From Acetobacteraceae bacterium (GTDB taxonomy: Bacteria > Pseudomonadota > Alphaproteobacteria > Acetobacterales > Acetobacteraceae), in assembly GCA_025452005.1 (NCBI GenBank), contig JANWJK010000365.1, positions 1 through 38,631 on the forward strand: DNA of 38,631 bases. Reading direction: 5' to 3'. The notes under the pieces are model-generated. The model had not been told where the DNA came from and searched no databases. It was given only the letters and a program-made list of their open reading frames with translations. Of the stretch, positions 1 through 38,631 are shown piece by piece. Within the stretch, counting starts at the first letter, position 1; every line of letters begins with the position of its first letter. The translations under genes were made by a program, and so were the position numbers.

Positions 1-803
1 AGGATGTAGAACTTGTTGATCCAGGGTGGCGCGATGAGCAGCGGCCGCTTCAGCACCTTGTCGGTAATCGGCGTGTACTGGATGAGCTGCATCAGGTCGT
101 TCTGGAACACCACCTTGCCGGGCGAGACGCCGATATTCTCGCCCAGCGTGAAGGCTTCCATATCGGTCATCTTGATGCGGAGCCTGCCCTTCCCCTGCTC
201 GAGGTCGGCGAGCAGGTTGTTGAGCCCTTTCAGCAGGTTCTCGCCGCCCGTCTCGGCGGTCTTGCGCAGCACCTCGGGGTTCGTCAGCAGGAAATTCGAC
301 GGGCTCATCGCATCGACGAACTGCCGGGCGTAGAAATCCACCTTCTGCGCGGTCTTCGGGTCCAGCCCATCGACCTGCCGCACCACGTCCTGCACATAGC
401 GCGCCGACAACAGGTAAGACTGCTTGATGAAGTCGAAGACCTCGTTCTCCCGCCACGCGTCGTCCTTGAAGCGGCGATCCGTCGCCGGCGCGTCGATCAC
501 CGGCTCGGACTCCATGCCCATCACGCGCCGCGCGGTGTTCTGCCAGAGCGTCATGTAGTCCTGCCAGAAGCCAAGCTGCGCGGCGACCAGCCGGGCGGGA
601 TTGGCAATCAGGCGCGCGGTCATCTCCATGAACGCGCTGGCGATGTTGAGCGGGTCCGGCGCGTGCTCCTGGTCTGCCTGGCGCTTCAGCCATTCGCTGA
701 CGATCCGCTGCGAGCGCTCGGCGATGTCGGCCATCGAACGACCGATCTCCGCCGGGTCCGGCAGCTTGAACCCGGTGGTCGCGGTCTTGTCCTGGTCGGC
801 CAT
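1..803 (-). CDS. phaC: Class I polyhydroxyalkanoate synthase, N-terminal part (cut by window edge)
   Basis: Polymerises (R)-3-hydroxyacyl-CoA into PHA storage polyester on cytoplasmic granules. Only the first 267 residues are in the window; the catalytic lipase-like box lies outside. The reverse strand reads MADQDKTATTGFKLPDPAEI and later contains DFIKQSYLLSARYVQDVV, SNFLLTNPEVL, and at the cut end PLLIAPPWINKFYIL, all typical of the PhaC N-terminal domain and the beginning of the alpha/beta-hydrolase domain. The ATG at 801-803 is preceded by GGAAAGGACG, a good ribosome binding site. The gene is divergent from the lipoprotein gene at 868, so the 64 bases between must hold both promoters. Family assignment is firm; the class I call follows from the neighbour-independent N-terminal sequence. 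Confidence 0.93.
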   Translation of the reverse strand, partial: MADQDKTATTGFKLPDPAEIGRSMADIAERSQRIVSEWLKRQADQEHAPDPLNIASAFMEMTARLIANPARLVAAQLGFWQDYMTLWQNTARRVMGMESEPVIDAPATDRRFKDDAWRENEVFDFIKQSYLLSARYVQDVVRQVDGLDPKTAQKVDFYARQFVDAMSPSNFLLTNPEVLRKTAETGGENLLKGLNNLLADLEQGKGRLRIKMTDMEAFTLGENIGVSPGKVVFQNDLMQLIQYTPITDKVLKRPLLIAPPWINKFYI

Positions 804-867
804 ACCCGTCCTTTCCGTCGGCACCACCACAAGCTACATCAGGGCGCGGCCTGGAGCGGATTCGACG

Positions 868-1950
868 ATGCTGAGAAGCGGAAGTGGCGGGCAACCTAGG
901 GGTGCAGAGGAGCGGGTTCAAGCTGGTTGCGGCCTCGAATCCGGTAGCTCTGGCCTGCGTTGCCGCCACGTCGCGCCGTTGGTCGGGCTGCTGCTGGCAG
1001 GATGCTCGTCGTTACCCTCGTCAATCAACCCGGTGAGCTGGTGGCACGACCTGCAGGGCGGCAAGATCGCGGAAGAACGGCCGCCGCCACCCGGCACCGA
1101 CCAGCCTTACCCCAATCTGGCGACCGTGCCGCCGAAGCCTGAGCGGCCAGACAGTGCCGTGCTCGCCAACATCGCCAGCGCACTGGTCGCCGACCGTGCC
1201 AACGCGCAGCACGTCGCCGCCGCGGCGCCGATCGCCGATCCGTCGCTGCCCAGTGCCTCGCCCAACCTGTTCGGCCGAGGCACGGTGCCGCCGCCACCTC
1301 CACCGCCGCCTCCAGGGACCGCAAACGCGAGCGCCACCATGGCGGCGGCGGAAGCGCCGCCCGCGCCTGCCGCCCCCGCCGCGCCGGCCAAGGCACCGGT
1401 CGCCGCGGTGCAGAGCGCGCCACTCGCCCCGCCCGGTGCGACCGCCCAACCGCCCGCCGTAGAGCCGGCGCCGCCGCCCGAATTTTCCGCCGCGCCGCCG
1501 CCGCCGGCCAACCTGCCGGGTGCCGCCGCCTCCGCACCGCCGTCTCCGCCCGCGCTGCCTGCCCCCGTGGCGCCCGCCGTTGCGCCGCCACCTGCCGCAC
1601 CCCCGCCTGCCGCACCGCCAGCCGTCGCGGCCGCCGCCGCACCGCCGCCGTCCGACCCGGCCAACTCCGTCAGCCTGACGTTCGTGACCGGGTCTGCCGC
1701 CCTGCCGACGGCCGGGGCCGACACCCTGAAGCAGCTCGCGGCGCGGCGCGGCAGCGGCATGATCGCGGTCACCGGCTACGGCGATGCCGCCTCCAACGAC
1801 CCGGACGCCCAGTCGGCGGCACTGTCGCTCGGCCTGTCGCGTGCCCAGGCGATGGCCGCGGTGCTGACCGCCGCCGGCGTTCCGGCCACCGCCGTGCAGG
1901 TCGATGCCGCGGCGGTCGGCCGTGGCGGTACGGCACGTCTGGTCCAATGA
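868..1950 (+). CDS. Pro/Ala-rich OmpA-like lipoprotein
   Basis: Probable outer-membrane lipoprotein that could link the envelope to peptidoglycan. It has a lipobox (LLLAGC, Cys at about residue 43 from this start), a long proline/alanine-rich low-complexity stretch (about residues 70-260, including a run of nine prolines), and a C-terminal OmpA-like segment with VSLTFVTGSAALPTAG, VTGYGDA and LSRAQAMAAVLTAAGVPA. Start choice is uncertain. ATG 868 has GGAG 11 bases upstream but leaves a long stretch before the lipobox; a CTG at 952 would give a near-ideal lipoprotein signal (LRCRHVAPLVGLLLAGC). The open frame continues upstream to 601 but there it lies opposite phaC and is not coding. The OmpA-like domain is short and lacks part of the usual core, so peptidoglycan binding is inference. 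Confidence 0.72.
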   Translation: MLRSGSGGQPRGAEERVQAGCGLESGSSGLRCRHVAPLVGLLLAGCSSLPSSINPVSWWHDLQGGKIAEERPPPPGTDQPYPNLATVPPKPERPDSAVLANIASALVADRANAQHVAAAAPIADPSLPSASPNLFGRGTVPPPPPPPPPGTANASATMAAAEAPPAPAAPAAPAKAPVAAVQSAPLAPPGATAQPPAVEPAPPPEFSAAPPPPANLPGAAASAPPSPPALPAPVAPAVAPPPAAPPPAAPPAVAAAAAPPPSDPANSVSLTFVTGSAALPTAGADTLKQLAARRGSGMIAVTGYGDAASNDPDAQSAALSLGLSRAQAMAAVLTAAGVPATAVQVDAAAVGRGGTARLVQ

Positions 1951-1978
1951 CCAACGCCTCTATCCTGCGAGACCCCGC

Positions 1979-3201
<1,223 letters not shown>

Positions 3202-3251
3202 ATTCACCGGTCCGAGGTGCTGAACCGGCCAGTCCATCACCGAGTGTATCG

Positions 3252-3280
3252 TTGACAGACATACGTCATTGACGTATAGC
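3252..3280 (+). promoter_or_regulatory. Promoter with built-in palindromic operator for the toxin-antitoxin module
   Basis: TTGACA (3252-3257), a 17-base spacer, then TATAGC (3275-3280) form a near-consensus sigma-70 promoter. A perfect inverted repeat ATACGTCA-T-TGACGTAT (3261-3277) fills the spacer and enters the -10 box, as expected for an autorepressed toxin-antitoxin operon. Transcription should begin at about 3286-3288, that is at the A of the toxin ATG itself (3286), so the mRNA is probably leaderless. The box and repeat are seen directly; binding by the downstream HTH antitoxin is inference. Confidence 0.85.
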
Positions 3281-3285
3281 TGGCG

Positions 3286-3561
3286 ATGCGCTTCGACTGG
3301 GACCAGGCCAAGGGCGAACGCAACCGGATTCAGCGTGGCCTACCATTTGAGCTGTCGATTCCGCTGTTCGAGGGTCCAACTCTCGAGCGGGTCGACGAGC
3401 GGCGGAACTACGGCGAGGTCCGAATCCAGGCGATAGGCCTTGTAGGCGGGAGAACGTTGCTCTGCGTCTACACTGAGCGAGGCATGGTCCGACGGATCAT
3501 CAGTTTGCGGTATGCGAACAGGAGAGAACGGGATGCCTATCGTGCGACGTACCCGGGGTGA
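3286..3561 (+). CDS. brnT: BrnT-family ribonuclease toxin
   Basis: Small cytoplasmic toxin of a type II toxin-antitoxin system; BrnT proteins are RelE-like ribonucleases that inhibit translation until bound by the antitoxin. The 91-residue product has the full family signature: FDWDQAKGERN at the N terminus, then RRNYGEVRIQAIG, VGGRTLLCVYTERG, and the C-terminal RRIISLRYANRRERDAYR. Length is normal for BrnT. There is no ribosome binding site and the predicted transcription start coincides with the ATG, so translation is probably leaderless. The 3' end overlaps the antitoxin gene by 29 bases, which couples their expression. The toxin-first order is usual for BrnT/BrnA. Confidence 0.92.
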   Translation: MRFDWDQAKGERNRIQRGLPFELSIPLFEGPTLERVDERRNYGEVRIQAIGLVGGRTLLCVYTERGMVRRIISLRYANRRERDAYRATYPG

Positions 3562-3937
3562 GAGAAACCGCAAGCGCCTGTTGGCGGATTTGGCTGCAAC
3601 GCCCCAGCCGAGTGAAGCCGACATCGAGCGGCAGGCGACGGAAGACGACAACGCATGGACCGACGCAGACGTGGCCGGTGCGATGCCGGTCTATCCGCCA
3701 CCGACAGCCGCGCAGGTGCGCGACATACGGTCGCGGCTGGGCTTGAGCCAGGCACAATTCGCCCGACGCTTCGGCTTCACGGTCGACACGGTGCAGCAGT
3801 ACGAACAAGGGCGCCGGGTGCCGTCAGGCCCAGCCTCGACGCTGCTGCGCGTCATCGCGTCAGAGCCGGACGCCGTGATGAATGCGCTCGATCCGCGCCG
3901 CAAGGTGAGAGAGCGCGATGCACATGCAGCGGAATGA
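3533..3937 (+). CDS. Xre/HTH antitoxin partner of BrnT
   Basis: Predicted antitoxin and autorepressor. The 134-residue product starts MPIVRRTRGERNRKRLLAD, continues with an acidic stretch (DDNAWTDADVAGAMPVYPP, about residues 40-58) that resembles the toxin-binding part of BrnA-like proteins, and ends in a helix-turn-helix domain (about residues 60-125: VRDIRSRLGLSQAQFARRFG, then TVDTVQQYEQGRRVPSGPA). ATG 3533 was chosen over the in-frame ATG at 3512 because GGAGAG lies 8-12 bases before it. Classical BrnA uses a ribbon-helix-helix DNA-binding domain; here it is a Cro/C1-type HTH, as seen in a subset of BrnT partners. It probably binds the ATACGTCA/TGACGTAT palindrome before brnT (inference). 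Confidence 0.87.
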   Translation: MPIVRRTRGERNRKRLLADLAATPQPSEADIERQATEDDNAWTDADVAGAMPVYPPPTAAQVRDIRSRLGLSQAQFARRFGFTVDTVQQYEQGRRVPSGPASTLLRVIASEPDAVMNALDPRRKVRERDAHAAE

Positions 3938-4061
3938 GCGGGGTGGTGATAACGACCTTGACTGCGAGCGACGCCGCTTGGTCCGCGCCCCCACATCGTC
4001 ACGCTACCTAGGAGTTCACGCGCGCCAAGCTGGCGGATGACGGAAGCCTGGCCAGCCGGTC

Positions 4062-4325
4062 GTGACGCCGTCGATCCACAAGGCGCAGATCATCGCCCAG
4101 TATCGGCAAATGGAGTTCGACGGCCTGCTCGAGGATGCCGACGCGATGGCAAAAGCCACCATCGTTGAGCGCAACGCGCGAGATCCAAGCCGGCTCGACG
4201 TGCTATGGGCACCCTACCTGGTCAGCGGCTTCCGCATCGTGCCCGCTTACAGGCAAGGTTCTGCCATCCCCGAAACACTGTATTTCTATGTATTTCTATC
4301 GGAAGGAACGCGCGTCCCTGGATGA
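4062..4325 (+). CDS. Small hypothetical protein of unknown origin
   Basis: Open frame of 87 residues with a GTG start, MTPSIHKAQIIAQYRQMEFD to FLSEGTRVPG. I do not recognise it. Codon choice is less GC-biased than in the neighbours, and the 3' part contains a short tandem repeat TATTTCTATG/TATTTCTATC (4281-4300) that encodes FYVF. It lies between the toxin-antitoxin module and hom, in DNA that interrupts the usual aminotransferase-hom pairing, so it may be a passenger or a decayed gene carried with that insertion. There is no clear ribosome binding site. The bases between the antitoxin stop and this ORF (3938-4061), and between it and hom (4326-4428), show no gene. Confidence 0.35.
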   Translation: MTPSIHKAQIIAQYRQMEFDGLLEDADAMAKATIVERNARDPSRLDVLWAPYLVSGFRIVPAYRQGSAIPETLYFYVFLSEGTRVPG

Positions 4326-4428
4326 CTGGATTGCTTGCCTCGTTCTGCTATGCAGTCCTCACTGACATCCGAGGGAATAACATCGCCATGCCCGCCAGCC
4401 CAGCATCGCCACTCCAGGCTCCACTCCG

Positions 4429-5721
4429 ATGACCCACCCTCTCTCCGTCGCCGTCGCCGGCCTGGGCACCGTCGGCGGCGGCGTGCTGAAGCTGCTGCGC
4501 GACAACGCCGACGTCATCACCGCGCGCGCCGGCCGCCCGATCGCCGTCACCGCGGTGTCCGCTCGCGACCGCACGCGCGATCGCGGCGTGTCGCTGTCCG
4601 GCCTGCGCTGGTACGAGGATCCCGTCGCACTTGCCGCCGACCCCGCCGTGGACGTGGTGGTGGAGCTGATCGGCGGATCGGATGGGCCGGCGCGCGCCCT
4701 GGTGCAGGCGGCACTGGCTGCCGGCAAGCCGGTGGTCACCGCGAACAAGGCGATGCTCGCGGTGCATGGCGCGGCCCTCGCCGCCGCGGCGGAGGAACGC
4801 GGCGTGCCGTTGGCGTTCGAGGCGGCGGTGGCCGGCGGCATTCCGGTGATCAAGGCACTGCGCGAGGGCCTTGCCGGGAACCGTATCGGCCGCATCGCCG
4901 GCATCCTCAACGGCACCTGCAACTACATCCTGACCCAGATGCGCGAACGCGGCCGCGAGTTCGCCGAAGTGCTCGGCGATGCGCAGAAGCTGGGCTACGC
5001 CGAAGCCGATCCGTCGTTCGACATCGACGGCATCGATGCCGCGCACAAGCTGGCGATCCTGGCTGCCCTGGCGTTCGGCCGGCCGGTCGCGTTCGACGCG
5101 GTGCATGTCGAGGGCATCCGCAGCGTGTCCGCGCTCGACATCGCGTTCGCCGGCGAGCTCGGCTATCGCATCAAGCTGCTCGGCATCGCGCGCCAGGCCG
5201 ACGGCGGCATCGCCGCGCGCGTGCATCCCTGCATGGTGCCGCAATCCGCTCCGATCGCCCGCGTCGATGGCGTGTTCAACGCGGTGGTGGCGGAGGGCGA
5301 CTTCGTCGGCCGCGTGATGCTGGAAGGCCGCGGCGCCGGCGCGGGGCCGACCGCTTCCGCCGTGGTCGCCGACCTGGTGGACATCGCGCGCAACCGCTTC
5401 ACACCGGTCTGGGGCGCGGCGTCGGCCGAACTGTCGAATGCGCCATCGGTGCCGATGAGCGCGCATGTCGGCGCGTACTATCTCCGCCTGATGGTGGTGG
5501 ACCGGCCGGGCGTCATCGCCGACGTGACCGCGGTGCTGCGCGACCTCGGCATCTCACTCGAATCGATGCTGCAACGTGGACGCTCGCCCGGTGAGGCGGT
5601 GCCTGTCGTGCTGGTGACCCATGAGACGCAGGAAAGTGCCATGCGCGAGGCGCTGACGCGGATCGCCGCGCTGAACGCGGTGCTCGAGGCGCCGACGCTG
5701 ATCCGCATCGAGCCGGAGTGA
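4429..5721 (+). CDS. hom: Homoserine dehydrogenase
   Basis: Reduces aspartate-4-semialdehyde to homoserine with NAD(P)H, the branch point to threonine and methionine. The 430-residue protein has the N-terminal nucleotide-binding loop VAGLGTVGGGVLKLLRDN, VVELIGG and TANKAMLA, the catalytic-domain signatures AFEAAVAGGIPVIKALREGL and LNGTCNYIL, EADPSFDIDGIDAAHK, and a C-terminal ACT domain (YYLRLMVVDRPGVIADVTAV, about residues 350-425) expected to mediate feedback control by threonine. Length is normal for the ACT-containing form. The stop codon overlaps the GTG of the next gene. Its product feeds the metW/metZ methionine genes 3-5 kb downstream. Confidence 0.97.
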   Translation: MTHPLSVAVAGLGTVGGGVLKLLRDNADVITARAGRPIAVTAVSARDRTRDRGVSLSGLRWYEDPVALAADPAVDVVVELIGGSDGPARALVQAALAAGKPVVTANKAMLAVHGAALAAAAEERGVPLAFEAAVAGGIPVIKALREGLAGNRIGRIAGILNGTCNYILTQMRERGREFAEVLGDAQKLGYAEADPSFDIDGIDAAHKLAILAALAFGRPVAFDAVHVEGIRSVSALDIAFAGELGYRIKLLGIARQADGGIAARVHPCMVPQSAPIARVDGVFNAVVAEGDFVGRVMLEGRGAGAGPTASAVVADLVDIARNRFTPVWGAASAELSNAPSVPMSAHVGAYYLRLMVVDRPGVIADVTAVLRDLGISLESMLQRGRSPGEAVPVVLVTHETQESAMREALTRIAALNAVLEAPTLIRIEPE

Positions 5722-6350
5722 TCCTGCACCTCTTCCGCAGCGGCCAGGCCGAGACCGATCGGGTCGAGGCGTTCTCCGACGGCGTATTGGCAATCGTCAT
5801 CACGTTGCTGGTGCTGGAGATCACCCCGCCCAGCGTGGCGGACGGCAATGCGGAGCTGTGGCGCTCGCTCGCCCGCCTGCTGCCGGTGATCGGCGCGTGG
5901 GTGGTGAGCTTCCTGTTCGTCCTGGTGTTCTGGGTCTCGCACCACTACCTGTTCGCCTCGCTCGCCAAGGTCGATCGCGGCGTGCTTTGGCTCAACGGCC
6001 TGTTCCTGCTGTTCATCTCGTTCACGCCGTTTCCGATGGCGTTGCAGGCACGGTTTCCCGGAACGGTGCCGGCGGCGTTCCTGCTCAGCCTGGCGATGCT
6101 GCTGACCGCATCGAGCTTCGGCCTGCTGCGCTGGTACGCCAGCATCCACGCCGGGCTGCTGCGGCCCGGAATCGACCAGCACAGCGCGTGGCAGGCGATG
6201 CGCCGCAGCATGTTGGCGCCTTCGCTGTACCTGATCGGCACGCTTGCGGCATTTGTCGCGCCTTGGGTGTCGCTGGTGATCCAGGTGATCGTGCCGCTGC
6301 TCTTCATCGTGCCGCATCGCATCGACAACGAGTTGGGCCGGGAGCCGTAG
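5718..6350 (+). CDS. TMEM175-family (DUF1211) membrane protein, putative potassium channel
   Basis: Integral membrane protein of the bacterial TMEM175 family, members of which conduct potassium without a classical selectivity filter. The hallmark is RVEAFSDGVLAIVITLLVLE in the first transmembrane helix (RxxxFSDG). About six hydrophobic segments follow, including VIGAWVVSFLFVLVFWVSHH and LNGLFLLFISFTPFPMAL. 210 residues is a normal length. The GTG start (5718) lies within the hom stop region (GTGA), so the two genes are translationally coupled although no metabolic link is evident. Channel activity is inferred from the family. Confidence 0.88.
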   Translation: MILHLFRSGQAETDRVEAFSDGVLAIVITLLVLEITPPSVADGNAELWRSLARLLPVIGAWVVSFLFVLVFWVSHHYLFASLAKVDRGVLWLNGLFLLFISFTPFPMALQARFPGTVPAAFLLSLAMLLTASSFGLLRWYASIHAGLLRPGIDQHSAWQAMRRSMLAPSLYLIGTLAAFVAPWVSLVIQVIVPLLFIVPHRIDNELGREP

Positions 6351-6355
6351 CGCAA

Positions 6356-6895
6356 CTACAGCTCGATCACCCCGCCGCGCAGGCCCTTCGCCACGGCCTC
6401 CGCGCGGCTGGTCGCATCCAGCTTGGCGAACAGCGCTTCGAGATGGAACTTCACCGTGTGCACCGAAATCCCGAGGGCACGCGCCGCCGCCTTGTTGCTC
6501 ATGCCTTGGCCGACCAGGGTCAGGATCTCCGCCTCGCGCGGCGTCAGCAGCGGCGCCGCGTCCTCGGCGGCATGGAACCCGTCAGCCGGGATGCCGCCCG
6601 GTGCGCGCACCAGCAGCCCGGCTGCGGCGGCACGCAGCGCCGCATCCAACTGCTCTGCGGTGACACTGCGCGGCAGCACGCCGGCGGGCTGTTCGCCGGC
6701 CAGCGACCGGTCCGTCAGCACGACCACCGGCGCCTCCGCCTCGCCTGGCGGTTCGGCATCGCGCGCCAGGTCGCAGAGCACGACGTCGGGCGCGTCGCTT
6801 ACCAGTGTATGGCCAGCGGCCTCCAGCATCACGGCGAGGCCCCGCCGGCGCACCTTGTCGCCGGTGCGCAGCAGGATGCGGAGGCCCTCGTTCAT
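6356..6895 (-). CDS. Atypical LuxR/NarL-type response regulator
   Basis: Transcription regulator of 179 residues. The C-terminal GerE/LuxR helix-turn-helix is clear (about residues 115-175: LTPREAEILTLVGQGMSNKA, then ALGISVHTVKFHLEALFAKL). The N-terminal receiver-like domain (about residues 1-100) is compact and degenerate: the usual acidic pair is replaced (RILLRTGDKVRRRGLAVML), an Asp remains at the phospho-acceptor position (VVLCDL), and the conserved Lys is missing (GVLPRSVTAEQL). It may therefore signal without phosphorylation. The ATG overlaps the stop of the upstream trypsin-like gene by 4 bases, so both are made from one mRNA; it probably controls that locus (inference). The open frame extends to 8125 upstream but that part is antisense to other genes. 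Confidence 0.86.
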   Translation of the reverse strand: MNEGLRILLRTGDKVRRRGLAVMLEAAGHTLVSDAPDVVLCDLARDAEPPGEAEAPVVVLTDRSLAGEQPAGVLPRSVTAEQLDAALRAAAAGLLVRAPGGIPADGFHAAEDAAPLLTPREAEILTLVGQGMSNKAAARALGISVHTVKFHLEALFAKLDATSRAEAVAKGLRGGVIEL

Positions 6896-7785
6896 GGCTT
6901 GGCGGGGCGGGCGCCGATCGTCACGGTGACAAGACGCACCTCGCCGGCCCGCAGGAGCTTCAGCGTCGCGGGCTGGCCGATGCGTTCGGGTGCCAGAGCC
7001 GCCGCCAGGCCGCGGGTGCGGCCGGTGCGGCGGCCGTCCACCTCCAGGATGATGTCGCCGGGCAGCACGCCGGCCTGTTCCGCCGGTGCGTCGGGGGCGA
7101 GGCCGACCACCATCATGCCGGTGTCGCGGCCGGCCACCTCGCGAAACCGCTCCGGGACCTCGACAGTCTGCAACCCGACGCCGAGCCAGCCGCGCGCGAT
7201 ACGGCCCTCGGTCAGCAACGGGTCGAGCACGCGCTCGACCGTGGCCGCGGGGATCACCAGCGCGCGCTGGCGCGGGCCGGAGGTGGACATGCCGATGAGT
7301 TGGTTGCCGAGTGTCAGCACCGGGCCGCCCTCGTCCGCGCCAAGACGCGTGTCGAGCCGCAGCAGCGCCTCGATGCGGCCACCGGTCTGGCTGTGCCATT
7401 CCGGCCCGGTGGCGTGCACCATGCCGAGGCGCCCGGTGGGCGCGCCGCGCGCATCGGCGCCGACGATCAGCGCCAGCGAGCCGGGGCGAGGGGAAGCGGC
7501 AATGGCGGGCAGCGCCGCGCCCGACTTCTGCGCCAGGCGCAGCACGGCGACGTTGGTGCCCGGGTCGCATCCGGCCAGGGTCGCCTCGGTCTCCGCGCCG
7601 TTGTGCACAACCGGGAAGGTGTGGGCCTCCGGCAAGAGCTGCTCGGACGTCACGACCACGTCGTCGCGCCACAGGATGCCGCTGCAATCGCGGCGCCCAG
7701 TGCGGATGGCGACGACGAAGCGCGATGCGGCGGCAAGACGGTCGGCCAGTGCGGCGGAAAACTGCTCGAGTGGGTCGGTACTCAT
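6892..7785 (-). CDS. Catalytically inactive trypsin-like (S1C/HtrA-like) PDZ protein
   Basis: 297 residues with an HtrA-like beta-barrel domain (about 20-190) and a C-terminal PDZ domain (about 195-292: GWLGVGLQTVEVPE, VVGLAPDAPAEQAGVLPGDI). Aligned by eye to the active protease encoded divergently at 7934, all three catalytic residues are changed: the His of TNAHVV is Gln49 (VTSEQLL), the Asp of TDTAVL is Asn78 (TNVAVL), and the Ser of GNSGGP is Glu152 (ADEGGP). The fold-defining glycines and GGP remain, so it is a pseudoprotease, perhaps a sensor, scaffold or partner of the active enzyme. There is no signal peptide, so it should be cytoplasmic. It is cotranscribed with the LuxR-type regulator downstream. 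Confidence 0.88.
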   Translation of the reverse strand: MSTDPLEQFSAALADRLAAASRFVVAIRTGRRDCSGILWRDDVVVTSEQLLPEAHTFPVVHNGAETEATLAGCDPGTNVAVLRLAQKSGAALPAIAASPRPGSLALIVGADARGAPTGRLGMVHATGPEWHSQTGGRIEALLRLDTRLGADEGGPVLTLGNQLIGMSTSGPRQRALVIPAATVERVLDPLLTEGRIARGWLGVGLQTVEVPERFREVAGRDTGMMVVGLAPDAPAEQAGVLPGDIILEVDGRRTGRTRGLAAALAPERIGQPATLKLLRAGEVRLVTVTIGARPAKP

Positions 7786-7843
7786 GACTGCGAACTCCTT
7801 TGCCTGTGCCGGCAGGCTGCACCGCGCGGCACAGTCGCGGCAT

Positions 7844-7882
7844 CGGCCGGATGACCGGTGCGACGCCCGGCCGGATGGCCGG
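7844..7882. repeat. Two near-identical 15-base repeats in the protease divergent promoter region
   Basis: CGGCCGGATGACCGG (7844-7858) and CGGCCGGATGGCCGG (7868-7882) differ at one base and sit 24 bases apart in the 148-base gap between the divergent pseudoprotease (start 7785) and protease (start 7934). The same gap also holds a TGTGCC/GGCACA inverted repeat (7805-7810 and 7828-7833). They are candidate operators for the LuxR-type regulator of this locus; that role is inference. Confidence 0.5.
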
Positions 7883-7933
7883 GATGTTGCGGGACCGCTC
7901 CGCTCCTATCTGGGGCGCTTTGAGGACAATTGC

Positions 7934-8884
7934 ATGCCGCTCGATGCCACCGGCTCGCCGCCGCCTGACGAACTCGACCCCTATTCCGCGCAGATCGCCA
8001 ACGCCTTCGACCGCGTAGGCCCCGCCGTTGTGCACGTGATCGCATTCGGCACCGACGGGAGGCCAAAGGGGCAGGGCTCGGGCGTGATCTTCACACCGGA
8101 CGGCTACGTGTTGACCAACGCGCACGTGGTGGCCGGTGCGGCACGGCTGCGTGCCTCGTTCATCGACGGCCAGGCGATGGACGCCGCACTCGTCGGCGAG
8201 GACGCCGATACCGACACCGCGGTGCTGCGCCTGTCAGGCAACGGCCTGCCGCATGCCGAACTCGGCCGATCCGCGACGCTGCGGGTAGGGCAGCTTGTGG
8301 CGGCGATCGGCAATCCGCTTGGCTTCCAATGCACCGTCACCGCCGGCATCGTGTCCGCGCTCGGCCGCACGTTGCGGACGCGCTCGGGGCGGATGATCGA
8401 TAGTGTGATCCAGACCGACGCGCCGTTGAACCCCGGCAATTCCGGCGGTCCGCTGGTGAGCGGCGCGGGGCGCGTGGTCGGCATCAACACCGCGACGATC
8501 GCGCCGGCGCAGGGCATCTGCTTCGCGATCGGCATCGACACAGCGGTGTGGGTGGCGACCCGGCTGATGCGCGACGGGCGGGTGCGGCGGTCGCGGTTGG
8601 GGCTGTCGGGGCAGACGGTGCCGATCGACACGCGGGTGCGGCGGTTCCATCACCTCGCGCAGCCAAGCGGTGTGCTGGTGCTGGAGGTGGTCGCCGGCGG
8701 CCCTGTGGCGGAGGCCGGCGTGCTGCGCGGCGACGTGGTGGTGGCCTTTGACGGCATGCCCATCGTCGGGGTGGACGATCTGCACCGCTCGCTGACAGAG
8801 GAGCGGGCAGGGCGGGCGTTGCCGCTGACGTTGCTCCGCCGGGCCGAGATGCTGGAAGTGTCGGTGACGCCAGGGGAGGCGTGA
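7934..8884 (+). CDS. DegP/HtrA-like serine protease with PDZ domain
   Basis: Trypsin-like S1C protease of 316 residues. The catalytic triad is intact: His64 in TNAHVV, Asp94 in DTDTAVLRL and Ser170 in LNPGNSGGPL. One PDZ domain follows (about residues 215-310: SGVLVLEVVAGGPVAEAGVL, RGDVVVAFDG). There is no signal peptide or membrane anchor (MPLDATGSPPPDELDPYSAQ), which differs from periplasmic DegP/DegQ and suggests a cytoplasmic enzyme. The ATG at 7934 follows GAGGA with 7-base spacing; the open frame runs much further upstream but there it is antisense to the two minus-strand genes. Divergent from a dead homologue, with which it may form mixed assemblies (inference). Confidence 0.92.
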   Translation: MPLDATGSPPPDELDPYSAQIANAFDRVGPAVVHVIAFGTDGRPKGQGSGVIFTPDGYVLTNAHVVAGAARLRASFIDGQAMDAALVGEDADTDTAVLRLSGNGLPHAELGRSATLRVGQLVAAIGNPLGFQCTVTAGIVSALGRTLRTRSGRMIDSVIQTDAPLNPGNSGGPLVSGAGRVVGINTATIAPAQGICFAIGIDTAVWVATRLMRDGRVRRSRLGLSGQTVPIDTRVRRFHHLAQPSGVLVLEVVAGGPVAEAGVLRGDVVVAFDGMPIVGVDDLHRSLTEERAGRALPLTLLRRAEMLEVSVTPGEA

Positions 8885-8906
8885 GGGATGTGTCCTATCG
8901 GCCGCC

Positions 8907-9050
8907 GCACGTGGTCCGGGTAACGACGTGGTGGGCGCACTGACGGTGTCCATCCCGATCCGCGGCTACTCGGCTGAGGTCCGCGCACAGGCGATCGAGG
9001 CGGCGATTGCGGCAGTGCGCGATTTGTCGCATCAACTCGGCGCGTCATGA
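8907..9050 (+). pseudogene. C-terminal remnant of an IclR-family regulator
   Basis: The frame ending at TGA 9048-9050 reads NDVVGALTVSIPIRGYSAEV followed by RAQAIEAAIAAVRDLSHQLG. This resembles the last helix and strand of IclR effector domains (VVAALSVS..., then a long amphipathic helix ending in LSxxLG). Nothing upstream in this frame encodes the rest of the protein because the protease gene ends at 8884. I read it as a gene relic of about 45 codons. Its stop codon overlaps the metW start (TCATGA), so metW may once have been the downstream gene of the regulator. Confidence 0.6.
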
Positions 9051-9697
9051 CCACCCACGATCCCGTCCGCTTCGTCGCCAAGAACATGCGCGTCGATCTT
9101 CGGCTGATGGCCGAGATGATCGCGCCCGGGTCGCGCGTGCTCGACATCGGCTGCGGCGACGGAACGCTGATCGACCACCTGTCGCGTACCAAGGGCTGCG
9201 ACGCGCGCGGCATCGAGATCGACATGGCCGAGGTGATCCGGGCGGTGGCGCACGGCATGCCGGTGATGCACGGCGATGCCGACACCGACCTGGCGCACTA
9301 CCCGGACGGCGCGTTCGACTATGTGGTGCTGTCGCGTACGCTCCAGGCGGTGGAGCGGCCGCGCGCCGTGCTGCGGCAGATGCTGCGGATCGGCACCCGA
9401 GCGGTGGTGAGCTTCCCGAATTTCGGCCACTGGCTGGTACGCTGGCAACTGGTCAGCACCGGGCGGATGCCGGTGACGCCGACCTGGGACCGGCCGTGGC
9501 ACGAGACGCCGAACATCCACCCCTGCACGATCCGCGACTTCTTCGCGCTGTGCGAGCACGACGGCTACGTGGTGGAGAACTGGCTCGCCGCGGATGATGC
9601 GGGCGGGCGCACGCCGTGGCGGCGCGCGCCGCGGCTGGCAAATCTGTTCGGCGAACAGGGGCTGTTCCTGCTGCGGCGCGTCCACGCCGCCGAGTGA
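9047..9697 (+). CDS. metW: MetW, methionine biosynthesis methyltransferase-like protein
   Basis: MetW works with the homoserine O-acyltransferase MetX in methionine synthesis in many proteobacteria. The 216-residue protein has the SAM-binding motif VLDIGCGDGTLIDHL (residues 31-45), ARGIEIDMAEV, the family signature DYVVLSRTLQAVERP, VSFPNFGHWLVRWQL, and WHETPNIHPCTIRDFF. Length is typical. metX normally lies immediately upstream; here that place is taken by an IclR relic and a protease gene, so metX must be elsewhere if present. metZ follows in the same direction after 189 bases that carry a SAM-II riboswitch, so metZ has its own control. Confidence 0.95.
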   Translation: MTTHDPVRFVAKNMRVDLRLMAEMIAPGSRVLDIGCGDGTLIDHLSRTKGCDARGIEIDMAEVIRAVAHGMPVMHGDADTDLAHYPDGAFDYVVLSRTLQAVERPRAVLRQMLRIGTRAVVSFPNFGHWLVRWQLVSTGRMPVTPTWDRPWHETPNIHPCTIRDFFALCEHDGYVVENWLAADDAGGRTPWRRAPRLANLFGEQGLFLLRRVHAAE

Positions 9698-9707
9698 TCC
9701 ACGGCCA

Positions 9708-9737
9708 TTGACGCAGCGATCCGTGGCGCCGTAGGTT
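9708..9737 (+). promoter_or_regulatory. Candidate promoter of the metZ leader
   Basis: TTGACG (9708-9713), an 18-base spacer, then TAGGTT (9732-9737) is a fair sigma-70 match and would start transcription near 9744, about 17 bases before the first helix of the SAM-II riboswitch. The placement relative to the riboswitch supports it; the -10 match is only moderate. Confidence 0.45.
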
Positions 9738-9760
9738 GCGCCCGCTGGGGCCAGCCCCAC

Positions 9761-9815
9761 CCTCGTGATTTGTCCGGCCGGATTGCGGCGAGGTGAAACA
9801 AGCGCGCTAAAGAGG
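9761..9815 (+). ncRNA. SAM-II riboswitch (metA RNA motif)
   Basis: Senses S-adenosylmethionine and lowers expression of the downstream sulfhydrylase when methionine is plentiful. The sequence carries the conserved blocks of the family in order: CTCGTGATTTG, CCGGATTGCGG, CGAGGTGAAACAAG and GCTAAAGAGG. Helix P1 is CCTCG (9761-9765) with CGAGG (9789-9793); the 3' GCTAAAGAGG closes the pseudoknot. SAM-II occurs mainly in Alphaproteobacteria, upstream of metA, metX, metC or metZ. The 3' AGAGG is about 71 bases from the metZ ATG, which has its own AGAGGGG (9873-9879), so this pseudoknot does not itself mask the metZ ribosome binding site. A small hairpin AGCCC/GGGCT (9825-9841) lies between and may be part of the expression platform. 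Confidence 0.92.
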
Positions 9816-9886
9816 CCAGCGGACAGCCCATCCTTCGGGCTCAAGCTGCTCCACCGGTCGGGCCAGATGTTCAGAGGGGCCTGACA

Positions 9887-11104
9887 ATGACCAGCGATAC
9901 CACGAACTACCGTACCGCCACCCGGCTCGTGCACGGCGGCGTGCAGCGCAGCGCATTCGGCGAGACCGCCGAGGCACTGTATCTCACATCGGGCTATATC
10001 TATGACGATGCCGAGCAGGCCGAAGGCACGTTCGCCGGCACGGTCGATCACTATCAGTATTCACGGTTCGCCAATCCGACGGTGTCGATGCTGGAGGAGC
10101 GGCTCTGCCTGATCGAGGGCGCCGAAGCCTGCCGTACCACGGCGACAGGCATGGCCGCAGTGAATTCGGCGCTGCTCGCGCATCTCAAGGCGGGCGACCG
10201 CGTGGTGGCATCGCGCGCGCTGTTCGGGTCCTGCCACTGGATCGTTTCGACCCTGCTGCCGAAGTTCGGCATCGCCACCGAGTTCGTCGATTGCGCCGAC
10301 CTTGCACAGTGGCGTGCGGCGCTGTCGCGACCGGCGCAGCTTGTGCTGCTGGAGACGCCATCCAACCCGATGTTGGAACTGGTGGATCTGCGCGCCGTCG
10401 CCGATCTCGCGCATGCCGCAGGGGCGGTCGTGGTGGTGGACAACGTATTCGCCACGCCGCTGTTGCAGCAGCCGCTGAGGTTCGGCGCCGATGTGGTGGT
10501 GTATTCCTGCACCAAGCACATCGACGGCCAGGGCCGCGTGCTTGGCGGCGCGGTACTTGGCAGCCGGAAGTGGATCACCGAGACGTTGCAGCCGTTCATC
10601 CGCAACACCGGGCCTGCGATGTCGCCATTCAATGCCTGGGTGCTGCTGAAGGGACTGGAGACGCTGGCGCTCCGCGTCGATGCCGCCAGCCGCGGCGCGG
10701 CGACGATCGCCGGGTTCCTTGCCGCGCGACCGGAGGTGACGCGCGTGTGGTATCCGACACGCACCGATCATCCGCAGCAGGCGCTGGCGCTGCGGCAGAT
10801 GACGGCGGGCGGTACGGTGGTGACGTTCGAGGTGGCGGGCGGCAAGGACGCGGCGTTCAGCGTGATGAACTCATTCGGGCTGATCGCGGTGTCGAACAAC
10901 CTAGGCGATTCGAAGTCGCTGGTGACGCATCCCGCCACCACCACGCATATGCGCATCGGCGCGGACGAGCGTGCGAGGCTCGGCATAACGGACGGTGTGA
11001 TCCGGCTGTCCGTCGGGCTGGAGGATGTCGAGGACCTGAAGGACGACCTGGCGCGCGCGCTGGCGACGATCGGTCACGTCGCCACGGCGCGCGCCGCCGA
11101 GTGA
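9887..11104 (+). CDS. metZ: O-succinylhomoserine sulfhydrylase
   Basis: PLP enzyme that makes homocysteine directly from an O-acylhomoserine and sulfide, bypassing cystathionine. The 405-residue protein belongs to the Cys/Met metabolism family: YQYSRFANPTVSMLEERL, ATGMAAVNSALLAHLKAGD, ETPSNPMLELVDL, VVVDNVFATPLLQQPL, PLP lysine 210 in SCTKHIDGQGRVLGGAVLG, and SLGDSKSL-like NNLGDSKSLVTHPATTTH near the end. The KHIDGQGR form separates MetZ from cystathionine gamma-synthase. AGAGGGG 7 bases before the ATG is the ribosome binding site. It is controlled by the SAM-II riboswitch upstream and, with hom and metW, forms part of the methionine route. Confidence 0.96.
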   Translation: MTSDTTNYRTATRLVHGGVQRSAFGETAEALYLTSGYIYDDAEQAEGTFAGTVDHYQYSRFANPTVSMLEERLCLIEGAEACRTTATGMAAVNSALLAHLKAGDRVVASRALFGSCHWIVSTLLPKFGIATEFVDCADLAQWRAALSRPAQLVLLETPSNPMLELVDLRAVADLAHAAGAVVVVDNVFATPLLQQPLRFGADVVVYSCTKHIDGQGRVLGGAVLGSRKWITETLQPFIRNTGPAMSPFNAWVLLKGLETLALRVDAASRGAATIAGFLAARPEVTRVWYPTRTDHPQQALALRQMTAGGTVVTFEVAGGKDAAFSVMNSFGLIAVSNNLGDSKSLVTHPATTTHMRIGADERARLGITDGVIRLSVGLEDVEDLKDDLARALATIGHVATARAAE

Positions 11105-11119
11105 CCGGTCGCCGACCGC

Positions 11120-12067
11120 CTATTGCACCGATCCTTCGCCGTCCAACGGGCGTACGTCGCCCCTGAACACATTGCCGATGAGCCGCGCCGGTGTCGCGCT
11201 GATGTTGCGGACGAATGTCGTCTGCTGCTTCTGGTCGTTGGTGAACGTGTTGTTTCTGAAGATGAGTTCCTCCGTCGGCTGGGTAACGCCTTCGGCACCG
11301 ATCGCGATGGCATTGAGCTGGTTCTCCGTATTGGGTCCTTTCTCCATCGTGTTGCCTTCGACGATCACGGTTCCTCCGTTCGGTGCGTCTATCAGGTAGC
11401 TGGATCTGCCCTCGGGACCATCCTCCAGAACGCAGTCGATCACCTCCGTCCGCAAGGCGCGGGATTTGATGTGATGTCCGACATACGTTTCGAAGAACCT
11501 CGATCGCTCCACGTGCAGCAGCGTGACGCGGTTGATGTAGATGCCATGCGCGCAGGCATGCTCGCATCGGCCGTTGCCGATGAACTCGCTGTCCAGGATG
11601 CGGATCTCGGCGTCGCCGCTGCGGGCGAGGATGCCGTTCTCATTGTCGATGAAGCGGCTGTTCTCGACCGTCAGGTTGCCGCCCTCGGCACGAATGCCGG
11701 CACCGTTCTCGTTCGGCACGTGCGCCCGCTGCAAGGTGAGGTTGCGTATGATGATGTTGTTGCCGGCGGTCACCAGTATCGCCTTTCCGCCGCAGCTCTT
11801 GTCGGTCATGACGGCGCCTGCGCCTTTGCCCTGAATGGTGAGATCGTTCTGGCGCACGATCGCACAGTCGACATACTGCCCCGGGTATATCTCGATCGTG
11901 TCGCCATCCTGCGCCGCGGCCACCGCCTCGCTGGGCAGCGCGAACTGATGGCTCTGTCCTACCTCCAGCGTTCGCGCCAGGAGCGGGAACGACCAGACGC
12001 ACAGGGCCAAGGCAAGCAACGTCCTCATCACCGGCGGCAACCGAATCTGCTGGATACTGGACAACAT
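11120..12067 (-). CDS. Exported right-handed parallel beta-helix protein
   Basis: Secreted or periplasmic protein with an N-terminal signal peptide (RTLLALALCVWSFPLLARTL) followed by repeated beta-helix coils rich in NLTLQ, NSRFIDNENGI, ILDSEFIGNG, VERSRFFETYVGHH and IFRNNTFTND (about residues 70-300). This fold is shared by pectate lyase-like and carbohydrate-binding proteins, but no catalytic residues can be assigned, so no substrate is proposed. Cysteines occur at several coil edges (VDCAIV, KSCGG, GRCEHACAHG), possibly forming disulfides. Start 12067 has a GGCGAG-like ribosome binding site; an ATG at 12028 would give a tighter signal peptide but lacks one. Convergent with metZ and divergent from apaG. 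Confidence 0.75.
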   Translation of the reverse strand: MLSSIQQIRLPPVMRTLLALALCVWSFPLLARTLEVGQSHQFALPSEAVAAAQDGDTIEIYPGQYVDCAIVRQNDLTIQGKGAGAVMTDKSCGGKAILVTAGNNIIIRNLTLQRAHVPNENGAGIRAEGGNLTVENSRFIDNENGILARSGDAEIRILDSEFIGNGRCEHACAHGIYINRVTLLHVERSRFFETYVGHHIKSRALRTEVIDCVLEDGPEGRSSYLIDAPNGGTVIVEGNTMEKGPNTENQLNAIAIGAEGVTQPTEELIFRNNTFTNDQKQQTTFVRNISATPARLIGNVFRGDVRPLDGEGSVQ

Positions 12068-12119
12068 CGCTCCGCTCGCCTTGAATTCCGCTTCACGAGG
12101 CAAACCTGTTGGTCGCGCC

Positions 12120-12524
12120 ATGGCGGAAGACTATTCCAAGATCACACGCAATGTCCGCGTCAGCGTGCGGTCCTTCTATCTGGAGGACCAGTCGCAACCG
12201 GACGAGAGCCACTATGTCTGGGCCTATCGCGTGAAGATCGAGAACCGCGGGCGCGAGCCCGTGCAGCTCCTGCGCCGCACCTGGCAGATCACCGATGCAC
12301 GCGGCCGCACCCAGCACGTCCACGGCGCCGGCGTGGTCGGCGAGCAGCCGCTGCTCGAGCCGGGCGAGAGCTTCGAATACACCTCCGGCACGCCGCTCGA
12401 CACGCCCTCTGGTTTCATGGTCGGCGCCTACCACATGCTGGTGCCGTCGTCAGGAGAGAACTTCGACGTCGCCATTCCGGCGTTCAGTCTGGACAGTCCG
12501 CACCAGAGCGGTAGGGTGCATTAG
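12120..12524 (+). CDS. apaG: ApaG domain protein
   Basis: Small cytoplasmic immunoglobulin-like fold protein; in enterobacteria apaG mutants are altered in divalent cation (Co2+/Mg2+) handling but the molecular role is not settled. The 134-residue protein has the family pattern: VRVSVRSFYLEDQSQPDESH, YVWAYRVKIENRG, LLRRTWQITDARG, VHGAGVVGEQPLLEPGESFE, YTSGTPLDTPSGFMVGAYHM. The ATG at 12120 starts MAEDYSKITRNVRV, which agrees with the family start. The gene is the first of two plus-strand genes, 60 bases before folE. Confidence 0.95.
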   Translation: MAEDYSKITRNVRVSVRSFYLEDQSQPDESHYVWAYRVKIENRGREPVQLLRRTWQITDARGRTQHVHGAGVVGEQPLLEPGESFEYTSGTPLDTPSGFMVGAYHMLVPSSGENFDVAIPAFSLDSPHQSGRVH

Positions 12525-12584
12525 CCGATTACCGGGTCGGCCACCCAGACGACCCATTGTCCCCATATCCGGAGGAATTGTGCA

Positions 12585-13223
12585 GTGAACATCGTCACGC
12601 CTGTCGCCCGCGAGGCGGCGGCTGCCTCGACCGGCCGGCCGTCACGCGAGGAGACCGAAGCGGCCATCCGAACCCTGCTGCGCTGGGCCGGCGACGATCC
12701 GGCGCGCGAGGGGCTGGTCGATACCCCCGCCCGCGTTGCGCGTGCCTACGAGGAGTTCTTCTCCGGCTACGCCATCGATCCGGTGGCGCTGCTCGAGCGC
12801 ACCTTCGAGGAGACCGACGGCTACGACGAGATCGTGCTGCTGCGTGACATCCGGCTGGAGAGCCACTGCGAGCACCATATGGTGCCGATCATCGGCCGGG
12901 TGCATGTCGCCTACCTGCCGCACCACCGTGTGGTGGGGATCAGCAAGCTGGCGCGCGTGGTGGACGCCTATGCCCGACGCTTGCAGATCCAGGAGAAGCT
13001 CACGGCGCAGATCGCCAATACGATCCAGCAGGTGCTGGAGCCGCGCGGGGTAGCCGTGGTGATCGAGGCGGCCCACCAGTGCATGACCACGCGCGGCGTG
13101 CACAAGCCGGACGTGACGATGGTCACCAGCCGCATGCTGGGTGCGTTCCGCGACGATCCGACGACGCGGCGCGAGGTGCTTGCGATGATCGGCAACGGCA
13201 GAGGCATGGGCGGCGAGCGCTGA
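12585..13223 (+). CDS. folE: GTP cyclohydrolase I
   Basis: Converts GTP to 7,8-dihydroneopterin triphosphate, the first step to tetrahydrofolate (and to queuosine precursors), as a zinc-dependent decamer. The 212-residue protein shows [20 protein letters not shown], zinc ligands in [20 protein letters not shown] and [29 protein letters not shown], and a TSRMLGAF end. The GTG start at 12585 is supported by GGAGGAA (12571-12577) at 7-base spacing. The presence of both Cys residues of the zinc site shows the type IA enzyme. Convergent with the CmcJ-like gene, with 18 bases between them. Confidence 0.97.
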
Positions 13224-13241
13224 TCTCGCCGCCCGCCGTTA

Positions 13242-14081
13242 TCAGGCCTCGTGGAACACCAGCGTCCTGATCTCGATGCTTTCGCGCGGAAGTACATCGG
13301 CCGGCGCGGTCGGATCTTCGAACGCCGTATGCGGAGCGAAGCGGGCACGCCCGTCGGTCTTCGAATCGAAGCATTTCAGCAGCAGCGCCTCGTCCGGCTG
13401 CATCTCCGGCACGTAGAACCAGCGATGCGCCGGGTTGTAGGTGACACCGTAGGTCTCGCCCACCCGGTTCTGGTACACCAGATCGGATGGCACGAGATCG
13501 CCGGACGCCACGGAGCCCGCGTCGCATACCGCGAGCGGCGCATCGCGCAACGGTCCGCGGATCGGTCGCCACAGGTTGATCACCTGCACGCGGCCGCTTA
13601 ACAGATGCTCCGCCTCATCGCCGAAGAAGTCACGCACACGCTGCGGACCGGACGTCGCCGTATGATCCACGTGAACGCCGGTCGCAGGCTGTCGCGGCGT
13701 GCCGGGGACCCGGTCGGCAGCGCCGCGCACGCGACGTCGCAGCGTGTGGTCGAAGATGAACACCTTGCTGGCGCCGGTGGCCTCGGCGATCGCCCGCTGC
13801 ACCTCGGGATAGTACACGCGCCGGACCTCGTCCTCGTCCCAGAAATCCTGGACCGCACTCGCGCCTTGCAGCACCGCGAAGCCCTCTCGGTCGAGTGAGA
13901 TATCGGCGGCGGCGGGCCGCGCGTCACGGATCCCGACGATGTGCGACTCGCGCTCGGAATTGGAGCGGGGGACGCCGGGCGGCGGGTCGAACGTGTAGTT
14001 GCGCGGCCGTTCGGCCATCGGTGCAAGGTAGTTCAGCGTAGCCTCGATCCGCGGCAGATGGTCGAAGCGGTCAGCGTTCAT
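13242..14081 (-). CDS. CmcJ/NvfI-type oxidoreductase (non-haem oxygenase-like)
   Basis: 279 residues of the CmcJ/NvfI/AsaB-like family, members of which act in cephamycin and fungal meroterpenoid tailoring; the substrate here is unknown. Seen: NYTFDPPPG (30-36), HIVGIRDARP, GFAVLQGASAVQDFWDEDEV, YYPEVQRAIAEATGASKVFI FDHTLRRR, a likely metal-ligand pair His137/Asp139 in GVHVDHT, VQVINLWRPIRGPLRDAPLA, YNPAHRWFYVPEM (His219), and the end SIEIRTLVFHE. The GAGGAGG before ATG 14081 is strong. It follows a DUF1127 gene by 37 bases on the same strand, and both are divergent from a LysR-type regulator, which may control them (inference). The 2-oxoglutarate/iron dependence is inferred from fold family only. 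Confidence 0.85.
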   Translation of the reverse strand: MNADRFDHLPRIEATLNYLAPMAERPRNYTFDPPPGVPRSNSERESHIVGIRDARPAAADISLDREGFAVLQGASAVQDFWDEDEVRRVYYPEVQRAIAEATGASKVFIFDHTLRRRVRGAADRVPGTPRQPATGVHVDHTATSGPQRVRDFFGDEAEHLLSGRVQVINLWRPIRGPLRDAPLAVCDAGSVASGDLVPSDLVYQNRVGETYGVTYNPAHRWFYVPEMQPDEALLLKCFDSKTDGRARFAPHTAFEDPTAPADVLPRESIEIRTLVFHEA

Positions 14082-14118
14082 GGGTTGGTCCTCCTCGATA
14101 GGTCGATCGGCTGCTGGC

Positions 14119-14364
14119 TCAGCACGGCGGCTGCGCGCGCCAGAACGGGGAGCGGAGCTCGCGATACACGTCTGCTGTCGTGGCGCCGAAATCCGCCAGT
14201 TCACGGTCCGTCAGGCTGGCCAACGTGTCCCGCTCGCGGATCCTCTGGCGCCAAAGCCGCAACGTCGCCGCGAACCGCGCGAGCAGGCCCTTGCGCCCGC
14301 CGGACCACGGCCGCACGCCTAGCGGTTGAGAATTTGTCAGGGAAGGATGGGCAATCACGGCCAT
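14119..14364 (-). CDS. DUF1127 small basic protein
   Basis: 81-residue protein with the DUF1127 signature near the C terminus: LRLWRQRIRERDTLASLTDR and ELADFGATTADV. Such short arginine-rich proteins are common in Alphaproteobacteria; some bind RNA or influence phosphate, carbon or stress physiology, but the role of this copy is unknown. ATG 14364 follows AAGGAG at 8-base spacing. It lies between the LysR-type regulator (divergent) and the CmcJ-like oxygenase (same strand), so it is probably the first gene of a two-gene LysR-controlled unit. Confidence 0.88.
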   Translation of the reverse strand: MAVIAHPSLTNSQPLGVRPWSGGRKGLLARFAATLRLWRQRIRERDTLASLTDRELADFGATTADVYRELRSPFWRAQPPC

Positions 14365-14477
14365 GGCCGTTACTCCTTGTCATGCAGTCTTGCTCCCAGG
14401 TGTGCCCGGGCCAGGCGTTCCACAAAGGATACTTTGTCAGCCTTCATATGAGCCAAAGTCATGTTAGGCTTGGCGCC

Positions 14478-15389
14478 ATGGCCGACCTGCCTTCGCTCAC
14501 CGGGCTGCGCGCCTTCGAGGCGGCGGCGCGCCACCTGAGCTTCACGCGCGCCGCCGCCGAGCTGAACGTCACCCAGACCGCGATCAGCCACCTGATCCGC
14601 CGGCTGGAGGACCAGCTTGGCATCGCCCTGTTCGTTCGCCGCAACCGCGCCCTGGAGCTGACCCGCGAGGGCGAGTCCTATCTGCCCGCGGTGCGCGGTG
14701 CGTTCGAGGACCTGCGCCGCGCCACGGCCCGACTGCGCCGCTCCGAGCGGGACGGGCTGCTCACCGTCAGCACCACCGCGTCGCTTGCCGCCAAGTGGCT
14801 GGTCACGCGGGTGGCAGCCTTCCAGGACGCCAATCCCGGCATCGAGGTGCGCATCACCACCTCGTCGCATCTGGTCGATTTCGCGCGAGACGAAGTGGAC
14901 ATGGCGGTCCGCTACGGCCGGGGGAACTGGCCGGGGCTGCGCACCGACTGGCTGATGGCCGAGGACATGTTCCCCGTGTGCAGCCCGTCGCTGCTGACCG
15001 GCGAGTCGCCGCTGCGCACCCCGGAGGACCTCGCACACCATACCCTACTGCATGCCACGGTGTCGCGCGAGGACTGGCAGCTCTGGCTCACCGCGGCGGG
15101 GCTGCCGGTGTCGCTCGCGACGCGGCGCGGTCTCAGCTTCGACCAGAGCTTCATGGCGATCCAGGCAGCGGTCGAAGGCCTTGGCGTCGCGCTGGGCCGC
15201 ACGCGCTTCGTCGAGGCGGACATCGCCGCCGGCCGTCTGGTGGTGCCGTTCGATGTCGTGCTGCCGGCGGATGCCGGCTTCTACATCGTCGCACCCGAGG
15301 CGACCGCCGATTCGCCGAAGATCGCGCTGTTCCGTGACTGGCTGATCGGATCGGTCGCGCCGGGCGGAGTGGCGCCGCCACCCCCGTAA
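14478..15389 (+). CDS. GcvA-like LysR-family transcription regulator
   Basis: LysR regulator of about 303 residues. The N-terminal winged HTH is LPSLTGLRAFEAAARHLSFT, RAAAELNVTQTAISHLIRRL, EDQLGIALF; the effector-binding domain follows (LLTVSTTASLAAKWLVTRVA, VDMAVRYGRGNWPGL, MFPVCSPSLL, FDQSFMAIQAAVEGLGVALG), a pattern typical of the GcvA subgroup. Start ATG 14478 gives the normal family N terminus; an in-frame ATG at 14448 would add ten residues. Divergent from the DUF1127/CmcJ-like pair, whose promoter region (14365-14477) it presumably binds; the bases around 14428-14475 include AAAGTC and AGCCT/AGGCT half-sites. The effector is unknown. Confidence 0.92.
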   Translation: MADLPSLTGLRAFEAAARHLSFTRAAAELNVTQTAISHLIRRLEDQLGIALFVRRNRALELTREGESYLPAVRGAFEDLRRATARLRRSERDGLLTVSTTASLAAKWLVTRVAAFQDANPGIEVRITTSSHLVDFARDEVDMAVRYGRGNWPGLRTDWLMAEDMFPVCSPSLLTGESPLRTPEDLAHHTLLHATVSREDWQLWLTAAGLPVSLATRRGLSFDQSFMAIQAAVEGLGVALGRTRFVEADIAAGRLVVPFDVVLPADAGFYIVAPEATADSPKIALFRDWLIGSVAPGGVAPPPP

Positions 15390-15409
15390 CCCGCAAGCCC
15401 GGAGGCAGC

Positions 15410-15835
15410 ATGCAGCCCGAGATGGACCATTTCGCCGACCGGCTCGTTGCCGGCATGACCGATGCGATCGTCTATGCCGACGGCGACGGCATCATCCGTC
15501 ACTGGAATAGCGGTGCGACACGGATATTCGGCTTCACCGCGACCGAGGCATGCGGCCAATCGCTCGACATCATCATACCCGGGAACCTGCGCGAGCGGCA
15601 CTGGCACGGCTACCGCGCCACCATGCGTACGGGAGAAACCCGCTATGGCGATGGTCAGATCCTCTCGGTGCCGGCTATGCGCAAGGACGGCACGCGGATT
15701 TCCGTCGAGTTCAGCATCGTGCCGTTCACCGACGATGCAGGGCAGATGATCGGCATCGCCGCGATCATGCGCGACGCCACCGCGCGGTTCGAGGAGTTGC
15801 GCGCATTGCGCAAGGAACTTGCGGCGCGGACCTGA
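15410..15835 (+). CDS. Single PAS-domain protein
   Basis: 141-residue cytoplasmic protein consisting of one PAS domain: MTDAIVYADGDGIIRHWNSG, ATRIFGFTATEACGQSL, then a PAC-like half with RKDGTRISVEFSIVPFTDDA and GQMIGIAAIMRDAT. The C-terminal helix (EELRALRKELAA) resembles a signalling linker but no output domain follows. It might bind a small ligand or cofactor and act on another protein; neither is visible. GGAGG lies 6 bases before the ATG. It starts 20 bases after the LysR gene and is probably cotranscribed with it. Confidence 0.85.
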   Translation: MQPEMDHFADRLVAGMTDAIVYADGDGIIRHWNSGATRIFGFTATEACGQSLDIIIPGNLRERHWHGYRATMRTGETRYGDGQILSVPAMRKDGTRISVEFSIVPFTDDAGQMIGIAAIMRDATARFEELRALRKELAART

Positions 15836-15906
15836 GCGGTTGCCGGTGCGCCCGGCGCATGGCACGGTCCCGCGACGCCGTACCCAAGCAGCAGTGAGCA
15901 CGTTCA

Positions 15907-16833
15907 GTGACATTCATCCTGGCCAGCCGCCCGAACGTCTATTCGTCGAGTCCGCTCGACCGCATCGGGACCAGACGCGAGGACGCCGCGTGGATCGAGC
16001 AACGGCTGCACGATCCGGACTCGCTGTTCGTCCCGGTGTGGCGCAATCGCAATCTGGTGCGCGGCATCGATGAAGGCGCGCCGGAGGCCGTGTTCATCTC
16101 CGGCGAAATGACGCACACGCTGCGCATGCAGGGCGGACCGTGGGCATTCCTCGGTCTGCACGACGGGCTTGCGGTGTTCGCCGTGGACATCAGCACAGCC
16201 GAGGACCCGGTGCCTTTGCTGTCGGAGGAGTTGGGCAAGTTCGTCGACCTGCGTTCGGTCGGCTGGGGCGTGGCGCGGCCGGAGGCGTCGATCCTCGCGC
16301 ATGCCCGCGGGCTGATGCACTGGCGCGCGCGCCACCGGTTCTGCGGAGTGTGCGGCGGCGTGTGCGATGTCCGCAGCGCCGGCCACATGATGGTCTGCAC
16401 CGCGTGCGAGGCCCAGCACTTTCCCCGCACCGACCCCGCCGTGATCATGCTGGTGACCCGCGGCGACCACGCGCTGCTCGGCCATTCGCAGCGCTTCCCG
16501 CGATCCAACATGTATTCCACGCTGGCCGGCTTCGTGGAGCCGGGCGAAACGCTGGAAGAGGCGGTGCGCCGCGAGGTGTTCGAGGAAGCCGGCATCAAGG
16601 TCGGCGCGGTGCAGTACCACTCCAGCCAGCCCTGGCCGTTCCCCGGCAACATCATGCTGGGTTTCTACGGCGAGGGACTGAGCGAGGACATCACCATCGA
16701 TCCGGAAGAGATGCTCGACGTACGCTGGTTCTCGCGCGAGCAGATCGCCAATTGCGAGGCGCACGGCTTTCTTTTGCCACGAGTGGACAGTATCGCGCGG
16801 CGGCTGATCGAGGACTGGATGGCGACGGAGTGA
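15907..16833 (+). CDS. nudC: NAD(H) pyrophosphatase / RNA decapping Nudix hydrolase
   Basis: Hydrolyses NADH to NMNH and AMP and removes NAD caps from RNA. 308 residues, longer than E. coli NudC (257) because of a larger N-terminal domain. A zinc ribbon is present (CGVCGG from Cys146, and CTACEA from Cys164), followed by the Nudix box from Gly208 (GFVEPGETLEEAV, then REVFEEAGI) and the NudC signature SQPWPFPGNIMLGF. The GTG at 15907 is the best available start; the ribosome binding site is weak. The stop overlaps the GTG start of the small lipoprotein gene by 4 bases, so the two are coupled. Confidence 0.95.
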   Translation: MTFILASRPNVYSSSPLDRIGTRREDAAWIEQRLHDPDSLFVPVWRNRNLVRGIDEGAPEAVFISGEMTHTLRMQGGPWAFLGLHDGLAVFAVDISTAEDPVPLLSEELGKFVDLRSVGWGVARPEASILAHARGLMHWRARHRFCGVCGGVCDVRSAGHMMVCTACEAQHFPRTDPAVIMLVTRGDHALLGHSQRFPRSNMYSTLAGFVEPGETLEEAVRREVFEEAGIKVGAVQYHSSQPWPFPGNIMLGFYGEGLSEDITIDPEEMLDVRWFSREQIANCEAHGFLLPRVDSIARRLIEDWMATE

Positions 16834-17093
16834 AGCTGCGTTTCGTGGTCCTGCTGGGTGTCGCGCTGGCCGCCTGCGACAGTGTTGGTAACAGTCCCCA
16901 GGCGCAATGCGAGCGCGAGGCGGACAAGGATCCCGCGGTCGTGGAAGTCTACACGCGTACCAATGGCATGTACACGTTTCCCTACACGCAACGCGACGAC
17001 CTGATTCAGGCGACACGTCAGGCGGTGATGCGCTGCATGCGATCGAAGGGCCTCTCGCCACCGGGCGGCGTGCAGCCTGTGGTGCCGCGCTGA
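16830..17093 (+). CDS. Small lipoprotein of unknown function
   Basis: 87 residues with a lipoprotein signal peptide VKLRFVVLLGVALAACDS (lipobox LAAC, Cys16). The mature part contains two further cysteines (AQCEREADKD and VMRCMRSKG), which could form a disulfide, and has a KDPAVVEVY segment. No family is recognised. The GTG start overlaps the nudC stop (GTGA) and its own stop lies 2 bases before the DUF488 start, so it belongs to a tight nudC-lipoprotein-DUF488 operon. Too short and low in signal to have been called from domain content alone; the overlap arrangement and the signal peptide support it. Confidence 0.75.
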   Translation: MKLRFVVLLGVALAACDSVGNSPQAQCEREADKDPAVVEVYTRTNGMYTFPYTQRDDLIQATRQAVMRCMRSKGLSPPGGVQPVVPR

Positions 17094-17095
17094 CG

Positions 17096-17542
17096 ATGGC
17101 CGATCTGCTGACCATCGGTTATCAGAACTGCACGGTCGATGACGTGCTGGCGGAACTGCGCCGGGCGCGCGTGTCACTGCTGATCGACGTGCGCGCGGTG
17201 CCGCAGTCGCGCAAGCCGGGCTTTTCGAAGCGGCAGCTTGCCGCCGGGCTGGACGAGCACGGCATCGCCTATGTGCATCTGCAGGGCCTGGGCACGCCGA
17301 AGCCGGGCCGCGATGCGGTGCGTGCAGGCCACCCGGAGCGGATGGAACCGATCTTCCGCGAACACATGCGTTCGGATCGCGCGCAGGCGGACCTGGCGCA
17401 GGCGAAGCAGCTCGTGCGGCAAAGGCGGGCGTGCCTGCTCTGCTTCGAGCGCGATCCCATGACATGTCATCGTCGGTTTGTCGCCGAGATGATCTCGGCG
17501 GAGACGGGGCAGCCGATCGTTCACCTCCACCCGCCGGTGTAA
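17096..17542 (+). CDS. DUF488 family protein
   Basis: 148-residue cytoplasmic protein of the DUF488 family, whose function is not established. Signatures: LLTIGYQNCTVDDVLAELRR, LLIDVRAVPQSRKPGFSKRQ, GIAYVHLQGLGTPKPGRD, and the conserved LLCFERDPMTCHRRFVAEM near the C terminus, with a Cys-His pair that suggests a metal or redox site. ATG 17096 is 2 bases after the lipoprotein stop. Convergent with thiL, with 25 bases between. Confidence 0.9.
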   Translation: MADLLTIGYQNCTVDDVLAELRRARVSLLIDVRAVPQSRKPGFSKRQLAAGLDEHGIAYVHLQGLGTPKPGRDAVRAGHPERMEPIFREHMRSDRAQADLAQAKQLVRQRRACLLCFERDPMTCHRRFVAEMISAETGQPIVHLHPPV

Positions 17543-17567
17543 TGCCAGGAGCGCTGCGCGCCCGCGA

Positions 17568-18524
17568 TCAGAAGTGGCTCCACCCGCCGGTTTCCAGGAC
17601 CATCGGCTCGCCGTCAGATCCGCGCACGATGACACCGGGCGGGCCAGAGCGGACCGCGCCGATGCGGGTTACCGCGATACCGGCGGCAAGCGCCGCCTCG
17701 CGCAATGCGGCCTCGCGCGGTGGCGGGACGATCAGCAGAAGCTCGTAGTCGTCGCCGCCGGTCAGGCAGGTGGCGAGCCAACCTGGACCCGCGGCGCGCG
17801 CCGCATCGGACAGCGGCACGAGGGCGGCATCGATCTCGGCGGTGACGCGGCCGGCGCGGCAGATATGGCCGAGGTCCTGCACCAGCCCGTCGGAAACATC
17901 CATGCAGGCCGAGGCGATGCCGGAAACCGCCAGGCCAATGCGCGGCTGCGGCAGTCGATAGCGGGCGAGCAGATGGCCCGTCGGATCGGCGAGCCGGCCG
18001 CGCGCCACGGCGAGGCCGAGGGCGCCGTCGCCGATCGTGCCGGTGACCCAGACTCTGTCGCCCGGTGCGGCGCCGGTCCTATGTACCGCCTTGCCCGGTG
18101 CGATGTGACCGATCGCCGTGAGCGACAATGCGATGGGTCCCGGTGTCGAGGTGGTATCGCCACCCAACAGCGTGATGCCGTACTCGCGCTGGTCCTGCGC
18201 CAGCCCGGCAGCGAAGCCGGCGAACCATTCGTCGGGGGTCGTGCGCGGCGCCGACACGGTCATCAGATAGCCAAGAGGCGTCGCGCCCTTGGCGGCGAGG
18301 TCGGACAGGTTCACCCGCAGCAGCTTGCGGCCCACCAGGTCCGGCGGATCGTCAGCCAGGAAATGCACGCCCGCCACCATCGCATCGGCGGTCAGCACAA
18401 GTTCTCGCCCCGGGGGCGGCATCAGCACGGCGGCATCGTCCTGCAGGTCCAGTGCGCCCGGCCCGGCAAGCGGTCGGAAATGCCGTGCGATCAGCGCGAA
18501 CTCGGCCGGGAGGTCGGACGCCAC
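17568..18524 (-). CDS. thiL: Thiamine-monophosphate kinase
   Basis: Phosphorylates thiamine monophosphate to thiamine diphosphate with ATP, the last step of cofactor synthesis. 318 residues, family size. Seen: DDAAVLMPPPGRELVLTADA, MVAGVHFLADDPPDLVGRKL, LRVNLSDLAAKGATPLGYLM, LLGGDTTSTPGPIALSLTAI, ACMDVSDGLVQDLGHI, and TGGDDYELLLIVPP. GTG start at 18524 lies 3 bases after the DUF2237 stop. It is the last gene of a four-gene minus-strand operon headed by the YdiJ-type oxidoreductase. No thiamine riboswitch is visible. Confidence 0.96.
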   Translation of the reverse strand: MASDLPAEFALIARHFRPLAGPGALDLQDDAAVLMPPPGRELVLTADAMVAGVHFLADDPPDLVGRKLLRVNLSDLAAKGATPLGYLMTVSAPRTTPDEWFAGFAAGLAQDQREYGITLLGGDTTSTPGPIALSLTAIGHIAPGKAVHRTGAAPGDRVWVTGTIGDGALGLAVARGRLADPTGHLLARYRLPQPRIGLAVSGIASACMDVSDGLVQDLGHICRAGRVTAEIDAALVPLSDAARAAGPGWLATCLTGGDDYELLLIVPPPREAALREAALAAGIAVTRIGAVRSGPPGVIVRGSDGEPMVLETGGWSHF

Positions 18525-18527
18525 GCC

Positions 18528-18932
18528 TCAGGCCAGATCGACGGCGTAGCGCTTGAGGTCTGCCAGCGCGCAGTGCTCCAGCGCGCCCTCATGAGTGGCG
18601 CGCAGCACGACCCGCGGCGCCGCGTTCGCATCCAGCGCCTCCTGCCAGCGCGGCGCGCACAGGCACCAGCGATCGCCCGGTCGCAGACCGGCGAAGCCGA
18701 ACTCGGGATGCGGCGTCGAGAGATCGTTGCCGGCGGCTTTGCTGAACGCCAGGAACTCGGCCGTCATGACCGTGCAGACCGTATGGCTGCCGAAATCTTC
18801 CGCACTGGTGTCGCAGCAGCCGTTGCGGAAGAAACCGGTCATCGGCCGGGTAGAGCAGACGTCGAGGATGCCACCCAGCACGTTGCGCGATGGACGGCGA
18901 CCCGGTTGGCGTGAGGTTTCATCGAATGGCAT
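18528..18932 (-). CDS. DUF2237 family protein
   Basis: 134 residues of the DUF2237 family (function unknown). Conserved stretches are RNVLGGILDVCSTRPMTGFF, RNGCCDTSAEDFGSHTVCTV, MTAEFLAFSKAAGNDLSTPH, and GLRPGDRWCLCAPRWQEAL. There are six or more cysteines, several conserved in the family, which could bind a metal. GGAGC precedes ATG 18932. It lies between DUF924 (16-base gap) and thiL (3-base gap) in one operon. Confidence 0.9.
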   Translation of the reverse strand: MPFDETSRQPGRRPSRNVLGGILDVCSTRPMTGFFRNGCCDTSAEDFGSHTVCTVMTAEFLAFSKAAGNDLSTPHPEFGFAGLRPGDRWCLCAPRWQEALDANAAPRVVLRATHEGALEHCALADLKRYAVDLA

Positions 18933-18948
18933 TGGCTTTGCTCCGTGG

Positions 18949-19506
18949 TCAGAACCCTGCATCCGGCTGCGCCAGATAGGCAAGCTCCTCCGGTGTGCTG
19001 ACGCGCCCCAACGCGGCATTGCGATGCGGGAACCGGCCGAAGCGACGGATCACATCGCGATGAGCTTCGGTGTAGCGCATCGACTCCTCGCCAAGTGCGT
19101 CGCGCAGCATGGCGAACAGACGCACGGACTCGTCCTGGTCGGCGATGTCCTCCGAGTGCTCGAACGGCAGATAGACGAACATCCGCTCCATCGGTGCCAG
19201 CCCCTGGTCGATGCCTCGGGCGACAGCGGACCGCGCGATCTCGCGAGCCTTGGCATCGGCGGCGAACGCTTCCGGCGAACCGCGATACAGGTTGCGGGAG
19301 AACTGGTCCAGCAGGATGACAAGCGCCAACGTGCCGCGCGGGGTATCTGTCCAGCGATCGAGCGCGCCGGCTTTGGCATCGCGCAGCGCATCCGCGAATT
19401 TCGCGCAAGCGGCGTCGAAGTCTGTCTCGGCTTCGAACCACAGCTTGCGGAACGCGCCGGCATCGCCGGCGAACCAGAAGTCCAGCACATCGTCCGGCGT
19501 CGTCAT
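18949..19506 (-). CDS. DUF924 family protein
   Basis: 185 residues of the DUF924 family, an all-helical TPR-like fold with unknown role. Signatures are VLDFWFAGDAGAFRKLWFEA, LALVILLDQFSRNLYRG, ERMFVYLPFEHSEDIADQDE, and RRFGRFPHRNAALGRVSTPE. Length is normal. ATG 19506 overlaps the stop of the upstream YdiJ-type gene by 4 bases, so translation is coupled. DUF924 is broadly conserved, but its work beside a 2-hydroxy acid oxidoreductase is not obvious. Confidence 0.93.
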   Translation of the reverse strand: MTTPDDVLDFWFAGDAGAFRKLWFEAETDFDAACAKFADALRDAKAGALDRWTDTPRGTLALVILLDQFSRNLYRGSPEAFAADAKAREIARSAVARGIDQGLAPMERMFVYLPFEHSEDIADQDESVRLFAMLRDALGEESMRYTEAHRDVIRRFGRFPHRNAALGRVSTPEELAYLAQPDAGF

Positions 19507-22403
19507 CCCAGCGCCTGATCGAGCAACCGAACGGAATGGCGCGCCTCACGCCCGGCCAGGTCACGGATCTGATGGCGACACGAGGTACCGTCGGCGACGA
19601 GAATATCGGTCGCCGGCGCGGCGCGCACGGCAGGCAGCAGCCCAGCCTCGGCCATCGCGCGCGATTCCGCCTGCGTTTCCGCCTGGTAACCGAACGAACC
19701 CGCCATGCCGCAGCACGACGACGCGATCGGTTTCACCGAGAGGCCGGGGATCTGCCGCAGCACAGCCAGCGCGGCCGGGAAGGCGCCGAACGATTTCTGG
19801 TGGCAATGGCCGTGCACGTGCGCCGTGGCGGCCATATTTGTCAGCGGCAACGGCGGTTTCTCACGCGCGAGGAACTCGCTGAGCAGGACGGCACGATTGG
19901 CGAGCGCGTCGGCAGCAGCACCCGGCAGCAGCGACCGGTACTCGTCGCGCAGCGTCAGCAGACAGGATGGTTCCAGTCCAACCACCGGAAGGTCGCCGCC
20001 AAGGACATCGAGCGTCCGGCGGGCTTCGTCGCGCGCCTTGTCCACCATGCCGGCGGAGAGGTAGCTCCGGCCGCAGCAAAGCCTGCGGCCGCGGTACTCC
20101 GGCATCCGCACGCGGTAGCCGGCAGCGGTCAGTACGCGCAAGGCAGCGCGCAGGTTCTCCGGCTCGAACCAGCGATTGAACGTGTCGGCGAACAGGATGA
20201 CGTCGCCGCGCGGATGCGACGGCGCAAAATCGGCGACTTCGCGGTCGCGGAATGCGTCGCGTCGCCAGGCGGGAAGCGGGCGTGACGCGGCGAAACCGGT
20301 CATGCGCTCGCCGAGCCGGCGTAAAGCTTGGATGCGGTTGCGCAGATTGATCAGCGGCGCGAAGGACGCAGCGAGCGGCGCATAACGCGGCAGCTCGGCG
20401 ACCAGCCGGTCGCGCCGCGTCGGGCCGTGTCGGTCGAGGCGTGCAGCCAGCACCTCGATCTTCATCTTCGCCATGTCGACGCCGGTCGGGCACTCGCGCC
20501 TGCACGCCTTGCATGACACGCAGAGCGACATCGCATCCGCCACCGCATCGGATGCCATCGCGTCCGCGCCAAGCTGGCCGGTGAGCGCCAGCCGCAGCGT
20601 GTTGGCGCGCCCGCGCGTCACGTGCGTCTCGTCACGGGTCACGCGATAGGAGGGACACATGACGCCGGCGTCGAATGCGCGGCAGGTGCCGTTGTTGTTG
20701 CACATCTCGACTGCGCCGAGCATGCCGCCGAGTGGCCCGGGATGGTCCGACCAGTCGAGCTTTGGCGCGAAGTGGGGGATCGGCGCGTAGCCCCATCCGT
20801 AGCGAAACAGCGTGCGGTCATCCATGCGCGGCGGGCGCACGATGCGACCCGGGTTCAGCATGTTGTGCGGATCGAATGCATCCTTCACCGCTTCGAACGC
20901 GCGCACGATGCGCGGCCCGAACATGGCTGCATGGAATTCGCTGCGCACCAAGCCGTCGCCGTGTTCGCCGCTGTGCGAACCTTTGTACTCGCGCACCAGG
21001 GCGAAGCACTCCTCGGCCACGGCTCGCATCGTGGCAACGTCCTTGGGGTCCTTCATGTTCAGCACCGGCCGGACGTGCAGACAGCCCACCGAGGCGTGCG
21101 CATACCAGGTGCCCTTGGTGCCGTGCTTCTCGAACACGTCGTTCAGGCGCTCGGTGTAGTCCGGCAGGTCCTCGAGATCGACGGCGCAGTCCTCGATGAA
21201 CGATACCGGTTTTCCGTCGCCCTTCATCGACATCATGATGTTGAGACCGGCCTCGCGCACCGCCGCTATATCGGCCTGAAAGCCGGCATCGTTCGCGCGG
21301 ACCACGGCATTCGAATAGCCGAGATCGCCCATCAGCTCTTCGAGATCGTCGAGCTTCGCCGCGAGCGGCGCATCCTCGTGACCGTGGAATTCCACGATCA
21401 GAACACTGTCCGGTTCGCCGATCAGCATCCGATCGATCGTCGCGGTGAACATCGGGATGCCGCGGCCGAGGTCGATCATCGTGCGATCCACCAGTTCCAC
21501 CGCCTCGGGATCGAGCTGCACGATGTGCTGCGCCGCTTCCATCGCCTTGCGGAAGGTCGGGAACTGGCAGATGCCGAGCAGTTTGCGTGGCTTGATTGGC
21601 AAGAGCGCGAGTTCGATCGCCGCGGAGAAGGCGAGGGTGCCTTCCGATCCCACCAGCAGCCGCGCCAGGTTCTCCTGACCGGCGAGGCGTGCCACCGGCG
21701 TCAGTACTTCCATATTGTAGCCGCCGACGCGGCGAAGCTGAGAGGGAAACCGCGCGGCGATTTCTTCCGCTTCCGCGGCACCCAAGGCGCGCAGCCGCTG
21801 GATCAGTTCGGCGATGCCGGCCGGCACGTCGGCGCCGATATTGTCGCGCAACAGACCGAACTTGTGCTGTGTCCCGTCCGCCAGGATTGCGTCGATCGCC
21901 CGGACGTTGTCCGCCATCAGCCCGTAGCGGATCGACTTCGAGCCGCACGAGTTGTTGCCTGCCATGCCGCCGATGGTGCAGCGCGCGTGCGTCGAGGGAT
22001 CGACCGGGAAGAACAGGCCGTGCTGCCGCAGCGCGTCGTTCAAATGCCCCAGCACAAGGCCAGGCTCCACCAATGCGGTGCGCGCCTCTGCATCGATGTG
22101 CAGGATGCGGCGCAGGTGCTTCGAGCAGTCGATGACCAGTGCGCGGTTCACCGTCTGGCCGCACTGGCTGGTGCCGCCGCCGCGCGGCAACACGGGAACC
22201 CCTTCCTCGCGCGCAATCGCGAGCGCAGCGGCGACGTCGCCGATCTCCTCCGGCACGATCACGCCGAGAGGCTCTATCTGATAGATCGACGCATCGGTGG
22301 CGTAGCGTCCGCGATCGGCCCGACTGAACAGCACCTCGCCGCGTATCTCGCGCCTGAGGCGCTCGGCGAGCCGGGAATCGCCGGGAGCAATTGTGGCACT
22401 CAT
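19503..22403 (-). CDS. ydiJ: YdiJ-type FAD-linked oxidoreductase with 4Fe-4S and CCG domains
   Basis: Large fused dehydrogenase of 966 residues, close to E. coli YdiJ (a D-2-hydroxyglutarate dehydrogenase). Order: FAD-binding PCMH domain (about 45-280; VPVLPRGGGTSQCGQTVNRA, CTIGGMAGNNSCGSKSIRYG, LLVGSEGTLAF), FAD-oxidase C-terminal domain to about 540 (GSHSGEHGDGLVRSEF, PHNMLNPGRIV), 4Fe-4S region at about 630 (CVSCKACRRECPTG), then two CCG domains (RLCCGRSYLSAGM and SSCCGMAGSFGYQ). It likely oxidises a D-2-hydroxy acid and passes electrons to the quinone pool or a carrier. Start at ATG 22403 (MSATIAPGDSRL) was preferred to the one at 22442, which would reach close to sgaA. Divergent from sgaA; followed by DUF924, DUF2237 and thiL. 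Confidence 0.93.
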   Translation of the reverse strand: MSATIAPGDSRLAERLRREIRGEVLFSRADRGRYATDASIYQIEPLGVIVPEEIGDVAAALAIAREEGVPVLPRGGGTSQCGQTVNRALVIDCSKHLRRILHIDAEARTALVEPGLVLGHLNDALRQHGLFFPVDPSTHARCTIGGMAGNNSCGSKSIRYGLMADNVRAIDAILADGTQHKFGLLRDNIGADVPAGIAELIQRLRALGAAEAEEIAARFPSQLRRVGGYNMEVLTPVARLAGQENLARLLVGSEGTLAFSAAIELALLPIKPRKLLGICQFPTFRKAMEAAQHIVQLDPEAVELVDRTMIDLGRGIPMFTATIDRMLIGEPDSVLIVEFHGHEDAPLAAKLDDLEELMGDLGYSNAVVRANDAGFQADIAAVREAGLNIMMSMKGDGKPVSFIEDCAVDLEDLPDYTERLNDVFEKHGTKGTWYAHASVGCLHVRPVLNMKDPKDVATMRAVAEECFALVREYKGSHSGEHGDGLVRSEFHAAMFGPRIVRAFEAVKDAFDPHNMLNPGRIVRPPRMDDRTLFRYGWGYAPIPHFAPKLDWSDHPGPLGGMLGAVEMCNNNGTCRAFDAGVMCPSYRVTRDETHVTRGRANTLRLALTGQLGADAMASDAVADAMSLCVSCKACRRECPTGVDMAKMKIEVLAARLDRHGPTRRDRLVAELPRYAPLAASFAPLINLRNRIQALRRLGERMTGFAASRPLPAWRRDAFRDREVADFAPSHPRGDVILFADTFNRWFEPENLRAALRVLTAAGYRVRMPEYRGRRLCCGRSYLSAGMVDKARDEARRTLDVLGGDLPVVGLEPSCLLTLRDEYRSLLPGAAADALANRAVLLSEFLAREKPPLPLTNMAATAHVHGHCHQKSFGAFPAALAVLRQIPGLSVKPIASSCCGMAGSFGYQAETQAESRAMAEAGLLPAVRAAPATDILVADGTSCRHQIRDLAGREARHSVRLLDQALG

Positions 22404-22471
22404 GATGGCGCCGATTGTCTCCCGGCGCAGCCCGGATAACAATGCGCCGACCCCGAAACAGGCACATCGAT

Positions 22472-23644
22472 ATGACGCAATATCACGCCGGCCGGCATTT
22501 CCTGCAGATCCCCGGCCCCACCAACGTGCCGGACCGCGTGCTGCGCGCTATCGACAACCCAACGATCGACCATCGCGGCCCTACCTTCGGGCGGCTGGGC
22601 ATGGAGATCCTGACCAACCTCCGGGCGGTGTTTCAGACCAAGGGCCCGGTGATCATCTACCCCGCATCCGGTACCGGCGCCTGGGAGGCGGCGCTGGCCA
22701 ATACGTTGTCGCCGGGAGACGCCGTCCTTATGTGCCGCACAGGCTGGTTCGCCACGCTGTGGAACGAGATGGCGCTGCGGCTCGACCTCAAGCCGATCTT
22801 CATCGACACCGACTGGCGGCGCGGCGCCGATGTGGCGGCGATCGGCGTGGCACTCGCGGACGACAAGGCGCATCGCATCAAGGCGGTGTGCGTGGTGCAC
22901 AACGAGACCTCGACCGGCTGCACGTCGCGCATCGACGATGTGCGTCGCGCGATGGATGCCGCGCATCATCCGGCGCTGCTGATGGTCGACACCATCTCGT
23001 CGCTCGCGTCGATCGACTATCGCCATGACGAATGGGGCGTCGATGTCACCGTCGCCGGCTCGCAGAAGGGGCTGATGCTGCCGCCTGGCCTGTCGTTCAA
23101 TGCGATCAGCGACAAGGCGCTGAAAGCCACCGAGACCGCCGGCCTGCACCGCAGCTACTGGGACTGGCGGCCGATGCTGGAGGCGAACAAGACCGGCTAT
23201 TTCCCTTACACGCCAGGCACCAATCTGTTGTTTGGCCTGAACGAGGCGGTGACCATGCTGCTGGAGGAAGGCCTGCCGAACGTGTTCGCCCGCCACGACC
23301 GCCACGCCGAGGCGACGCGCCGCGCCGTCCGCACCTGGGGGTTGGAGGTGCAGTGCGCCGATCCGCGGCACTATTCCTCGTCGCTGACCGCGGTGCGCGT
23401 GCCCGAAGGCCACAGCGCCGATGCGCTCCGCGCCGTCATCCTGGACAAGTACAACATGAGCCTCGGCAACGGCCTGGGTATTCTAAAGGACCGCGTGTTC
23501 CGCATCGGGCATCTCGGCGACTTCGGCGACCTGCAACTGATCGGCACTCTCGGCGGTGTCGAGATGGGGCTGCGCGCGGCGGGCGTGCCGCACAAGCCGG
23601 GCGGCGCACAGGCGGCGATCGACTATTTGGCCGGGAATGCGTGA
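22472..23644 (+). CDS. sgaA: Serine-glyoxylate aminotransferase (class V)
   Basis: Transfers the amino group of serine to glyoxylate, giving hydroxypyruvate and glycine; in methylotrophs it serves the serine cycle. The 390-residue protein has HFLQIPGPTNVPDRVLRAID, NPTIDHRGPTF, IIYPASGTGAWEAALANTLS, VVHNETSTGCTSRIDDVRRA, PLP lysine 199 in VAGSQKGLMLPPGLSFNA, YFPYTPGTNLLFGLNEA, and GHLGDFGDLQLIGTLGGVEM. Motifs favour SgaA over alanine-glyoxylate or phosphoserine aminotransferases. Divergent from the YdiJ-type gene (68 bases between starts). Both act on 2-oxo/2-hydroxy acids. Confidence 0.93.
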   Translation: MTQYHAGRHFLQIPGPTNVPDRVLRAIDNPTIDHRGPTFGRLGMEILTNLRAVFQTKGPVIIYPASGTGAWEAALANTLSPGDAVLMCRTGWFATLWNEMALRLDLKPIFIDTDWRRGADVAAIGVALADDKAHRIKAVCVVHNETSTGCTSRIDDVRRAMDAAHHPALLMVDTISSLASIDYRHDEWGVDVTVAGSQKGLMLPPGLSFNAISDKALKATETAGLHRSYWDWRPMLEANKTGYFPYTPGTNLLFGLNEAVTMLLEEGLPNVFARHDRHAEATRRAVRTWGLEVQCADPRHYSSSLTAVRVPEGHSADALRAVILDKYNMSLGNGLGILKDRVFRIGHLGDFGDLQLIGTLGGVEMGLRAAGVPHKPGGAQAAIDYLAGNA

Positions 23645-23675
23645 GGATCGGCCTGCGACGACAGGGAGGACAAAT

Positions 23676-24374
23676 ATGATCGAGGTCTGGACCTGGCCGA
23701 CACCGAATGGCCACAAGGTGCACATTGCACTGGAGGAACTCGGGCTTCCCTACAAGCTGATCCCGATCAACATCGGCAAGGGCGACCAGTTCAAGCCGGA
23801 ATTTTTGAAGATCACGCCAAATCACCGCATCCCGGCCATCGTCGATCCCGACGGCCCTGGCGGCAAGCCGCTCACGTTGTTCGAGTCCGGCGCGATCATG
23901 ATCTACCTGTCCGAGAAGACCGGCGGGAAGCTGATCCCGAAGGACCCGGTCGGCCGCTACAAGTGCCTGGAATGGATGATGTTCCAGATGGGCGGCATCG
24001 GGCCGATGTTCGGCCAGTACCACCACTTCGCCAACTACGCGGTGGAGAGGCTCCCGTACGCGATCGAGCGCTATACCAACGAGGTGGCACGGCTGCACCG
24101 CGTGCTGGACAAGCGGCTGGGCGAGGCGACATGGCTTGCCGGCGACGAGTACAGTATGGCGGACATCATCACCTTCCCGTGGATCCGCGGCCCTGAGCTA
24201 CGCAATGTCAACCTGGACGACTATCCGCATGTGAAGCGCTGGCATGACACCATGGCTGCGCGCCCCGCGGTACAGCGCGGCGTGGCCGTGCTGGCGGACA
24301 GCAAGCGCAAGGGAATACTGACCGACGCCGAGAGGGAGGTCATGTTCGGCAAGACGCAGTTCGCCGTGCGATAA
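23676..24374 (+). CDS. YghU/YfcG-like (Nu class) glutathione transferase
   Basis: 232-residue thiol-handling enzyme. The N-terminal thioredoxin-like domain has MIEVWTWPTPNGHKVHIALE, with the Nu-class Thr/Asn in place of Tyr or Cys, ITPNHRIPAIVDPDGPGGKP and LFESGAIMIYLSEKTGGKLI; the helical C-terminal domain includes WMMFQMGGIGPMFGQYHHF and YSMADIITFPWI. E. coli YghU/YfcG show strong disulfide-bond reductase activity with glutathione, so the same is likely here. GGGAGGA lies 7 bases before the ATG. It follows sgaA by 31 bases and may be cotranscribed. Confidence 0.93.
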   Translation: MIEVWTWPTPNGHKVHIALEELGLPYKLIPINIGKGDQFKPEFLKITPNHRIPAIVDPDGPGGKPLTLFESGAIMIYLSEKTGGKLIPKDPVGRYKCLEWMMFQMGGIGPMFGQYHHFANYAVERLPYAIERYTNEVARLHRVLDKRLGEATWLAGDEYSMADIITFPWIRGPELRNVNLDDYPHVKRWHDTMAARPAVQRGVAVLADSKRKGILTDAEREVMFGKTQFAVR

Positions 24375-24395
24375 AGCAGCCGGCGTTCCGGCCTG

Positions 24396-25082
24396 TTACG
24401 CCATCTCCAGTACCCATGGCTCGGCGACGCCGAGCCCGCGTACGTCGATCCCGCCCGGCAGCCTCGCCGAATACGATTCGTGATGATGACCGTGCACGAT
24501 CAGCCGCGCCGCCGCGACCTCGGCCAGCCGGTCGATCGCGGCGAAGCCGTGGCGGTGGCACGACGGCGCCTCGTGCGTCACGAGCACGTCGAAGCGATGC
24601 TGCGCCAGCTTGGCGAAATCCTCGGGGAAGATCGAATCGCGGTGCCATAGCGGCAGCCCGCCGCGCCAGTGCTCGCTCGGCTTGAGGCTGTCGAGGAACT
24701 CACGCCGCGTGTTGAAGCTGGGCGGTTCGATTTTCCCGCCGGGTTCGTCCACGCGCGGATACCAGATGCGCGGCTTGAACACGCCGCCAAGACCGGCGAT
24801 GCGCAGTCCGCCGACCTCGATCACCTTGCCGCCGATATCGCCCTCGGGGAAGTCCGTCGCCAGGTGATCGAACGCTGTCGCCGTCTCGGCGTCCTTGTTG
24901 CCGATGATCCAGTGAATGCTCCAGCCCAGCGTAAACAGCGAACCCAGCATGTGGTGCAGCGGTACGCGCAGTTCGCAGTCGCCGAGCAGGATCAGCGTGC
25001 CCGGGTCCTCCGCTGCGCACGCGCGCAGGATCGGCGGGAAATTGCCGTGCGGGTCGCCGGCGATGACGATGGGTGAGAACAC
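24396..25082 (-). CDS. Calcineurin-like metallophosphoesterase
   Basis: 228-residue cytoplasmic phosphoesterase with the full metal-binding set: GDPHGN near the N terminus, GDCE, GNKD, THEAPSCHRHG and the C-terminal HGHHHESY. Two-metal chemistry on a phosphoester is expected, but the substrate is unknown. GTG 25082 was chosen because GAGG lies 9-12 bases before it and the motif order then starts at the usual distance (FSPIVIAGDPHGN). It lies 13 bases after the antiporter stop, so the two form an operon. Convergent with the glutathione transferase gene. Confidence 0.88.
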   Translation of the reverse strand: MFSPIVIAGDPHGNFPPILRACAAEDPGTLILLGDCELRVPLHHMLGSLFTLGWSIHWIIGNKDAETATAFDHLATDFPEGDIGGKVIEVGGLRIAGLGGVFKPRIWYPRVDEPGGKIEPPSFNTRREFLDSLKPSEHWRGGLPLWHRDSIFPEDFAKLAQHRFDVLVTHEAPSCHRHGFAAIDRLAEVAAARLIVHGHHHESYSARLPGGIDVRGLGVAEPWVLEMA

Positions 25083-25095
25083 GCGGGTACCTCGA

Positions 25096-26325
25096 CTATC
25101 CGGTGCGGCCGAAGCCCAGCAGACGCGCGGCCGGCCCAATGGTCCAGCCCTGGATAACGAGGGATACCACCACCACGACGAACACGCCGCAGAACAGTCT
25201 TTCGTCCCGCACCGGATCGCCCAGGGCGGGAAGGAAACTGAGATAGATCGGCACCGCGCCGCGCAAACCGACCCACGACGCGAAGGCCGACTCACGCCAC
25301 GGGTAGCGGAACGGCAGCAGGCAGGCGAACGTCGCGACCGGGCGCGCAACAACGATCAGCACCACGGCGACCAGGATGCTGACCGGAATGAACGGGACAA
25401 GGTCGTGCGGCGTGACCAGTATGCCGAGCATCAGGAACAGCACAATGTGCGCGAGCCAGGCGAACCCCTCGTAGAAGTTCGCGACCGCCTGCCGTGCGGG
25501 GTACTCGCTGGCGCCCATGACCACGCCGGCGATGTAGATCGCCAGGAAGCCGCTGGTGCCGACGACCTGGGCCAGCCCGAACAGCGCCAGGCCGAAGGTC
25601 AGCACCAGCACCATGGCGGTGGCGACCTCGAGCGACAGGCGCCGCAGCAGCAGCGCGAGCAGCCAGCCGCCAGCTATCCCCAGCACGGCACCGCCGATCA
25701 TCTCGCGCAGGAACAGCGATGCGCCGTTCTGCCAGGTCGCGACGGCGGGCTCGGTGATGACGCGGACGACGAAGATGGTGAGGAAGATCGACATCGGATC
25801 GTTCAGGCCTGACTCGACTTCCAGCAGCGCGACGACGCGTTCCGGCAGGGCGAGACGTGCCCGGGTGAGCATCGAGCCGACCGCGGCGGCGTCGGTCGGG
25901 GCGACCGCCGAGCCGAGCAGCATGGCATAGATGAAGGGCACGCCGCCCACGACCATGACGGTGGCCGCGACGATGCAGGCGGTAATGCCGACGCCGACCA
26001 CCGCCAGGGCAAGAGCCGGCCAGAGCGCAAGACGCAGCATTGAGAGAGGGGTCTTCAGGCCGCCTTCGAACAGGATGACCGCCAGCGCCACGCTGCCGAT
26101 CAGGTAGGCGGAGGTGAAGTCGCTGTAGGCTATGCCGCCCGGGCCATCCTCGCCTGCCAGCATGCCGAGGACCAGGAAGACCAGCAGTACCGGCGCGCCC
26201 AGGCCGCGGGAGGCGAGCGACGCAAAGATGCTGAGCACGCCCAGGGCGCCGCCGACGAGGATGAACTCGTGGGCCATCTCCATGTGCGCATGGCCGAGCG
26301 CCAGCAGTTGGGGTCCGATGGGCAT
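25096..26325 (-). CDS. CPA1-family (NhaP-type) cation/proton antiporter, short form
   Basis: Polytopic inner-membrane exchanger of Na+ or K+ for H+. 409 residues with about 12-13 hydrophobic helices and family motifs SVALAVILFEGGLKTPLSML, SAVAPTDAAAVGSMLTRARL, and VVALLEVESGLNDPMSIFLT (with the functional Asp), VGLRGAVPIYLSFLPALG near the end. It resembles the K+/H+ antiporter NhaP2/CvrA in its membrane part but lacks the cytoplasmic TrkA-C/CorC-like regulatory domains, so it is a membrane-domain-only form. ATG 26325 has only a weak ribosome binding site; an ATG at 26283 is the alternative. Followed by the metallophosphoesterase gene. Confidence 0.9.
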   Translation of the reverse strand: MPIGPQLLALGHAHMEMAHEFILVGGALGVLSIFASLASRGLGAPVLLVFLVLGMLAGEDGPGGIAYSDFTSAYLIGSVALAVILFEGGLKTPLSMLRLALWPALALAVVGVGITACIVAATVMVVGGVPFIYAMLLGSAVAPTDAAAVGSMLTRARLALPERVVALLEVESGLNDPMSIFLTIFVVRVITEPAVATWQNGASLFLREMIGGAVLGIAGGWLLALLLRRLSLEVATAMVLVLTFGLALFGLAQVVGTSGFLAIYIAGVVMGASEYPARQAVANFYEGFAWLAHIVLFLMLGILVTPHDLVPFIPVSILVAVVLIVVARPVATFACLLPFRYPWRESAFASWVGLRGAVPIYLSFLPALGDPVRDERLFCGVFVVVVVSLVIQGWTIGPAARLLGFGRTG

Positions 26326-26555
26326 GCCTGTTGAAGTTGTTGCCGGTTGGGGGGATGGAGGCAATGGCGCAGATCCGCATCGTCCCCCAACTCTGGACAG
26401 TCCCCGAACCACGCGTCAGGATTCGCCGCGGCAAGGCCGACCAGGAAAGGAAGTGGGCTCGGATCGCCATCTGCGGGCGGGTGGGCGTCGCGCCATCGCT
26501 CCGCAACCGCGAACGCAGTTATTGAAGCGCTGCGCATAACCGCGAGTGACCATGC

Positions 26556-27770
26556 ATGAATCCCGACGGCTCATCCGAACTTCGTACGTGGCTGACCCAG
26601 GCCGGGCTCGCCGGCAAGAGCGAGGCGGCGCTGCTGGACGGCTTCTGCCAGCGCGCGCTGGATGCTGGTTTGCCGATCGCCCGCGCCGCAATCATCATTG
26701 ACACCCTCCATCCAGTGCATGAGGGACGAGCTTTCTTTTGGCGCCGGGAAGCCGGGCAGGCGCACACCGAACTGGTCGAATACGGCCCGACCACCGAGGG
26801 CGAAGCACTGGAGAACTGGCGGCGCACCGTCTTTTTCCACCTGCTTGAGAGCGGCGAATCGTCGTATCGGGTGCGTTTCCACGCCGGCGAAACCACAGAG
26901 TTCCTAAGACTCGCCCACATGCGCGAGGAAGGGATGAGCGACGTTGCCGCCATGATCACCCGTTTCCCACGCTCGGGGGCGATCGGCGAGATGGATTCTC
27001 TGTACTCCTATTGGGCAACCGATCGTCCGCGCGGTTTCGATGACCCGCAACTGGCGGCGATAGGTCGATTGATGCCGATGTTGGCGCTTGCGGTGAAATG
27101 CGTTTCGCTCGCACGCATCGCAGGGACGCTCGTCGAAACCTATCTCGGCCGCGATGCCGGGCGCCGCGTCCTCCAGGGACGCATCCGACGCGGGATCGCC
27201 GACAAAATCAGCGCCGTGCTGTGGTACAGTGACCTGCGCGGATTCACCCGGATAACCGATCAGTCGGCGCCGGAACAGATCATTCCGCTGCTCAACGACT
27301 ATGCGGAGGCGGTGATTTCCGCAATTCACGGCAATGGCGGCGACGTGCTGAAGCTGATCGGCGACGGCACGCTGGCGATCTTCACCGCAACGACGGCCGA
27401 GGAAGCCTGCCGCAGTTCAATTGCCGCACATAACCTCTTGCAGGAGCAGCTTGCCCGGCTCAATCAACGCCGCACCGGGGACCACCTGCCGATCACGGAT
27501 GTCTATGTCGGTCTTCACATCGGTGAAGTGTTCTACGGCAACATCGGCAGTGACGAGCGACTCGACTTCACTGTGGTCGGACCGGCCGTCAACGAGGTCG
27601 CTCGTATCGCGGCAATGTGCCGATCGGCAGAGCGCAATGTCCTGCTCTCTCAGGCCTTCGCAGACGCCATGGCATCCAAACATCGGCTGGTGTCCGTCGG
27701 CCGTTATGCATTGCGCGGCGTCGAGCGGCCGCAGGAGCTGTTCACACTCGATCCGTTCCGGACAACGTGA
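26556..27770 (+). CDS. Class III adenylate/guanylate cyclase
   Basis: 404-residue soluble protein with an uncharacterised N-terminal region (about 1-200; GAF-like by pattern only) and a C-terminal class III cyclase catalytic domain (about 215-395). Metal and substrate residues are present: WYSDLRGFTRITDQSAPEQI (first Asp), VLKLIGDGTLAIFTATTAEE (second Asp, with the Lys that fits ATP), and LDFTVVGPAVNEVARIAAMC (Asn and Arg for transition-state binding). It most likely makes cAMP. The 224 bases upstream (26332-26555) show no other gene. MATE follows after 39 bases. Confidence 0.9.
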   Translation: MNPDGSSELRTWLTQAGLAGKSEAALLDGFCQRALDAGLPIARAAIIIDTLHPVHEGRAFFWRREAGQAHTELVEYGPTTEGEALENWRRTVFFHLLESGESSYRVRFHAGETTEFLRLAHMREEGMSDVAAMITRFPRSGAIGEMDSLYSYWATDRPRGFDDPQLAAIGRLMPMLALAVKCVSLARIAGTLVETYLGRDAGRRVLQGRIRRGIADKISAVLWYSDLRGFTRITDQSAPEQIIPLLNDYAEAVISAIHGNGGDVLKLIGDGTLAIFTATTAEEACRSSIAAHNLLQEQLARLNQRRTGDHLPITDVYVGLHIGEVFYGNIGSDERLDFTVVGPAVNEVARIAAMCRSAERNVLLSQAFADAMASKHRLVSVGRYALRGVERPQELFTLDPFRTT

Positions 27771-27809
27771 ATTGGCGGCAAGACGACAACCACCCGCGCC
27801 AGGTGCGGC

Positions 27810-29252
27810 ATGAGCAGCGCAGCCGCTGCACCTGCGCCGCACCCGCGCCACAACCCGCAGACCCAGGCGTTGCTGCACGGAAGCATCGTGCCGACACTGC
27901 TGCGGCTGGCGTGGCCCACCGTGCTGGTGATGCTGGCGCAGTCGTCCAGCGGCCTGATCGAGACGTGGTTCGTCTCCCGCCTGGGGACCGACGCGCTTGC
28001 CGGCATGGCGCTCGTGTTCCCCGGCTTCATGATGATGCAGATGCTGTCCGGCGGCGCGATGGGCGGCGGCATCTCCTCGGCGATCGCCCGCGCACTCGGT
28101 GCCCGCCGGCACGCCGATGCGGATGCGCTGGTGCTGCACGCGGTGATTATCAACGTGGCGCTCGGCCTGATGTTCTCCGTGCTGGTGCTGCTGTTCGGCC
28201 CGTCGCTGTATCGCGCACTTGGCGGCGAGGACGGATCGCTGGACGCGGCGCTGCGTTACTCGAACGTGGTGTTCGCCGGGACCGCGCTGGTGTGGCTGCT
28301 GAATGCGCTGGCCAACGTGATCCGTGGCACCGGCAACATGTTCGTTCCGGCGGCGGCGATCTGCACCAGCGTGCTGCTGCTGGTGCCGTTGTCGCCGTGC
28401 CTGATCTTCGGCCTCGGGCCGTTTCCCGCTCTCGGCATCGCCGGCGGCGGCGTGGCCATCGTGGCCACCAGCGCGCTGACCGCGTCGGTGCTCGGCTGGT
28501 ACATCCTGTCGGGCCGGAGCATCGTGCGTCTGCGGTTGGTGCCACTGCGCTGGGCGCTGTTCCGCGAAATCCTGCGCGTCGGCGGTGTCGCCGGGATCAC
28601 CACATTGCAGACGACCCTGACCATTGCACTGACCACCGCCTTGGTGGGCGCCGCGGCAGGGCCGGATGCGATCGCCGGGTTCGGCACGGGCGGACGCCTG
28701 GAATACCTGCTGGTGCCGTTGGTATTCGGGCTGGGAGCGCCGCTGGTCGCGCTGGTCGGCACCAACATCGGCGCCGGTCAGGGGGCGCGGGCGTTGCGGA
28801 TCGCCCTGACGGGCGGCGTGCTGGCCTTCGTGATCACCGAAGCCATAGGGGTGACGGCGGCGATCTGGCCCAACGCATGGCTCGGGCTGTTCGGCCATGA
28901 CCCTCGGATGCTGGAGACCGGCACCGCCTATCTGCGGACCGTCGGGCCGGCATACGGGTTCTTCGGGCTGGGGCTGTCGCTGTACTTCGCCTCGCAGGGC
29001 GCGGGGCGGTTGTTCTGGCCGTTGCTCGCCGGAATGCTGCGCCTGGTCATCGCGATTGGCGGCGGCTGGCTGGCGTTGCGCGTTACGGGATCGCTCGGCT
29101 GGGTGTTCGTGGCGCTGAGTGCGGCGCTGGTTACATACGGCGTAACGCTGTCGGCCGCGATCGCGTCGGGCGCGTGGTTCGGTCGTAGACGATGGCCTGC
29201 GGGGAGGGCACTGCCTCCTCTGCCACGCGGGCCGGCGAACGCCGGCCCCTGA
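27810..29252 (+). CDS. MATE-family multidrug/toxin exporter
   Basis: 480-residue inner-membrane exporter with about 12 helices. It starts after a proline-rich N terminus (HPRHNPQTQALLHGSIVPTL) with LRLAWPTVLVMLAQSSSGLI, ETWFVSRLGTDALAGMALVF, MGGGISSAIARALGARRHAD, and in the second half GPDAIAGFGTGGRLEYLLVP and LGAPLVALVGTNIGAGQGAR. These match MATE proteins (MatE domain twice), which use a H+ or Na+ gradient to expel cationic drugs or metabolites. Substrate unknown. The C-terminal end overlaps a strong hairpin. Convergent with the EmrB-like gene. Confidence 0.94.
   Translation: MSSAAAAPAPHPRHNPQTQALLHGSIVPTLLRLAWPTVLVMLAQSSSGLIETWFVSRLGTDALAGMALVFPGFMMMQMLSGGAMGGGISSAIARALGARRHADADALVLHAVIINVALGLMFSVLVLLFGPSLYRALGGEDGSLDAALRYSNVVFAGTALVWLLNALANVIRGTGNMFVPAAAICTSVLLLVPLSPCLIFGLGPFPALGIAGGGVAIVATSALTASVLGWYILSGRSIVRLRLVPLRWALFREILRVGGVAGITTLQTTLTIALTTALVGAAAGPDAIAGFGTGGRLEYLLVPLVFGLGAPLVALVGTNIGAGQGARALRIALTGGVLAFVITEAIGVTAAIWPNAWLGLFGHDPRMLETGTAYLRTVGPAYGFFGLGLSLYFASQGAGRLFWPLLAGMLRLVIAIGGGWLALRVTGSLGWVFVALSAALVTYGVTLSAAIASGAWFGRRRWPAGRALPPLPRGPANAGP
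29229..29248. terminator. Possible bidirectional terminator hairpin between convergent transporters
   Basis: GGGCCGGC (29229-29236), loop GAAC, GCCGGCCC (29241-29248) is a perfect 8-bp GC stem that overlaps the last codons of the MATE gene. It lies between two convergent genes but lacks a run of T on either side, so a classical intrinsic terminator is not shown; it may act in part or be only the coding sequence. Confidence 0.35.
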
Positions 29253-29284
29253 AGCTGGACCACCAAGAGCGGTGCGTGCCCATC

Positions 29285-30904
29285 TTATTCGGATCCGATC
29301 CGCGCGCCTTTCTCTGCGACGGAGCGTTTCATCAGCAGCACGACAAACGCAAGCGCGACCATGACGACGGCCAGCACCCAGAACACGTCGAAGTAAGCGA
29401 GCGCCGATGCCTGTTGCTGGCGCAGGTTTCCAAGCGCCTGCAAGGCCAGTTGCTGCGCGGCGACTGGATCGCCGGTCTGCTGTAGGAACGGCCCGGCAGC
29501 CTGATCAAGGAAGGACCGTGCCGCCGCGTTGAAGGGATCGAGCCATTCGCCGAGACGAAGGCTGTGGAACTGGTCACGGCGCTCCTGCATTGTCTGAGCC
29601 AGCGAGGTCCCCACGCTGCCGCCCTCGTTGCGCAGGAGGCTCAACAGACCGACCGCCGCTCCACGCAGCGCGAGCGGCGTATAGAGGTAAGCCGCCACGT
29701 TCGCGGGGGCGAAGCACATCGCCAGCCCGATGATCAGCACCACCCGCGGCCAGACGGCCTGCCCCGGACTGATGTCGAGGTTCATCTGCGACATCCAGTA
29801 ATTCCCCGCAGCCATGGTCAACAGGCCCGCGGCAATCACCCACCGCGCATCGGTTCCACGACCGAGCGTTCGCCCCACGATCGGCATGGCGACGACGGCA
29901 AAGAACCCGGCCGGCGACATGACCAGTCCGGCGCTCAGTGCATCGTAGCCGAACAATGACTGGAGCAAAGCAGGCAGCGAGGTGCTGGCAGCGTACAGCA
30001 CCGCGAAGGCGCAGAAGATGATGATGCAGCAGGCGGCGAAGTTCCTCTCGCGCAGCGGCCGGAAATTGACCACCGGACTCGGATGACGCAGTTCCCAGAA
30101 GATCAGCCCGGCCAAGCCGACGGCGAAAAGCATCGCCAGCGTCTGCACACGCCAGAACGGGTCGCTCAGCCAGTCCCATTCCTGGCCCTTGCTGAGCGCC
30201 ACCTCCCAACAGACGACGACGATGACCAGGAGCGACAAGCCGATGCCGTCAAAGCTGAACGGCCGCCTGCGCAACTCCATGCGCTGTGCCGTGAGATAAT
30301 CGGGGTCCCGAAGCGTGATGGCACACGCACTCAGGGCCAGAAGCCCGACGGGCACGTTGATCCAGAACACCCACCGCCAGGAGTAGTCGTCGGTTATCCA
30401 GCCGCCGAGGGTCGGACCGACGACGGGCGCGATCAGCGCGGCCAGGCCGAACAGCGTCATGGCCATGCCTTGCCGCTCGACCGGGAAGGCGTCGAGCAGC
30501 ACGCCCTGGCTCGACGGCTGAAGACCGCCGCCGGCAAGACCCTGGAGCACGCGGAACAGGATCAGTTGCCCGAGGCTCGTGGCCATGCCGCACATCCCCG
30601 AGGCGAGGGTGAATACGGCAATGGAAAGCAGGAAATAGTTGCGGCGCCCAAGGTGCGCGATCAGCCAGCCGGTGATGGGCAGGATGATCGCGTTGGCGGC
30701 AAGGTAGCTGGTAATGACCCACTCGCCGTCATCGACCGTGGCCGACAGCCCGCCCGCGATATAGCGCAGCGCGACGACGGCGATCGTGGTGTCGAGCACT
30801 TCCATGAAGGTCGGCACCACGACAACAGCGGCGACGACCCAGGGGTTTGTCGCAGCACGGGATCGTGAATTCAGGAGTGTCGACGACAGTGCCGCGCCGG
30901 TCAT
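29285..30904 (-). CDS. emrB: EmrB-like DHA2 family drug efflux permease
   Basis: 539-residue major-facilitator exporter with about 14 transmembrane helices. Signatures are VVVVPTFMEVLDTTIAVVAL, DDGEWVITSYLAANAIILPI, TGWLIAHLGRRNYFLLSIAV, FRVLQGLAGGGLQPSSQGVL, and LFGLAALIAPVVGPTLGGWI, typical of DHA2/EmrB. It is expected to work with the periplasmic adaptor EmrA and an outer-membrane channel (not in the window) to expel hydrophobic compounds. The ATG overlaps the emrA stop by 3 bases (coupled translation). No TetR- or MarR-type repressor is adjacent. Confidence 0.94.
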   Translation of the reverse strand: MTGAALSSTLLNSRSRAATNPWVVAAVVVVPTFMEVLDTTIAVVALRYIAGGLSATVDDGEWVITSYLAANAIILPITGWLIAHLGRRNYFLLSIAVFTLASGMCGMATSLGQLILFRVLQGLAGGGLQPSSQGVLLDAFPVERQGMAMTLFGLAALIAPVVGPTLGGWITDDYSWRWVFWINVPVGLLALSACAITLRDPDYLTAQRMELRRRPFSFDGIGLSLLVIVVVCWEVALSKGQEWDWLSDPFWRVQTLAMLFAVGLAGLIFWELRHPSPVVNFRPLRERNFAACCIIIFCAFAVLYAASTSLPALLQSLFGYDALSAGLVMSPAGFFAVVAMPIVGRTLGRGTDARWVIAAGLLTMAAGNYWMSQMNLDISPGQAVWPRVVLIIGLAMCFAPANVAAYLYTPLALRGAAVGLLSLLRNEGGSVGTSLAQTMQERRDQFHSLRLGEWLDPFNAAARSFLDQAAGPFLQQTGDPVAAQQLALQALGNLRQQQASALAYFDVFWVLAVVMVALAFVVLLMKRSVAEKGARIGSE

Positions 30905-32391
30905 TGCCTGGTGCCCGACGCGCTGGCGGTCGGACCAAGGTTCGGAGACTGCGGAGCATAGGCCTGGAGAAACTTGCCGGCATCGGGTCCGGTTGGCGGC
31001 TTCTTGATATAGACGGTGGGCACGACCGAAGTGCCGATGAACAGTGGTGTCTGATCGGCGTTGTAATCGACGAGATCGATCCGGACCGGCAACCGCTGGA
31101 CTACCTTGACGAAATTGCCCGTGGCGTTCTGCGGCGGCAGCAACGCGAGGGTCGATCCGGTTCCCATGGTGAAGCCGGCGACACGGCCGTTGAAGATGTG
31201 CTTGCCGCCATACATGTCGACGCGCAGCTCGACGGGCTGCCCGATGCGCAGGTCGCCCAACTGCGTTTCCTTGAAGTTGGCGTCGACCCAGATTTCGTTG
31301 AGCGAGCGAATCGCCATCAGGTTCTGCCCGACCTGGACATAGTTGCCCGGATTGACGTTGCGCCGCGTGACGACGCCGTCGATGTCCGCGACGATGTCGG
31401 TGTAACGAAGATCCAGTTCGGCCTGCGCGAGATCGCGCCTGGCGGCTTCGAGTTTCGCCTCGGCTTGCTTGACGGCGGGAGCATTGGCGGTGAATTGGGC
31501 GAACGTGCTGTCGATGTCACCCAGTTTTTCGAACTCCTCGAGCATCGCTTTCGGGCCCTGGTCGAACGAGTGCACGACGCCGAGCTGAGCGGCACTCTGA
31601 ATCAGTTCCGCCTGCGCCTGGAGGACGGACGAATAGGTCTCGTCGAGATCGGGCGGCACCTGGCCGAGATCCCCGCTCCCGTCCTGTTGGGTTGGCAGTC
31701 CCAGCGAGACGCGGGTCTGGTAGACTTCGGCCAGGCTCTGGGCGAGTTCCGCGCCAGCCGTCGTCAGCTCCGCTTGCCGCCGGTCATATTCCGCACGCGG
31801 CACATCGGCCCTGGCGACGAGTTGCCGCGCCCGATCGAATTCAAGCTGCGCCAGTGCCAGCGCGGCCTTGCTCTTGTCGACGGCGGCGACCCGCTCGCGA
31901 AGGAGAGCGACCTGGCTGTCGACATCCTGCACGGCGCGTTGCAGGTTCCAACGTCGGCTCCTTGCCTGCGCTTCGATGGCGCGCACCGCCGCGGTGGCTG
32001 CTTGCAGGTCTGCTCTCGCAGTGTCGACCGCCGCCTGCTTCTCGGAGACCGCAACCCGGTACGGCTCCTTGTCCAGCTCGGCGAGGAGTGCTCCCTTGTG
32101 CACACGGTTGTTGTCATCCACCAGAACGCGGGAGATCTGTCCTGCCACGCGGGGCGCAACAAACGTCACATGTCCGTTCACGAATGCGTCGTCGGTGGAG
32201 ACGGTGTGGAGCATCTCCTCGACCCACGGGATACCGAACACGAGGAGAACCGCCAGGACGACGACGCCGAGCACACCGGCGAGAAGCGTTCGCTTCCGCG
32301 TAGTGGTTTTCGCGTCGTGGGCAGCCGAAGCGTCTGTATCCGCTGTCGGTTGCGCATCGATCGAACCTGGCTCGCTGCTCTGCTCGGTCAT
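30901..32391 (-). CDS. emrA: EmrA-like membrane fusion protein
   Basis: 496-residue HlyD/EmrA adaptor with one N-terminal transmembrane helix (TLLAGVLGVVVLAVLLVFGI), a biotinyl-lipoyl-like half (TVSTDDAFVNGHVTFVAPRV, AGQISRVLVDDNNRVHKGAL), a long coiled-coil hairpin (about residues 110-320) and the returning barrel (DIVADIDGVVTRRNVNPGNY, LNEIWVDANFKETQLGDLRI). It links the EmrB permease to an outer-membrane channel. ATG 32391 (MTEQSSEPGSIDAQP) is the best start; the frame continues upstream through a repeat sequence, which yields a false extension. Length is longer than E. coli EmrA (390) because of a longer hairpin and N-terminal tail. Confidence 0.92.
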   Translation of the reverse strand: MTEQSSEPGSIDAQPTADTDASAAHDAKTTTRKRTLLAGVLGVVVLAVLLVFGIPWVEEMLHTVSTDDAFVNGHVTFVAPRVAGQISRVLVDDNNRVHKGALLAELDKEPYRVAVSEKQAAVDTARADLQAATAAVRAIEAQARSRRWNLQRAVQDVDSQVALLRERVAAVDKSKAALALAQLEFDRARQLVARADVPRAEYDRRQAELTTAGAELAQSLAEVYQTRVSLGLPTQQDGSGDLGQVPPDLDETYSSVLQAQAELIQSAAQLGVVHSFDQGPKAMLEEFEKLGDIDSTFAQFTANAPAVKQAEAKLEAARRDLAQAELDLRYTDIVADIDGVVTRRNVNPGNYVQVGQNLMAIRSLNEIWVDANFKETQLGDLRIGQPVELRVDMYGGKHIFNGRVAGFTMGTGSTLALLPPQNATGNFVKVVQRLPVRIDLVDYNADQTPLFIGTSVVPTVYIKKPPTGPDAGKFLQAYAPQSPNLGPTASASGTRQ

Positions 32392-32829
32392 GTCGGGCAC
32401 CCGTTGCAAGTGCGACGAATACGGACGGCGTGAAAAGACTACCACTCGTGCTGACCGGCAAGATACCTCGGCTGCCGCATTCCCACGGGCTCGTCGAAGG
32501 AACGTACCGACTGCCCCTGTCATTGCGAGGAGCGAAGCGACGAAGCAATCTCCACGGAGATTGCTTCGCTGCGCTCGCAATGACACAGGGGCGAGCCTCG
32601 CGTTCGCAGTCAGGGTGAATTGCGGTCCCATAAGGACGTCTCTGATTGTTGCCAGAGGGTCGAGAACAAAAATGCGTGATTGGGCGCCGATCGCGGTCCC
32701 GCTCTTTGCCACCCGGTTGCGAGACTTCCAGCGATCCAACGCAAATCCGCTTTCCGTCGTGGGGGTTCAAGGCGCTGGACGCCCAACAAGCACCTTGCTA
32801 TCGCGTCCTGAAAGCCGTCAGGCGCATCG
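32392..32829. other. 438-base gap between divergent emrA and KirBac genes
   Basis: No convincing gene is seen. The gap holds a palindromic repeat (32514-32591, listed separately) and should contain the promoters of emrAB and the channel. Short open frames here are translations of the repeat or lack start signals. Confidence 0.6.
32514..32591. repeat. Palindromic interspersed repeat of the TCATTGCGAGGAGCGAAG type
   Basis: Imperfect inverted repeat with a 2-base loop. The 5' arm (32514-32553) runs CCCCTGTCATTGCGAGGAGC through GAAGCAATCTCC; the 3' arm (32556-32591) returns GGAGATTGCTTCGCTGCGCT through CAATGACACAGGGG. The arms differ by a small insertion and a few bases. This element is scattered in intergenic DNA of many Proteobacteria and is often mistranslated as SLRAQRSNL-type peptides. 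It could fold as a long hairpin in RNA from either strand. Confidence 0.85.
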
Positions 32830-33786
32830 ATGCAAAAGGGACGGGAACCCGCTACTGGAATGGAGCGTGATCGCCGCGAACCAGCAGCGCGGGTTCGCCT
32901 TGGCTCCTACGAGTTAAAGAAGAAGGGAGTTTCGCGCTTCGACATGCGCGACCCCTACCATCTCGCAGTTGCGCTGACCTGGCCGCAGTTCCTCGCAGGC
33001 TTGCTTGCGATCTACTTGCTCGTGAATGTCGTCTTCGCCATCCTCTTTTGGCTGATTCCGGGTTCCGTGGCCAATGCTCGGCCGCATAACTTCGGTGATG
33101 CCTTCTTCTTCAGCATCGAGACGCTGGCGACGGTCGGCTATGGCGAGATGTATCCTTCGACGCTGTACGGCCATGTGATTGCAGCAACCGAAATCGTCGG
33201 CGGACTCGCCTTCACGGCGATCGTGACCGGCCTGACCTTTGTCCGCTTTTCGCGCCCGCGGGCCAAGTTGATCTTCGCCGCCAACCCGGTTGTGGCGATT
33301 CATAATGGCAAGCCGACGTTGATGTTGCGAGTTGGGAACGGACGCCTGGCCGTGCTTTTGGACGCGGCGGCAAAGCTGAACGTGCTTCTTTCCATTACGT
33401 CCTCGGAGGGCAAGCGTTTCCGTCGTGTGCAGGAGTTGCGGCTCGAGCGGGCGCACCTGCCCGCCTTTCCTCTAACCTGGACACTCATGCATGTGCTGGA
33501 CGAGCAGAGCCCCTTGCACGGGTACGATACGGAGCGAGTAATAGCAGCGGGCACGCAACTTTTCGTGACACTCGAAGCGCGCGACCCGACGCTCGCGGCG
33601 TTGGTGCACGACATCCGTAACTATAGGCCAGAAGATATACGGTTCGGGATGCGCTACGCAGATGCCGTGATCATTGCAGAGGACGGCACGCCGGTCGCGG
33701 ATCTGACCAAGATCGGAGCTCTGGAGCCGGATGCGGGCGACCATCTGGAGCCGGGCTGGACGGAGCGGGAAGAAGCACTGGAGTGA
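32830..33786 (+). CDS. KirBac-type inward-rectifier potassium channel
   Basis: 318-residue inner-membrane tetrameric K+ channel. The amphipathic slide helix region is LGSYELKKKGVSRFDMRDPY; TM1 follows (LAGLLAIYLLVNVVFAILFW), then the pore helix and filter (DAFFFSIETLATVGYGEMYP, with TVGYG), TM2 (HVIAATEIVGGLAFTAIVTG), and a cytoplasmic beta-rich Kir domain (KPTLMLRVGNGRLAVLLDAA, TWTLMHVLDEQSPLHGYD). Start is uncertain between ATG 32830 and 32860; the ATG at 32944 would delete the slide-helix lead that KirBac proteins share, so it was rejected. Gating ligand unknown. Confidence 0.93.
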   Translation: MQKGREPATGMERDRREPAARVRLGSYELKKKGVSRFDMRDPYHLAVALTWPQFLAGLLAIYLLVNVVFAILFWLIPGSVANARPHNFGDAFFFSIETLATVGYGEMYPSTLYGHVIAATEIVGGLAFTAIVTGLTFVRFSRPRAKLIFAANPVVAIHNGKPTLMLRVGNGRLAVLLDAAAKLNVLLSITSSEGKRFRRVQELRLERAHLPAFPLTWTLMHVLDEQSPLHGYDTERVIAAGTQLFVTLEARDPTLAALVHDIRNYRPEDIRFGMRYADAVIIAEDGTPVADLTKIGALEPDAGDHLEPGWTEREEALE

Positions 33787-33940
33787 ACTCACATCAATTT
33801 AACTTGCTCGTGCGGCTGGCTGCGCGGTAGGCGACGGCTATCCGCGCTATATGGCCCGATTACGAGTATTTGAGTCAGGCGAGAGCGTCGCGATGACGCC
33901 CGGTTTGCTGATGCCGGGATCGTCGCGCTGCCTGCCGTCG

Positions 33941-33949
33941 AAGGTCTTT
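33941..33949 (+). promoter_or_regulatory. AAGGTCTTT box upstream of the first SDR-type gene
   Basis: AAGGTCTTT lies 39 bases before the ATG at 33989. It matches eight of nine bases of AAAGTCTTT boxes found about 53-54 bases before the paralogous SDR-type gene and before the cyclase gene further on. A common operator or promoter element is inferred from position and similarity only. Confidence 0.35.
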
Positions 33950-33988
33950 TCCCGAAGATTCCCAATCGTCGACAAGGGAGGTTGAGCG

Positions 33989-34741
33989 ATGAAAATCGTC
34001 GTCATTGGCGGCACCGGCCTGATCGGCTCCAAGACCGTCGCCATCCTGCGCCAGGGCGGCCATGAGGTCGTTGCGGCCTCTCCCCAAAGCGGGGTCAACA
34101 CCATCACCGGCGAGGGAGTCAAACAGGTTGTAGCCGGCGCGCAGGTGGTAATCGACCTCGCCAACTCACCTTCATTTGAGGACAAGGCGGTACTGGAATT
34201 CTTCCAGACCTCTGGCCGCAACCTTCTAGCGGCGGAGGCCGCAGCGGGCGTCCGGCACCATGTCGCGCTCTCGATCGTCGCAACAGACCGGACAGACAAC
34301 GGCTATTTCCGCGGCAAGGTCGCCCAAGAGAGACTGATCGTGGCCTCCGGCATCCCCTACACCATCATCCGCGCGACCCAGTTCCTGGAATTCCTCGGCG
34401 GCATCGCCGATTCGAGTACGGATGGAAACAGCGTCAGGCTTCCGCCCTGCCTCTTTCAGCCCATCGCGGCGGACGACGTTGCTGCCGTTGTTGCCGATGT
34501 GGCGCTCGCGGCACCGCGCGGCAGCATCGTCGAGATCGCCGGCCCGGAACGAGCACAGTTCAGCGAAATCATCGCCCGCTATCTGAAAGCAGTCGATGAC
34601 CCGCGTAAGGTCGTGAGCGACCCCGAAGCCCAATATTGGGGTGGCCGCGTCGAGGAGCGTTCGCTCGTGCCGTTGGGCGAAGCCCGTCTCGGCCGCATCG
34701 GTTTAGACGAGTGGGTCCGCCGCTCACGGGCGAAAGCCTGA
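33989..34741 (+). CDS. NmrA-like NAD(P)-binding atypical SDR protein, copy 1
   Basis: 250-residue cytoplasmic protein with an N-terminal Rossmann fold: MKIVVIGGTGLIGSKTVAIL (GxxGxxG dinucleotide loop), VIDLANSPSFEDKAVLEFFQ, VRHHVALSIVATDR, GIPYTIIRATQFLEFLGGIA. It belongs to the atypical SDR/NmrA-like group, which includes both enzymes (quinone or flavin reductases) and redox sensors; the catalytic YxxxK motif is not evident, so its reaction is unknown. GGGAGG lies 10 bases before ATG 33989. A paralogue is encoded on the other strand at 35605-36348. A cupin gene follows after 30 bases. Confidence 0.9.
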   Translation: MKIVVIGGTGLIGSKTVAILRQGGHEVVAASPQSGVNTITGEGVKQVVAGAQVVIDLANSPSFEDKAVLEFFQTSGRNLLAAEAAAGVRHHVALSIVATDRTDNGYFRGKVAQERLIVASGIPYTIIRATQFLEFLGGIADSSTDGNSVRLPPCLFQPIAADDVAAVVADVALAAPRGSIVEIAGPERAQFSEIIARYLKAVDDPRKVVSDPEAQYWGGRVEERSLVPLGEARLGRIGLDEWVRRSRAKA

Positions 34742-34771
34742 TCGCATCCGCCAACCGAAGGACGAGGCTCC

Positions 34772-35188
34772 ATGCAACGCATCCTCTGTTCGCTGCTTGT
34801 CGCCACACTGCCGTTCGGTGGCGTCCACGCGGACACGCCGAAGGAGAAGAGCGCCAAGGTGACCCTCGTCTACCAGCACGAGTTGCCGAATGTCCCAGGC
34901 AAGAGCATCAAGGGCGTGCTCGTCGAATATGGCCCGGGCGGTTACTCGCCTGGCCACACACATCCCAAATCCGCCTTCATCTACGCCACCGTGCTTGAGG
35001 GAGCGATGCGCAGTCAGGTCAACGACGGACCGGTGACGACCTACAAGGCCGGGCAGAGCTTCTCCGAGCTGCCCGGCGACCGCCACGCGGTCAGCGCCAA
35101 TGCCAGCAAGACGAAGCCGTGCAAGCTCCTCGCGGTGTTCGTGGTGGATACGAACGAGACGGAACTGACGATCCCGTTCGGGAACTGA
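34772..35188 (+). CDS. Exported cupin-domain protein
   Basis: 138-residue secreted protein. A signal peptide (MQRILCSLLVATLPFGGVHA) precedes a single cupin barrel with PGGYSPGHTHPKSAFIYATV and LEGAMRSQVNDGPVTTYKAG and SELPGDRHAVSANASKTKPC, containing the metal-binding His-His-Glu type residues (GHTHPK and PGDRH). Periplasmic cupins of this kind are of unknown function; some bind metals or quench small molecules. GAAGGACGAGG precedes the ATG. Cotranscribed with the SDR-type gene upstream. Confidence 0.9.
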   Translation: MQRILCSLLVATLPFGGVHADTPKEKSAKVTLVYQHELPNVPGKSIKGVLVEYGPGGYSPGHTHPKSAFIYATVLEGAMRSQVNDGPVTTYKAGQSFSELPGDRHAVSANASKTKPCKLLAVFVVDTNETELTIPFGN

Positions 35189-35192
35189 GGTC

Positions 35193-35483
35193 TCAGTCGC
35201 GCCGATCCAGGTCGGCGAGCGCCTGTTGGTCAGCCTGGCAGCGCCGGTTGCTGATCGGGGTGCGCGCACCGGTTTTGGTGTCTAGCATCAGGGCCTTCGC
35301 CAGCGCCCGCACGCAGGCATGGTCCAGACCGTTCTGGTCACGACATAGAAAGAGCGCCTCTGACATCGCGGGTGACGCCGCGGCGGCCTGGCTGGTCGCC
35401 GGCTTCGGTGTCAGCGGCAAAACAGCGGCCCACAGGGCAATGAGCCCGACTGCCACTGCGGCGGCTTTGATGAACTGGCGCAT
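35193..35483 (-). CDS. Small exported hypothetical protein
   Basis: 96 residues with an N-terminal hydrophobic segment (MRQFIKAAAVAVGLIALWAA, VLPLTPKPATSQA) that is either a signal peptide or an anchor, then a short soluble part with three cysteines (LFLCRDQNGLDHACVRALAK and NRRCQADQQAL). No family recognised. AGGACAG precedes ATG 35483. It is convergent with the cupin gene, with 4 bases between the two stops. The 121 bases between it and the second SDR-type gene show no other gene. Confidence 0.65.
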   Translation of the reverse strand: MRQFIKAAAVAVGLIALWAAVLPLTPKPATSQAAAASPAMSEALFLCRDQNGLDHACVRALAKALMLDTKTGARTPISNRRCQADQQALADLDRRD

Positions 35484-35604
35484 GACGATCTGTCCTATGC
35501 GTGATGAACGTCACGGAGGACCCTGCCGGCCCCAGTTGGGCCGGCGCGGCGTCCGGGGATAATCACGATCGCACCTTGCTTTGCGAAGCGCAGATCGCTC
35601 CGCG

Positions 35605-36348
35605 CTATGCCTGGGCCAGCCACGTTTCGAACGACGTGGGGCCGATGTGCGGGTTGTCGCCGGGGGTGAGGGACTTGTCGTTCAGCTCCGCGCCGAAATA
35701 GCGCGCGTGGATGTCGGTAACCACTTCGCGGGTATCGTGCTTTGCTGCGAGATAGCGGCGGACGAGATCGTCGAGACCGATGCGTTCCGGTCCGGCCAGT
35801 TCGATCACCCCGTTCGCTGGCGCCAGCGTTGCCACCTTGGTCACCAGAGCGGCGACGTCGTCGGACGCAACAGGCTGCAGATGAGCCGGCGACAGGCGAA
35901 CGCGCTGGCCATCGCTCGCCGATTGAGCGATCCCGCCGAGAAACTCGAAGAACTGGGTGGAGCGGATGATCGTGTAAGGGATTCCGGATGCTTTGATCAG
36001 CTCCTCCTGGGCGGCCTTCGCGCGAAGGTAGCCGCTTTCCGGCAGGCGGTCGGTGCCGACCACCGACAGAGCGATGTGATGTCGCACGCCGGCAACCTTT
36101 TCTGCCGCGGCGAGGTTACGGCCCGCCGTCTTGAAGAAGTCCAGCACGGCTGCGTCCGCGAACGAGGGGGAGTTCGCGACGTCGATGACGATCTGCGCAC
36201 CCGCGAGAGCTTCGGATAGTCCTTCTCCGGTGATGGTGTTGACGCCTGTGTTGGGTGCCGCCGCGATGACCTCGTGGCCCATCTGACGCAGATTCGACAC
36301 AACCTTGCTGCCGATGAGGCCGGTGCCGCCGATGACAACGATCTTCAT
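35605..36348 (-). CDS. NmrA-like NAD(P)-binding atypical SDR protein, copy 2
   Basis: 247-residue paralogue of the protein encoded at 33989-34741, sharing MKIVVIGGTGLIGSK, GVNTITGEG, AGAQ-VIDxANSPSF, VRHHxALSxVxTDR, GIPYTIIRxTQFxEFLGGIA and AGPER. The loop GGTGLIGSK binds NAD(P). The two differ mostly in the C-terminal half, which in this copy ends NPHIGPTSFETWLAQA. Same role limits apply as for copy 1. ATG 36348 follows GGAGAAG. The arrangement (two paralogues facing each other around a cupin and a small exported gene) suggests a local duplication with later insertion or inversion. Confidence 0.9.
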   Translation of the reverse strand: MKIVVIGGTGLIGSKVVSNLRQMGHEVIAAAPNTGVNTITGEGLSEALAGAQIVIDVANSPSFADAAVLDFFKTAGRNLAAAEKVAGVRHHIALSVVGTDRLPESGYLRAKAAQEELIKASGIPYTIIRSTQFFEFLGGIAQSASDGQRVRLSPAHLQPVASDDVAALVTKVATLAPANGVIELAGPERIGLDDLVRRYLAAKHDTREVVTDIHARYFGAELNDKSLTPGDNPHIGPTSFETWLAQA

Positions 36349-36402
36349 GATTGCTTCTCCGTCCTTGGGGTCGATGAACGGAGGATGGCCGAGAGCGCGC
36401 GG

Positions 36403-36429
36403 AAAGACTTTGCCGCGACGTCCAAATGG
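36403..36429 (-). promoter_or_regulatory. AAAGTCTTT box and CGTCCAAATGG box upstream of SDR copy 2
   Basis: On the minus strand AAAGTCTTT (36403-36411) lies 54 bases before the SDR start. Next to it CGTCCAAATGG (36419-36429, plus-strand reading) is identical in eleven bases to a sequence at 37642-37652 before the wHTH/TolB gene. A further GTCCAAA occurs at 36442-36448. They are candidate binding sites for a local regulator; this is inference from shared sequence. Confidence 0.4.
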
Positions 36430-36495
36430 CCTTGGGTTTTTGTCCAAAGATGTTGGAGACCGCGGTGCTCCGGGACCGGAAACGGGTCGTAGGTC

Positions 36496-37500
36496 TCAAG
36501 TCGACGGTGCCCCGGACCGCCCATGCGCGGTCGCTGGTCCGGGGGTCAACCGCAGGCTGAGCGCACCGACGATCTCGTGCGTGACCTCGTCCTGCACGGC
36601 GAAGACGTCGGTGAGATCCCGGTCGTAACGGTCTGCCCAGACGTGCATTCCCGTCGCGGCGTCGATCAGCTGGGCGGTGATGCGCACCCGATTGTCGACC
36701 TTCCGCACACTGCCTTCGACCACGTATCGGACGCCCAGCTCGCGACCAACCTGGGTCACGCTGACCGGACGGCCCTTGTAGGTGAAGGTCGAATTGCGCG
36801 CGATAACCTGCAGGCCGGCGATCCTTGAGAGGTCGGTGATGAGGTCCTCGGCCAGCCCGTCGGCGAAGTACTCCTGCTCGGGGTCAGCGCTCAGGTTGTC
36901 CAGCGGCAGCACCGCGATTGAGGACCTGCCTGGAGGGGCGGGAACGGGTGAAGGCGCCGGTCCGGCCAGGTCGAGGGCGATCCGGTACGCGCGGACGGGT
37001 CGGGCGATGTTCTTCATGCGTTGCTCGCCCAGATCCTCGAACCGCACGGTGGCGATCTTGTCTTGCACCTGCTCGTGCGCCGAGGCCGACAAGCAGATGC
37101 CGCCCGGCTCCGCCAAGGCCTCCAGGCGGGCGGCCACGTTGACGCCATCGCCGTAGAGGTCGCCGTTCTGCACGATTACGTCGCCAAGGTTGAGACCGAT
37201 CCGAAACGCCAGCCGCCTGTCCTGTGGTACGGCGCGGTTGCGCGCGGCCATGCCCTGCTGGATATCGACGGCGCACCTGACCGCGTCGACCACACTGGCG
37301 AACTCGACGAGCAGGCCGTCACCGGTTGTCTTGACGATCCGGCCGGCGTGCTGGGCAACGGCGGGATCGATCAACTCGCGCAGGTGCGCCGTCAGCGCGG
37401 TCAGGGTGCCGTCCTCGTCGGCGCCCATGAGCCGGCTGTAGCCGGCGACGTCGGCCGCAAGGATCGCGCAGAGCCGCCGCGCGCTTCTTTCCGCTGCCAT
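36496..37500 (-). CDS. Class III cyclase fused to TolB-like domain, lacking the usual TPR part
   Basis: 334-residue cytoplasmic protein. The N-terminal class III cyclase domain (about 10-180) has AILAADVAGYSRLMGADEDG, GRIVKTTGDGLLVEFASVVD, and LYGDGVNVAARLEALAEPGG, with metal Asp, Lys and Asn/Arg all present, so cAMP synthesis is likely. A TolB-N/FlgO-like domain follows (about 193-315; SSIAVLPLDNLSADPEQEYF, ARNSTFTYKGRPVSVTQVGR, VVEGSVRKVDNRVRITAQLI). Family members normally continue with several TPR repeats for a total near 600 residues; this one stops at SLRLTPGPATAHG. The truncated form may still be functional. Divergent from the wHTH/TolB regulator gene that shares the second domain. Confidence 0.9.
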   Translation of the reverse strand: MAAERSARRLCAILAADVAGYSRLMGADEDGTLTALTAHLRELIDPAVAQHAGRIVKTTGDGLLVEFASVVDAVRCAVDIQQGMAARNRAVPQDRRLAFRIGLNLGDVIVQNGDLYGDGVNVAARLEALAEPGGICLSASAHEQVQDKIATVRFEDLGEQRMKNIARPVRAYRIALDLAGPAPSPVPAPPGRSSIAVLPLDNLSADPEQEYFADGLAEDLITDLSRIAGLQVIARNSTFTYKGRPVSVTQVGRELGVRYVVEGSVRKVDNRVRITAQLIDAATGMHVWADRYDRDLTDVFAVQDEVTHEIVGALSLRLTPGPATAHGRSGAPST

Positions 37501-37553
37501 GCCCGTGTGCCGTGCCGTAATCGTGTGAGCCGACTGTGCGGATTGGCGGGCAG

Positions 37554-37562
37554 AAAGTCTTT
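37554..37562 (-). promoter_or_regulatory. AAAGTCTTT box upstream of the cyclase/TolB gene
   Basis: AAAGTCTTT (plus-strand reading) lies 53 bases before the cyclase start at 37500, at nearly the same distance as the identical 9-mer before SDR copy 2. The core is near-palindromic (AAAG-T-CTTT), so it reads almost the same on both strands. Confidence 0.4.
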
Positions 37563-37601
37563 TCAGCCGCCTTGTGGCATGCTTGAATTTCGCATGATTG
37601 T

Positions 37602-37654
37602 TCGTCCAAGGACGATACGGTCAGGCGGAGGCTCGCCGCTTCGTCCAAATGGAC
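37602..37654. promoter_or_regulatory. Two palindromic GTCCAA-type sites before the wHTH/TolB regulator
   Basis: TCGTCC-AA-GGACGA (37602-37615) and GTCCA-AA-TGGAC (37643-37654) are perfect inverted repeats. They share TTCGTCCAA as a direct repeat at 37601 and 37640, 39 bases apart. They lie 17-69 bases before the regulator's GTG and so could be operators for autoregulation or for the divergent cyclase (inference). Confidence 0.5.
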
Positions 37655-37670
37655 CATCGCGTGGGGCTGC

Positions 37671-38631
37671 GTGCGATACCGGTTTGGCGATTTTGTGCTC
37701 GATTCCGACCGGCGGGAGCTCGCCCGTGGGGCCGAGACGATTGTCATCGGACCGCAGGTTTTCGACTTGCTGCTTCATCTGGTGCGGAACCGCGAACATG
37801 TCGTGACCAAGGACAATCTGATCGATGTGGTCTGGGGCGGCCGGATCGTTTCGGAATCCACCCTGACCAGCCACATCAACGCGGTACGCAGGGCAGTCGG
37901 TGACACCGGCGACGAACAACGCCTGGTCCGTACGATCGCGCGCAAGGGCTATCGGTTTGTCGGTGACGTTGGGGAAACCGCTGCGGCAGCAGGAGCGGGT
38001 GGCGCCAAGTCGGATGTGACCGGCCTGCCCGTTCCGGAACGGCCATCCATCGCTGTCCTGCCATTCCTGAACCTCAGCGGCGACCCAGGCCAGGATTACT
38101 TCGTGGACGGCGTGGTGGACGACATCATCTCCGCCTTGTCCCGACTGCGTTGGCTCTTCGTCATCGCGCGCAATTCAAGCTTCACCTACAAGGGGCGAGC
38201 CATCGACGTAAAGCAGGTGGGCCGTGAACTTGGCGTGCGCTACGTACTGGAAGGCAGCGTGCGCAAGGCGGCGAACCGGGTGCGGATTACCGGCCAGATC
38301 ATCGATGCCAACGCGGGAGCCACTCTCTGGTCGGAGCGCTTCGAAAGTGCGCTGGACGACGTCTTCGAATTGCAGGACGAGATGGCCACCAGCATCGTCG
38401 GCGCGCTGGTGCCGCACCTGGAGCGCGCGGAGATCGAGCGCGCGCGCCACAAGCCGACCGAAAGTCTCGACGCCTACGACCACTACATGCGTGGCATGTG
38501 GAAGTTCCGGCAGGTTTCCAGGGGCGCTTCCGACGAGGCGTTGCCACTGTTTTACGAGGCAATCCAGCGCGATCCGGAATTCGCGTCGGCCTATGCCATG
38601 GCCGCCTGGTGCCATTCCTGGCGCAAGCTCA
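37671..38631 (+). CDS. Winged-helix (OmpR-type) regulator with TolB-like and TPR domains, 3' end beyond window
   Basis: The open frame runs to the window end with 320 codons present. The N terminus is a Trans_reg_C winged-helix DNA-binding domain (residues about 1-100; FGDFVLDSDRRELARGAETI, GPQVFDLLLHLVRNREHVVT, WGGRIVSESTLTSHINAVRR, IARKGYRFVGDV) with no receiver domain before it, as in CadC-like and other one-component regulators. A TolB-N/FlgO-like domain follows (about 120-250; PSIAVLPFLNLSGDPGQDYF, ARNSSFTYKGRAIDVKQVGR), then the first TPR-type helices (LDAYDHYMRGMWKFRQVS, LPLFYEAIQRDPEFASAYA). The GTG at 37671 gives the standard start; no in-frame ATG lies nearby upstream. Divergent from the truncated cyclase. 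It has no stop codon in the window. Confidence 0.88.
   Translation, partial: MRYRFGDFVLDSDRRELARGAETIVIGPQVFDLLLHLVRNREHVVTKDNLIDVVWGGRIVSESTLTSHINAVRRAVGDTGDEQRLVRTIARKGYRFVGDVGETAAAAGAGGAKSDVTGLPVPERPSIAVLPFLNLSGDPGQDYFVDGVVDDIISALSRLRWLFVIARNSSFTYKGRAIDVKQVGRELGVRYVLEGSVRKAANRVRITGQIIDANAGATLWSERFESALDDVFELQDEMATSIVGALVPHLERAEIERARHKPTESLDAYDHYMRGMWKFRQVSRGASDEALPLFYEAIQRDPEFASAYAMAAWCHSWRKL

Follow-up and report, generated by a model that had tools for sequence, protein, structure and literature searches.

We favor, with moderate confidence, the reading that a gene for an unusually short class III adenylate cyclase was inserted into an older module of a winged-helix (wHTH) regulator and an SDR gene, an event that would have placed cAMP synthesis under the transcriptional control of the regulator. 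A transcriptional link is the likeliest connection between the two proteins and the one with the best support. This account starts from what could be shown: the gene order, the domain content, intact catalytic residues, a short cyclase that recurs in a second species, purifying selection, and a DNA site that is nearly restricted to the module. The window analyzed here, 38,631 nucleotides long, is the whole of contig C365 (JANWJK010000365.1) from an Acetobacteraceae bacterium whose genome assembly (G000; 5.02 Mb) is 74% complete. At its right end, the order of genes is NmrA/SDR (minus strand), 334-aa class III cyclase (minus strand), and then the divergent wHTH regulator (plus strand). The sequence-only reading had described a truncated cyclase and a divergent wHTH regulator that both carry a TolB-like domain, and both genes were confirmed at their positions:

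35605..36348, minus strand: NmrA/NAD(P)-binding SDR gene (Pfam NAD_binding_10/NmrA), whose relatives are the divergent partner of the regulator in four other genomes
36421..36447, minus strand: second copy of the 27-bp site, TTGGACAAAAACCCAAGGCCATTTGGA, upstream of the SDR gene (from alignment and pattern search)
36496..37500, minus strand: short class III adenylate cyclase, 334 aa, with the catalytic domain at aa ~6-175, the TolB-like domain at aa ~188-320, and no TPR
36541..36939, minus strand: TolB-like domain of the cyclase (TolB-N/FlgT/PelC fold, by AF2 model and VIA-align)
37501..37670, no strand: divergent intergenic region of 170 bp between the cyclase and regulator starts
37583..37609, minus strand: 27-bp shared site, TTGGACGAACAATCATGCGAAATTCAA, upstream of the cyclase, candidate operator of the regulator
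37671..38631, plus strand: wHTH-TolB-TPR regulator that starts with GTG and runs off the contig (full-length ortholog, L068:3241-4824)
37737..37958, plus strand: OmpR-type winged helix (Trans_reg_C) of the regulator, Pfam aa 23-96
38034..38408, plus strand: TolB-like domain of the regulator, 63% identical to that of the cyclase

The cyclase is predicted to make cAMP, as judged from its class III catalytic domain and intact catalytic residues. Pfam Guanylate_cyc matches aa 11-164 (E = 8e-13; 48.8 bits against a curated cut-off of 21.9), and the closest solved structure, 3mr7 from Silicibacter pomeroyi, is 52% identical (TMt 0.93). The residues that we take to be the metal-binding aspartate pair (D17/D61), the adenine-specifying pair (K57/D114), and the transition-state pair (N121/R125) are all present; in an alignment of 46 sequences, D17, D61, and N121 are invariant and R125 is nearly so. 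The protein thus has the same catalytic and TolB-like domains as the class III cyclases with TolB-like and TPR parts, for which 3mr7 is the nearest catalytic domain, but it ends 14 aa after the TolB-like match, where ~270 aa are usual, and so falls outside the subfamily defined by a C-terminal TPR region of that length. How usual such a tail is could be counted: the loci compared contain 120 distinct cyclase+TolB frames. Four of these are truncated at the 3′ end; the remaining 116 are complete, and a TPR tail of 240-310 aa is present in 109 of them, as the earlier reading had supposed. The other tails measure 129-198 aa (three frames), 406 aa (one), and less than 100 aa (three: the window cyclase with 14 aa, its Dongia deserti ortholog with 11 aa, and the paralog C224 of the same genome with 29 aa). 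C224 was rejected as a second short example, because it breaks off inside the first TPR near a contig end; so was G035:C199, where a second frame continues the cyclase and points to a frameshift or assembly error.

The absence of TPR repeats from the cyclase, also noted from the sequence at the outset, does not reflect a recent frameshift. The ATG of the SDR gene (at 36348) lies 147 bp downstream of the cyclase end, which leaves no room for a broken TPR part, and no TPR remnant was found in these 147 bp. Moreover, the Dongia deserti cyclase (locus L068), 87% identical over residues 1-320, is just as short and lies divergent to the ortholog of the regulator. Its chain likewise stops soon after the TolB-like domain, and by our reading, the DNA that follows encodes a small DoxX-like membrane protein instead of TPR. 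For window versus Dongia deserti, we obtained dN/dS of 0.079/0.294 (NG86) and 0.064/0.566 (YN00) for the cyclase, 0.095/0.322 (NG86) for its TolB domain, and 0.067/0.398 (NG86) for the regulator. These values, well below 1, indicate that the short cyclase and the divergent regulator are both under purifying selection, and since the same short form occurs in both species, the truncation is shared and constrained rather than fresh. A same-genus ortholog of the cyclase was absent from the one congener compared (G051), where the best match is 60% identical and full-length.

The regulator begins with an OmpR-type winged helix (Pfam Trans_reg_C; E = 8e-16; 58.4 bits against a cut-off of 26.2). Its TPR part, which the earlier reading took as given, is visible in the window at its start alone (TPR_19, E = 0.0027, below the Pfam cut-off), because position 38631 is the end of the contig, and was recovered in full in the Dongia deserti ortholog, a complete wHTH-TolB-TPR regulator that stands head to head with the short cyclase. 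Dongia deserti thus supplies an equivalent of the sequence beyond 38631. In the window's own genome, no other contig yielded the missing C terminus: the best match in that genome spans residues 3-329 of 528, and the matches on other contigs, at ≤58% identity, belong to other proteins. By hydropathy, the Dongia deserti ortholog has no transmembrane helix (highest 19-residue hydropathy, 1.27), so the regulator is probably soluble. CadC/HilA-type regulators have the same N-terminal winged helix, with NCBIfam scores of 68.8 of 589 bits for HilA/EilA and 58.4 of 400 bits for CadC, which lie below the equivalog cut-offs and are lower bounds since the window protein is incomplete. CadC is, however, membrane-integrated, unlike the Dongia deserti ortholog, which moreover has a TPR tail.

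The pairing itself is rare. Among 79 loci surveyed, 54 extend ≥1.5 kb upstream of the cyclase start, and just one of these (L068, Dongia deserti) has a wHTH-TolB regulator there, which rules out a divergent pairing conserved across the family. Such a survey had been proposed from the sequence as a check; it did not support the split-system idea, and no cyclase stands next to the regulator's nearest relatives. After that of Dongia deserti, the closest regulators are those of G017 (contig C275), G067 (C9), and G078 (C22), and each of them directly faces an SDR gene that is 62-65% identical to the SDR gene of the window. For the more distant regulators examined, the same neighborhood comparison found no SDR gene; one example, in G303 (51%), also lacks the shared site described below. 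Between the window block 35605-38631 and Dongia deserti, DNA identity is 86-89%, and the other matches of more than 300 bases between window positions 19000-38631 and that species show 64-78% identity. The congener G051, which matches the window elsewhere at about 79%, is without the module. This high identity in Dongia deserti, together with the absence from the congener, suggests a horizontal spread of the regulator-cyclase-SDR module, and with such a spread being possible, the two short-cyclase pairs count as one shared event rather than two independent ones. The adjacency of cyclase and regulator, found in two species with 86-89% identical DNA, may have spread by transfer and is a thin basis for arguments about function.

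What ties the cyclase to the module is a DNA site. Nine upstream sequences (the regulator-SDR intergenic regions, the cyclase and SDR upstream regions of the window, and those of four Dongia deserti genes or gene remnants) can be aligned across a block that begins with TTGGAC. The beginning of this 27-bp site is ~100 bp upstream of the cyclase start and likewise of the SDR start, and the copy at the cyclase is 62 bp away from where the regulator starts. The cyclase copies have an 11-nt stretch in common with the regulator-SDR regions of G017, G067, and G078. In the window and Dongia deserti, the SDR-only copies lack it, a pattern consistent with placement of the cyclase under the copy on the regulator side. 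When a weight matrix was built from those three other genera alone, it ranked the cyclase upstream region first in the window (37.0 bits) and the SDR upstream region second (25.1 bits), followed by 11.0 bits for the next hit and compared with 15.8 bits for the best of 40 Markov-1 simulated windows.

We also derived an IUPAC pattern from all nine sites, the window's own included, the sites having first been aligned by eye after TTGGAC was seen. Allowing up to one mismatch in six genomes, it gave nine matches, all within the module, and none for the reversed control; in the window's own genome, it hit the cyclase and SDR upstream copies alone and none of the other cyclases, and in the congener G051 there was no match. 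Across 395 genomes of the order, five exact matches occurred in just four genomes (two in G000 and one each in G017, G067, and G078). Since the module itself supplied the sites for the pattern, these exact matches are partly circular, and the near-independent evidence consists of the three-genome matrix and of G401, a member of the same genus as G017. G401 has one of the two single-mismatch matches in the 395 genomes, located between a regulator (wHTH 73%) and an SDR gene (65%) that proved on inspection to be an orthologous pair; the other, in G187, has no regulator or SDR gene near it. Matches with two mismatches were scattered and also arose with the reversed control, and they were not used. 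Neither the neighborhood of a match in G366 (no module) nor the second SDR gene of the window (33986-34741, 60% identical; no site) adds to the set. Taken together, the alignment and the searches make the 27-bp site a candidate operator that is probably bound by the regulator; alternatively, what is conserved could be the promoter of the divergent gene. Copies of the site also accompany gene remnants in Dongia deserti: one lies between a second regulator paralog beside the first (L068:944-3240) and an apparent SDR remnant divergent to it, and one belongs to a further SDR-like remnant start (~L068:6630-6740).

In the transcriptional account that we favor, the ancestral unit would be a soluble CadC/HilA-like one-component regulator (OmpR-type wHTH, TolB-like domain, and TPR) that faces an NmrA-type SDR gene, with the conserved ~27-bp site between them as its probable binding site. 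In the window's genome and in Dongia deserti, a TPR-less cyclase gene would have been inserted between the two, immediately under the copy of the site nearest the regulator, with the SDR gene having a copy of its own. The regulator would sense some signal via its TolB-TPR part, bind the shared sites, and switch the short cyclase, and hence cAMP output, together with the SDR gene; the loss of TPR may have removed one input of a cyclase that is presumably active.

The sequence-only reading had taken the TolB-like domains as the meeting point of the two proteins, and here the comparison was less favorable. By sequence, the domain is recognized weakly (LpoB, E = 0.0096, below cut-off; FlgO domain in the PDB, E = 0.016), and its fold was assigned from an AF2 model of the cyclase domain (pLDDT 91.0). 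In VIA-align, this model scored Z 15.8 to FlgT, ~14 to the TolB N-terminal domain, 13 to PelC, and 11 to CsgG, with 114-130 of its 133 residues aligned at Z about 14-16 to FlgT and TolB, so that the shared domain is predicted to have this TolB-N-like fold; the periplasmic part of CadC (3ly7) aligns as well (Z 9.6, rmsd 3.6, 113 aligned). TolB, FlgT, PelC, and CsgG are periplasmic or outer-membrane proteins, whereas the domain here sits in predicted cytosolic signaling proteins. The domains of cyclase and regulator are about 61-63% identical, and the motifs quoted as shared, ARNSxFTYKGR and GRELGVRYVxEGSVRK, are real but family-wide, occurring in strict form in 29 and 17 of 94 aligned TolB domains. 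In a ranking by similarity to the cyclase domain, the partner regulator came 97th of 102 domains (window plus the 79 loci, the list starting with the query itself), and median identity was 64% for other cyclases and 57% for regulators. The partner is thus among the least similar, which rules out close TolB similarity as a sign of pairing, and since the similarity is family-wide, it gives no argument for a private homotypic contact.

These data bear directly on the alternative that the short cyclase docks on the regulator by TolB-TolB contact, the two replacing a single-chain protein. Such proteins do exist: intact cyclase-wHTH-TolB-TPR chains were found in three genomes (L251:809-3082, L255:1456-3597, and L256:1420-3597), namely in G051 of the window's own genus (757 aa), G535 (713 aa), and G505 (726 aa), and in a class search of 385 genomes (E ≤ 1e-50), matches spanning cyclase and wHTH were listed for G535 and G505 only, the query source G051 being unlisted. 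They have the same four domains as the window pair, but in one polypeptide with one TolB-like domain, as opposed to two genes with one each. They make a joint cyclase-regulator function plausible and do not show that separate products bind. Docking would also accord with the oligomeric state of TolB-fold relatives (the PelC dodecamer and TraT decamer are among the fold matches) and with the retention of the short cyclase, its TolB domain under constraint, in two species. Against it stand the low rank of the partner domain, the 13 cyclase-TolB and 8 wHTH-TolB proteins of the same genome, which would cross-talk under a purely homotypic code, the nearest regulators without a cyclase neighbor, and the third adjacent case, a divergent pair in G067 (C25) with a full-length, TPR-bearing cyclase and another gene in between. 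A split by homotypic contact has no specific support, and we regard docking as improbable; the fuller proposal, that the pair is a split single-chain protein in which enzyme and transcription factor share one TolB/TPR sensor and answer one signal in one complex, is slightly more doubtful still. From the original idea of a split system, a functional link remains, through the shared upstream site and the rare fusions, but not a specially similar TolB pair.

Two other readings would do without any regulatory purpose. The cyclase might be a decaying or functionless remnant that lost its TPR on moving and is kept by linkage alone, as the paralog C224 ending within the first TPR, the truncated SDR genes that remain in Dongia deserti behind the same upstream element, and the dozen C-terminal residues that differ between the two species might suggest; yet dN/dS of about 0.1-0.3 across both cyclase domains, with 85-87% identity between two species that both keep the reading frame and the catalytic residues intact, makes this unlikely. 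About as unlikely is a chance adjacency of genes from two large families (20 Guanylate_cyc matches in this genome) without any regulatory relation. The single pair among 54 loci would fit it, but Dongia deserti shows the same arrangement, the cyclase sits immediately below the site of the module, and a rough estimate (13 cyclases × 8 regulators / ~4,800 genes / 2) gives ~0.01 expected divergent pairs.

At the level of search results in the open-licence literature, no description of these cyclase or regulator proteins was found, and as far as such searches show, the inputs of the dozen or more cyclase-TolB-TPR proteins in a genome of this kind are undescribed. A small test of regulator-cyclase pairing, and of the role of the TPR tail, is offered by a short cyclase that shares one DNA site with a regulator whose accessory domains are those of the cyclase-TolB-TPR proteins. 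If active, the single-chain proteins would combine the roles of transcription factor and cAMP producer; in that of G051, we read a Gln at the position of the expected adenine-specifying Lys.

Some further arrangements were seen along the way. L183:4514-7771 encodes a 1085-aa protein with an N-terminal wHTH, then a class III cyclase, and then a long region that looks ATPase/TPR-like by eye, and cyclases in L109, L121, L123, L131, and L142 have two TolB-like domains in one chain, apparently from a duplicated TolB-TPR unit. The cyclase set of the window's genome is strongly expanded for its 5.0 Mb. The window itself holds a second class III cyclase (26556-27770, 404 aa), whose first ~215 residues have no Pfam match at E 0.01, and an inward-rectifier-type potassium channel (IRK) gene at 32830-33786.
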